A stretch of DNA of 44,760 bases from positions 1-44,760 of the forward strand of contig ONBW01000015.1 in the NCBI GenBank assembly GCA_900316165.1, in the 5' to 3' direction. The position numbers were made by a program, and so were the translations under genes. This stretch comes from an uncultured Lachnospiraceae bacterium. GTDB taxonomy: Bacteria > Bacillota > Clostridia > Lachnospirales > Lachnospiraceae. This document shows positions 1-44,760 of this stretch, piece by piece; positions within the stretch are counted from its first letter, which is position 1, and each line of letters starts with the position of its first letter. The notes under the pieces were generated by a model. It made no database searches, was not told the DNA's origin, and saw nothing but the letters and a program-made list of their open reading frames with translations.

Positions 1-190
1 TCATATAACCAATATACTCATCCTCTGTGATTTCTTCTTTTTTATAATAAAATTCACAGTCTTCGTCATAAACATCATGTGATTCATAAGAATCTTCTGG
101 AGTATTCCACCCAATAGAGAAAGTCTCAACAGGGTCACCATAGCCATTATATCTGCCGAACTGTCTGCCCCGTCCGGGACAGGTTGTGTG
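1..190 (-). pseudogene. Partial protein-coding remnant running off the left edge
   Basis: On the minus strand the frame entering at base 190 stays open to the window edge for 63 codons. Its composition is protein-like: acidic and aromatic-rich, including RQFGRYNGYGDPVETFSIGW and a tail DEDCEFYYKKEEITEDEYIG. There is no ATG, GTG or TTG near its upstream end, and a stop lies directly before it at about 193-191. It is therefore probably a 5'-truncated gene continuing left of the window. I do not recognise the family. The longer frame with an ATG at 204 overlaps it but reads as low-complexity out-of-frame sequence. Confidence 0.35.
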
Positions 191-230
191 TTATTTATTA
201 TCATATACTATAAGGTCGGAAAAGGGAAGG

Positions 231-349
231 TTTTGCAATTTATTTTTTAAAAAAAGTTTTTGTGATATATTTTGTGATACTTTTGAAAGGTTTTGCAGTC
301 TGTTTTTAAAATGTCTTTTGCGATACGTTTTGTGGTCCGTTTTGTGATA
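231..349. repeat. Seven-copy decamer array TTTTGYGATA
   Basis: The decamer TTTTGTGATA, or a near match, occurs on the plus strand at 231, 258, 270, 291, 316, 328 and 340. Spacings are 27, 12, 21, 25, 12 and 12. The exact TTTTGTGATA form is at 258, 270 and 340, and TTTTGCGATA is at 316. On a larger scale the block shows two degenerate copies of a 60-bp unit starting near 226 and 286. It lies just upstream of the left-edge minus-strand remnant. It could be a protein-binding array or a decayed origin element, but no function can be assigned. Confidence 0.5.
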
Positions 350-685
350 CAGCGGTGCCCTGCCTGCGCACTCCCCTGCATTCCGGGCTGCGGTCATTTT
401 TTTTAGGTAATATGACCGAAGACGAGAAAATGAGTCTTGTGTCCGATTTCGCAATATACCTGTTTGAGGATATTTTTGACCTTGAATTAGAATATTAAAT
501 AAATATATTTTTATCTTTATTATCTCCATCAATCAATACAGATAGAGCGAATTGCAGTGACTGATTGGGACTGATTGGGGCAAGCAAAAATAGTTGCATA
601 TGTCGTTGGAATATGGTAAAGTATGAATAGGAAAAGCGGACGTCATTCTGCTCGTGTGCTGACACGTAAAATCCGAGATCAATGC

Positions 686-792
686 GGGACATAAGGGCCC
701 GACCGTTGGCAGGCAACAGAAAAACCTGATAGTAAAGCAGGGCATAAGGACCTGACCGTTGACGGACAACAGAAAAATCAGTAACAAAAGGA
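686..792. repeat. Two tandem copies of a ~54-bp repeat
   Basis: Copy 1 covers about 686-739 and copy 2 about 740-792, at roughly 75% identity by eye. Shared landmarks are GGG(A)CATAAGG, GACCGTTG, CAACAGAAAAA and a terminal TAA-AAAG. Each copy holds a small inverted repeat (GTTG...CAAC). No protein reading frame explains it. It sits in gene-free debris directly before a terminator-like hairpin. Confidence 0.5.
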
Positions 793-830
793 AGCCGAGT
801 GGCACTGCGGTGTTGCAGGCTTCCTTTATT
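787..830 (+). terminator. Terminator-like hairpin
   Basis: AAAGGAAGCC at 787-796 pairs with GGCTTCCTTT at 818-827 around a 21-nt loop, followed by TTTATTTTTG. It terminates on the plus strand, but no intact plus-strand gene lies upstream, so it probably belongs to a decayed transcript or small RNA overlapping the 686-792 repeats. Confidence 0.5.
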
Positions 831-856
831 TTTGCCATTTAAATGGAGAAAAAACG

Positions 857-1192
857 GTGACGAAAGAACAGGCGATAAGTATAGTAACATCCTGCGCAGA
901 GGCATATAATAGAGAACTTTTAAATAAATGCCTGCTGTTTGTTATATCAGATAAGCATAAACGAATATCTGTCATGGAAGCTTGCAGGTGGGATCAGGGG
1001 CTGCATAGGGTTTGTCAGTGACGCTAAAGAAAAATATTATATCCCCAATACACTTCTTAAAGCAGATATACGAGATTATATCGTTGATTCAGGGCGTATC
1101 CTGATAACTTATAGACGGGATATTTCTGAAGAAAAGTATTCTGAGATCGTATATGCGGCTAAAAAAGTTGATTGGAAAAGTCTCGTCCCAGA
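857..1192 (+). pseudogene. Broken PBECR4-like gene (internal deletion, lost 3' end)
   Basis: A GTG at 857, with GGAG eight bases upstream, opens a frame reading TKEQAISIVTSCAEAYNREL and on to KHKRISVME (about 41 codons). This frame then goes out of phase. From about 975 a second frame continues with KLAGGIRGCIGFVSDAKEKY, YIPNTLLKADIRDYIV and EIVYAAKKVDWKSL. The two parts resemble the start and end of PBECR4-type proteins (phage-Barnase-EndoU-colicin-RelE-like nuclease family 4), with the middle removed at about 975-979 together with a frame change. The 3' end merges near 1185-1192 into the tail of a ZIP transporter remnant on the other strand. The family assignment is from memory of motifs; the break is directly visible. 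Confidence 0.55.
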
Positions 1193-1347
1193 GCTACATC
1201 CAATGCCATCATTATGCTGAACCCAAATGCAAACGCCAAAACACCAGAGTTGGAATGCTTACCATGTGACATCTCTGGAATCAGCTCTTTTATATGAATT
1301 TCCTGCTGTCTGAGTCTTTTAGCGTCCATTTCCATTAAAATAATCAT
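1159..1347 (-). pseudogene. C-terminal fragment of a ZIP-family metal transporter
   Basis: The translated fragment ends KELIPEMSHGKHSNSGVL, then AFAFGFSIMMALDVALG. This is the typical last helix and C-terminus of ZIP (ZupT-like) zinc/iron transporters, which normally stop right after DVALG. Here the frame runs on into unrelated residues (RDFSNQLF) encoded by the opposite strand of the PBECR4-like remnant, so the stop codon was lost at the junction. An ATG overlaps the stop of the upstream alkylation-repair gene, but only about 55 of roughly 250 residues remain and no function is expected. Confidence 0.6.
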
Positions 1348-2039
1348 CGAGAAAGCTGTTTCTTCATAGCTCTGATTTCATCACGCGTCTCAGGAGATAT
1401 CGTTCGGGACTCGATAATTTTTTGCAGAGTCTTCTGCTGCACTTCAGGATCCAGCCTGTTCTGCTTTAGAATAGGCATGACTCCATCTGGGAAATGCAGA
1501 TAGCATTCTGCCATAGCCCAGGCAACTGCCATCTTCGAATAATACGCCTTTGCATTTATCTGCTCCAGCGTATTTACAGTGCGTGAAAGCCACTTCTCGT
1601 CGATATAATAATTAAGCAGGATCACTGCAGCAAATCGCTGCTCGAATTCCTTATCAGATGCTATATATGGCTGTAAAAAATAAAAGACTCTCTCCTGCTC
1701 TGTTCTCACGAATTTAAGTCCGGTGCAGAAGCTGTCACAGACTGACCAGTTATTTATTTTCGGTATAAATTCCTTTATCAGTTCCAGACGTTCCTCTGTC
1801 TCGCATTTCACATATCCAATCATCATGCCTTGAAGCATAATCTCTTCAAATGTGTCATCAGAAAGCTGATGCAGGTTTTCCTGCCAGTCAGCTTTTGACA
1901 GCCTCTTAGCCATTTTACGAAGCTCAGGAAGCCGCACGCCAAGGATTGAGTTCACACCCGGAAGAAGGCCTGCCGAGAATTTCCTGTATTTTTCATCTGA
2001 ATGATTAATAAGCTCTACTTTAATCTGTTCTCTATTCAC
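1344..2039 (-). CDS. AlkD-like DNA alkylation repair protein
   Basis: This 231-residue protein belongs to the AlkD-type DNA glycosylases, which are all-helical HEAT-like repeat proteins that remove alkylated purines from DNA in the cytoplasm. Visible family features are the N-terminal PGVNSILGVRLPELRKMAK segment, the central NNWSVCDSFC motif and the C-terminal YYSKMAVAWAMAECY segment. Length fits the family (about 220-240). It is transcribed divergently from a uracil-DNA-glycosylase-like gene 198 bp away, making a small base-repair pair. Its stop overlaps the ATG of the ZIP fragment by TGATG, a relic of an earlier two-gene arrangement. The lesion specificity cannot be told from sequence alone. 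Confidence 0.85.
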   Translation of the reverse strand: MNREQIKVELINHSDEKYRKFSAGLLPGVNSILGVRLPELRKMAKRLSKADWQENLHQLSDDTFEEIMLQGMMIGYVKCETEERLELIKEFIPKINNWSVCDSFCTGLKFVRTEQERVFYFLQPYIASDKEFEQRFAAVILLNYYIDEKWLSRTVNTLEQINAKAYYSKMAVAWAMAECYLHFPDGVMPILKQNRLDPEVQQKTLQKIIESRTISPETRDEIRAMKKQLSR

Positions 2040-2237
2040 AATAAAAATCCTTTCAATCTTAAAGGAAAATGCCTAAAGAAGATTTTACCATAACCATCAA
2101 CCATTTTCTTCCAAAAAATACGGGTTCTATTTTCAGGACCATCTGTTTTTTCATTTATCTTTCTTGTAAAAATACCGTCGTTGGACTAAGATGATATCAG
2201 TGTCGCTTTATTTTTTAAGAAAAGGAAGTTTACAAAA

Positions 2238-2813
2238 ATGACTATTCATGAAATTGAAGAACAGCTAAAGGCTGATCCGCGAAATGCGGAATATACCAAG
2301 CGTGATGTGCCACCTATTTTTCAAATAAACAGCGAGGCAAAGATTCTTATCATCGGGCAGGCGCCTGGAAGAAAAGTGGAGGAGTCAAAAATTCCGTTTA
2401 ATGACAAATCAGGCGAAAAGCTTATGGACTGGATGGGGATTGACAGAGATACCTTTTATTCGAGTCAGATAGCTATCATGCCGATGGATTTCTATTATCC
2501 TGGAAAGGGGAAAACAGGCGATCTGCCGCCTCGTAAATTCATTGCAGAGGAATACCATCCGCAGATCCTCGAGGCTATGCCTGATATAAAAATGACGTTT
2601 TTAATCGGCAAATACAGCATAGACTACTATCTGAAGGGCAGGGCGAAGAAGAACCTGACTGAAACTGTCAGAAGCTACAAGGAATATCTCCCTGAGTATT
2701 TCCCAATCGTGCATCCCAGTCCCCTGAATTTCCGCTGGCAGGCAAAAAATCCCTGGTTTGAGGAAACAGTAGTGCCCAAGCTGCGTGAAAAGGTGGCTGG
2801 GATACTCAAATAG
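2238..2813 (+). CDS. Uracil-DNA glycosylase family protein
   Basis: This 191-residue protein of the uracil-DNA glycosylase superfamily probably excises deaminated or damaged bases. The two hallmark motifs are present: motif 1 IIGQAPGRKVEESKIPFND at about residues 38-56, and motif 2 HPSPLNFRW near 159-167. No Cys cluster typical of family-4 enzymes is visible, so it is more like the small single-domain group found in many Firmicutes. AAAGGAAG supplies the ribosome site 12 bases before the ATG. It is convergent with the CE2 esterase gene. The exact substrate is unknown. Confidence 0.8.
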   Translation: MTIHEIEEQLKADPRNAEYTKRDVPPIFQINSEAKILIIGQAPGRKVEESKIPFNDKSGEKLMDWMGIDRDTFYSSQIAIMPMDFYYPGKGKTGDLPPRKFIAEEYHPQILEAMPDIKMTFLIGKYSIDYYLKGRAKKNLTETVRSYKEYLPEYFPIVHPSPLNFRWQAKNPWFEETVVPKLREKVAGILK

Positions 2814-2860
2814 GTATTACTTTTCCAGATAATATTTCGTCTTGCTTTCCACAAAAAATA

Positions 2861-2881
2861 CCGGAGGGTTTTACCCTCCGG
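2861..2881 (-). terminator. Intrinsic terminator between convergent genes
   Basis: CCGGAGGG and CCCTCCGG form an 8-bp perfect stem around TTTTA. On the minus strand it is followed by TATTTTTTG, so it mainly ends the long mannan operon coming from the right. It may also serve the plus-strand glycosylase gene. Confidence 0.85.
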
Positions 2882-2891
2882 CACTCTGTTG

Positions 2892-3968
2892 TTACCCAAC
2901 ACTCATTATATAATCGATATAGCTTGCGAGCTCGTCTGACATTTGGTCCGCTTCTGAAACACGGATATGACCAGGAGTTCCGCAGCCATTCTTACTGTAG
3001 AGGAAATGAGTGACCTGCGGATTATCAATGCCTTTTACTACCTCATCAATTGCCTTGTCCCACGATGAGTCGTGATTTAAGATCGTAGTCGTGCAGATAA
3101 TTTTAGCTACTGAATAGTGGCTTAGAAGCTGATTAATAAACCAGGCATAGCGATCACGCCATTTTACAGCCATGCTGCCACTATAATCATCCTTCATGAA
3201 ATCTATCGGGTGGCTGTCATTCTGTCCTAAGGCAATGACGACAATCTGAGGAGTCCACTTTGAAAAATCCCAATCAGTGGCAGGAGCAAGCCGTTTATTA
3301 GCCTGACACTTATCAAAAAAGCTCTCCATTCCATCCTGCTCAGGCTCATGATACCAGCCGATACCATCCAGGAGAGCTATACCGCCCTGAGAGGTATCAT
3401 GGATTTCAGCATGAAGCTTTCTCGCAGTCATCCACGCGTAAGAATACCAGCTGTTAGAGTACTCACCATTGTGAGCTGGATCCTCTTTTCCAGTATAGAG
3501 AACAGCCTCGCTTACTTCACCACAGCTGACTGAATCACCAAAGAATTCAATTCTCCGGCCGCTTCTTATACCCAGCTCACTGGCTAAAATACTTCGGCTT
3601 TTATTTGCGTCAAAGACTACAGCATCATCGTCTACCTGAAATGACATGATAGTGATGATATTCATAGTATCCATCCGCTTGAAAAAAAGGACTTCATGAA
3701 TCCTATCCGGATCAAGACCCTCAGCTAAGACGATCTCACTTCTGCCCTCCTTTACCTCAAGCTTTGACTGAATACCATCTACGATGACACCAAGGAAGAC
3801 ATCCCAGCCTTCTCTTTTCACGCTTATCTCTGCCCTGAGCGAACTCCCCTGAAAACGGATAAGAGCCAATGACGCAGCAAAAACCCATCTGTAACCTTCA
3901 CACTCCGGATCCTTTTCCATTCTGCCGCAATAATGAATGCGGCTGTCGTCATAATCTATCTTTTTCAC
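2892..3968 (-). CDS. CE2-type acetyl esterase (SGNH hydrolase)
   Basis: This 358-residue carbohydrate esterase family 2-type protein has an N-terminal beta-sandwich (about 1-125) followed by an SGNH hydrolase domain. The nucleophile motif FFGDSVSCG puts Ser at about 146. GQND at 248-251 is the oxyanion Asn block, and GHIRVSEADQMSDEL near 333-347 holds the catalytic His. No signal peptide is visible, so it acts in the cytoplasm. It is the last gene of the mannan operon, and Roseburia mannan loci pair a CE2 with a CE17 esterase to strip acetyl groups from all positions of mannose. The start is GTG, with AGAGG eight bases upstream. The substrate is inferred from context. Confidence 0.85.
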   Translation of the reverse strand: MKKIDYDDSRIHYCGRMEKDPECEGYRWVFAASLALIRFQGSSLRAEISVKREGWDVFLGVIVDGIQSKLEVKEGRSEIVLAEGLDPDRIHEVLFFKRMDTMNIITIMSFQVDDDAVVFDANKSRSILASELGIRSGRRIEFFGDSVSCGEVSEAVLYTGKEDPAHNGEYSNSWYSYAWMTARKLHAEIHDTSQGGIALLDGIGWYHEPEQDGMESFFDKCQANKRLAPATDWDFSKWTPQIVVIALGQNDSHPIDFMKDDYSGSMAVKWRDRYAWFINQLLSHYSVAKIICTTTILNHDSSWDKAIDEVVKGIDNPQVTHFLYSKNGCGTPGHIRVSEADQMSDELASYIDYIMSVG

Positions 3969-4051
3969 AGCTAAAACCTCTAAAATACTTTTACAAAATT
4001 TCCCTCCCCATTAACCAAATAGCTGACTCACTTCAACCATAAAGAACTAAT

Positions 4052-6196
4052 TTAATCTATTACCGAGCTTAAAATAATCTCTGCCTCACCCTTAAACTCA
4101 GCCGTCCCGTATCCGGCCGGGATAATGAAGAAATCACCTTTCTTAATTTTTACTCCGTCGATCTCTGCAGATCCGCCGATTACAGACGCTGTCATAAAGG
4201 TATCAGTTACTTCAAGAGAGGCATTGTTCTTAAGGCAGAGCCTCATAACCTCGTACTTATCACATTTGTAGATAGTCTGTACCTTATCCGGTGTGTTGGC
4301 TGCATCAATCTTTGTGTGGTCAATAAAGCACTTGTCGAGAGGAGCTGCCGGAACAGTTATCACATCAAGTGACTGCTTTACGTGCAGCTGTCTTAATTTG
4401 CCATGGTAGAGCCTGTCATAGTCGTAGACTCTGTATGTGATATCGGAATTCTGCTGAGTCTCTAGGATAAGAAGGCCGCCTTTTATAGCATGAACCGTAC
4501 CAGGGTCTATCTGAATGAAATCTCCCTTGTGAACAGGAATCTCACGGATAAGCTCGCTCCACTTGCCATCAGCAACCATCTCCTTCAGCTCATCTCTGGT
4601 CTTTGCGTTGTGTCCAACTACAAGGGAAGCACCCTCAGGAGCATCGAGCACATACCAGCACTCCTTCTTGCCCAGAGCGCCATTCTCATTCTTAAAAGCG
4701 TACTCATCGTCAGGATGAACCTGGATTGAGAGGTCTGATTTGGCATCGATAATTTTAATCAGAAGTGGGAAGACATCCTCTTTTTTCTCAAGCTGAGTTC
4801 CCTCCTCATAGAACGGGCAGCTGCCGTCCTGCTTCTTTGCCTCAGCATTCTTACTGTAGAAAAGCTCACGGTGATTTTTGTAAACCTCTGAGAGCTTCAT
4901 TCCGCTGAAAGCTCCGTTTCTTACAGTTCCATCGCCATTCGGATGAGCTGAGACGCCCCAGCATTCGCCGATATCATCGCCATCCACCTGATAGCCGAAG
5001 TCATCTCTGATCCTCGTTCCGCCCCAGACATTATGCGTGCAGACCGGATCCATCAGCATGATTTCAGGCTTTTTTCCAGCAAAGCTGACTTCATTTAAAT
5101 AAAAAGGTTTAGTGTCGTTCTCGTGTGTTTCGTTAATTTTAATCTCCAAAGTATGCCTCCCAAAACTAAGTCCTGACGCGATGATATCAGTTCTGATATT
5201 CTCTCCCCAGGTCTCGTCGAACCAGCCCTTTAAGCTTACCGCATTTACCGCATCCCCGTCAACTATGGCCACAGCCTCCGGGCTCATGTCGGTCGCACTG
5301 ACGACCTGTCTGTAGGTCGCGATTATAGAGGTTCCAACCCCTGTAAAAATAACCGACTGTCCTTTTTCGGATGCTAAATATCCCTCTGCGAACCTGTCCT
5401 GAACGCATGTCTTTTTAGTCTCATCCGCGATAAAACCATTAAGCGTTACAAAAGGCTTATCTATATACTGGTATGTCTCTGAAAAAATAAACGGCACCTT
5501 CGAAATATCTTCAGCCGTTTTATCAGAACCACCCTCCGCATTTATTTTTTCAACGAAATTTACCAGCATTTCAGCCAGGAAATGATGCCCGAGATTATTA
5601 GGGTGCAGATCATCGGGAGTAAAATCACGGCGTTTAATTTTTCCAGTGAGAACTGCCTTATAAAGAGATGTGTCTGATGAAAGCATTGGCACACCATAGT
5701 ATCTGCAGACCGCTGAATGCTCTATCTGAGAGCTCTCTCCACTGCTATAGTAGACATTTCCAAGCACTATTACCGCTGTCTTTGAAGGAAGTGACAGGAG
5801 CTGTCTAATGACACCCTCAAACGTCTCTCCACGGGCTGGGTTAGCCAGATCGTTTACAGAAAAATCTACCATAACAAGATCAGGTTCAAAGGCTGCTACA
5901 TCGCGCTCAAGTCTTGCTGAACCTAACAGAGATCCGGTTCCTCCGATACCAGAATTCTGGTATTTAATCTCTGCATTCGGAAATTTCTCACGCAGCCATT
6001 CAGTAAAAAGCGCGCTATAGCTCTTCTCGACGGAAGTGGCCAGAGAGCCCTGCGTAATAGAGCCGCCAAAGGCCACAACAGAAAGCTTCTCACCTCTTTC
6101 TGCCCTGCCACAGAAATCAAGTATTCTGCTTTTATCTCCCTCAACTATTATGGCATCATCTAAGTCTATGCCGTATTTTTTAGTTAAAAAATCCAT
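4052..6196 (-). CDS. SGNH (CE17-like) esterase fused to mannose-6-phosphate isomerase
   Basis: One uninterrupted frame joins two enzymes. Residues ~45-225 are an SGNH hydrolase: AFGGSITQGS with Ser ~54, VDFSVND with Asn ~123, and TPDDLHPNNLGHH with Asp/His ~204-206. Residues ~245-383 form a beta-rich carbohydrate-binding-like module. Residues ~386-722 are a class I mannose-6-phosphate isomerase: SIQVHPDDEYA (Zn ligands ~500/502), KKECWYVL (Glu ~520), PGTVHAIKGGLLILETQQNS (His ~577) and YRVYDY (Arg ~597). Numbers count from an ATG at 6220. I prefer the ATG at 6196, which has AAAGG nine bases upstream. There is no signal peptide. The order esterase plus beta module matches CE17 mannan acetylesterases; the isomerase tail would convert mannose-6-phosphate to fructose-6-phosphate, the last step of the pathway encoded around it. 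Confidence 0.88.
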   Translation of the reverse strand: MDFLTKKYGIDLDDAIIVEGDKSRILDFCGRAERGEKLSVVAFGGSITQGSLATSVEKSYSALFTEWLREKFPNAEIKYQNSGIGGTGSLLGSARLERDVAAFEPDLVMVDFSVNDLANPARGETFEGVIRQLLSLPSKTAVIVLGNVYYSSGESSQIEHSAVCRYYGVPMLSSDTSLYKAVLTGKIKRRDFTPDDLHPNNLGHHFLAEMLVNFVEKINAEGGSDKTAEDISKVPFIFSETYQYIDKPFVTLNGFIADETKKTCVQDRFAEGYLASEKGQSVIFTGVGTSIIATYRQVVSATDMSPEAVAIVDGDAVNAVSLKGWFDETWGENIRTDIIASGLSFGRHTLEIKINETHENDTKPFYLNEVSFAGKKPEIMLMDPVCTHNVWGGTRIRDDFGYQVDGDDIGECWGVSAHPNGDGTVRNGAFSGMKLSEVYKNHRELFYSKNAEAKKQDGSCPFYEEGTQLEKKEDVFPLLIKIIDAKSDLSIQVHPDDEYAFKNENGALGKKECWYVLDAPEGASLVVGHNAKTRDELKEMVADGKWSELIREIPVHKGDFIQIDPGTVHAIKGGLLILETQQNSDITYRVYDYDRLYHGKLRQLHVKQSLDVITVPAAPLDKCFIDHTKIDAANTPDKVQTIYKCDKYEVMRLCLKNNASLEVTDTFMTASVIGGSAEIDGVKIKKGDFFIIPAGYGTAEFKGEAEIILSSVID

Positions 6197-6249
6197 CTGA
6201 CAAACGCCTTTCACAAGCATTTATTAAACCAGAATTCAAATGCCCTTCA

Positions 6250-8514
6250 TCAGCATTTTTCAATCATAATAAGTATCCCGGTAAAGTCCTCTCTCGGAAG
6301 CTTAAGACAGAGACCTGCGTTGTTAAGCTCCTCTCCTCTTATACCGGAGATATCTAGAATTCTTCCTTCTGAATTTCTGTCAAAATACGCGTCGGCACTT
6401 GTTACCGCGATAACTCTGTATCTGAAATCAGGTGAAAGAACCTTGGTCTTTATCCTGATGCTCCTCTGGTTTGGCTCGGCGAGAGGCTGCATAAACCAGA
6501 GTGCGGCTTCGCTCCTGTCCTCAGATATCAGCTCGAAGCAGTCCGCATTGCCGGAAATACCGCCTACAGGGCCGTCAACTCTTCTGCGGTAGCTTTTTAT
6601 CCTGTAGTAATCACCTTTATTAACCAGATCATTTAAGCGTTTTCTAAGCCTTATCTGAGCTGGTATCTTACTTATATCTTCTTCTGAAATCGCGGTGATA
6701 TCGAGCTCATAGCCGAAGGTTCCAGCCATAGCCATGAGGCCTCTCGTATCAAACGATACATTTCGGCCAGAGATATCGTTGCGGTTTTTGCAGACATGAG
6801 CGCCCATCGTTGACACAGGGTAAATAAGCTCTGTACCCTCGCAGATAGAAAGCCTCTCGATAGGATCCATGTCATCTGAAGTCCAGATCTGCGGACTGTA
6901 ATAGAGCATTCCACAGTCGAACCTTGCTCCACCTGAGGAGCAATTCTCAATAAGGAGCCACGGAAATTCCTTAAGAAGCCTCTCCTGAATCTGATAGACA
7001 CCTAAGACATGCCTGTGGCAGACCTCGCCCTGCCTGTCAGCTGGCAGGTAGTGTGAATACGCGTCACAGATAGGCCTGTTCATATCCCACTTTATGTATG
7101 AGAGATTATTTTCCTTAATCTGAGCGGCTATTTTTTCATAGATCAGCTCTAAGACCTTCGGATTAGAAAAATCAAGCATCCACTGATTTCTGCATTCAGC
7201 TGGTCTTCTTCCTGGGAAGGAAAGTACGTACTCGGGATGACTCCTGTAAAGCTCACTGTCCTCAGAGATCATTTCGGGTTCGAACCAGAGGCCTAATTTC
7301 ATACCATTCTGTATAGCTGCCTCACTTACAGGTTTAAGACCTTCTGGCAGCTTGTTATCTACAGGCAACCAGTCTCCAAGTCCGCCTTCCGGCTCACTTT
7401 TAGACTTTCTGAACCAGCCATCATCAATAACAAGCATATCGAGACCCGATTCCTTCGCTTTACCTAAAATGGAAATAAGCTTTTTATCGTCAAAATCGAG
7501 ATACGTAGCTTCCCAGTTATTTACAAGAATAGGACGCTGTTTGTCCTTCCAGGCACTCCTTATGATATGGTCATGTATAAATCTATGGAAGGTCCTTGTC
7601 ATCCCTCCAAGTCCGGCATCTGAATATGTCATAATGACTTCCGGAGTATAGAAAGACTCTCCACGTAGCAGCTTCCATCTGAAATTCTCAGGATGAATAC
7701 CAAGAACTGTCCTGCTCATTCCAAAAGAATTAGTCTGGACCTTAGCTAAAAAATTTCCGGAATAAACCAGTGAAAAGCCGTATGCTTCTCCACTCTCCTC
7801 ACTGCAGTCACTTGATATAAGTCCAAGAAAAGGCTGACTTTCGTGTCCGCTCTCTCCCTTAACTGATTCAGTGACAATGGTTCCCGGCTTTACCTTCTGG
7901 AACTGTATCTGATGCTCTCTTGCCCAGGCTCCACTCTCATAGAGAACAGAATAGTCATCAAGCTCTGCGTCAATGCACATTGAAAGAGCTCTGTCGATAT
8001 AAAAGGCCTTATTCGAGCAGTTTTTAATTACGGCCCAACGGGTTATTACATCCAGATCACTGTAAACAGTGTAATTGAGCTCTACCTCTATTTGTCTTAT
8101 ATCATCACGAAGAGTAATAGAAAGTGTCTCACAGTTACTGTCTGTATGGTCAAAAGAAGCCGGAAGTCCTTTGATCTCCGGCTTTGTATTTCTTATCTGG
8201 TATCCCTTGTAAAATAACTCGATACCTCTGACATTATCATTAGAAGAGATATCCAGACAGCTTTCGCGGAAATCTCCTACTCCAGCTGTTGGATACTCAA
8301 AGGGAAGGTTATCAAGAAACGAGACCTTTTCGCCTGGCTTCTCCGAAGGCTCGCTAAGCTCCTCAAGCCGAAGGAGGTCTTGGGACGGGGCCTTCTCAAG
8401 CCTCTTTCCGTAATAGACATGGCCTAAGTAACCGTCAGCTGTTACCTTCATCAGGTATGAAGTCTTCGGAGTCGACAGGTGAATCAATCTTGTGTTCTGA
8501 TCAAAATAAATCAT
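6250..8514 (-). CDS. GH36 alpha-galactosidase
   Basis: This 754-residue glycoside hydrolase family 36 enzyme removes alpha-1,6-galactose side groups, here probably from imported galactomanno-oligosaccharides. It has an N-terminal beta-supersandwich (about 1-320), a TIM barrel starting near VNNWEATYLDF, and a C-terminal beta domain. YIKWDMNR carries the nucleophile (Asp ~477), and IENCSSGGARFD leads to WTSDDMDP with the acid/base Asp ~547. Length matches bacterial cytoplasmic GH36 (about 720-750), with no signal peptide. Its ATG shares the A of the preceding TAA, so it is translationally coupled to the GH130 gene. Confidence 0.93.
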   Translation of the reverse strand: MIYFDQNTRLIHLSTPKTSYLMKVTADGYLGHVYYGKRLEKAPSQDLLRLEELSEPSEKPGEKVSFLDNLPFEYPTAGVGDFRESCLDISSNDNVRGIELFYKGYQIRNTKPEIKGLPASFDHTDSNCETLSITLRDDIRQIEVELNYTVYSDLDVITRWAVIKNCSNKAFYIDRALSMCIDAELDDYSVLYESGAWAREHQIQFQKVKPGTIVTESVKGESGHESQPFLGLISSDCSEESGEAYGFSLVYSGNFLAKVQTNSFGMSRTVLGIHPENFRWKLLRGESFYTPEVIMTYSDAGLGGMTRTFHRFIHDHIIRSAWKDKQRPILVNNWEATYLDFDDKKLISILGKAKESGLDMLVIDDGWFRKSKSEPEGGLGDWLPVDNKLPEGLKPVSEAAIQNGMKLGLWFEPEMISEDSELYRSHPEYVLSFPGRRPAECRNQWMLDFSNPKVLELIYEKIAAQIKENNLSYIKWDMNRPICDAYSHYLPADRQGEVCHRHVLGVYQIQERLLKEFPWLLIENCSSGGARFDCGMLYYSPQIWTSDDMDPIERLSICEGTELIYPVSTMGAHVCKNRNDISGRNVSFDTRGLMAMAGTFGYELDITAISEEDISKIPAQIRLRKRLNDLVNKGDYYRIKSYRRRVDGPVGGISGNADCFELISEDRSEAALWFMQPLAEPNQRSIRIKTKVLSPDFRYRVIAVTSADAYFDRNSEGRILDISGIRGEELNNAGLCLKLPREDFTGILIMIEKC

Positions 8515-8515
8515 A

Positions 8516-9541
8516 TTATCTGATTCCTATTTCTGTATCAGTAGTATTTGTAACACTGTGCTCTTTTATATAATCGATAATGAGATCAAGCTGCGTAAAA
8601 GCAAGTCCGACATAGCTGTCAGCTGCTCCATAATAGAGAGCTATTCTTCCTGTCTCACTGTCATGAATCGTAGCGCAAGGGAAGCAGACATTCGGTACGA
8701 ATCCTCTCTCCTCATACCACTCTTCTGGTGTAAGAAGGAAGGTCTCGCAACGGTATTTAACTCTTGATGGCTCATCTATGTCGAGGATAGCTCCACCGAC
8801 TGAATAGACATAACCATTGCAGGTTCCTGAAACTCCATGGTAGAAAAGCAGCCATCCTTCTGATGTCTCGATAGGAGCTGCGCCTCCGCCGATCTTTAAG
8901 CTCTCCCACCACTCATTTCCTTTGCTCATTACATGGCGGTGCTTGCCCCAGTAAGTGAGGTCCGGGCTCTCAGAGATGAAGACATCTCCGAATGGTGTAT
9001 GTCCGCTGTCAGACGGACGTGAGAACATAACGAAGTTTCCGTTTATTTTTCTAGGGAAGAGAACTGCGTTTCTGTTAAATGGGAGGAACGGGTTCTCGAA
9101 TCTTGTAAATGTCTTGAAATCCTTTGTCTCTGCAATGCCTATTGCTGCGCCATAGAAGTCACCGCACCAGATGATATAGTAGGTGTCTTCTACTTTTACA
9201 AGACGTGGGTCATAGGCGTATACCGGCATGAAGTCATTTCCGTTCTTGTCGACGAAATGGATCTTCTCCTTATCAAAGTCCCAATGGATTCCGTCCTTGC
9301 TGTGTCCTAAATAGATGTAAGGGATTCCATTGGTCTGCTCACCTCGGAATACTCCGATGAATGCGCCCTCGAAAGGCACCACTGCGCTGTTAAAAATCCT
9401 TGCCACTCCCGGAAGAGGATTTCTTCCGATAACCGGATTCTCGCTGTATCTCCAAACAGGAGCATTGTTAAGCTCAGCCGGAGCGTCCTGCCAAGGCATA
9501 TTCTTTACAGCCGGGCTGTTTAAAATCTGATATTTCCCCAT
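8516..9541 (-). CDS. GH130 beta-1,4-mannooligosaccharide phosphorylase (GH130_2-like)
   Basis: This 341-residue GH130 five-bladed beta-propeller phosphorylase has the short N-terminus of the GH130_2 group. Visible motifs are NPVIGRNPLPGVARIFNSAV, VYAYDPRLVKVEDTYY with the catalytic Asp in YDPR, and the phosphate-side FYHGVSG. By family knowledge such enzymes phosphorolyse the non-reducing mannose of beta-1,4-mannooligosaccharides to mannose-1-phosphate. It is followed by a second GH130 of the other subgroup and by the epimerase, the same trio seen in Ruminococcus albus and Roseburia. Chain-length preference is inferred. Confidence 0.88.
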   Translation of the reverse strand: MGKYQILNSPAVKNMPWQDAPAELNNAPVWRYSENPVIGRNPLPGVARIFNSAVVPFEGAFIGVFRGEQTNGIPYIYLGHSKDGIHWDFDKEKIHFVDKNGNDFMPVYAYDPRLVKVEDTYYIIWCGDFYGAAIGIAETKDFKTFTRFENPFLPFNRNAVLFPRKINGNFVMFSRPSDSGHTPFGDVFISESPDLTYWGKHRHVMSKGNEWWESLKIGGGAAPIETSEGWLLFYHGVSGTCNGYVYSVGGAILDIDEPSRVKYRCETFLLTPEEWYEERGFVPNVCFPCATIHDSETGRIALYYGAADSYVGLAFTQLDLIIDYIKEHSVTNTTDTEIGIR

Positions 9542-9555
9542 AGTTTTTTCCTCTG

Positions 9556-10728
9556 TTATTTACTGATGAATTTTTTGTTCTTTCTGATCAGCTCAACTCT
9601 CTGCTTTACGCAGTCTACTGATCTGCCCGGATCCTCGTATCCATTGAATACGAAATCCTTAAGTCTTTCAATATCTGTATGAGCTACATGAAGTCTGGTA
9701 TCTGATGAAGCATAGTAGATATAAACCTCTCCAGCCTCATTAACTACAGCTCCGTTTGTGAACACGACGTTTGATACGTCGCCTACTCTCTCTGCCCCTC
9801 TAGGTCCAATGAAGAGCCCGCCCGGCTCTGCTATAACCTTTGAAGGGTCATTTAAATCTGTTGCAAAACAATAGAGCACATACCTGAGTCCTGCAGCGGT
9901 GTTTCTTACACCATGAGCTACATGAATCCAGCCCTTGTCTGTCTTTATAGGGACAGCCCCGGCTCCGTTCTTAGCCTCTGTGATCTGATGATATTTTCTG
10001 ATGCTGGTCATTTTTTCCTCATCGATTACAGGATGAGTGATATCATCGCAGAGTCCAAAACCTATTCCGCTTCCACTTCCAGTCTCTATAAAGTCATCCA
10101 TCGGTCTCGTATAGAAAGCGTACTTTCCATCTACGAATTCAGGATGGAGAACGACATTTCTCTGCTGCGGCGAATGAAGTGTCTTAAGGTTCGGGAGACG
10201 CTCCCAGTTCTTTAAATCCTTCGTACGCACGATTCCTGCAGCGGCTACTGCGGCTGAAAGATCGTTACTTGAGGTATCCTTACTCTCTGAGCAGAACACT
10301 CCATATATGTATCCATCCTCATGCTGTGTAAGCCTCATGTCGTAGACATTGGTCTCATTTGGTTCAGTATCTGGAAGCTGAATCGGCTCATCCCAGAATC
10401 TGAATCCATCCACCGGGCTGTCACTTTCTGCTACTGCAAAAAATGATTTGCGGTCATTTCCCTCAATACGCGGAACCAGATAATACTTTCCGTTTATATA
10501 GAGGGCTCCTGAATTAAGTACGGCATTGATTCCCAGACGTTCCATTCCAAAAGGATTGGTCTTCGGATCAAAGTCGTATCTCCAGGATACAGGTACATGA
10601 TCTCTTGTAAGCACCGGGTACTCGTATCTCTCGAAAAGGCCATTGTAAAAGGTCTCATCTGGTTTATTTACTCTGTTGTATAAAGCTTCCTGCTCATTTA
10701 TTAGTTCACTTATACTTTTTTTCTTCAA
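9556..10728 (-). CDS. GH130 4-O-beta-D-mannosyl-D-glucose phosphorylase (GH130_1-like)
   Basis: This 390-residue GH130 protein has the longer helical N-terminus ([19 protein letters not shown]) typical of mannosylglucose phosphorylases. [19 protein letters not shown] bears the catalytic Asp, and [20 protein letters not shown] follows. The reaction is mannosyl-beta-1,4-glucose plus phosphate giving mannose-1-phosphate and glucose, using the epimerase product made by the gene 10 bp upstream. Family members are homohexamers of about 390 residues, and the length fits exactly. No secretion signal is present. Confidence 0.9.
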
Positions 10729-10738
10729 GCTGCACCTC

Positions 10739-11989
10739 TTACTTAGCTTTTATTTTTTTGTTTACGAGTTCCAGTGCCAAAAGCACCATTCTTCCGTTAT
10801 GATACGGACATTTCCATTCTTCTACTATAGGTCTTCCTGGTATCGGTTTTCCGTCTTTATCGAGTTCCCAGAACCATTCAGAACCTTTTCTTTTATCAAT
10901 TGACTTTGTTTTTATATAAGTCCAGCAAGCCTCGGCTGCGTCGAGATATTTCTTCTCACCAGAGCTTAAATACTCATAGAGAAAACCATTGACTGTCTCG
11001 GCCTGTACCCACCAGACGCGGTTCTCGTTAACCTTATCTCTTTCTTTTTCCGTTGGAAGAGACGCTCCATCAAAACAGTTATTAAGTATCTCTTCGCTTA
11101 AATCCCGTGCCATATCGGCAACAGGCTTACTCTCTTTTCCGAGAACCTCCATTCCCCATCTGATAAGCCACGCTGTCTCGATATCGTGACCATAGGAATG
11201 CAGATCAATAAGTGAGTTATAATTCTTATCGAAAAATACTTCCTGTCTGTGCTTAGCCGGGTTATAGATTTTACTTAGAAAAATATCCAGCATAAACTCA
11301 AGTCTGCCAGAAATCTTTTCTTTCATCTCTGCGTTATCCTCTGCTTCAAGAAGCTTTGCATAACCCTCATAGACATGGAGAAGGGTGTTCATCGTTCGCT
11401 CCGCCATGACACCGTTCTCTGAAAGTTTTTCGTTTGATACCGGAGAAAAATCGCACGCATATGCTTCTCCGTATCCATCTTTGTCGCAGCAGTGCGTCTC
11501 AATTGTCTGATACAGCTTCTCTGCAATACTGAGAGCTTCCTTTTTCCCTGAAATCTCATAGTAGGCAGCAAGTCCATAAATACCAAAGCCCTGATTGTAC
11601 GTATGCTTTGTAGTATCATATGGTTTTCCGTCGTAGGTAACTGACCAGAACAGTCCGCCATTTGTCTTGTCGTAGATCACATCTCTTAAGAAACAGTATG
11701 CCTGATCGGCTGCTTCTCTGATCTGAGCTGAACTGACGCCTCCGGCCTTAAGATCCTCTTCAGTTATCCTACCTTCTGATACAGACTTAAGTACCGAGGA
11801 GAAGAACCAGAGTATTCTGCTGTTAAGGATTGAACCCTTGACAGCTTTAGGATCATCAACCAAGTCGTAATCCATATACCCTGTAAAGCCACCATAGGTG
11901 TCATCCTCCCTCTTAAGCCAGAAGGGAAGGATGACTGTGCATAGATGGCTTTTCATCTCATTTGTCATCTGTGTAAAAACATCGTTCAT
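10739..11989 (-). CDS. Cellobiose 2-epimerase (AGE family)
   Basis: This 416-residue (alpha/alpha)6-barrel protein belongs to the N-acylglucosamine/cellobiose 2-epimerase family. It converts the reducing-end mannose of beta-1,4-mannobiose to glucose so that mannosylglucose phosphorylase can act. Conserved His-bearing segments are [35 protein letters not shown] and [12 protein letters not shown], and the [15 protein letters not shown] helix is intact. Length fits (about 390-420). It sits between the sugar importer and the phosphorylase that needs its product, five bases after the permease stop, clearly in one operon. Confidence 0.92.
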
Positions 11990-11993
11990 TTTT

Positions 11994-12875
11994 TTATCCC
12001 TTTACTGCTCCAGTAGCAATACCACTGTAGATCTGCTTCTGGAACAGGATAAATACGATAAGTGCCGGCAGGAAGGAAATAATAACTCCTGCGCAGATCA
12101 GGTTGTACTTAGAACCCATAGGTCCTACGAATACATAGAGTGAAGTAGCAAGTGTCCTGACATCAGGGCTCTGCAGATAAAGGTTTGCACAGTAGTATTC
12201 GTTGTAAACACTTACGCCCTTAAGAATACAGCTTGTAACGATAGCCGGTTTTAAAAGCGGAAGTATAATCTTCCAGTAAATGGTCCAGTAGCTTGCTCCG
12301 TCCATGATTGCCGATTCATCAAGTGATACAGGAATGTTCTCCATAAACTGAATGAAAAGGTAGATGGAAATTACATCAGTTCCGCACATCATGATGATGT
12401 AGCCGTAGAGATGATTGATAAATCCAAGCTTTCCCATAATGTTGTAAACTGAAACCTGCATTGCTACTGCAGGAAGGAGGCTTGCAAAGAAAAACAGGTT
12501 TCTTATGAGCTTATTTCCTGGGAACTTGAATCGGTTCAGGACAAATGCAAGCTGTGAACCAATGATAACTGATACGCCAAGTACCACTACCATTACGATA
12601 AGGGAGTTAAAAAACGCTCTGCCCATGTTTGCCTTAGTAAAGGCAGAAACGAAGTTGCTGAAGTTCAGCCAGTTCTTCGGAAGTGTCATAACACTTGTCG
12701 ACTGATATTCCTTATCAGACTTGAATGCTGTGATCACGCACGATACTATAGGGAGCAGTGCTATAAATCCGAAGAAACAGAGTGAAAAGTATTTGAGGAA
12801 TCCCCAGACGCACTGAGTAGGTGTATATGTCTTTTTTGCTTTAACAGGCTTATATGTCTTTACTGTCTTATCCAT
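11994..12875 (-). CDS. Sugar ABC transporter permease (MalG/MsmG type)
   Basis: This 293-residue inner-membrane permease has about six transmembrane helices. The first is near residues 28-48, after a lysine-rich cytoplasmic start. The ATPase-contacting EAA-type loop is SLDESAIMDGASYWTIYWKI at about 180-200, followed by LPLLKP. It pairs with the permease encoded immediately upstream, whose stop overlaps this start by one base. The importer probably takes up manno-oligosaccharides. No ATPase gene lies in the operon, so a shared MsmK-type ATPase encoded elsewhere would be required. Confidence 0.92.
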   Translation of the reverse strand: MDKTVKTYKPVKAKKTYTPTQCVWGFLKYFSLCFFGFIALLPIVSCVITAFKSDKEYQSTSVMTLPKNWLNFSNFVSAFTKANMGRAFFNSLIVMVVVLGVSVIIGSQLAFVLNRFKFPGNKLIRNLFFFASLLPAVAMQVSVYNIMGKLGFINHLYGYIIMMCGTDVISIYLFIQFMENIPVSLDESAIMDGASYWTIYWKIILPLLKPAIVTSCILKGVSVYNEYYCANLYLQSPDVRTLATSLYVFVGPMGSKYNLICAGVIISFLPALIVFILFQKQIYSGIATGAVKG

Positions 12876-13879
12876 TATTTAGCACCTCCTGCAGCTGCAG
12901 CTTTTTTAGCTGCCTTTTCAGCTTTGAGTCTGGCTTTCTTTGCCTTATAGGACTCATCCTCTGAATCCGCATCTCTGAACACATACTTGAAGAACAGCTT
13001 CTGAAGTATGGTGCAGATAAAGATGATAAGGAGAAGTACAATAGCCATCGCGGACGCAAGACCTACTTTCTGCGAAGTATGGGCGATCCTGTTCATGATA
13101 ACGAAGTACGTTCCTGTTCCATTAGCACCGTCTGTGATGACGTATGGAGGCTCGAATGCACTTAACGAACCTGTGATACTAAGGATGATATTTAAGGTTA
13201 CGATTGTTTTGATAGATGGAAGAATTATGTACCTGAACTGCTGCATCTTGTTTGCTCCATCGAGTGAAGCTGCCTCATACAGCTCGGAATCTACCGACAT
13301 GATAGCTCCGATGAAAAGTACCATATTCTGTCCGAAGTATCTCCAAACTGAGGTAAATACCAGGGACCAGTTGTTTACTCTCTGATCCTTAAGCCAGTAC
13401 GGAAGATCCGCGAGATTGAATCCGCACCACTGAAGAACGGTATCAAGCACGAAACCTCTGGTAAAGAAGAACTTAAAGATAAATCCGATTGCAATACCAC
13501 TGATCAGATAAGGGAAGAACATGACTCCCTTGAAAAAGTTACCACCCTTTACCTTAAAGCTTAAGATTGTGGCCAGATAGAGTGCGAGCACCAGCTGAAC
13601 TAAGGCGCCTACCATGTAGAAGAGTGAAAGCTTCAAAGCTCCGAAGCAATCCTTTCTTCTGAAGACATCCATATAGTTCCTTAAGCCTACGTACTGTCTG
13701 TTCTGTACCGGCGTGGTATATTTCATTTTGTAAAAACTGAACTTTACCATCTCACCAAAAGGTATATAGGTAAAGATCATAAGCAGTGCCACGGGTATCA
13801 ATGAAAATCCTATGACGATCAGTACCTGCTGGACTTTTCTGCTCGTAATCCATTTTTTAAAGCTTCCGGCCCCTGACAT
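12875..13879 (-). CDS. Sugar ABC transporter permease (MalF/UgpA type)
   Basis: This 334-residue permease has six predicted membrane helices starting near residue 17 and an EAA loop ELYEAASLDGANKMQQFRYI followed by LPSIKT. The C-terminus is a lysine/alanine-rich cytoplasmic tail of about 30 residues (AKKARLKAEKAAKKAAAAGG), longer than is usual for the family and possibly a contact site. It lies 19 bp after the binding-protein gene, and the permease partner follows with a one-base overlap. Confidence 0.92.
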   Translation of the reverse strand: MSGAGSFKKWITSRKVQQVLIVIGFSLIPVALLMIFTYIPFGEMVKFSFYKMKYTTPVQNRQYVGLRNYMDVFRRKDCFGALKLSLFYMVGALVQLVLALYLATILSFKVKGGNFFKGVMFFPYLISGIAIGFIFKFFFTRGFVLDTVLQWCGFNLADLPYWLKDQRVNNWSLVFTSVWRYFGQNMVLFIGAIMSVDSELYEAASLDGANKMQQFRYIILPSIKTIVTLNIILSITGSLSAFEPPYVITDGANGTGTYFVIMNRIAHTSQKVGLASAMAIVLLLIIFICTILQKLFFKYVFRDADSEDESYKAKKARLKAEKAAKKAAAAGGAK

Positions 13880-13898
13880 TTTATGCCTCCTGTTTAAA

Positions 13899-15287
13899 TC
13901 AATACTTTACTTCGATACCGTTTGCTTCCTGAGCGTCACTCCACTTCTTGTTCCACTCATTCATGATATCGTCGAATGATTCGTCACCCTTTGAAGCGTG
14001 CTCAATGATAGCCTGTACCTTATCATTTCCACCGTTGTTGATGTTAAGCTCTGACTCAGAGTTCATATCGTTAAGGTAATCCTCTTCTCCCTCGAGAGCC
14101 GGCTCATCCTCTTCGATATCTACGCCCTTGAAGTCAAGCTTTGTGCTGTTATCTTTTTTTGTTACAGGAAGGCCATCCTCGTTATATGAGAACTGTGACT
14201 CATCTGTCATCCACTTTACAAAGATAAGTGCTGCCTTCTTCTCTGTGTCTGAAGCATGTACGTTGATTCCGTATGAATAGTCAGCACCAGCTGAAGCGTA
14301 CTGCTTTCCGTTTACTGTCATAGGGAACGGCATATAACCTACATCATCACCCTTGTCACCAGCTGCCTCCATCTGAGGATAAGCCCATGAACCAAGAACC
14401 ATGCAGCCGATCTTTCCGCTGTTAAGCATTCCCTTTGAACCTTCCCAGTCTGTTGTGGTGTAGTCATCCTCTGTAAGTCCCTTTGATACTGCATCATAGA
14501 GGATCTTGTAAACGTTATAAGCATGAGTGTCATCGCCTGGATCAGAGAACGGATTCTTTGTATGAACAAGCTTCTGGTTCATATACTTTGTATCGCCTGT
14601 TGCATTGATTCCGATGTAAGCGTCCCAGGCACCCATTGTCCAGCCAGCTGCGTAGTTGGTGTAAAGAGGAATTGCATCTGTCTTATCCTTGATCTTCTGC
14701 AGATCCTCGATGAACTCCTCAGGTGTTGTAGGAAGTCCTGAGATTCCAGCGTCTGAGAATACCTTCTTGTTATAAACGATACCCTGAGTTGTTGCTGTAG
14801 AAGGAACACCGTAAACCTGTCCGTCATACTCCCAGGTATTTGCGTAGTTGATTTCCTTCTCCATATTGTCGATCGAATCAAACGGCATAAAGTATGTAGA
14901 AAGATCTGACTTATCTACTGCCGGGATCATCATGACTGTCTCATAATCTCCTGACTGAAGATGTGTAAGAGCATCATCAGCATAGTTTGTATCTGTGGTA
15001 ACTGTTACCTTGATGTTCGGATACTCCTTGTTGAATGCTGCGATGTACTCTTTCCAGGTTGTTCCGCCGTAATCATCAGAACTCATATCTGTTCTGTGAT
15101 TGAACACTGTGATGTCAGCCTTAAGATCTGTGTCCTTGCCAAGCTCTGTGCCTGAATAGGTAAGATCCCCACCCTTGCTGTCGGCGCTGCTGGAGCTGCC
15201 GCCTTTTGAACTACTGCTGTTTCCGCATGCTGCCATTGATACGCACATAGCAGCTGCTAATGTAAGAGCCATTAATCTCTTCTTCAT
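13899..15287 (-). CDS. Manno-oligosaccharide ABC transporter solute-binding lipoprotein
   Basis: This extracellular substrate-binding lipoprotein of 462 residues is in the MalE/family-1 group. The start is ATG at 15287, which has GGAGGG seven bases upstream; the in-frame ATG at 15308 has none. The signal peptide KKRLMALTLAAAMCVSMAAC ends in a lipobox with the anchored Cys, followed by a Ser/Gly linker. The mature region contains the typical DITVFNHRTD opening and a PYGVPSTATTQGIVYNKKVF-like hinge segment. As the first gene of the operon it is probably the most abundant product and sets substrate range. The mannan-oligosaccharide ligand is inferred from the downstream enzymes. Confidence 0.9.
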   Translation of the reverse strand: MKKRLMALTLAAAMCVSMAACGNSSSSKGGSSSSADSKGGDLTYSGTELGKDTDLKADITVFNHRTDMSSDDYGGTTWKEYIAAFNKEYPNIKVTVTTDTNYADDALTHLQSGDYETVMMIPAVDKSDLSTYFMPFDSIDNMEKEINYANTWEYDGQVYGVPSTATTQGIVYNKKVFSDAGISGLPTTPEEFIEDLQKIKDKTDAIPLYTNYAAGWTMGAWDAYIGINATGDTKYMNQKLVHTKNPFSDPGDDTHAYNVYKILYDAVSKGLTEDDYTTTDWEGSKGMLNSGKIGCMVLGSWAYPQMEAAGDKGDDVGYMPFPMTVNGKQYASAGADYSYGINVHASDTEKKAALIFVKWMTDESQFSYNEDGLPVTKKDNSTKLDFKGVDIEEDEPALEGEEDYLNDMNSESELNINNGGNDKVQAIIEHASKGDESFDDIMNEWNKKWSDAQEANGIEVKY

Positions 15288-15328
15288 TTTTAGTCCCTCC
15301 TTCATCATTTGGACTGTTAACTATAAAC

Positions 15329-15388
15329 TTTAGCTTAGCTCTTTTCTTAAGCTAATTTAATTATACTCTTTAGCTTAATTTAGTCAAG
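15329..15388 (-). promoter_or_regulatory. Mannan operon promoter with TTAAGCTAA operator-like sites
   Basis: Reading the minus strand, TTGACT (15387-15382) is followed after 16 bases by TATAAT (15365-15360). TTAGCTTAA at 15370-15378 lies inside the spacer. The palindrome TTAGCTTA/TAAGCTAA at 15330-15337 and 15348-15355 covers the expected transcription start. The 9-mer TTAAGCTAA also occurs at the phosphohexomutase promoter (18462-18470). The LacI-type regulator next door is the obvious candidate binder. The promoter is seen; the operator role is inferred. Confidence 0.75.
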
Positions 15389-15516
15389 GAAAAATCACAT
15401 ACTTTTTACAATTTAGTCGATTTTACCAATTAAATAAGCTATTAATTGTGCACTTTTCATAATTAAATTGGCTAATTTTACATCGCTTTAACTTAATTAG
15501 CTAATTTTAATGGCTA

Positions 15517-15547
15517 ATTAAAGCGGCGGATAATTAATTTCCGCCGC
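15517..15547 (-). terminator. Terminator of the lacI gene
   Basis: On the minus strand GCGGCGGA and TCCGCCGC (15547-15523) form an 8-bp GC stem around an AATTAATTA loop, followed by TTTAATTAG. It lies 33 bases after the LacI stop. It insulates the regulator transcript from the strong operon promoter immediately downstream. Confidence 0.8.
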
Positions 15548-15579
15548 CAGATTAAATTTATTTAATCTTTAAACCTGGA

Positions 15580-16620
15580 TTAACTTTCATCCGAAATATC
15601 CCTGACTGAATCCTTCTCTATAAGTCTTCCGCCTACGATCTGGACTCCACCCTGGTATGGCTTGTCATCAAGCTTATGAATCACCATGTGAACTGCTTTT
15701 CTCGCCATATTTTTTACATCGATCTCATATGTGGTAATACCGATGTCACAGAGACCAGGATACAGGTAATTATCATAGCCGACAACAGAGATATCATCCG
15801 GAATACGATAGCCGTTTTTTCTAAGCTTATGGATCAGATAGCTGGCTGAAAGGTCACAGTTACAGACGAATGCTGTCGGCATTTCCTTTTTCGGTGGAAG
15901 CTCGAAGAATCTGTCCTCGTTTATTTCACCGGTCTCTCTGTCTCTATCATCCATTATGAAGATATCGTCCCTCGTGGCGCCATGCTCCATCAGGGACTTC
16001 GCATATCCTAAAAACCTGTCATTTATTGACTCTGTAGCATCTATAGTACCGACGAAGCCAATTTTTCTATGACCATGTTCATATAGATAGTTCGTCATCG
16101 CAAAGCTTCCATAAAAGCTGTTTGATATGACTGCTTCGGCATTCTGCTCAGTCGTTGAAAAATCCATATAGAAGACAGGTATTCCACTTTCTTCTTTAAG
16201 AGTCTTTAAATATCCGTCCGCAAGCTTTCCTATGACGATTATCGCGTCAGCCTTCTCCTCAGCAACAAGTGCCGGCATTATATGGTCGGCTTCATCCTGA
16301 TCAGATACCGGCTCCATAAAAGCAAAACTGCCTCTGTCTACAGCGATCGTAGCGACTTCCTGGTACATCTTCACATAGAACGATGAGTACTTTCCCATAT
16401 ACCTGTCAGCAATCAGGACGCCAATATTGTAATGACCGGATAAAGTTCTTTCTCTCTTTATCCTTCTGCTCTTCTGGTACCCCATCTCCCCTGCCAGGTC
16501 GATGATCTCTTTTCTTACAGATTCGCTTACTCCCTTCTGACCTGACAGAGCTTTAGATACGGTAACAGTAGATACGCCAACCCGCTCCGCTATATCTGAC
16601 AGTGTGACCTGTTTAGACAT
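15580..16620 (-). CDS. LacI-family transcriptional regulator
   Basis: This 346-residue LacI/GalR regulator has an N-terminal helix-turn-helix TLSDIAERVGVSTVTVSKAL at residues ~5-24, a hinge near 50-60, and a periplasmic-binding-protein-like effector domain (NIGVLIADRYMG onward; CNCDLSASYLIHKLR; DDISVVGYDNYLYPG). Length is standard. It is placed 26 bp after the phosphohexomutase gene, in the same transcript, and just before the mannan operon promoter. It most likely represses the operon until a mannose-containing oligosaccharide or sugar phosphate binds. Effector and operator are inferred. Confidence 0.92.
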   Translation of the reverse strand: MSKQVTLSDIAERVGVSTVTVSKALSGQKGVSESVRKEIIDLAGEMGYQKSRRIKRERTLSGHYNIGVLIADRYMGKYSSFYVKMYQEVATIAVDRGSFAFMEPVSDQDEADHIMPALVAEEKADAIIVIGKLADGYLKTLKEESGIPVFYMDFSTTEQNAEAVISNSFYGSFAMTNYLYEHGHRKIGFVGTIDATESINDRFLGYAKSLMEHGATRDDIFIMDDRDRETGEINEDRFFELPPKKEMPTAFVCNCDLSASYLIHKLRKNGYRIPDDISVVGYDNYLYPGLCDIGITTYEIDVKNMARKAVHMVIHKLDDKPYQGGVQIVGGRLIEKDSVRDISDES

Positions 16621-16646
16621 ATTTCCTCCTTTTATCGAACTGCTTG

Positions 16647-18380
16647 TCAGTTCTCTGCAAGCTTTGTCATTGCGCTCTTAAGCTCTTCAAGCTTCTTATC
16701 GGCGTCAGCTACACTTTCTCCTTTAACTCCCATGTAGAACTTTATTTTCGGCTCTGTTCCCGAAGGACGCACACAGCACCATGCGCCATCTGAAAGCTCA
16801 TAATATAAAACATTGGATTCCGGAAGTGACAGACTGCTCTCCTGTCCGCTTACCATATCCTTACGGATACCGCTCTTGTAGTCGCGAAGCGCAAGTACCT
16901 TGTAAGCTCCGAGGCTTTCTACTGGCTCGTTTCTCATTGTCTCCATCATTGATTTGATGGCCATAGCTCCGTCCTCACCCTTTTTAGTAATTGTAAAGAG
17001 AGTCTCTCTGAAATATCCGTATTTCTTATAGAGGTCGTTCATAGCATCCTTTAAGGTCTTGCCATGCTTTTTGTACCAGCATGCGACCTCGCAGAGAAGC
17101 ATTACCGCTACAGGTGCATCCTTATCCCTCGCGTAGGTTCCTGCGAGACAGCCGTAGCTTTCCTCCATGCCAAAAATAAACTCGTGGCTGTTATTCTCTT
17201 TAAAGAGCTTAATCTGCTCTCCTATGTACTTAAATCCTGTAAGGACCTCGATAAGTGAAACTGAATAGTCCGCTGCGATGGCCTTCAGCATATCTGTAGT
17301 AACTATAGTTTCTACTACAGCTGCATTCTTTGGAAGAGTACCCGTAGCCTTTTTCTCACGGAGCAGATACTCACCAATAAGTACTCCTGACATATTACCG
17401 GTGAAGCTGATGTATCCACCATTTTCAGTATCCTTGCAGTAAACTCCAAGTCTGTCGGCATCCGGATCTGTAGCAAGAACCAGGTCAGCGTCCTTTTCTT
17501 CAGCGAGCTTTAAGGCAAGCTCAAAAGCCTTTGGTGATTCAGGATTTGGATAAGAAACTGTAGGGAAAGTGCCATCCGGCTTCTCCTGTTCTGGAACTGT
17601 ATATACCTTTTTAAATCCGAGCTCCTTTAATACTCTTCTGACAAAGACATTTCCTGTACCGTGAAGTGGAGTGTAGACTATAGTAAAGTCATCAGCCATC
17701 TCTTTAATTACTTCAGGATGAACTGACTGCTTTTTAAGCTCAGCGATATAGGCATCGTCAACCTCATATCCTATCACATGGTAGAGGTCTGCTACCCTTG
17801 CACTCTCCTGGTCTATAGTCTTTACCTCGGAAAAATCAGTGACCTTAGCCACCTCTGCAAGGATATTCTTATCATGAGGAGGAGTGATCTGTGCACCATC
17901 CTCCCAGTAAACCTTATAACCATTGTACTCACGTGGGTTGTGGCTTGCTGTGATAACGATTCCTGCAATGCAGTGGAGCTGTCTAACTGTAAATGACAGC
18001 ACCGGCGTAGGTCTAAGGCTTGGAAAAATAAAGCTCTTAATTCCATTTGCATTGAGGCAGAGAGCTGCCTCCTCAGCAAATTCCTTCGACATGATTCTGG
18101 AGTCGTATGCTATAGCAACTCCCTTATCCTCACCGTGCTGCTTTACTATGTAGTTTGCAAGACCCTGTGTAGCCTTGCGCACGGTGTAGACGTTCATTCT
18201 GTTCGTTCCTGCGCCTAAGACCCCTCTTAAGCCACCTGTTCCGAACTCCAGGTCCCTGTAGAACCTGTCGTTGATCTCATCCTCATCGCCTGAGATCTTT
18301 TTTAACTCTTCTTTGGTATCCTCATCGAAATAAGGATCATTCAGCCATTCTTCGTATCTTTTTTTTACTTCTTCCGTCAT
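16647..18380 (-). CDS. Phosphohexomutase (phosphoglucomutase/phosphomannomutase)
   Basis: This 577-residue alpha-D-phosphohexomutase interconverts hexose-1- and hexose-6-phosphates. In this locus it would turn the mannose-1-phosphate released by the two GH130 enzymes into mannose-6-phosphate. Motifs are GIVITASHNPREYNGYK with the phosphoserine in TASHNP, the metal loop ATDPDADRLG, the sugar-specificity loop GMEESYG, and the phosphate-binding RPSGTEPKIKFY. The ATG at 18380 with GGAGGG six bases upstream is the start; the upstream in-frame TTG has no site. It is co-transcribed with lacI. The mannose versus glucose preference cannot be decided from sequence. Confidence 0.92.
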   Translation of the reverse strand: MTEEVKKRYEEWLNDPYFDEDTKEELKKISGDEDEINDRFYRDLEFGTGGLRGVLGAGTNRMNVYTVRKATQGLANYIVKQHGEDKGVAIAYDSRIMSKEFAEEAALCLNANGIKSFIFPSLRPTPVLSFTVRQLHCIAGIVITASHNPREYNGYKVYWEDGAQITPPHDKNILAEVAKVTDFSEVKTIDQESARVADLYHVIGYEVDDAYIAELKKQSVHPEVIKEMADDFTIVYTPLHGTGNVFVRRVLKELGFKKVYTVPEQEKPDGTFPTVSYPNPESPKAFELALKLAEEKDADLVLATDPDADRLGVYCKDTENGGYISFTGNMSGVLIGEYLLREKKATGTLPKNAAVVETIVTTDMLKAIAADYSVSLIEVLTGFKYIGEQIKLFKENNSHEFIFGMEESYGCLAGTYARDKDAPVAVMLLCEVACWYKKHGKTLKDAMNDLYKKYGYFRETLFTITKKGEDGAMAIKSMMETMRNEPVESLGAYKVLALRDYKSGIRKDMVSGQESSLSLPESNVLYYELSDGAWCCVRPSGTEPKIKFYMGVKGESVADADKKLEELKSAMTKLAEN

Positions 18381-18394
18381 ATATCCCTCCAAAA

Positions 18395-18470
18395 ATTTTA
18401 GCTTTTTAGTTAATCTTATTATGATTAATTAATTTAAAAAAGTCAAGTACATTAAGTTAATTTAAGCTAA
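18395..18470 (-). promoter_or_regulatory. Promoter of the phosphohexomutase-lacI transcript
   Basis: On the minus strand TTGACT (18446-18441), a 17-base spacer and CATAAT (18423-18418) make a good sigma-A promoter. TTAAGCTAA at 18462-18470 matches the operator-like 9-mer of the mannan operon promoter, and a TTTTAGCTTTTTAG stretch lies after the -10. The shared element suggests coordinate and autogenous control by the LacI protein. Confidence 0.7.
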
Positions 18471-18479
18471 ATATTTTTA

Positions 18480-19235
18480 TTACTCAATATTATATATTAC
18501 GTTGTCTCTGTCTATGTCTACGATTTTATCCTTAAAGCGCACCATCTGCGGCCTTCTCTTTAATTTTTCAATGATGGAATAATCCTCCCAGCAGTGCATT
18601 GGAAAAATAAGATCACAGTCGATATTCTCTACAAAGTAATCCATTCCGGCAAAAGCTCCGGCTCCCATCCTAGGATCTAAGACTACAAAGCCGATATCTA
18701 TATGCTTGTGCTCCAAGTGCTTTATCTGCTTTTTGTAGCCGCCGCTGTAGATGTCACGATACATCTCATTGCCATCCTCGCCGGTATTCCAGACTGAAAG
18801 GTCTCCGGCATGGTATATCGTAAGCCCATCGGTTTCCACCACAAAGGCAGCGCCGACATCTGTACTTTTAAGCGTATGGACCTTAAGCCCATCTGTCACG
18901 AAATCAGACGGAGCTCCGATAAACTTAATTTTCTTTCTTGTCTCAGGATCATACCCGTTTTTAATCAGGTAATTTTTCCCGAGTCTTATATCCTTTGAAA
19001 AAATATAAAATATATCATCGCGTTTCTCTGCCCACTTTAGTACTTCCATCGAAAAATGGTCCTTATGGCTGTGTGAAGCAAAGACGTAAATAGGCTTTCC
19101 TGCCGCAAAAACCGGCTCCTTTCCATGGAAGGTGACATCTGCATATGTGCAGGCTGGGAAATAATCAAAGACGAGCTGCTTCGTATCTGTCTCTACTACA
19201 AAGGCGCTGTGATGGATAAACGTAACTCTAAGCAT
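18480..19235 (-). CDS. MBL-fold metallohydrolase
   Basis: This 251-residue metallo-beta-lactamase-fold hydrolase has the metal motif ASHSHKDHF (HxHxDH) at about residues 53-61, a later IYHAGDLSVW with the bridging Asp, and DLIFPMHCWEDY with the last His. This matches the UlaG/YycJ-like group of Zn/Mn hydrolases acting on phosphate-ester or lactone substrates. It is transcribed alone, divergent from the ClC gene. The substrate is unknown. Confidence 0.85.
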   Translation of the reverse strand: MLRVTFIHHSAFVVETDTKQLVFDYFPACTYADVTFHGKEPVFAAGKPIYVFASHSHKDHFSMEVLKWAEKRDDIFYIFSKDIRLGKNYLIKNGYDPETRKKIKFIGAPSDFVTDGLKVHTLKSTDVGAAFVVETDGLTIYHAGDLSVWNTGEDGNEMYRDIYSGGYKKQIKHLEHKHIDIGFVVLDPRMGAGAFAGMDYFVENIDCDLIFPMHCWEDYSIIEKLKRRPQMVRFKDKIVDIDRDNVIYNIE

Positions 19236-19294
19236 TTCTACTCCTGTTCATTTGAAAATACAGTTGACCGTTTCATTATAACTCAAACTTCTGC

Positions 19295-19300
19295 TATAAT
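19295..19300 (+). promoter_or_regulatory. -10 box abutting the ClC start codon
   Basis: A perfect TATAAT ends six bases before the ATG at 19307. The -35 region (TTCATT, 17 bases upstream) is weak. If used, the transcript would start at or within a base or two of the ATG, giving a leaderless mRNA. No Shine-Dalgarno sequence precedes the ATG. A mirror-image TATAAT (minus strand, ~19274-19279) may serve the MBL gene. Confidence 0.45.
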
Positions 19301-19306
19301 ACACAT

Positions 19307-20518
19307 ATGAAAAGAAGAATAATCATCGCAGCCAGAATCACGGCTGTATCAATCATTTTAGGGATCGTATTAGGCATTGCCGGCGGTCTGTTTTATCTGT
19401 GCATTAATGGTGCCACTGTCTTCAGGCAGTCCCACAGCTTCGTCCTGTTCCTTCTCCCTGTAGGAGCCATTTTAGTAAATCTGCTCTACAAGCTGTTTAA
19501 GAACGAGGACGACGGAGGCACTAACCAGGTGCTCATCTCTGCGAGATCCGATACCCCGGTTTCTATAAAAATGGCGCCGTCTATTTTTATCTCGACTGTA
19601 TTTTCACACTTCTGCGGCGCTTCTGTCGGAAGAGAGGGCGCAGCCCTGCAGCTCGGCGGTTCCATAGGCTATAATACCGGAAAGCTGTTTCATCTCACTC
19701 CAAGGGAAAAAAGCCTCTGCACGTCCATAGGAATGAGCGCCTGCTTTTCGTCCCTCTTTGGCACACCGATGTCAGCGGCCGTTTTTTCTATCGAGATTGC
19801 CATAGTCGGCAGACTTAATCTCGCCTGCCTCGTTCCTTCCGTTATCGCCGCCTACATCTCAAGACATGTCGCAAGGATGATAGGTGCTCCAGACCTCGAG
19901 ATGACTCTGTCCCAGGCCTTTGAAGGTCTTACCACTGAGCCAATCGCTCTGATAAAGGTATCAATCATCGCAGTCGCCGGCGGACTTGCTGCCCTGCTCT
20001 TCTGCACTCTTCTCGAAAAGGGCGGACAGATGACCTCTGAAAAAATTAAAAACAAATATCTGCGCGCCGTTATCTTTGGAAGCATCGTCTTAGCGCTTTC
20101 GTTTATTTTTCCAGGACAGACATATAACGGTGCCGGAGTCGACCAGATAAGTGCCTTTATGAGAGGCGACGTGGTTCCGTATCAGTTTATTATAAAAATG
20201 ATTTTTACCGTGCTCTCTGTAATCGCCGGTTACAAGGGCGGTGAGATCGTGCCGTCCTTCTATATAGGAGCCGCACTCGGTGCCTTTATGGGGAGTCTCC
20301 TCGGGCTTTCACCCTCGCTCGCCTGCGCTGTCGGAATGGTCTCGATGTTCTGTGGTGTTACGAGCTGTCCTGTGACCGCCTTTGCTATAGGCATCGAGAT
20401 CTTTGGCTCGAGCAGCGCGCCGTTCTTTCTGCTTGCCAGCGCGTTTTCATTTTTCTTCAGTGGCAGGAAGGGGCTCTACTCCAGCCAGAAGAGAGAGATG
20501 TATTTTTCAAAGGAATAA
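19307..20518 (+). CDS. ClC-family chloride channel/antiporter
   Basis: This 403-residue polytopic membrane protein is of the ClC voltage-gated chloride channel/antiporter family, with about ten hydrophobic segments. Motifs are CGASVGREGAALQLGGSIG (the GREGP-type selectivity loop, with Ala in place of Pro and the gating Glu present), PMSAAVFSIEIA, and YKGGEIVPSFYIGAALGAF. No C-terminal CBS domains are visible, so it is the short form also seen among fluoride/chloride exchangers. It is followed after 29 bp by a MerR regulator on the same strand. Ion selectivity cannot be assigned. Confidence 0.9.
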   Translation: MKRRIIIAARITAVSIILGIVLGIAGGLFYLCINGATVFRQSHSFVLFLLPVGAILVNLLYKLFKNEDDGGTNQVLISARSDTPVSIKMAPSIFISTVFSHFCGASVGREGAALQLGGSIGYNTGKLFHLTPREKSLCTSIGMSACFSSLFGTPMSAAVFSIEIAIVGRLNLACLVPSVIAAYISRHVARMIGAPDLEMTLSQAFEGLTTEPIALIKVSIIAVAGGLAALLFCTLLEKGGQMTSEKIKNKYLRAVIFGSIVLALSFIFPGQTYNGAGVDQISAFMRGDVVPYQFIIKMIFTVLSVIAGYKGGEIVPSFYIGAALGAFMGSLLGLSPSLACAVGMVSMFCGVTSCPVTAFAIGIEIFGSSSAPFFLLASAFSFFFSGRKGLYSSQKREMYFSKE

Positions 20519-20547
20519 GCTTTTAATATTTATCAAAGGAATGGGTT

Positions 20548-21369
20548 ATGAACGAAAAGGGTTTATTTAAAATCGGGGAAATTTCGAAGCTTTTTCAGAT
20601 AGGTGTCGATTCAATCAGATACTACGAAAAGGTTGGTCTCCTACACCCGGTAAGAAACGACGAGAATAACTACAGGCTCTATACACTTGATGATATCCGG
20701 ACCATGAATACGATCCGTGAGCTCTTAGATATCGGCTTTTCCACTGATGAAATCCTCGATTTTGAAAAGGACAGGAACCTAAGTCACGTGACCTCGATGC
20801 TAAAAAAAGAGTCGGATGTGATTGATGAAAAAATCCGTCATCTGATGGATATCAAGGCCAATATCAACTCAAGGCTTCGCTCTATAAACGAGTCCCTGCA
20901 TATGGATACCTCGGGAAAGATAAAGCTTCTAGACCTCGCCGCACGTGACTGTCTGATGATAACAGATGAAAGCATGCCTGATAACGAGATAAATTACCGG
21001 CTGGCTGAGTTCACAAGCAGCTCTGACCAGAAGGTCACGACGATTGGCGCCTGTGACTGTTACATCCTCGATACGACAGTGGACTGCTATGACGACTACC
21101 CTACAAAGGCTGTATTTTTTTACTCAAATTACCTTAAATACAAGAGTAATTTTACTTTGCCTGAGGGCTTATACCTGTCACTTACCTACAGAGGCGAATT
21201 CAAACAGACCAAAAAATACTATCCACAGCTGCTCGAATACTGCGATAAAAATGGTCTTAAGCCATCAGGAGACCTGATGGAATTCTGCCACATAGACCGT
21301 TACGAGACCTCTGAACTTTCAGAGTACCTCACAGAAATGCAGCTTCCTGTAAAAAAATGTGGCGGTTAA
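20548..21369 (+). CDS. MerR-family regulator with GyrI-like effector domain
   Basis: This 273-residue regulator has an N-terminal winged helix-turn-helix (KIGEISKLFQIGVDSIRYYE at about 6-25, then LYTLDDIRTMNTI) and a coiled linker around 85-125. The C-terminal half resembles the GyrI/BmrR small-molecule-binding domain (aromatic-rich YLSLTYRGEF... and HIDRYETSE). Such proteins usually sense lipophilic compounds and activate efflux or stress genes. It is encoded 29 bp after the ClC gene and likely co-transcribed. Target genes are unknown. Confidence 0.85.
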   Translation: MNEKGLFKIGEISKLFQIGVDSIRYYEKVGLLHPVRNDENNYRLYTLDDIRTMNTIRELLDIGFSTDEILDFEKDRNLSHVTSMLKKESDVIDEKIRHLMDIKANINSRLRSINESLHMDTSGKIKLLDLAARDCLMITDESMPDNEINYRLAEFTSSSDQKVTTIGACDCYILDTTVDCYDDYPTKAVFFYSNYLKYKSNFTLPEGLYLSLTYRGEFKQTKKYYPQLLEYCDKNGLKPSGDLMEFCHIDRYETSELSEYLTEMQLPVKKCGG

Positions 21370-21432
21370 TATACATTTGTGATATACTTCTGTACGGCAC
21401 TTATTTAACATGGAAAAGAAAAAGGTTTACAA

Positions 21433-22866
21433 ATGAAAAAATTCACTGAAATTCTTGGAGTCATCGACACCCATGTCTGGGGAATCCCACTTATGGTTTT
21501 CATCCTCGGCACCGGTATTTTTCTTACGATAAGACTTCGCGGCATTCAGTTCCGCGGTTTTAAACAGGCTTTTAAGAATCTGTTCTCCAAAGAGGAGAAA
21601 GCTGATAAGAAAGGAGAGGTCAGCGGTTTTGCTGCTCTCTGTACTGCCCTCTCCGCTACAATCGGTACTGGTAATATCGTAGGTGTTGCTACAGCTATCG
21701 CTGCCGGCGGCCCTGGCGCAATGTTCTGGATGTGGCTTGCCGCTATTTTTGGCACAGCTACCAAATACACAGAGTGTACTCTCGCCGTTCATTACAGACA
21801 GCAGGCCAAAGACGGCCACATCATCGGCGGTCCGTTCTATTACATCGAAAAGGGAATGGGCGAGAAATGGAAATGGCTCGCAAAGATCTTCGCTTTCTTC
21901 GGTGTCTGCGTTGGTCTTATGGGAATCGGTACCTTCACTCAGATAAATGGTATCACAAGCGCTGTAAAGGGCTTTTTTGATCCGAATAACAAGGCAACTG
22001 TTTCTATTTTTGGAACTGATACCTCTATCTCAGTAGTTATAGCCGGCATCATTCTCACAATCTGCATCGCTCTCGTTATCATCGGCGGTCTGAAACGTAT
22101 TTCAGCTGTCGCAGAAAGAATAGTTCCTTTCATGGCTATCCTCTATGTGGGCGTTGTCCTGATTCTTATCTTTACAAATATTACAAAGGTTCCTGACGCT
22201 TTCGTTCAGATTTTTGAAGGAGCTTTTGGTATCCGTGCTATAAGCGGCGGTGTCCTTGGTACTATCATCGCTTCCATGAGAAACGGTATCGCGAGAGGAA
22301 TCTTCTCAAATGAGGCCGGTCTCGGATCTGCTCCTATCGCTGCTGCCGCTGCCGTTACTGACTATCCGGCTCAGCAGGGACTTATCTCTATGCTCGGTAC
22401 CTTCATCGATACCATCGTTGTCTGCTCCATGACAGGTCTTGCAATCATCATGACCTCATCATGGAATGTGGATGGTCTTGAAGGTGTTGCGATTACCTCC
22501 CGCGCTTTCACAGAGGGACTTCCGTTCCCTCAGCAGGCAGCTTCATTCCTTCTTATGATCTGCCTCGTATTCTTCGCATCAACTACAATCCTCGGATGGG
22601 ATTACTACAGTGAGAGGTGCCTTGAATACATCGTAGGCGACAGACCAAAGGTCATCCGCGCTTACAGATGGCTCTACATCTTCTGCGTCTTTATCGGACC
22701 GTACATGACTGTATCCTTCGTCTGGACCTTAGCCGATATCTTTAACGGCCTTATGGCAATCCCGAACCTGATCGGACTTATCGCGCTCTCCGGTGTCTGC
22801 GCAAAGGAGACCAAGAGATACTTCGATGTACTGCATGAAGAGAAAAAAATAACAGGAAAGCATTGA
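21433..22866 (+). CDS. AGCS-family sodium:alanine/glycine symporter
   Basis: This 477-residue membrane protein of the amino acid carrier (AGCS/AlsT) family imports alanine or glycine with sodium. Signature segments are ATIGTGNIVGVATAIAAGGP followed by GAMFWMWLAA, the GTATKYTECTLAVHYR helix, and SNEAGLGSAPIAAAAA. About ten membrane helices are present and the length is typical (450-480). A strong terminator follows its stop. An eight-codon frame (21411-21437) overlaps the start as ATGA, but nothing suggests it is functional. Confidence 0.93.
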   Translation: MKKFTEILGVIDTHVWGIPLMVFILGTGIFLTIRLRGIQFRGFKQAFKNLFSKEEKADKKGEVSGFAALCTALSATIGTGNIVGVATAIAAGGPGAMFWMWLAAIFGTATKYTECTLAVHYRQQAKDGHIIGGPFYYIEKGMGEKWKWLAKIFAFFGVCVGLMGIGTFTQINGITSAVKGFFDPNNKATVSIFGTDTSISVVIAGIILTICIALVIIGGLKRISAVAERIVPFMAILYVGVVLILIFTNITKVPDAFVQIFEGAFGIRAISGGVLGTIIASMRNGIARGIFSNEAGLGSAPIAAAAAVTDYPAQQGLISMLGTFIDTIVVCSMTGLAIIMTSSWNVDGLEGVAITSRAFTEGLPFPQQAASFLLMICLVFFASTTILGWDYYSERCLEYIVGDRPKVIRAYRWLYIFCVFIGPYMTVSFVWTLADIFNGLMAIPNLIGLIALSGVCAKETKRYFDVLHEEKKITGKH

Positions 22867-22872
22867 TTAATA

Positions 22873-22911
22873 AAAGACCGACGGACGCTTAAGTCCACCG
22901 GTCTTTTTTAT
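22873..22911 (+). terminator. Terminator of the AGCS symporter gene
   Basis: AAAGACCG (22873-22880) pairs with CGGTCTTT (22900-22907), followed by TTTATTT. It lies six bases after the symporter stop and overlaps the last codons of the convergent metallopeptidase gene, so it may work in both directions. Confidence 0.88.
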
Positions 22912-23582
22912 TTCACATGATCTATCAGAATTTTTCCGTATTCATTTAATTTTTTCTCAATCGCCTTATAATCTGGCACATACTCCGCTACATGAGCCCA
23001 AAAACGCTTTGAATGATTAAGCTCCAGATAGTGGCAGAGCTCGTGGTAGATCACATACTCAGCGCACTCCCTGGGTACATAGAGAAGAAGCAGATTAAAA
23101 GTGAGTCTTCCCACCTTTGGCCGACAGGATCCCCACCGGCTTTTCATTTTTCTCACAGAGATATCGTTTATTTTTATCTGATAATCCCTGCGGAAAATCC
23201 CATACGCATTCCAAAACAGGTTCTGAAATTCAATCTGAGTACTTACTATCTGCATCCCATTAAAAATACTGCCTGCCTCATACGGCTTTCCAGCCACTAT
23301 ATCCTCGCCGTAATGCTTTATAGTCCAGTCAGGTACAGCCTTAAGCCTTTCTGCGACGAACTGCTCCCATCTCTTATGAGCCTCGTCGACGCGTTTTCTG
23401 CCTGCGATCAGCTCGTCGCCATGTTCTATCAGCACCTTCTCAATGAAGCTTACTGAAACCTGATATGGCGCAGATACCAGGATTACTCCGTTCTCATCAA
23501 GTCTGAACCTTATTGACTTCATCCCTTTGCGGCGCGTCAGCACATATTCTTTTTTCTCTCCGTTAATCTCTATCTGACTCAT
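22908..23582 (-). CDS. YgjP-type M48 (DUF45) metallopeptidase
   Basis: This 224-residue protein has the zinc motif VIYHELCHYLELNHSKRFW (HExxH plus downstream His) near residues 176-194, preceded by MKSRWGSCRPK. Both are hallmarks of the DUF45/YgjP-like metal-dependent hydrolases, often found beside type I restriction genes but common as solo genes. No membrane helix or signal is present, so it is cytoplasmic. It is encoded 17 bp after the small Nif11-like gene. Its physiological substrate is unknown. Confidence 0.88.
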   Translation of the reverse strand: MSQIEINGEKKEYVLTRRKGMKSIRFRLDENGVILVSAPYQVSVSFIEKVLIEHGDELIAGRKRVDEAHKRWEQFVAERLKAVPDWTIKHYGEDIVAGKPYEAGSIFNGMQIVSTQIEFQNLFWNAYGIFRRDYQIKINDISVRKMKSRWGSCRPKVGRLTFNLLLLYVPRECAEYVIYHELCHYLELNHSKRFWAHVAEYVPDYKAIEKKLNEYGKILIDHVK

Positions 23583-23599
23583 TGAAAAATAAAAGCAGC

Positions 23600-23890
23600 T
23601 TAAATATAATCTTCTATCTCCACAAGGAACATCTCATAGAGATCGTCCTCGCCTGCGAGAAGTGGCGAATTCTCTCCGCCGCCATTTGTGCTCCGGCGCA
23701 TAGCAGCGTAGCTCTCCTCACCGGCATTTACGAGGTCTATCGCAGAGATTTCATAGCCCTCACGATTAAGGATTCTGCAGAACTCTGAGAGTCCGCCATC
23801 CTTTCCCCGCGTATCTAAAAGTTCCTTACAGAAGGCCTTATCAGTCTTCGCTCTCTCCTTTGCTTCCTCAAGCGTATCGTATACAGTCAT
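23600..23890 (-). CDS. Small acidic Nif11-like protein
   Basis: This 96-residue acidic protein has a strong ribosome site (GGAAGGAGG) seven bases before its ATG. The first 60 residues form a helical KAFCKELLDT...FCRILNREGYEISAIDL pattern similar to Nif11-type leader domains. The tail is STNGGGENSPLLAGEDDLYE followed by MFLVEIEDYI. The Cys-poor acidic tail argues against a lanthipeptide precursor, and no maturation genes lie nearby. I believe similar proteins are widespread in Lachnospiraceae, but the role is unknown. It is likely co-transcribed with the metallopeptidase. Confidence 0.7.
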   Translation of the reverse strand: MTVYDTLEEAKERAKTDKAFCKELLDTRGKDGGLSEFCRILNREGYEISAIDLVNAGEESYAAMRRSTNGGGENSPLLAGEDDLYEMFLVEIEDYI

Positions 23891-24087
23891 AGTAATCCTC
23901 CTTCCGTAACCTGAGTTGACAATTCAGCCAGGAAGATATATCATACATGTATAAAGAGCTGCCGGATAGACGGTCAGCCCCATAATTATTCAACACAAAT
24001 AGTCGTCAAATTAGGGTGATTGGCGGCTATTTTCTTTCACTATGATCTCTCCCATTATATCATAGGCAGCTGCATCTACACAAGCGA

Positions 24088-24135
24088 AAAGCAGCCACAG
24101 CCGGACGCTTTCATCCAGCTGTGGCTGCTGTTTTT
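24088..24135. terminator. Bidirectional terminator after the FAD/Fe-S dehydrogenase operon
   Basis: AGCAGCCACAGC (24090-24101) and GCTGTGGCTGCT (24118-24129) form a perfect 12-bp stem. GTTTTTTA follows on the plus strand and TTTTCGCTTG on the minus strand. It ends the long minus-strand operon whose last stop is at 24146. Confidence 0.88.
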
Positions 24136-24145
24136 TACTTATAAA

Positions 24146-25285
24146 TCAGACCTCGTAAAATCTCTCATATCTCAAAGGATTGATGTCGCAGATAGGGTCT
24201 TCACCAACGATAGTCTGGGCGATGATATAGCCGACTGCAGGAGCAGTACCGAAGCCATGACCATTGAAGCCACAGGCAAGGACAAGTCCATCTGCTTCCT
24301 TTGGTCTGCCAAGGACACAGACACCGTCCTTTGTCATATCAAGGATACCAGACCAGCTGCGGACGATCTTTGCTTTTGCGAGAGCTGGAATCCAGCCTTC
24401 GATTGCACGGCAGCTCGCGCCGAGAGTAGCCGGATGCTGGATACGCATATCGTTAGGATCCTTTACATCGATAAACTCCTCAAGACCTGACTCAGAACCG
24501 AATACGAATGAGCCATGCTTTGTCTGGTGACCATAGAAGTCAGCAGCTGCTGTACCAAGCATCTGAGGGAACATCTCCGGCTCCATCTCGGTTACAAGAG
24601 CACAGTCTACAAGTGGGGTCATCGGTATGTCAAGTCCGATAGTATTGATGATTCTTCTCGAATCATAGCCAGCGGCAACTACTACCTCACCGCCCTCAAG
24701 AACTGTACCGTCCTTAAGGATGACCTTTCTTACTTTTCCTTTTACTTTTTCAAGAGCCTCTACCATGGCACCCGTGTAAAAATGAACGCCAAGCTCTATA
24801 TCCTTTAAGTAGTAAGCGAGGGTTGCGACAAGTGGGTTAGCGTGTCCATCCGTAGGGCAGAAGCTTGCACCCATTACATCCTCTGACATATAAGGACTGA
24901 TTTTTCTTACCTCATCACCTGAGATCATATCGAGCTTGAGGCCGCCGGCAGCACAGCTGTCTGCAAGAGCCTGGAGCTTCTTCATATGAGCCTCGGTCTT
25001 TCCGAGACGAAGGTTACCCTTCTGAGTGTACTCGACGTCGCGGCCAAGCTCCTCAGAAAGTGTAGGCCAGAATTTCTGTACTGCTGCCATTGCGATAGGA
25101 AGCTCTCTCGGATCACGGCCTGACTGACGGACACCGCCACCGTTACGGCTTGAGCCGCCATGTCCTATAGAGTCGCTGCCCTCGAGCACCATTATATCCT
25201 TAACACCCTTTTTGGTCAGATAATAGGCTATAGCACAGCCTACGATACCGCCGCCAATGATAATTACGTCTGCTGTCTTCTTCAT
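24146..25285 (-). CDS. FAD-dependent oxidoreductase, beta subunit of an amine/imino-acid dehydrogenase
   Basis: This 379-residue DAO-superfamily flavoprotein has an N-terminal FAD-binding motif VIIIGGGIVGCAIAYYL and the flavin-site GGSSRNGGGVRQSGRDP, as in opine oxidase OoxB, hydrogen-cyanide synthase HcnC and dye-linked L-proline dehydrogenase beta. The C-terminal ACGFNGHGFGTAPAVGYI is the usual second FAD contact. It probably oxidises a secondary amine of an amino-acid-derived substrate. Its ATG overlaps the stop of the [2Fe-2S] gene by four bases, showing tight coupling. The substrate is unproven. Confidence 0.88.
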   Translation of the reverse strand: MKKTADVIIIGGGIVGCAIAYYLTKKGVKDIMVLEGSDSIGHGGSSRNGGGVRQSGRDPRELPIAMAAVQKFWPTLSEELGRDVEYTQKGNLRLGKTEAHMKKLQALADSCAAGGLKLDMISGDEVRKISPYMSEDVMGASFCPTDGHANPLVATLAYYLKDIELGVHFYTGAMVEALEKVKGKVRKVILKDGTVLEGGEVVVAAGYDSRRIINTIGLDIPMTPLVDCALVTEMEPEMFPQMLGTAAADFYGHQTKHGSFVFGSESGLEEFIDVKDPNDMRIQHPATLGASCRAIEGWIPALAKAKIVRSWSGILDMTKDGVCVLGRPKEADGLVLACGFNGHGFGTAPAVGYIIAQTIVGEDPICDINPLRYERFYEV

Positions 25286-25635
25286 CGTAAGCCTCCTTTA
25301 ACTGCATCTTCCTCAAGTCCTCTGTCGTTTCCGCCTACACCCATATCTACTGGTCTCATAGGAGTACGGGCTGTGGCAAGAACTACGTCGTTTGGCTTTA
25401 TGTGAAGCTCTTTTGCTACAAGTCTTCTCGTAAGGGTTCCGCAGGTCTGTCCCTGGCAGAGTCCCATTCCGCAGCGAAGGAGTCTTCTGAGCTCCTCAAT
25501 TGTTGTAATACCACTGTGCAGTGCCTGTCTTATCTCGCCCTTTGTGACCTCCTCGCAGCGGCATACTAAAAGGTCATCATCATCTTCAGGCACATAAGGG
25601 CCGATTTCTTTTAATTTTTCTTCGATATCAAGCAT
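25282..25635 (-). CDS. BFD-like [2Fe-2S] subunit
   Basis: This 117-residue protein has a BFD-type [2Fe-2S] domain: VCRCEEVTKGEI (CxC) followed by RRLLRCGMGLCQGQTCG with the CxxxxC pair. Such a domain often sits at the C-terminus of HcnB/OoxA-type subunits; here it is a separate gene between the two flavoprotein subunits. It would relay electrons between them. It overlaps the downstream gene by four bases. Confidence 0.87.
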   Translation of the reverse strand: MLDIEEKLKEIGPYVPEDDDDLLVCRCEEVTKGEIRQALHSGITTIEELRRLLRCGMGLCQGQTCGTLTRRLVAKELHIKPNDVVLATARTPMRPVDMGVGGNDRGLEEDAVKGGLR

Positions 25636-25649
25636 TTTTCTTCCTCCTG

Positions 25650-27227
25650 TTACTGTGCCTTATAGAATCTGGCTTTGTCGATGTACTCCATTGGTACCTT
25701 CATAGTTACAAGATTTGTTCCATCAAAGGCCTTTGATGAGCGGACATTTGTAATCTCTGCCTCGCAGATCTTTTCACCGCTTCTTGAAAGACCGAATCCC
25801 TTGTCACCCTTCTGTGGGAGTGGAAGGAACTCATAAGGAATCGTAACCTCACCGAATCCCGGCTCTGTATCCTCAGCAACAAGGAAAATAGCCTGTCCTG
25901 AGCAGCTTGCTACGCACATGCCACAGTTGATGCACTCGCTGCCGTCAACTGAGATAGGAAGTGATGTGATATTGTCTCCAATTGAAATGCAGCCCTTCTT
26001 GCAGGCATCCTGACAAGGGTTACACGGGATATTCTGGGTACACTCGATAACAGGATGAACCTTGGCCTGTTTTCTGAATCCAGGGAATCTGGTGATCTCA
26101 TCATCTGCTACATATCCCTTTGTAAGAAGACTCTCAGAGATTGGGATTCCCTCATCAGTCTTCTCGATTTTTTTACCACGATTCTTTGGTGCGAACATTC
26201 CCTGTCTTAATGAATCAAGGGATTTCTCGAGCTCTTCTTCTCTCTTCTCTCTTGAAGCAGAATCTGTATATCCAAGGTATTCTGCGATAGCAGCTCCACT
26301 CATACGGCCTTCGATCATAGCTGATGAGGCTTCTTCGATTCCGGCTACATCACCGGCTGCATAGATACCTGGGATTGAGGTGGCACCTGTCGCATCACAC
26401 TTAGGAACGAATCCACCGGTGGAAGTATCCATCTCGATTCCGTCCATTTTTAAAAGCTGAGCCATAGGTGAAAGACCTACTGCTACGCAGACTGTATCGA
26501 CATCAAAATGCTTCTCTGTTCCTGGGATAAACTGGAAATGGTCATCTACCTGAGCGATAGTAACGCCTGTAACGCAGTCCTTTCCTTCAACCTCCTTAAT
26601 CGTATGTGAGAGATAGAACGGTACTCCTGTACGTGCGACTTTAGCTGCATGTACTCCATATCCACCGATACGAGGTGCTGCATCAGCTAAGGCTACAACC
26701 TCGCAGCCTGCCTGCATCAGCTGGAATGATACTACAAGTCCAACGTTTCCTGTACCAAGCATCAGAATTCTGTTGCCCGGCTTGATATGATGAAGGTTCA
26801 TCATAGTCTGAGCTGCACCTGCTCCGATAACACCAGGAAGAGTCCAGCCGCGGAAGTTTACCATGTTCTCAGCAGCTCCTGTAGCTACAAGAACTGCGTC
26901 ACCCTTATAGTGCACTACCTCATCGCCCTGCTGTACGAGGACCTCCTTCTCAGGATAGAGACCGATTACTGTGGCATTAAGCACTACCTCAACGCCTGCC
27001 TCCTCGGCTTCCTTAAGAAGGTCCTGTCCTATACGGAAGCCTCTTATTTTTGCCTTGTGCTCCTTTGATCCGAAAAATTTATGTATCTGCTTAAAAAGCT
27101 GTCCACCAGGTGCTGCATTTTCATCAAATACAGTTACCTTTACGCCGTTCTTTGCTGCTTCAATAGCTGCTGAAAGTCCAGCCGGACCAGCACCAACCAC
27201 TATTAACTCTTTCTTTAATACTTCCAT
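25650..27227 (-). CDS. FAD/4Fe-4S oxidoreductase, alpha subunit of an amine/imino-acid dehydrogenase
   Basis: This 525-residue pyridine-nucleotide-disulfide-type flavoprotein starts IVVGAGPAGLSAAIEAAKNG and contains a second nucleotide motif MLGTGNVGLVVSFQL. YAAGDVAG closes the FAD site. A C-terminal ferredoxin-like region (about 395-450) carries two Cys sets: CTQNIPCNPCQDACKKGC and CINCGMCVASCSGQAI. It corresponds to the alpha subunit of opine oxidase/HCN synthase/PDH-type complexes, with an added 2x[4Fe-4S] module that suits anaerobic electron transfer. It is in an operon with the small [2Fe-2S] and beta subunits. Confidence 0.88.
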   Translation of the reverse strand: MEVLKKELIVVGAGPAGLSAAIEAAKNGVKVTVFDENAAPGGQLFKQIHKFFGSKEHKAKIRGFRIGQDLLKEAEEAGVEVVLNATVIGLYPEKEVLVQQGDEVVHYKGDAVLVATGAAENMVNFRGWTLPGVIGAGAAQTMMNLHHIKPGNRILMLGTGNVGLVVSFQLMQAGCEVVALADAAPRIGGYGVHAAKVARTGVPFYLSHTIKEVEGKDCVTGVTIAQVDDHFQFIPGTEKHFDVDTVCVAVGLSPMAQLLKMDGIEMDTSTGGFVPKCDATGATSIPGIYAAGDVAGIEEASSAMIEGRMSGAAIAEYLGYTDSASREKREEELEKSLDSLRQGMFAPKNRGKKIEKTDEGIPISESLLTKGYVADDEITRFPGFRKQAKVHPVIECTQNIPCNPCQDACKKGCISIGDNITSLPISVDGSECINCGMCVASCSGQAIFLVAEDTEPGFGEVTIPYEFLPLPQKGDKGFGLSRSGEKICEAEITNVRSSKAFDGTNLVTMKVPMEYIDKARFYKAQ

Positions 27228-27238
27228 CCGAATCCTCC

Positions 27239-27559
27239 TTAATCCTTCACTTCAAGAGGCTTTACACCGTCCTGTGTCTGAACCTTCATGCCCTCGCGAA
27301 GCGGGGTTATGCAGGTCCTGACATTCGGCTGACCATCTACTACCATAACGCAGTCTGTACATCTGCCAATAGCGCAGAACACTCCTCTAGGCTCATGTCT
27401 CTTTGCTGTATAGCGGTGGATCATGATGCCGTTTACACGAAGAGCTGCCGCAATCGGCTCTCCCTCGTATCCCTGAAGCGTTTTACCATCATAGGTAAAA
27501 TTGACTAATTTTCCCTCAGGACTTTCACCTAAGATCGGATGATTTTTAATTCTATCCAT
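27239..27559 (-). CDS. Small [2Fe-2S] subunit (HcnA/sarcosine-oxidase-alpha N-terminal type)
   Basis: This 106-residue ferredoxin-fold protein has cluster ligands in GVFCAIGRCTDCVMVVDG and the distal Cys in NVRTCITPL. Homologues are the HcnA/OoxA-associated small subunits and the N-terminus of sarcosine oxidase alpha. It is followed after 11 bp by the alpha subunit gene. AAGGAGG precedes the ATG. It is likely the electron entry or exit subunit of the complex. Confidence 0.88.
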   Translation of the reverse strand: MDRIKNHPILGESPEGKLVNFTYDGKTLQGYEGEPIAAALRVNGIMIHRYTAKRHEPRGVFCAIGRCTDCVMVVDGQPNVRTCITPLREGMKVQTQDGVKPLEVKD

Positions 27560-27577
27560 TTTCTTTCCTCCTTACTA

Positions 27578-28984
27578 TTACTTCCATATACCGCGGACTT
27601 TTCTTATCCTGTAGTACATAGGGTTTTCCATTGCCAATACTTTTTCCATCGGAACCGGCTTAAAAAGCGGGATCTTCATCTTAAACTTAATCCAGAATAT
27701 GGAGTAAATAAACAAAATAGCTGTTATCACGGCTGTAACACCGAGTATCTGATTTCTCTCAACCGCATTTGTAGAAATATTTGCTATCATAAAAATGATT
27801 CCTGCTATGCTTACGCATGGGAGAACAGGTCCAAGCGGCATCTTGAAGTTTCTCGGTGCCTTCGGCAGCCTGTGTCTGAATACCAGAAGGTCGATATTTG
27901 CGACTGCGTATGAAGCCATCCAGAACACCGAACCTACCTGAATCAGGAAACTGATCCTGTCTGATGAGTTCTGGCTGATATATGCACAGATCATAATTCC
28001 TATGGTTATCATCCAACAGCCTATAAACGGAACCTTGTTCTTATTCGTCTTACCGAAGAACTGTGGCATCAGATTGGTGTGGCTCATTCCTGCAAAAATA
28101 GCCGACAGCCCCTGTACTGTGGAGTTCTGCGTACTTACTACCGCAAGTCCTGATACAATGCACATCCAGATCTGTCCGACTTTTCCGTATAGCGATTCGC
28201 CGTACAGAAGATGCGGTGCTGCCGAATTCATCAGGTCATTCCAGTCAGTATAATTATGGAAGCCAAAGATCATTATGGCCTGAACTATACAGATGATACC
28301 GAGTCCCATGAACATACCGAGCGGAACATTCCTCTTCGCGTTCTTTACGTCCTTTGAAATCGGGATAGCGTACTCAGCTCCGATGAAAAGCCAGAAGCCG
28401 ATAGCTGTAAGCGATACAATGCTTAAGGGTGTCTGCTGACCTACTACCATTGGCTGATTGATTACTTTTCCAGTACCAAGCTTTAATGCACCAAGGATTC
28501 CCATAACAAGCATTGATCCAAGCATCAGGTAGCTTACCAGATCCTGTATCTTTGCGAACATATCGACTCCGCGAAGATTAGCGATAAGGATAATTACTGA
28601 TGCAAGTACAACCCAGAAGTAATTCGGTACAGGAAGTTTTAAGACCGAACCCATAGCATAGGCGAAAATCGAAGCCTCAACTCCACATGATAAAATATTC
28701 GATACCATGTAGCCTCCCACCATAAGCACTATGGTTGGTATCGGTCCGATACCTGCTAAGGTGTACTGAGCTAGTCCACCTGTCACGTTTGGCATTATCG
28801 AGTTAAGCTCCGATAGTGTAGCCATCGTGATCATATTGAAAAGGCACGCTATGACCATTGCCGGAATAAACATTATTCCAGCCTCTCCAGCTCCCTGCCC
28901 TAGCTGGACTAAGGTACTTGTCGCTATGACGAGGCCGACTGAAACGGATATGACGTTTCTTAAGCCTAATTTCTTTTCTTCCAT
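27578..28984 (-). CDS. APC-family amino acid permease
   Basis: This 468-residue APC-superfamily transporter has about twelve helices. The N-terminal SVSVGLVIATSTLVQLGQGA corresponds to the substrate-binding unwound helix 1 region. The ATG at 28984 with AAAGG upstream is preferred to an in-frame TTG at 29002. Encoded between the PII protein and the dehydrogenase subunits, it presumably imports the amine, amino acid or opine that the operon oxidises. Confidence 0.88.
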   Translation of the reverse strand: MEEKKLGLRNVISVSVGLVIATSTLVQLGQGAGEAGIMFIPAMVIACLFNMITMATLSELNSIMPNVTGGLAQYTLAGIGPIPTIVLMVGGYMVSNILSCGVEASIFAYAMGSVLKLPVPNYFWVVLASVIILIANLRGVDMFAKIQDLVSYLMLGSMLVMGILGALKLGTGKVINQPMVVGQQTPLSIVSLTAIGFWLFIGAEYAIPISKDVKNAKRNVPLGMFMGLGIICIVQAIMIFGFHNYTDWNDLMNSAAPHLLYGESLYGKVGQIWMCIVSGLAVVSTQNSTVQGLSAIFAGMSHTNLMPQFFGKTNKNKVPFIGCWMITIGIMICAYISQNSSDRISFLIQVGSVFWMASYAVANIDLLVFRHRLPKAPRNFKMPLGPVLPCVSIAGIIFMIANISTNAVERNQILGVTAVITAILFIYSIFWIKFKMKIPLFKPVPMEKVLAMENPMYYRIRKVRGIWK

Positions 28985-29011
28985 AAGCTTTTCCTTTTTC
29001 AATTAAAAGTC

Positions 29012-29359
29012 TTAAAGCGCGTCTTTTCCTTCGTCTCCAGTTCTTACACGGATCACATTGTCAAGGCTGTAAACGAAGATTTTTCCATCTCCGATATGTC
29101 CTGTGTAGAGAGTCTTTAATAGCTCATCGGTTATTTTTTTAACTCTGCTCGAATCTACTACGACTGAAACCTCAATCTTTGGAAGGAGCTCCATCTCATA
29201 GTTCTCTTCTACCTCGTACTCCTTTGTTCCCTTCTCTACTCCGCAGCCAAGTACCTGGGTGAAGGTCATTCCACCAACCTTAAGCTCTGAAAGCTCCTTT
29301 TTGATTGCTGCGAATTTTGACATGTCACAGATAACCTCGATTTTGCTTAGTTCACTCAT
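29012..29359 (-). CDS. PII-family nitrogen regulator
   Basis: This 115-residue PII-like signal protein contains GVEKGTKEYEVEENYEMELLP in place of the GlnB T-loop, and HIGDGKIFVYSLDNVIRVRT near the C-terminus. The T-loop is a little shorter than in GlnB, with a Tyr in a roughly equivalent position. The start at 29359 has GGAGG eight bases upstream; that GGAGG lies inside the longer frame starting at 29374. Sitting directly before the amino acid permease, it could gate that transporter in the way GlnK gates AmtB. This is inference from order. Confidence 0.85.
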   Translation of the reverse strand: MSELSKIEVICDMSKFAAIKKELSELKVGGMTFTQVLGCGVEKGTKEYEVEENYEMELLPKIEVSVVVDSSRVKKITDELLKTLYTGHIGDGKIFVYSLDNVIRVRTGDEGKDAL

Positions 29360-29461
29360 TTTCTTTTCCTCCATGATTTTTATTAGTATAAAATATGCGT
29401 ATATGTCATTTGCATAATAATACTAATAACATATACGCACTCCATTGTGCTCCTATTTAAT

Positions 29462-30604
29462 TTATGCCATCTCCGGTACATCCCAGAGATTAAGCTTTAC
29501 ACCGATTCCTTCTTTTAAGGCTCTTCTGTATACTGAGCAGCCCCAGGCGACATCCTCTACAGGCATTCCGCCGACCGAATAGACGATAACCTCATCGTCT
29601 GACTTTCTTCCAGGAGCTTTGCCCTCGATGATATCTGTGATCTCTGTGATATCTGAGAGCTTGTTCTTTCCCTCGTGAACTAAGTCTGTGAACTTGCATC
29701 CTATGATACCCATCTTTGGATATGTAGGATATGGATATTCGTTTGCCCAGGCCTCATAGAGCTTGTAATTATCTACTACAAAGCGGCAGCCACTTAAGTA
29801 ATCATCATCGAATCTGGCAGCTGACGGCATTGAGATAAATGCACCAGGTTTAACCCAGTCACCACTTATATAAGGATAAGTCTCTACAACCTTTGGATCA
29901 TTATCTGTCATTGCTGTCGTTGTAAATGCGATGACATCAGCTCCTCTGATTGCTTCCTCTTCAGTCTCACAGACATTTATCTCATCGAACTGTGGATATT
30001 CCTTCTTTACAAATGCGATAAATGAATCGATTGACTTACGACCTCTTCCCTTGATATTTACTCGGTGAAGCTTCGGGCAGGTAACTGCGAATGCTGCAAG
30101 TGAAGTCTTTCCCATGACACCTGGTCCTATGATTGCTGCGGTCTCGGAGTCCTTTCTGGCTAAGTACTTGGCACCTACTCCAGGAATTCCTCCGGTTCTG
30201 TATGCTGAAAGAAGGTTTGCTGACATGAATGCGAGCGGTGCTCCTGTGTCCTTATCGTTTAAGACCATCATAAGGATTGATCTCGGAAGTCCCTTTGCTT
30301 TATTCTCAACATTAGAACCATACCACTTGACTCCGGCCATCTGATACTTACCGCCGAGATAAGCAGGCATTGCCATGAATCTTCTATCCTGAGTGTTCTT
30401 TGGCATTCCTGGGAATTTCGGATCATCAGGGAATGTAACCATGCAGCCGTGTGAATTGTGGTTTTCACCACCCATCATATAATCTCCAGCCTTAAGGAGC
30501 TTAAGCATATCCTCCATAGACTCGATGCATGCCGACATATCCTTGACTCCTGCCTTTACCATATCTGGTTCACTAAGATATAAAAAATCAATCTTTGTAT
30601 CCAT
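29462..30604 (-). CDS. Ornithine cyclodeaminase/mu-crystallin family protein
   Basis: This 380-residue NAD(P)-binding protein of the ornithine cyclodeaminase/mu-crystallin family has the Rossmann segment AAIIGPGVMGKTSLAAF, the substrate-site KWYGSN, and DVIAFTTTAMTD. Members deaminate ornithine to proline or reduce cyclic imines. Related long forms (about 380) are annotated in databases as tyramine oxidase subunit B, on which I place little weight. It is the first gene of the FAD/Fe-S dehydrogenase operon, recalling the ocd gene beside opine oxidase in octopine catabolism. A strong AGGAAGGAGG precedes the ATG. Confidence 0.85.
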   Translation of the reverse strand: MDTKIDFLYLSEPDMVKAGVKDMSACIESMEDMLKLLKAGDYMMGGENHNSHGCMVTFPDDPKFPGMPKNTQDRRFMAMPAYLGGKYQMAGVKWYGSNVENKAKGLPRSILMMVLNDKDTGAPLAFMSANLLSAYRTGGIPGVGAKYLARKDSETAAIIGPGVMGKTSLAAFAVTCPKLHRVNIKGRGRKSIDSFIAFVKKEYPQFDEINVCETEEEAIRGADVIAFTTTAMTDNDPKVVETYPYISGDWVKPGAFISMPSAARFDDDYLSGCRFVVDNYKLYEAWANEYPYPTYPKMGIIGCKFTDLVHEGKNKLSDITEITDIIEGKAPGRKSDDEVIVYSVGGMPVEDVAWGCSVYRRALKEGIGVKLNLWDVPEMA

Positions 30605-30617
30605 TCTATCCTCCTTC

Positions 30618-30651
30618 CTGGCTTTGCTTCTATAATAAGAAACTCAGCCAG
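30618..30651 (-). promoter_or_regulatory. Leader hairpin next to the ribosome site
   Basis: On the minus strand CTGGCT and AGCCAG bracket an inner TTCT/AGAA pairing, directly before AGGAAGGAGG of the cyclodeaminase gene. It may insulate or modulate translation. It is small and AT-rich inside. Confidence 0.4.
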
Positions 30652-30655
30652 CTAA

Positions 30656-30695
30656 AAATAAAAAAGCACCACAACTCTCTTCGAAGTCATGGCGC
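30656..30695 (-). terminator. Leader terminator (attenuator candidate)
   Basis: In minus-strand RNA, GCGCCAUGACU and AGUUGUGGUGC form an uninterrupted 11-bp stem including G-U pairs, around loop UCGAAGAG, followed by UUUUUUAUUUUU. Several pairs work only in the minus-strand RNA. It lies between a good promoter (30725-30753) and the cyclodeaminase start, inside a leader of about 115 bases. Regulated read-through is therefore likely, although it also lies downstream of the AAA+ gene. Confidence 0.75.
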
Positions 30696-30724
30696 CTTTG
30701 CCTTTTGTTTTCTGTTATGTATAC

Positions 30725-30753
30725 TTTAAACCCTTGTATCATACCAGAGTCAA
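30725..30753 (-). promoter_or_regulatory. Promoter of the amine/opine-type operon
   Basis: On the minus strand TTGACT (30753-30748), a 17-base spacer and TTTAAA (30730-30725) predict a start near 30718, upstream of the leader terminator. The rest of 30754-30928 holds no gene and no other clear element. Confidence 0.6.
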
Positions 30754-30928
30754 CGGCAATAAATGTTTTTATTTCAATACACCCGTGAATTTTATTCACT
30801 ATATATAGAAGATATTTTTCATACTGACTCTCTTTTAATAAATTTCACTTGGAAAAATGAACGATTCTATATCATTAGAGATGATCAGCCATATGTCAGA
30901 TCATCAAATCATGATTAAGCTTATATGA

Positions 30929-32458
30929 TCACTCGTCCAACAGCACTTTCTCGACATCTTTAGCATCATAATGTACAGTTGATACATGAGTCGTCTCAAT
31001 CAGATACAACGCATGCGCTGCCAAGTGCTCTGCGGCCTGCTCGAGATCTCTGACTCCCGGCTGGTCTTTGTATATATCAACTACTTTTCTGCTGCCTGCA
31101 TCTGTAACAACACACTCTTCAGGACGTATCTGCATCCTTTTTAAGACTTTTGGCAGCGAAAATCTCTCGAAAATCATCTGCTTTTCGTCCGGAGTATAAT
31201 CATCTATATCGATTACTGCAAACCTGGTCATCAGCGGGTCAGAGATCTTTGATTTATCATTAGCCGTGGCAATAGGATATACACCATTTGTAGGAATAGT
31301 ACATTCGACATAATTATCTGTAAATCCAAGGTTATCAAGGAGTGTAAGCAGAGCATCTGCCGGGCTCATTCCGCTCTTCCCGGCATCAGCCTTATCGAGC
31401 TCATTGATGATAAATACAAGGTTTGAAGATCCAGCATCAGAAAATGCTTCCATAATCTTTCCTGGCTTTGCGTTTGAATATACTCTCGGACTTCCTGTCA
31501 GTGCCTCTGCGTCATTTATTGTGCTCATATCTAGCGCTGTCCACGGAAGCTTCAGGATTTTTGCTACTGCATAGGCTATCTGGGACTTTCCGACTCCCGC
31601 AGGTCCGCAAAGAAGCAAGCCATAAGCTGGTAAAGTGTGGGTTCTGTTGATCTGTATAATGGTCTCGATGATTCTCTGTTTTACCTTATCCATGCCATAG
31701 AGGTTTTCATCTAAAATTTTTCTTGCAGCAATTGGATCGATTGCAGGGAAATATGCATCCTGCCAGTGGATATTAAGCATCATAGCCAGCGCTCTCATCG
31801 CATGTCTTCTCTCATCAGGACTGATGTTCTGTGATCTCGCCATCATAAGGTTTCTCTTTGCCCAGACTGCGATATTCTCAGGGAGAACTGAGGAAGCTAC
31901 CTTAAGAAAATTCTCCATTCCTGTCACATCGCTCATCCTGATTTTTTCAGCCACTGACTTCTCTTCTATCGCCTCATCAGTTCTCTTCTCTTCCTTTGGG
32001 GGCTTCGATGCAAGAAGACGATTTATCACATTCTGTAAAAAGCCGTCCTCACTTGTAAGCCTGCGAAGTCCCGCAGCATCTACTGCACGGATTTTATAAA
32101 CGCAGTAATTATCTCCCACTATATGACCTGACAGTCTTACATCTGTATGATTATCTGCCAGGAAAAATATAAGCTTTACAAATCTGGAATCTATAGAATT
32201 AATCGCTGCGTACAGCTGATCCGATGATCTGCCATACTCAAAGCTTATTTTCTCATCAAATCTGTAGAATCTGCCGCTTACATGATGAACCAGTGTCTGT
32301 GCTTTATCTTCTATAATTAGAATAGGATGTTTTTCATCTGCTACTGTTGAATCCTGCTCATATGTCTGAAAAGTAAATGCTTCTTTTCCTGCAACGCCCT
32401 TCTGCGGTGCAGCTTTTTCTTCAGAGGTATCACTGAAATCAAATGTCCTTGAACCCAT
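30929..32458 (-). CDS. AAA+ ATPase, Lon-like module without protease domain
   Basis: This 509-residue protein has a novel-looking N-terminal half (about 1-240). A charged linker near 153-175 is followed by an AAA+ domain with Walker A CGPAGVGKS at 284-292. The Walker B region reads LVFIINELDKAD, with Asn where an acidic Asp is usual before the Glu. The layout (LYGMDKVKQRIIETI before Walker A, sensor-like PIATANDKSKISDPLMTRF) is Lon-like, but no Ser-Lys protease domain follows. It lies 87 bp after a TPR protein gene on the strand pointing away from the replication module. It probably remodels a protein partner bound by its N-terminus; the client is unknown. Confidence 0.75.
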   Translation of the reverse strand: MGSRTFDFSDTSEEKAAPQKGVAGKEAFTFQTYEQDSTVADEKHPILIIEDKAQTLVHHVSGRFYRFDEKISFEYGRSSDQLYAAINSIDSRFVKLIFFLADNHTDVRLSGHIVGDNYCVYKIRAVDAAGLRRLTSEDGFLQNVINRLLASKPPKEEKRTDEAIEEKSVAEKIRMSDVTGMENFLKVASSVLPENIAVWAKRNLMMARSQNISPDERRHAMRALAMMLNIHWQDAYFPAIDPIAARKILDENLYGMDKVKQRIIETIIQINRTHTLPAYGLLLCGPAGVGKSQIAYAVAKILKLPWTALDMSTINDAEALTGSPRVYSNAKPGKIMEAFSDAGSSNLVFIINELDKADAGKSGMSPADALLTLLDNLGFTDNYVECTIPTNGVYPIATANDKSKISDPLMTRFAVIDIDDYTPDEKQMIFERFSLPKVLKRMQIRPEECVVTDAGSRKVVDIYKDQPGVRDLEQAAEHLAAHALYLIETTHVSTVHYDAKDVEKVLLDE

Positions 32459-32545
32459 GTAATAGTAATCTCCTAACTATTTTCTTTTTCCACTGATATA
32501 AATCTTCAAATATGTTTTTATTCTATATTTTTAATAAGAGAAGTT

Positions 32546-33418
32546 TCATTTATTTTCCTGCTCTTCTGAGTTCTTTTTACTCTCCTGAATTTTCTGTCTC
32601 TGCTTTTCAGCCTTTTCTTTAACCTTATCGTCCTTCGTCAGACCATAAGCTATAGTATAGAAGTAATATGCCTTCTGAGGATCCTTGGCATTCTCGTCAA
32701 AATATCTTCCTGATGAATATGCAAGCTGCACCACCTGCTTATCTGGTCCAAATGGTATTCCATCCTTTTTGCAGATTTCCGGGAATTCAGCAAGATTTAT
32801 TGTTTTCTCATCGTCTTTAAGATGCTTTCCGAGCTCACTTAATTCCTTTTTTACTTCTTCACGTTCATCATAGACCTGTGAATAGAAGAACGCTTCCATC
32901 GCTTTTTTTATTTCATTTTTCGTTTCATAGTAATATGCGATATTTCTATATGCCTGAGCAAGTTGTTTCCCTGCATATATATGTGGAAAAATCTCTGTAG
33001 TAAGCTCGAGAAACTGATCAATAGATCCCATTCTTTTAACTGTCTCTGCATACTGGAATGCTATTTCAGGACTTATAGGATTCCAGCCCATCGCTTCTTC
33101 CATTCGCTCAAGTGCTGTGGCATAGTCGCCTTGCTGCATTGCTATGCTTCCGCTGATCAGATAGACATTTGAAACCGGGACCTCTGGAAGCTGGATTTTT
33201 TTCTCAGGCTTTTCTTCAAGCCTGTATATGCTCTCTTCCATAGCTGTCTTGAAATCAAAATAAAGAGTATCTTCATCTTCCTTCTTTGGAAAATCATCGT
33301 TAAATGTATCGATCAGTGCCGAAATAGTTCTCTGGGCTTCATCCATTTGATTCTCATGGAATAATTTTCTCGTTTTTTCGAGTGTATCAATAAATTCTTG
33401 TTTTTCTTTGTCAGTCAT
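32546..33418 (-). CDS. TPR-repeat protein
   Basis: This 290-residue soluble, helical, acidic protein has tetratricopeptide-like repeats in the middle (VYLISGSIAMQQGDYATALE, then RMEEAMGWNPISPEIAFQYA at about 130-170, and further helical pairs near 180-215). The C-terminus is a Lys/Glu-rich coil. It is a likely scaffold or adaptor, plausibly for the AAA+ ATPase encoded next in the same direction. It begins at the edge of the AT-rich region next to parA. No specific family is recognised. Confidence 0.7.
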   Translation of the reverse strand: MTDKEKQEFIDTLEKTRKLFHENQMDEAQRTISALIDTFNDDFPKKEDEDTLYFDFKTAMEESIYRLEEKPEKKIQLPEVPVSNVYLISGSIAMQQGDYATALERMEEAMGWNPISPEIAFQYAETVKRMGSIDQFLELTTEIFPHIYAGKQLAQAYRNIAYYYETKNEIKKAMEAFFYSQVYDEREEVKKELSELGKHLKDDEKTINLAEFPEICKKDGIPFGPDKQVVQLAYSSGRYFDENAKDPQKAYYFYTIAYGLTKDDKVKEKAEKQRQKIQESKKNSEEQENK

Positions 33419-33479
33419 ATTTATATTCCTTACTTGTTATTTGCTGCTTTGATATTGTAACACTTTTACTATATTTTGA

Positions 33480-34125
33480 GAACCATTCTCTTTGCTTCTT
33501 GTTATTTATTCATTTTTGTGTAAAATATTAATGGATATGGCTTTATGAATATATTAAGATAATATCAATTAATTTGTTTGATGTATATGTATACTAATAA
33601 TTTATTTGTATATATGTATGTTTAATTAATTTGTATTTTACTTTATATTATAATCTGTTATTATTATTCTTCTTTGTCTTTTATTTCATATTTATATTCT
33701 TATTTTTATTATTATGCTTATTTCTTATTAGTTTATGTTATTATATTATAATTAGTATTTTTCATTATATTTGATTTTGTCGTCATATCTATATTTGAAT
33801 TTTTATTATTATATTATATTCTATTTTAATTTTAGTATATTAATTTTAATTTGTTTTTGACGTCGAATTTGACTTTTAATTTAATATCATATATAACAAT
33901 GTATATGTCTTTGGATTATGTATTAGAATTTAAATTATAAATAAATGTTTTATGTAAAATAAGATTTAAAATTCGAATAATAAATCATTGTCATATTTTA
34001 AAGCAAATAGTCGTCAGCAAATAAAAATTATAACAAATATACTAATAAGAATACTAATAATAACAACAAACATTAAGATAAAATAAGAATATAACGTGAA
34101 ATAATATAACAAATATAAATTGGAA
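33480..34125. other. Extremely AT-rich gene-free region
   Basis: About 650 bp with only scattered G or C (by eye roughly 15% G+C) separates the leftward TPR/AAA+ genes from rightward parA. It holds no reading frame of note. Weak direct repeats such as ATAACAAATATA (34031 and 34102) and several TCGTCA/GACGTC islands are visible. It may be a centromere-like parS region, a DNA-unwinding element or a topological spacer. No function is shown. Confidence 0.6.
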
Positions 34126-34154
34126 TTGACATAAGATTACAAACTACATATAAT
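34126..34154 (+). promoter_or_regulatory. Consensus sigma-A promoter of parA
   Basis: TTGACA (34126-34131), exactly 17 bases, then TATAAT (34149-34154), both perfect. CAGGAGGCC supplies the ribosome site for the ATG at 34202. ParA or its partner would be expected to repress it through the AT-rich repeats upstream. Confidence 0.88.
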
Positions 34155-34201
34155 AAAGCATACATAAAGAAAGAGTGTAAACTATTCAGGAGGCCAAATA
34201 A

Positions 34202-34963
34202 ATGATAACAATATCGATAGCCAACCAGAAGGGCGGTGTAGCAAAAACAACAACCGCGTTATGTCTGGCGAACGGGCTGCAGGAATGTGGCTATAAAGTG
34301 CTGGTGATAGACATGGATCCTCAGTGCAATACCTCAAGTACATATAGAGCAATACAGGAGAATACGGCTACACTATATGATTTTCTACATGAAGACTGCA
34401 CTATAGAAGAAGCTATCCAGACAACAGAAAGTGGAGATATAATATCTGGCGACAGTAATCTGGCAGGAATAGAAGGAGAATTTGCAGCACATATAAAGAA
34501 TTATTCCCTACTAAGAAAAGCACTAAAAACAATAGATGATAAATATGACTTTGCTATTATAGATACACCGCCAAATATAGGTTTTTATATGACCAGTGCA
34601 CTAGTAGCATCTAGTGGAGTCATAGTCCCACTAAAGGCTGAGAAGTTTGCAATAGATGGATTAGCACAGATAATGGCTAATATCAACGACGCAAAAGACG
34701 TAAACCCAGATCTACAGATCTATGGAGTTCTGCTGACAGTATATGATAAGAGAACAGCCTTAGACACAGTAGTACATGATCAGCTTCCAGAAATTGGAAA
34801 AGAAAGAGGATTTAAAGTTTTTAAAACATCTATACGAACCTGTCAGCAGATTAAAGAAGCACAATCACGCCAGGTAAGACTATTTGATGAATATCCAAAC
34901 TGCAATGCAGCAATAGACTACGCAAATCTGATAAAAGAATTATTAGAGGAGGTAAAGAAATGA
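34202..34963 (+). CDS. parA: ParA-family partition ATPase
   Basis: This 253-residue deviant-Walker ATPase has an N-terminal ISIANQKGGVAKTTTALCLA with the ParA signature KGGxxKTT, then DMDPQCNTS and AIIDTPPNIGFY. It lacks the N-terminal HTH of type Ia ParA, so it is the short type Ib form that works with a small ribbon-helix-helix partner. It positions replicon copies on the nucleoid. Its stop overlaps the start of the partner gene by four bases (ATGA). A terminator and the iteron origin follow. Confidence 0.93.
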   Translation: MITISIANQKGGVAKTTTALCLANGLQECGYKVLVIDMDPQCNTSSTYRAIQENTATLYDFLHEDCTIEEAIQTTESGDIISGDSNLAGIEGEFAAHIKNYSLLRKALKTIDDKYDFAIIDTPPNIGFYMTSALVASSGVIVPLKAEKFAIDGLAQIMANINDAKDVNPDLQIYGVLLTVYDKRTALDTVVHDQLPEIGKERGFKVFKTSIRTCQQIKEAQSRQVRLFDEYPNCNAAIDYANLIKELLEEVKK

Positions 34964-35424
34964 AGGCCAATTCAAAGAACAGATCAGGAAATATATTTGA
35001 ATCAATTCGAAAAGAAGAAGAAAAGGAAGAAAAAGAAGAAAAAGCCAAAAACAATCAGGTTGATACATCAATCAAAAAGCCTCAGCAAGTAAATATGGCC
35101 ACTAAAAAGACTGAAACTCTGGCAAAAAATACCAATAATGCAGAGACACAGGAAAAGCCTGCAAAAACAACAAAAACTGAAAAATTCGCAGAAACAGTTT
35201 CAAATAACTCTGGCGACAACTACTTAAATATGCCGGAAAATAAAGTTGATTCTTCTGTCAATAACGGTTTATTATATATAACACCAACCAGAAAAAAGAC
35301 CAGAAGCCATAGAAAAGGCTTCTTATTATCAGATCTGGCGCTTAATAACCTTCAAAAAGAAGCTGCAAAGTACGAAATCAGTGAAAATGAACTAATAAAC
35401 CAGATATTAGAAAAAATGATCTGA
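34960..35424 (+). CDS. ParA partner, probable ribbon-helix-helix centromere-binding protein
   Basis: This 154-residue protein has a highly charged, Lys/Glu-rich and apparently disordered first 90 residues, with a short C-terminal domain. That domain contains KKTRSHRKGFLLSDLALNNL and EAAKYEISENELINQILEKM. The beta strand plus two helices resemble a CopG/ParG-type ribbon-helix-helix. Position directly after parA with a four-base overlap is the standard place for the ParB/ParG/ParR partner. The long disordered arm could stimulate the ATPase. No sequence family is recognised with certainty. Confidence 0.7.
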   Translation: MKANSKNRSGNIFESIRKEEEKEEKEEKAKNNQVDTSIKKPQQVNMATKKTETLAKNTNNAETQEKPAKTTKTEKFAETVSNNSGDNYLNMPENKVDSSVNNGLLYITPTRKKTRSHRKGFLLSDLALNNLQKEAAKYEISENELINQILEKMI

Positions 35425-35512
35425 TAAGTAAAAATGGCCAGAGTTTCAAATCAATAACAATAAAAAGACATGTACAACAACAAAATTATTTGTTTATTAT
35501 AGAGTGCTTTAA

Positions 35513-35545
35513 CCCCAGGAAAATCAAAGATCCTGGGGATTTTTA
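35513..35545 (+). terminator. Terminator of the par operon
   Basis: CCCCAGGA (35513-35520) and TCCTGGGG (35531-35538) make a perfect 8-bp stem followed by ATTTTTAA. It separates the partition genes from the iteron array, whose first copy begins at the next base. Confidence 0.88.
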
Positions 35546-35626
35546 ATGGCAAAAAATACTAAAAGACCGTGCAGGAACTGTAGTTAGTAATGGCATCAAT
35601 ACAATAAAGGACTGGCAGAATTTACT

Positions 35627-35635
35627 TGTGGATAA
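35627..35635 (-). other. Perfect DnaA box in the iteron array
   Basis: TGTGGATAA on the plus strand is the exact complement of the consensus DnaA box TTATCCACA. It begins immediately after the iteron at 35612-35626. Iteron origins commonly carry one or more DnaA boxes for host initiator recruitment. Confidence 0.8.
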
Positions 35636-35922
35636 ACCAGTTATGGCTGAAACTACTGAAAATACTGGCAAAAATGACTTAAATAGGGTGACTATAAATA
35701 TTATGAATCTGAATATAAGTATATTCTACCAGAGTTACAGTAATTTTTGCCAGGATTGTAATATTTGATGCAGGGTAAACAGTAGATGATGCCATAGTAT
35801 AAGTAAAATCCGCCATTAGAAAACTGAAATCAAGTATTTTATGCCATGAAATCAAAATAAATAAGAAAGACAGGATAAGTAATCTATGCCATGAAAAGAA
35901 ATCAATTAATGGCAAAAACTAC

Positions 35923-35951
35923 TTGACAGAGGTGGCAAAATAGTATTTAAT
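35923..35951 (+). promoter_or_regulatory. rep promoter overlapped by iterons
   Basis: TTGACA (35923-35928) is followed after 17 bases by TTTAAT (35946-35951). The iteron at 35909-35923 abuts the -35, and the one at 35932-35946 fills the spacer. Rep binding would block its own transcription, the usual autoregulation of iteron replicons. Confidence 0.65.
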
Positions 35952-36040
35952 ATAAAAGGAATAGGTAGAATTCGCCATAATAAGAGCAAAATGATGGCGG
36001 AAAGTACTGAAAAAAGTTTTACTGGCCGGAGAGGAAGCAT

Positions 36041-37435
36041 ATGGAAAGCAGAATCGAGGAAGATACATTGAATAAAAGTGAAGCAAAAAAGCAAATGCTT
36101 CCACAAGAAGCAGATCAACAGAAAGTATATAAAGGCACAGAGCTGATATCTGCGAAGTATAAAGCTTCACTTTTAGAAAATAAGCTCACATCCATTGCTC
36201 TTTCAAGACTTACAATGGAGGGAGATACTCCGGTAGCTACGCTTTTTCCGTCAGAGATAAAGAAGCTTTTGGGGAGACAGTCAGATACAAATATCTATAA
36301 AAAGCTTATCAGTACAGCAAAGACTATGACAGGACATCAAATGGTCATAGAGGATGATAAGGGGAATTTTGAAGTTCTCGCTATGATTACGAATGCCAGA
36401 TACGAAAATGGCGTGTTTTCTGTCACTTTTAATAAAGTCATAGCTCCATATATCATTAATATCAAGGGCAATTATACCAGTTATTCACTGGCAAATGTCT
36501 TAAGATTCAAATGTGATTATTCATTCCGTATTTATGAGCTAATTAAATCAGAGGCCTGGCATTTAAAAAAAGGCGACATGAGTGACTATTATGTCAAGGA
36601 ATATGGTCTTTCTGAGCTTAAATGTATGATCGGAGTCGTGAATATGGACGAGGCGAAGGTCAAAAGAGCAAAACAGAATGGTGCCAGCTGGGATAAAATC
36701 GTAGAAATCGCAAATGAGAAATCGTTTAATGAGTGGGGAGATTTCAGACGGAGGGTTCTGGACAGAGCAAAAAAAGAACTTGCTGAACAGTGTGATGTAA
36801 AATTCGATTATGATCCGATAGCAGCTGGACGAGGCGGCAAAATTGTCGCAGTAAAGTTTATTATCAGGTGGAACAACCCTGGTGAGAAGGTTATTGAGGC
36901 TATCAGTGCAAAGAAAAAACAGGTTGAAGAAACAAACAACCAGTATGAACAGATGACTCTAACTAATCTTTCGGATCAGATGGAGGCATTAGTTGGACAT
37001 AATGGGCTTACAGAATCAGATATAAGAGCTTTCCTTAAAGAAGCGCTTCATGATGAGAACGAAGTTATCAGAGCAGTGGAAATGGCTGACAGGCAGACAG
37101 GACCATTGAATAATTATCCTGGTTGGATTATCTCATGTATCAGAGAACATTATGATGAATCAACTATGGTAATAGAAGGATCAAAGGAGAAGGGAGATAG
37201 AGTAGTAAAGGCAAATGAAATTTTAGCTTCAAATTCGGATGAAGAGACAAAGAAAATGTCAGCTAATTATTGGAATAAGGCTATGAGAAAACGTTCGGAT
37301 AATTTCAAAGAGTTTGAAGATTACCTAAAAAGCAGAGGAGTATCGATGGATATGTTCACTGATGGAAACGAGGACTACGAGTGTGGTGATAAATTCATGC
37401 AGTGGATAAAGACAGGTGAGACTGATCCGTTCTGA
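36041..37435 (+). CDS. Rep_3-type (RepB family) replication initiator
   Basis: This 464-residue initiator has an N-terminal Rep_3/RepB-like winged-helix pair: residues ~30-190 include SAKYKASLLENKLTSIALSR, LFPSEIKKLLGRQSDTNIYK, and SLANVLRFKCDYSFRIYELI before SEAWHLKKG. A second winged helix is likely around 190-290 (FRRRVLDRAKKELAEQCDVK). The C-terminal ~170 residues are longer than in most 300-350-residue RepB proteins and contain helical, acidic sequence of unknown role. GAGAGGAAG precedes the ATG. It should bind the iterons just upstream and open the origin. Its stop is only two bases from the end of a convergent gene. Confidence 0.9.
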   Translation: MESRIEEDTLNKSEAKKQMLPQEADQQKVYKGTELISAKYKASLLENKLTSIALSRLTMEGDTPVATLFPSEIKKLLGRQSDTNIYKKLISTAKTMTGHQMVIEDDKGNFEVLAMITNARYENGVFSVTFNKVIAPYIINIKGNYTSYSLANVLRFKCDYSFRIYELIKSEAWHLKKGDMSDYYVKEYGLSELKCMIGVVNMDEAKVKRAKQNGASWDKIVEIANEKSFNEWGDFRRRVLDRAKKELAEQCDVKFDYDPIAAGRGGKIVAVKFIIRWNNPGEKVIEAISAKKKQVEETNNQYEQMTLTNLSDQMEALVGHNGLTESDIRAFLKEALHDENEVIRAVEMADRQTGPLNNYPGWIISCIREHYDESTMVIEGSKEKGDRVVKANEILASNSDEETKKMSANYWNKAMRKRSDNFKEFEDYLKSRGVSMDMFTDGNEDYECGDKFMQWIKTGETDPF

Positions 37436-37437
37436 TA

Positions 37438-38049
37438 TCAGATCAGTTCATCAAGTGTCTTTCCGTATGAAGGCAGGAATTCATCTATAAAATCCTTAAG
37501 CTCAGGGAGTTCATCACAGAGTGAATTTATTTTTGCACCGGTAGAAATCTTTGCAGTTTTAAATTCGCTATTTCCGGCTTTTTCTTCTTCGATACATTTG
37601 ATGTAAGCTGAAAGTTTGTCAGCAGCTTTTACGAGACGACGCATATAAATTTCGTTTTCATCGCTTTCGACAGGCGCTTCCTCACAAACTATTGGTCTAT
37701 AGCATTCACGTAAGTCGGCAGGAAGCTTATTTATAAGTGTAAGCTCAGCCTTGTGCTCCATGGATTTGTAAGCGGTTTTTAAATCATCATTTGCGTACTT
37801 GACTGGGGTAGGCATATCACCGGTTATGATCTCTGAAGCATCATGATAGATGCCAATCAGAGCGGCCTTTTCAGCATTCAGGTGTTTGCCATATCTGGTA
37901 TTACCTATTACGCAAAGGGCATGAGCGATAACAGCTACTTCAAGGGAGTGTTCACTTAAAGATTCTCCACGGGCAGAGTGCATTAAGGCCCAGCGCTCTA
38001 TGTATTTCATCCTGTCTATTGCTGCAAAAAAAGTACTGTTTGTAACCAT
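37438..38049 (-). CDS. YfbR-like HD-domain 5'-deoxynucleotidase
   Basis: This 203-residue HD-superfamily phosphohydrolase is similar to YfbR, which dephosphorylates deoxynucleoside monophosphates. Metal residues are visible in SLSEHSLEVAVIAHAL (first His), IGIYHDASEIITGDMPTPVK (HD pair) and LVKAADKLSAYIKCIEEEK (last Asp). Length matches (about 195-205). It is encoded alone, convergent with rep. It may adjust nucleotide pools for the replicon; a role beyond general metabolism is speculation. Confidence 0.88.
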   Translation of the reverse strand: MVTNSTFFAAIDRMKYIERWALMHSARGESLSEHSLEVAVIAHALCVIGNTRYGKHLNAEKAALIGIYHDASEIITGDMPTPVKYANDDLKTAYKSMEHKAELTLINKLPADLRECYRPIVCEEAPVESDENEIYMRRLVKAADKLSAYIKCIEEEKAGNSEFKTAKISTGAKINSLCDELPELKDFIDEFLPSYGKTLDELI

Positions 38050-38175
38050 AGTAACCTCCGTCAGTTAAAAGTATGTATCAGCTTACAACAGAAATTAATT
38101 TTTTTCAACTGTACAAAGGCTATGAAGATGCGTTATAATATATAGAATTGTAAAAAGAACAGGATGGGAGCTCTT

Positions 38176-39723
38176 ATGACAGAAAAAACAGAGCTGATAC
38201 ACGATTTAAGTGTAATCGGACACCTTTCTAAGAAAATAGATTTGAGCGATAAAGAGCAGGTCAGGGCAATTCTTGTATTACAACGGGACGATGGCCTCTT
38301 CAAGACCAATTTTGGAAAGCGTTTTATTGCAAGGCTTATTGATTATTTTACAGATAAACCGGCGAAGGATACATGTATTTTTACAGGGAAAAAGCTTAAC
38401 AGCCTATTTCCTGTATCAGAAGATTTTCTTGATATCATCTACAGCTCACCGGAAAAAGCTGCAGATATACTCCTTAACTCAAAGACAGGGACTAAAAGGA
38501 CTAACCAGATAGAAAAACCTGAAGAGCCTGTAAAAGAGCTGGAACTGGAAAATCCAGAGCCTGTAAAGGATGTTAATCCGGTAAAAGAGTCATCAACTGA
38601 AAAAGATATTGAAAACGAGGAGGAATTGATCAAAAAGTCCCCGTATATTCTTGAGGAGCTTAGATATAGGCAGAGAGAGGCAGCAGCTGAGGAAGAAAAC
38701 AGGAATGCGATAAGAGAGCAGGAGGAGTTAAGGAAAGCTGAAAAGAATTTAGAAAAAGAAGAAGCTCCGTATAAAGCAGTCCGTGAAAAAGCAAAGCAGG
38801 CAGCTGATGTTGCAACAAGTGCAGCAAATGATGCAAAGGATAAAGCTCATGAATTTTCCGGTGCACAAAATGGAGAAGGTAACAGTGTCCTGGATCTGTT
38901 TAAAGATATAAAAAAGCCATGGATATATAGTAAGATTTACGCTATTCTTTTTGTGATATTCCTTCTGAGCGGATACTGGTTTATTATGACAAGAGGAGCC
39001 GGTGCTGTACCGTTTGAGATGGTAATCGGAGCAGGACTAGCTCCAGTGGCTGTCATTTTATTTTTTGATGAACTGATGGAGATTTATGAGAAGTCTGAAT
39101 CGTTTAAGACGACTTTGATGCTCTCGGGAATCGGTGCTCTTATGTCGCTGTTCTTTTCATGGGCGACTGGAAGCATTTTTTCAGGAATTCCGGCCATACA
39201 CGTGTTTTTGAGGGCTCTTATAGAAGGAGCTGTATGTATGCTGACACTTCTGGGAATAGTGATGCAGCATATCAGAAAAACAGGGAAAAATCTGACTATG
39301 CTTCAGGGAATATACTATGGCAGCTGCTTTGGCGTAGGATTCGCATTCTACGAGGTCTGCGACGGGGCACTTTCACAGTATTTCTCAGACTTAAGACCCG
39401 GAGTATTTATGTGGCATCTGATTACACAGTCCACAATGGCCGTTGGAGGACGTATAGTCTGGTGCGCAGTCATAGGCGGAGCATTTTCAGTAATCATTAA
39501 GAAGGCTGACGTCATAAGAAGTCAGGAGTTTTTAAAAATGAGCCTATTGGCGTTTATTTTTCCATTCGTAATGCAGATATGCTGGGATGCTGGTTTTATG
39601 AATTTTGGACTCTACGGAGTTTCTATAAAGAATATATTTCTAATGATTGTTGATCTGATGGTACTGAATCTGTTCCTGCACCGCGGGATCAGAGAGGCAC
39701 GGAAGGAGAAAATAGATGTATAA
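38176..39723 (+). CDS. PrsW-like multi-pass membrane protein with degenerate active site
   Basis: This 515-residue protein has a soluble N-terminal region (about 1-105), a long Glu/Lys-rich coil (105-250) and a membrane domain with about eight helices. The membrane part resembles the PrsW (RseP-unrelated) intramembrane protease fold: RALIEGAVCML, GSCFGVGFAFYE, GGRIVWCAVIGGAF and PFVMQICWDAGF align with its four motif regions. The metal ligands usually found (EE pair, two His) are mostly replaced by Ile/Gly, Arg and Gln; only one Glu in each of the first two regions remains. The ATG at 38176 has GGGAG six bases upstream; an in-frame ATG at 38164 is weaker. The downstream DUF815 gene overlaps by eight bases. 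Confidence 0.65.
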   Translation: MTEKTELIHDLSVIGHLSKKIDLSDKEQVRAILVLQRDDGLFKTNFGKRFIARLIDYFTDKPAKDTCIFTGKKLNSLFPVSEDFLDIIYSSPEKAADILLNSKTGTKRTNQIEKPEEPVKELELENPEPVKDVNPVKESSTEKDIENEEELIKKSPYILEELRYRQREAAAEEENRNAIREQEELRKAEKNLEKEEAPYKAVREKAKQAADVATSAANDAKDKAHEFSGAQNGEGNSVLDLFKDIKKPWIYSKIYAILFVIFLLSGYWFIMTRGAGAVPFEMVIGAGLAPVAVILFFDELMEIYEKSESFKTTLMLSGIGALMSLFFSWATGSIFSGIPAIHVFLRALIEGAVCMLTLLGIVMQHIRKTGKNLTMLQGIYYGSCFGVGFAFYEVCDGALSQYFSDLRPGVFMWHLITQSTMAVGGRIVWCAVIGGAFSVIIKKADVIRSQEFLKMSLLAFIFPFVMQICWDAGFMNFGLYGVSIKNIFLMIVDLMVLNLFLHRGIREARKEKIDV

Positions 39724-41023
39724 AGAAATCGCAAAATTTATCTCATATGGTAATATCCCAGAGGATTCGATCCTTTACAAACTTGGAGATATTTTCAGGC
39801 AGTTTGATGATGGAGATGTCTCTAATGCAGTACTTACCAGGGAGATTTACGAGCAGGTTCACAGGCTTTTGGCTCTTGCCACAGATTATGGCTTTGACGG
39901 TAACCTCTGGCAGAACTATCTGACTTTTCTTCTGATAACTGATGAGAATCCGTTTTCTATTACCTGTGAGAAGGTCGGTGCAAATGACGGCTCTGTGAAT
40001 GAATTTGCAAAAAATGATTTCAGAGCTGCAATGAATCTGTTTCATTTTGACTTCTCTGCGATTGAAAAAGCACTCGGAATCAATGTTTTTACGGTTCTTA
40101 CTCATTACAAGGCAGTCGTAAAGAAGGATCTGATGTACAACCATGCTGTCTCAGAAAAGGTTCGTTCTCTTTCAGAGAAGCTGGCTAATGCAGGTGATGA
40201 AAACCGGTTCTTCGATATAATGACAGATTTCTATAAAGCCTATGGTGTAGGAATGTTCGGACTCAATAAGGCTTTCAGGATTTCAGATACTGACGATAAG
40301 GTTGTATTTCACCCTATCAATAACATGGATGTCGTACACTTATCAGACTTAGTCGGCTACGAGGAGCAGAAGAAGCAGCTTGTAGAAAATACCGAGGCCT
40401 TTGTAGAGGGCAGAGGAGCTAACAACTGTCTTCTCTATGGAGATTCAGGTACAGGAAAATCGACAAGTATAAAGGCTATTGTTAATGAATACTATGATAA
40501 GGGCCTTCGTATGATAGAAATCTACAAGCACCAGATGAAGGATATCAGTACTGTAATCTCTATGATAAAGAACCGTAATTACAGGTTTATCATTTATATG
40601 GATGACCTTTCATTTGAGAACTTTGAGATCGAGTATAAGTACCTGAAAGCTGTAATAGAGGGTGGTGTTGAGACAAAGCCGGATAATGTCCTTATCTACG
40701 CCACAAGCAACAGACGTCACCTGATTAAGGAGGACTGGGCTGACAGGGATGATATGGAGAGCAGCGCAGGCATCCACAGAAGTGATACGGTGGAGGAAAA
40801 GCTTTCACTTGTGAACCGCTTCGGATGTCAGATCAACTATTCAAAGCCTGATCAGAAGGAATTCTTCACGATAGTAAAGGAACTTGCACACAGATGTCAG
40901 ATTCCTATGAGTGATGAGGAGCTTGAAAAGGAAGCAAATATCTGGGAACTCCGCCATAACGGTATGTCAGGCCGTTCGGCACAGCAGTTAATTAATCACC
41001 TTAAAGGTCTGACTCTAAAGTGA
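39716..41023 (+). CDS. DUF815-type AAA ATPase
   Basis: This 435-residue P-loop ATPase is of the DUF815 family. The N-terminal ~200 residues are helical. The ATPase part has CLLYGDSGTGKSTSIKAIV (Walker A), RFIIYMDDLSFE (Walker B) and YATSNRRHLIKEDWADRDD, followed by DTVEEKLSLVNRFG, all standard for the family. Function is unknown, though members often accompany membrane or replication-linked genes. Its start overlaps the end of the PrsW-like gene, so the two are translationally coupled. Confidence 0.88.
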   Translation: MYKEIAKFISYGNIPEDSILYKLGDIFRQFDDGDVSNAVLTREIYEQVHRLLALATDYGFDGNLWQNYLTFLLITDENPFSITCEKVGANDGSVNEFAKNDFRAAMNLFHFDFSAIEKALGINVFTVLTHYKAVVKKDLMYNHAVSEKVRSLSEKLANAGDENRFFDIMTDFYKAYGVGMFGLNKAFRISDTDDKVVFHPINNMDVVHLSDLVGYEEQKKQLVENTEAFVEGRGANNCLLYGDSGTGKSTSIKAIVNEYYDKGLRMIEIYKHQMKDISTVISMIKNRNYRFIIYMDDLSFENFEIEYKYLKAVIEGGVETKPDNVLIYATSNRRHLIKEDWADRDDMESSAGIHRSDTVEEKLSLVNRFGCQINYSKPDQKEFFTIVKELAHRCQIPMSDEELEKEANIWELRHNGMSGRSAQQLINHLKGLTLK

Positions 41024-41060
41024 TTTTTGTGTTAAAATATTTTAAAAAGGTGAAGCGCTT

Positions 41061-41255
41061 ATGAATACTGTAACTCTTATCTGTCAGGGATGCGGAAGAC
41101 CTTTTGAGATCGCTCAGGTAGACTATGACAGAATGTTAAATGAATCAATGCAGGCGCCCAGGTTCTGCTCTACACAGTGTGCTTTCCACGGCTGGGATCC
41201 ACAGGCGGTGTGGTTTGGCAGATACAGGAGAAGCTTAGAAGGGCAGAAAAATTGA
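41061..41255 (+). CDS. Small zinc-ribbon protein
   Basis: This 64-residue protein has two Cys pairs, TLICQGCGRPFEI (CxxC) and RFCSTQCAFHG (CxxxC), forming a treble-clef or zinc-ribbon. AAAAGGTGAAGCGCTT precedes the ATG. It lies between the DUF815 ATPase and an exonuclease on the same strand, four bases before the latter. Likely nucleic-acid or protein binding; no specific role is recognised. Confidence 0.75.
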   Translation: MNTVTLICQGCGRPFEIAQVDYDRMLNESMQAPRFCSTQCAFHGWDPQAVWFGRYRRSLEGQKN

Positions 41256-41259
41256 TCTG

Positions 41260-41955
41260 ATGGACAAAGTAAATGATAACAGATATGTCTTTGTGGATTT
41301 TGAGATGCAGCCGGTAGATCACAGGGATCATCCGGACGAATGGAGCATAGCCAGGCATGAGATTATTGAATTTGGTGCTGTGATGCTTGATAAAAATCTC
41401 AAAGAGATATCAGAATTTCAAAGTTATGTAAAGCCTAGATATTCCGAGAAAATCCAGGAGACTGTCGAAGCCATGACTGGAATTACAGCAGAGACTGTAA
41501 GTGATGCAGCCGATTTTTCGGAAGTCTTTAACAAATTTGTCAAATGGTGTTCATCTGACGGATTGACTTACTGTGTATATGCCTGGAGTGGCGCAGATAA
41601 AGGCCAGCTGGTACATGAGATAGCGCTAAAACAGATTGAAAAAACGCCGGAAGTAAACTATATGCTTTCTCACTGGTTTGATTTCCAGAAGATTTTTACG
41701 AAAACCATAGGTAGAAGGCTTGCGGTATCACTTGATAAGGCAGTAGAAGCCTGTGGACTCGATTTTGAGGGACAGATGCATGATGCCTTATGGGATGCAA
41801 GGAATACTTCAAATCTTTTCAGATTAACCTCAGATAGGGACAGCTTTAAAAAACGTATCCCAGGGATAAAAAGGGAGCTTGATTCCAAAGAGCATTTTAC
41901 TACGTCTCTTGGTGATCTCGTGGATATGAGCGGTTTTAATCTCCCTAAACAGTGA
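41260..41955 (+). CDS. DEDDh 3'-5' exonuclease (DnaQ-like)
   Basis: This 231-residue DnaQ-like exonuclease has Exo I VFVDFEMQPV (DxE), a central YAWSGADKGQLVHE (Exo II Asp) and HDALWDARNTSNLFRLTSD (Exo III HxxxxD). The architecture matches stand-alone RNase/DNase members such as the KapD/inhibitor-of-KinA type. It is the last gene of the 38.2-42.0 kb cluster. The substrate (RNA or DNA) is unknown. Confidence 0.87.
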   Translation: MDKVNDNRYVFVDFEMQPVDHRDHPDEWSIARHEIIEFGAVMLDKNLKEISEFQSYVKPRYSEKIQETVEAMTGITAETVSDAADFSEVFNKFVKWCSSDGLTYCVYAWSGADKGQLVHEIALKQIEKTPEVNYMLSHWFDFQKIFTKTIGRRLAVSLDKAVEACGLDFEGQMHDALWDARNTSNLFRLTSDRDSFKKRIPGIKRELDSKEHFTTSLGDLVDMSGFNLPKQ

Positions 41956-41963
41956 GAACCATA

Positions 41964-42019
41964 AGAATAAGCATATATTTTATACTAATAATTATTGGTA
42001 TAAAATATATGCTTATTCT
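41964..42019. repeat. Perfect 22-bp inverted repeat with 12-base loop
   Basis: The arms 41964-41985 and 41998-42019 are exact complements (starting AGAATAAGCATATATTTT) around TAATAATTATTG. It sits ten bases after the exonuclease stop and 45 bases before the GH94-like gene. There is no poly-T tail and the stem is AT-rich, so it is not a classic terminator. It could be an mRNA stabilising hairpin, an operator or a cruciform site. Confidence 0.85.
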
Positions 42020-42064
42020 ATATAAATACACATACAAATACATATAATTATAAAAGGAGAAAAA

Positions 42065-43753
42065 ATGGAGTACGGTTATTTTGATGACAAAACAAGAGAA
42101 TATGTGATCACAAATCCAAGAACGCCTGAGTCTTGGAGAAATTTTTTCGGAAATGAGAAATACAGTGTTGAGATTACAAACAATGCTGGTGGAAAGAGTC
42201 ACTGTGCAGGCAGCTGTCCTATAAGCGACAGGTATGTTTATATCAGAGATGATGATGACAGGGATTTCTGGTCAGCATCCTGGCAGCCTGTTGGAAAGGA
42301 CTTAAAGGACTACCACAGCATCTGCCGCCATGGTCTTGGATATACAAAGTTCTATGCTTCCTACACTGGAATCCATTCAGAGGTACTCTGCTATGTACCT
42401 GTCGGTTGTGATTATGAGGTGTGGGCTGTTAATGTGGAGAATCATTCTAAGAGACCGAGAAACCTTACAGTTACGGGCTTTTTATCCTTCCCTGTAAATG
42501 ATTCAGATCTTCTCTATACAAGTCGTACTCTTTATCAGAATAATAAGCTTAAAAGCCAGATCTATTCAAACCTTTCGGCAGATACAAACAGATATGACGG
42601 GAAGAGGCTTATTGAAAGGTTTTTAGGACTTTCAGGCAGTGAGGTCTCGTCTTACTGTGGAGACTGGGATTCATTCTTCGGAGAGTACAGAGATTTTTCA
42701 AATCCTGTTGGAATAGAAAATGGAGACTTGGGAGATGAGCTTTCATATGCAGCAAAGAGTATTGGAGCAATTTCTTTTAAGATAACACTTGAACCGGGAG
42801 AAAATACTACAGTCTGCTTTACAGCAGGTTTAAAATCGGACAGTGAATCCACAGAGATTATCAGACATTATGAGGTGCACACAAGGGAGACTGTAACAAA
42901 GGAACTAAAGGAAATCAAGAGATTCTGGAATGATAAATTCTCTTCGTTTGATGTCCATTCACCTTCAGCCGGGTTCAATCGCATGGTAAATGTCTGCAAT
43001 ATGTATGAGGCAGTTACTCTTGGAGAGATCGGTGATTTTTCACAGATGATCCCTGAGATAACAGAACTTAAGGACGGTAAATGGTATTCAAAAGAGTTAG
43101 AGGATCATATAGATGGCTATTCAGAAGACAGAGGTAAAAATTACCTTAAATCTGTTCTCGAAAACCGCAATACTGCATTTGGAATCTGCAGCCTTGATAC
43201 GCCGATAGGAGCAGATAGTGAAGAGCCGGAAGCGTATCTGAATGCGGGACTCCTTCAGAACGGCGGTATTTTTTCAGCAGATCAGGCTGGCTATATCCTT
43301 GCAGCTGCACTACTCGGTGATGGTGACAATGCTTATATGATCTTCGATGAGAGTTCACCAGTATCACAGAACAGAAAGGCTGATGTAAGAAGGGTTGAGC
43401 CTTATGTGTATTGTGAGCATACAGAGGGAAAGTATTCACCGTTCTTTGGAAGAAGCCATGGAAAGTGGGACGCCAAGGCTGCTGTTGCTGTAGAGACGGC
43501 CTGCATTGAGGGCATCTGTGGTATAAGACCTGGTAAGGACTGCCTCTATATAAGTCCTTCTATACCTTCAGAATGGACAGAGCTTGACATTCATCTGTTA
43601 TATAAGAATCATGACCTGTTCATAAAAGTTGACAACCACGATCATAAGAGCTCAGGCGTTTCAAAGATGACACTGAATGGAAACGATGTCGACAGTTGCT
43701 GCATTTCTGATTCTGAAATGACGGAGAACTGCGATATTAAAATATATTTATAA
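42065..43753 (+). CDS. GH94-like phosphorylase homologue lacking the catalytic core
   Basis: This 562-residue protein is built like cellobiose/chitobiose phosphorylases (GH94, about 800 residues) but is missing the centre. Residues 1-290 match the N-terminal beta-sandwich (TRFYASY-like GLGYTKFYASYTGIHSEVLC), 300-330 the first barrel helix (NRMVNVCNMYEAVTLGEIGD), and 355-520 the last part of the barrel and C-terminal domain (RRVEPYVYCEHTEGKYSPFF, CGIRPGKDCLYISPSIPSEW). The RDSNQD-type motif carrying the catalytic Asp, and about 200 following residues, are absent. The frame is intact with GGAG before the ATG, so it looks expressed but inactive as a phosphorylase. Confidence 0.78.
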   Translation: MEYGYFDDKTREYVITNPRTPESWRNFFGNEKYSVEITNNAGGKSHCAGSCPISDRYVYIRDDDDRDFWSASWQPVGKDLKDYHSICRHGLGYTKFYASYTGIHSEVLCYVPVGCDYEVWAVNVENHSKRPRNLTVTGFLSFPVNDSDLLYTSRTLYQNNKLKSQIYSNLSADTNRYDGKRLIERFLGLSGSEVSSYCGDWDSFFGEYRDFSNPVGIENGDLGDELSYAAKSIGAISFKITLEPGENTTVCFTAGLKSDSESTEIIRHYEVHTRETVTKELKEIKRFWNDKFSSFDVHSPSAGFNRMVNVCNMYEAVTLGEIGDFSQMIPEITELKDGKWYSKELEDHIDGYSEDRGKNYLKSVLENRNTAFGICSLDTPIGADSEEPEAYLNAGLLQNGGIFSADQAGYILAAALLGDGDNAYMIFDESSPVSQNRKADVRRVEPYVYCEHTEGKYSPFFGRSHGKWDAKAAVAVETACIEGICGIRPGKDCLYISPSIPSEWTELDIHLLYKNHDLFIKVDNHDHKSSGVSKMTLNGNDVDSCCISDSEMTENCDIKIYL

Positions 43754-43761
43754 ACTCAAGG

Positions 43762-43790
43762 TTGATAAAATCAAAGAGATTTATTATAAT
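43762..43790 (+). promoter_or_regulatory. Promoter of the PilZ gene
   Basis: TTGATA (43762-43767), a 17-base spacer and a perfect TATAAT (43785-43790) precede the PilZ-domain gene. AAAGGAG supplies the ribosome site. Confidence 0.75.
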
Positions 43791-43830
43791 CTAGGTGTAA
43801 TTTTTTAAAAGAGAACAAAGGAGTAGGCAA

Positions 43831-44436
43831 ATGCTTTCAGATAAACTAGAAGAGGGCATGGAAGTAATCCTGGATTATAAGACTGCTGATGCGGGAAAGG
43901 TTTACATCTCATCAGTATTACTGAAAGAGGGCAGCCTTATTGCATTAAAGCCATGTTATGATGATAAAGGAAATATCGAGGACTTCAGTGAGGGCGATGT
44001 GAGCCTGTCTATTAAAGGCTCAAACACAGTAATCTCTAATCTTAAGATTGTTCCTGTGCTCTATCACGGAGAGAAGATTTATCTGACCTATGGTAACAGA
44101 GATGATAATGACGATCAGACATATCACCGTGCCTCTGTCAGATATCCGGTTAATGCCGACTGCAAGGCAAATGACAGGGAAGCAAAGCTTATAGATGTTT
44201 CAGATCATGGATTTGGTATTATCTTAAACCATAAGTATAAGAATGGTCTTTGGGTTGAGCTCAAATACAGAGAAGTAAAAGTCATGGGCAAAATAATGCA
44301 GTCAAAGGAAGTAGGAATAGATACATACTTCTATGGCTGCAAAGCAGATGATGCTGATATCAGTGGTCCTTTTGAACGCCTTATCATGCGCCAGAAGGAA
44401 GAGTTTGAGGATAAATTAAACGAGGATGAGAAATAA
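43831..44436 (+). CDS. PilZ-domain protein (c-di-GMP binding)
   Basis: This 201-residue YcgR-like protein has an N-terminal beta barrel (about 1-85) and a C-terminal PilZ domain. The c-di-GMP motifs are intact: HRASVRYPV (RxxxR) at about 90-98 and LIDVSDHGFGIIL (D/NxSxxG). It ends in an acidic helix. As a single-gene transcript with its own promoter and terminator, it likely couples c-di-GMP to motility or exopolysaccharide. The target is unknown. Confidence 0.9.
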   Translation: MLSDKLEEGMEVILDYKTADAGKVYISSVLLKEGSLIALKPCYDDKGNIEDFSEGDVSLSIKGSNTVISNLKIVPVLYHGEKIYLTYGNRDDNDDQTYHRASVRYPVNADCKANDREAKLIDVSDHGFGIILNHKYKNGLWVELKYREVKVMGKIMQSKEVGIDTYFYGCKADDADISGPFERLIMRQKEEFEDKLNEDEK

Positions 44437-44441
44437 GGAGA

Positions 44442-44471
44442 CCTCCGGCTTATCGCCGGAGGCTTTTTTTT
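44442..44471 (+). terminator. Terminator of the PilZ gene
   Basis: CCTCCGGC (44442-44449) and GCCGGAGG (44455-44462) form a perfect 8-bp stem with loop TTATC, followed by CTTTTTTTTT. A textbook intrinsic terminator. Confidence 0.95.
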
Positions 44472-44496
44472 TGTTAGCCCTTATATGCTACACCGT

Positions 44497-44655
44497 TTAC
44501 GTAGAGTGTGTGGTGCTCTGTTGTGTCGTAGTGGTCTCAGTGTCTGCTTTCGCTGACTGGATTTTTGATATGACCGGTACTGAAACCGCTGTTGTTACGA
44601 TTGCTGATGATGCTATAACGATAGCAAGGATTTTTTTATAATTTCTGTTCTTCAT
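44497..44655 (-). pseudogene. Small exported-peptide gene, probably frameshifted
   Basis: An ATG at 44655 with AAGGAG upstream encodes 52 residues. KNRNYKKILAIVIASSAIVT and the following residues through SKIQSAKA form a clear signal peptide or membrane anchor, followed by DTETTTTQQSTTHST and a stop. Shifting frame near the end gives HTLYVNGVAYKG and a stop at 44474, which looks like a natural C-terminus. A one-base frameshift or a larger internal loss is likely. The rest of 44656-44760 shows no other gene. Confidence 0.45.
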
Positions 44656-44760
44656 GATAAGCTCCTTCCTATAATGTCAAGCCCCAAATTACGATTTTTA
44701 GGGATTTCTTTGACAGGTTACCTCAAAAAATAAGAGTCAACGGTGATGGATATCGTTGCA

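Follow-up and report, generated by a model that had tools for sequence, protein, structure and literature searches.

We wondered what a dense group of short repeats, lying between partition genes and a replication initiator gene in an uncultured Lachnospiraceae bacterium, might do and which protein might read them. The stretch of DNA analysed as a whole (44,760 bases, hereafter the window) is the entire contig G000:C52 of a draft genome (2.59 Mb in 117 contigs, 91% complete, 2.4% contamination), and the replicon is thus known as a fragment. At 34.2-37.4 kb it carries parA, a parB-like gene, an intergenic gap of 616 bp and a gene for a Rep_3 initiator. Many other ORFs examined in the window are metabolic (sugar use, transporters, oxidoreductases), and a sugar-use cluster comprising a GH36 melibiase, two GH130 proteins, an epimerase, an ABC transporter, a LacI-type regulator and a phosphomannomutase/phosphoglucomutase lies at 4052-18392 of this replication contig. 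The genes and signals of the locus are as follows.

34202-34963, plus strand: parA, ParA-type partition ATPase (Pfam AAA_31, 2.3e-50)
34960-35424, plus strand: parB-like gene, 154 aa, no Pfam match, placed after parA; conserved C-terminal part, variable linker with three iterons
35513-35545, plus strand: probable par operon terminator, hairpin (loop of 10) and T-run (fold -14.7 kcal/mol, z -2.66)
35923-35951, plus strand: putative rep promoter read from the sequence, TTGACA (35923-35928), 17 nt, TTTAAT (35946-35951); TTGACA in four of four aligned origins
36041-37435, plus strand: rep, Rep_3 family replication initiator, 464 aa (Pfam Rep3_N 5.2e-24 and Rep3_C 3.3e-10, both above cut-off)

The product of 34960-35424 would be the ParB of this locus, and the conserved C-terminal part of the protein looks, by eye, like a ribbon-helix-helix. 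A consensus promoter/terminator scan called neither the putative rep promoter, whose -10 box is weak, nor the probable par terminator.

Layout and phasing of the repeats

The pattern MTGGC-N6-TACT matched 12 times in the window, every time at 35210-36008, as compared with a mean of 0.56 and a largest count of 4 in 100 shuffles. We then used a 26-column matrix seeded from the TGGC-N6-TACT sites of eight relatives, with the window left out, and a score cut-off of at least 8. It returned 13 sites in 35430-36040, where 200 shuffles gave a mean of 0.09 and a maximum of 2. Four more lie at 35088-35427, and the rest of the window has three (6150, 12262 and 30362). The array of initiator-size sites beside rep that characterizes a Rep_3 iteron replicon is therefore present (13 sites versus 0.09 expected). 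Across the 2.59-Mb genome the core pattern gave 25 matches, ten in the 0.8 kb from par to rep and 15 scattered; as a reversed control pattern gave 13, the rest of the genome is at background. A wider scan, as suggested in a preliminary description of this DNA, thus confirmed that the repeats are real and clustered here. The sites in the gap, called by the matrix except for the half-iteron, are these.

35546-35560, plus strand: iteron, left block
35590-35594, plus strand: half-iteron, ATGGC without TACT (ATGGC in four of four aligned origins, TACT in none of the four)
35612-35626, plus strand: iteron, left block
35643-35657, plus strand: iteron, left block
35665-35679, plus strand: iteron, left block
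35718-35732, minus strand: iteron, right block
35739-35753, minus strand: iteron, right block
35781-35795, minus strand: iteron, right block
35802-35816, minus strand: iteron, right block
35833-35847, minus strand: iteron, right block
35878-35892, minus strand: iteron, right block
35909-35923, plus strand: iteron overlapping the rep -35 box
35964-35978, minus strand: iteron directly downstream of the putative rep promoter
35994-36008, plus strand: iteron ahead of the rep start

Ten of the eleven starts listed in the preliminary description were recovered by the matrix, whereas 35590 proved to be a left half only. Its two opposed blocks in the rep gap, and the 38 bp that it placed between them (35680-35717), were found as described, but the array extends further. 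Seven sites had been missed, namely 35909 (plus), 35964 (minus) and 35994 (plus) over the rep promoter, 35427 (minus) after the parB stop, and 35088 (minus), 35119 (plus) and 35210 (plus) inside parB. Within the gap the order is four plus sites (35546-35679), six minus sites (35718-35892) and then plus, minus and plus (35909-36008), which rules out a simple head-to-tail array in the window. The arrangement is also asymmetric, with four plus against six minus sites before the final three, and the related loci L025 and L029 have 13 minus sites in a row. The symmetric Rep assembly suggested in the preliminary description is not supported in the form given there.

Complete arrays are available for eight origins, that of the window and those of L022-L025 and L027-L029, L026 being truncated where its contig ends. 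The order of plus block, minus block, plus and minus recurs with small changes in the seven orthologous origins, the long minus block varying from 6 to 13 sites, and the final site before rep is plus in the window and L022-L024 and minus in the others.

Same-strand spacings in the window are 66, 31, 22, 21, 42, 21, 31 and 45 bp. Spacing close to whole helical turns, as had been claimed, holds for six of these eight (within 0.1 turn at 10.5 bp; jitter test, p = 0.014-0.017), while the spacings of 66 and 45 bp are out of phase. Across the eight origins, same-strand spacings cluster at 21, 31-32 and 42 bp. All same-strand pairs up to 110 bp (n = 197) gave a vector strength peak of 0.54 at 10.5-10.6 bp; neighbours only gave 0.63-0.64 at 10.5 bp, with a maximum of 0.69-0.70 near 11.0 bp, and the neighbour statistic of 0.65 compares with a null maximum of 0.34 (jitter up to 5 bp, 2000 trials). 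Taken singly, seven of the eight loci passed the jitter test at p < 0.02 and L023 alone failed (p = 0.14), the orthologous loci being related and hence not eight independent tests of phasing. Distances between the opposed blocks are 53 bp in four origins and 64, 73, 74 and 41 bp in the others, corresponding to 5.0, 6.1, 7.0, 7.0 and 3.9 turns, and the promoter plus and minus sites stand either 55-56 or 64-65 bp apart, a difference of one turn. Steps of roughly whole turns between relatives are hard to explain without selection for the helical face. Helical phasing is thus supported across orthologues, and the whole-turn steps among them make a face-of-helix rule for Rep cooperativity testable by evolution. 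A passage in a review states that displacement by half a turn abolishes Rep cooperativity (PMC4980987).

Opposed blocks had also been thought exceptional. To judge this we surveyed 25 Rep_3 loci of Lachnospiraceae that do not belong to the close group of the window, taking a score of at least 50 as a clear motif and fewer than 80% of sites on one strand as mixed. A clear motif was present in 14 of the 25 loci, eight with mixed orientation and six mostly head-to-tail; the 11 weak-motif loci were dropped from the orientation count, and some rows are near relatives (L016/L017, L013/L019). With eight of 14 clear arrays mixed, opposed blocks are neither exceptional nor unique. It is conceivable, if improbable, that they arose by chance, through drift of a head-to-tail array, and have no function, a reading compatible with the rest of our explanation and the likeliest alternative within it. 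Orientation is indeed mixed in many relatives and head-to-tail in others, and the related iterons of a Roseburia plasmid point nearly all one way. Against drift, genomes that share no more than about 75-76% identity in Rep still have the same order of plus block, minus block and plus-minus sites, and their inter-block distances differ by about whole turns.

Candidate opening sites

Where the strands might separate was examined using the following elements.

33419-34201, no strand: very AT-rich intergenic region, candidate centromere (100-bp blocks of 13-28% GC), between a minus-strand TPR gene and parA; contains the skew minimum at 33,497
35474-35499, plus strand: ACAACAACA...TTTATTA element, candidate DNA unwinding element, from a pattern shared with genus origins
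35627-35635, minus strand: perfect DnaA box TTATCCACA, abutting the iteron at 35612-35626 and the only one in the window
35680-35717, no strand: AT-rich 38-bp inter-block gap, second candidate opening site, overlapping the least stable 30-mer of the window origin

The pattern ACAACA-N4..22-TTTAT lies between parB and the array in six of the eight genus origins, and the other two have close variants by alignment. In all eight the element overlaps one of the five least stable 30-mers. It also occurred in 12 of 24 other Lachnospiraceae Rep_3 loci as against 1.1 expected, a count that is not an independent test since the pattern was shaped on the same loci (L018 and L026 were excluded beforehand); 11 of the 12 are in rep orientation and that of L046 is reversed. 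None of four Bacilli/Thermoanaerobacterium plasmids has it. Rep proteins of F and RK2 are described, in a passage on their unwinding elements, as binding one strand sequence-specifically (PMC4081077), which would explain why an AT-rich motif is oriented and conserved. Only in the window and L028 does the least stable 30-mer overlap with the inter-block gap; in the other six origins it does not.

The DnaA box reported to abut an iteron is present and perfect but is not conserved. Of the eight origins only those of the window and L023 have a perfect box, L027 has one with a single mismatch, and a DnaA-box-driven origin as a general feature was therefore rejected. At least one perfect box appeared in 27 of 100 whole-window shuffles, so that a single box in 44.8 kb is by itself no surprise.

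A GC skew analysis, proposed as a further check, gave a sign change at the par-rep locus, but its minimum (33,497) lies about 2.0 kb to the left of the gap's first iteron. Skew is negative to the left and positive to the right of the locus in seven of seven contigs. When split by coding strand, the sign of each side was kept in most classes and was opposite in plus genes on the left of G008 and minus genes on the right of G006. The minimum falls 2.4-2.9 kb upstream of rep in all seven contigs (for the window, within the AT-rich region that precedes parA), and the last 500 bp before parA have no more than 30% GC per 100-bp block in the seven of seven loci that cover them (L025 offers 207 bp only). 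A TTGACA-17-TATAAT sequence can be read before parA in this AT-rich region.

Skew and base composition could thus be taken to mean that the array is mainly an operator or control region for Rep and that the strands open upstream of parA. We consider this unlikely. As parA, parB and rep all lie on the plus strand and pull the minimum towards the parA start, the skew minimum alone does not place the origin before parA. Moreover, the opening element of RK2 adjoins its iterons, as one passage on that plasmid describes (PMC4081077), and here too a conserved AT-rich element adjoins the array. We retain the array as the candidate origin, with the ACAACA element and the inter-block gap as candidate opening sites.

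Candidate proteins for repeat binding

Four further matrix sites lie in or directly after the parB-like gene.

35088-35102, minus strand: iteron inside parB (PWM 18.1; matching place in six of eight loci)
35119-35133, plus strand: iteron inside parB, TACC variant in the window (PWM 12.0; matching place in six of eight loci)
35210-35224, plus strand: iteron inside parB (PWM 22.0; GGC, AAC and TAC codons identical in six of six)
35427-35441, minus strand: iteron just past the parB stop (PWM 19.8)

The three internal sites occupy matching places of the variable parB linker in six of the eight loci; L025 and L029 lack them. Considering codons that have synonyms and encode an amino acid invariant in the six loci, one codon was used throughout at six of seven positions inside the sites versus 11 of 62 outside (Fisher p = 0.0006), seven being a small number. 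Of the 20 iterons of Roseburia sp. 831b, four fall within the second ORF and another follows 10 bp past its end; in 8.3 kb there are none beyond the origin and that ORF. Among 23 other loci compared, for which upstream DNA is limited, an exact site in an upstream ORF following parA was seen in L082 only (weak motif, score 16), and the sites of L083, L084, L095 and L096 fall in different ORFs that are less clear. As far as these loci can tell, parB-internal iterons are a feature of the window's group and Roseburia and not of the whole family. Iterons in the parB frame with frozen codons are more unusual than the opposed orientation, and so is the ACAACA...TTTAT element.

By sequence alone, Rep gave weak PDB matches (best to pi, E 0.0072). 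A first AlphaFold model was too poor (pLDDT 57.3) and was set aside; a model built from a 25-sequence alignment (pLDDT 75.7, pTM 0.54) matched RepE bound to its iteron (1REP), RepE with single-stranded DUE DNA (8AAN/8AC8) and pi (2NRA). The predicted fold aligns with RepE at a TM score by target of about 0.7 and an rmsd of about 5 A, at 15% identity, and the 47 structure matches at E ≤ 0.001 were all RepE-series, pi or RctB entries, some of them co-crystal titles without a protein name. The WH1 and WH2 domains of a Rep_3 initiator are thus indicated both by Pfam, above cut-off for each, and by the fold match to RepE and pi. The centres of the two conserved half-sites lie about one helical turn from each other, which would suit a pair of winged helices placed in successive major grooves. 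Rep residues ~282-464, past the Rep_3 domains, are mostly helical in the model and partly common to Roseburia and the C45 replicon.

Comparison of more distant loci bears on which protein reads the repeats. The Roseburia 831b plasmid (Rep 43% identical) has the iteron ACGG-N7-TACT, in register with ATGGC-N6-TACT, and its parA-linked ORF is without similarity to the window parB (E = 14). G004 and G003 (Rep 39-41%) have CGGA-N6-TACT, and the C45 replicon (Rep 44%) has a TTTGGYAGA motif. In the Butyrivibrio fibrisolvens plasmid pNP243 the repeats are upstream of rep while the par genes lie on the opposite side of it. The motif varies with Rep, also where the partition partner is unrelated (Roseburia) or the par genes are displaced (pNP243), and the repeats thus appear to follow Rep. 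Most likely, to judge from these sequences, Rep rather than ParB binds them.

Partition proteins of the ribbon-helix-helix type are known for binding arrays of short sites that face either way. With three sites in parB and one just after it, the repeats might accordingly be a centromere (parS) bound by the parB-like protein, with rep merely adjacent. This appears very unlikely, because a related Rep with an unrelated partition partner has a motif in the same register, and because L025 and L029 keep parA and parB without sites in parB, whereas eight of eight complete-array loci keep the array ahead of rep. In addition, sites overlap the putative rep promoter, and for a centromere the AT-rich region ahead of parA is the better candidate. 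The earlier proposal of an iteron origin for a Rep initiator, of the Rep_3 family and adjoining parA and a parB-like gene, is well supported.

Replicon type, proposed mechanism and known systems

A plasmid-type replicon inherited together with the chromosome is usually called a chromid. The window has plasmid-type replication and partition genes (Rep_3, ParA-type ATPase), and close Rep orthologues (76-100% identity) occur in nine of 13 genomes of the genus; two others have a distant Rep only and two have none. Across the nine genomes with a close Rep, pairs that are more alike in DnaA are also more alike in Rep (r = 0.95, Mantel p = 0.0002), the pattern expected of a chromid that is passed on vertically. 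Replication of a secondary, plasmid-type replicon of a Lachnospiraceae group very probably starts in this stretch, and the replicon, known from contigs of 12-79 kb of which none is closed, is likely a chromid. A DnaA/oriC chromosomal origin was dismissed, since the window has one perfect DnaA box and the best DnaA match lies on another contig, C74. Butyrivibrio, named earlier as the comparison group, is not among the close relatives found, which are other Lachnospiraceae, including Lachnospiraceae bacterium C10; the Rep of the Butyrivibrio fibrisolvens plasmid pNP243 is 32% identical.

Further Rep_3 genes were seen in these genomes. The genome of the window contains a second Rep_3 replicon (L014 / G000:C45:20395-21714), whose Rep is 44% identical; its repeats, likewise in both orientations, differ from those of the window, and parA is followed there by another gene, of ~250 aa. 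G003, a draft genome of the genus (82% complete, 4% contamination), has five different Rep_3 genes on contigs C77, C102, C181, C193 and C223, three with clear, differing bipartite repeats, one with a weaker motif and one poor. L095 (G244:C1:3244305-3245456) is a Rep_3 gene within a 3.4-Mb single-contig Lachnospiraceae genome and is perhaps an integrated plasmid or chromid.

Taking the observed sites, their orientation, spacing and conservation, the Rep family and the match to chromosome ancestry together with the predicted Rep fold, we are confident that the locus is the iteron origin of a Rep_3-type chromid-like replicon working broadly as follows. Rep monomers would use their two winged-helix domains to contact the bipartite 15-bp sites, whose halves, ATGGC and TACT, are separated by about one helical turn. 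The mostly near-whole-turn spacing within and between blocks would put bound Rep on one face and allow cooperative binding, and the opposed blocks might close on each other or load two helicases. Once the blocks are filled, the DNA would open at an AT-rich element (35474-35499 or the inter-block gap) and forks would depart in both directions. By occupying the sites that overlap or flank the rep promoter, Rep would repress its own transcription. The parB-internal sites and the one behind that gene may serve as incA/incC-like control iterons, either titrating Rep or handcuffing with the origin block.

A bolder idea, which we regard as doubtful, is that shared DNA wires replication to partition: Rep sites in frame next to parA would pair with the origin block through helical register and opposite polarity, and Rep occupancy would both set copy number and block parAB transcription. 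If true, the chromid would be segregated only in step with its own initiation. The partition-gene iterons and the ACAACA...TTTAT element in any case provide testable leads on replication-segregation coupling and on Rep_3 opening sites in Lachnospiraceae. The comparison also yields a candidate origin for a Lachnospiraceae chromid, and eight further genomes of the genus carry close orthologues. Titles and abstract openings, of open papers only and thus weak evidence of absence, contained no report of the present origin or of Rep_3 iterons inside parB.

Among known systems, ori2/incC of the F plasmid (RepE, Rep_3) is alike in its tandem winged-helix initiator, to which the Rep model matches, in having origin iterons and a separate control set, and in its autoregulated rep, which we propose here. 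The F repeats are mostly direct. Here the iteron sequence differs, both orientations occur and extra sites lie in a partition gene. A passage that cites the ori2-incC interaction in F also describes two separate iteron blocks in RepFIB, with handcuffing proposed between them, so that control iterons away from the origin are known from F incC and the FIB downstream block (PMC11983097). RepFIB resembles the present locus in these two blocks, but they flank rep, whereas here the sites are upstream of rep and inside parB.

Chr2 of V. cholerae is likewise an iteron chromid, and its ori2 (RctB) has separate initiation and inhibitory initiator sites; the fold match of Rep to RctB is weaker (E 3.9e-4). 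A passage on Chr2 reports one 39-mer overlapping rctA, a transcribed but untranslated ORF (PMC6090056). Unlike Chr2, with its two kinds of initiator site, the window has one kind, and the overlapped gene looks translated. Closer in taxonomy, the Butyrivibrio fibrisolvens chromid pINBov266 is a Lachnospiraceae chromid with, as a passage of its description has it, repA and parB at the skew switch (PMC6249431); the word "iteron" has no occurrence in that paper. The plasmid pNP243, from a strain other than INBov1, has a different iteron. The Roseburia sp. 831b plasmid p_831b_unnamed1 (NZ_CP135163.1) shares the order of parA, second ORF, iteron array and rep, and a motif in the same register, but its array is almost wholly head-to-tail and its second ORF shows no sequence relationship to the window parB. 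A Rep_3 iteron chromid origin is of a known kind, of which the conserved opposed, phased layout and the codon-frozen iterons of the partition gene make the present locus a variant.
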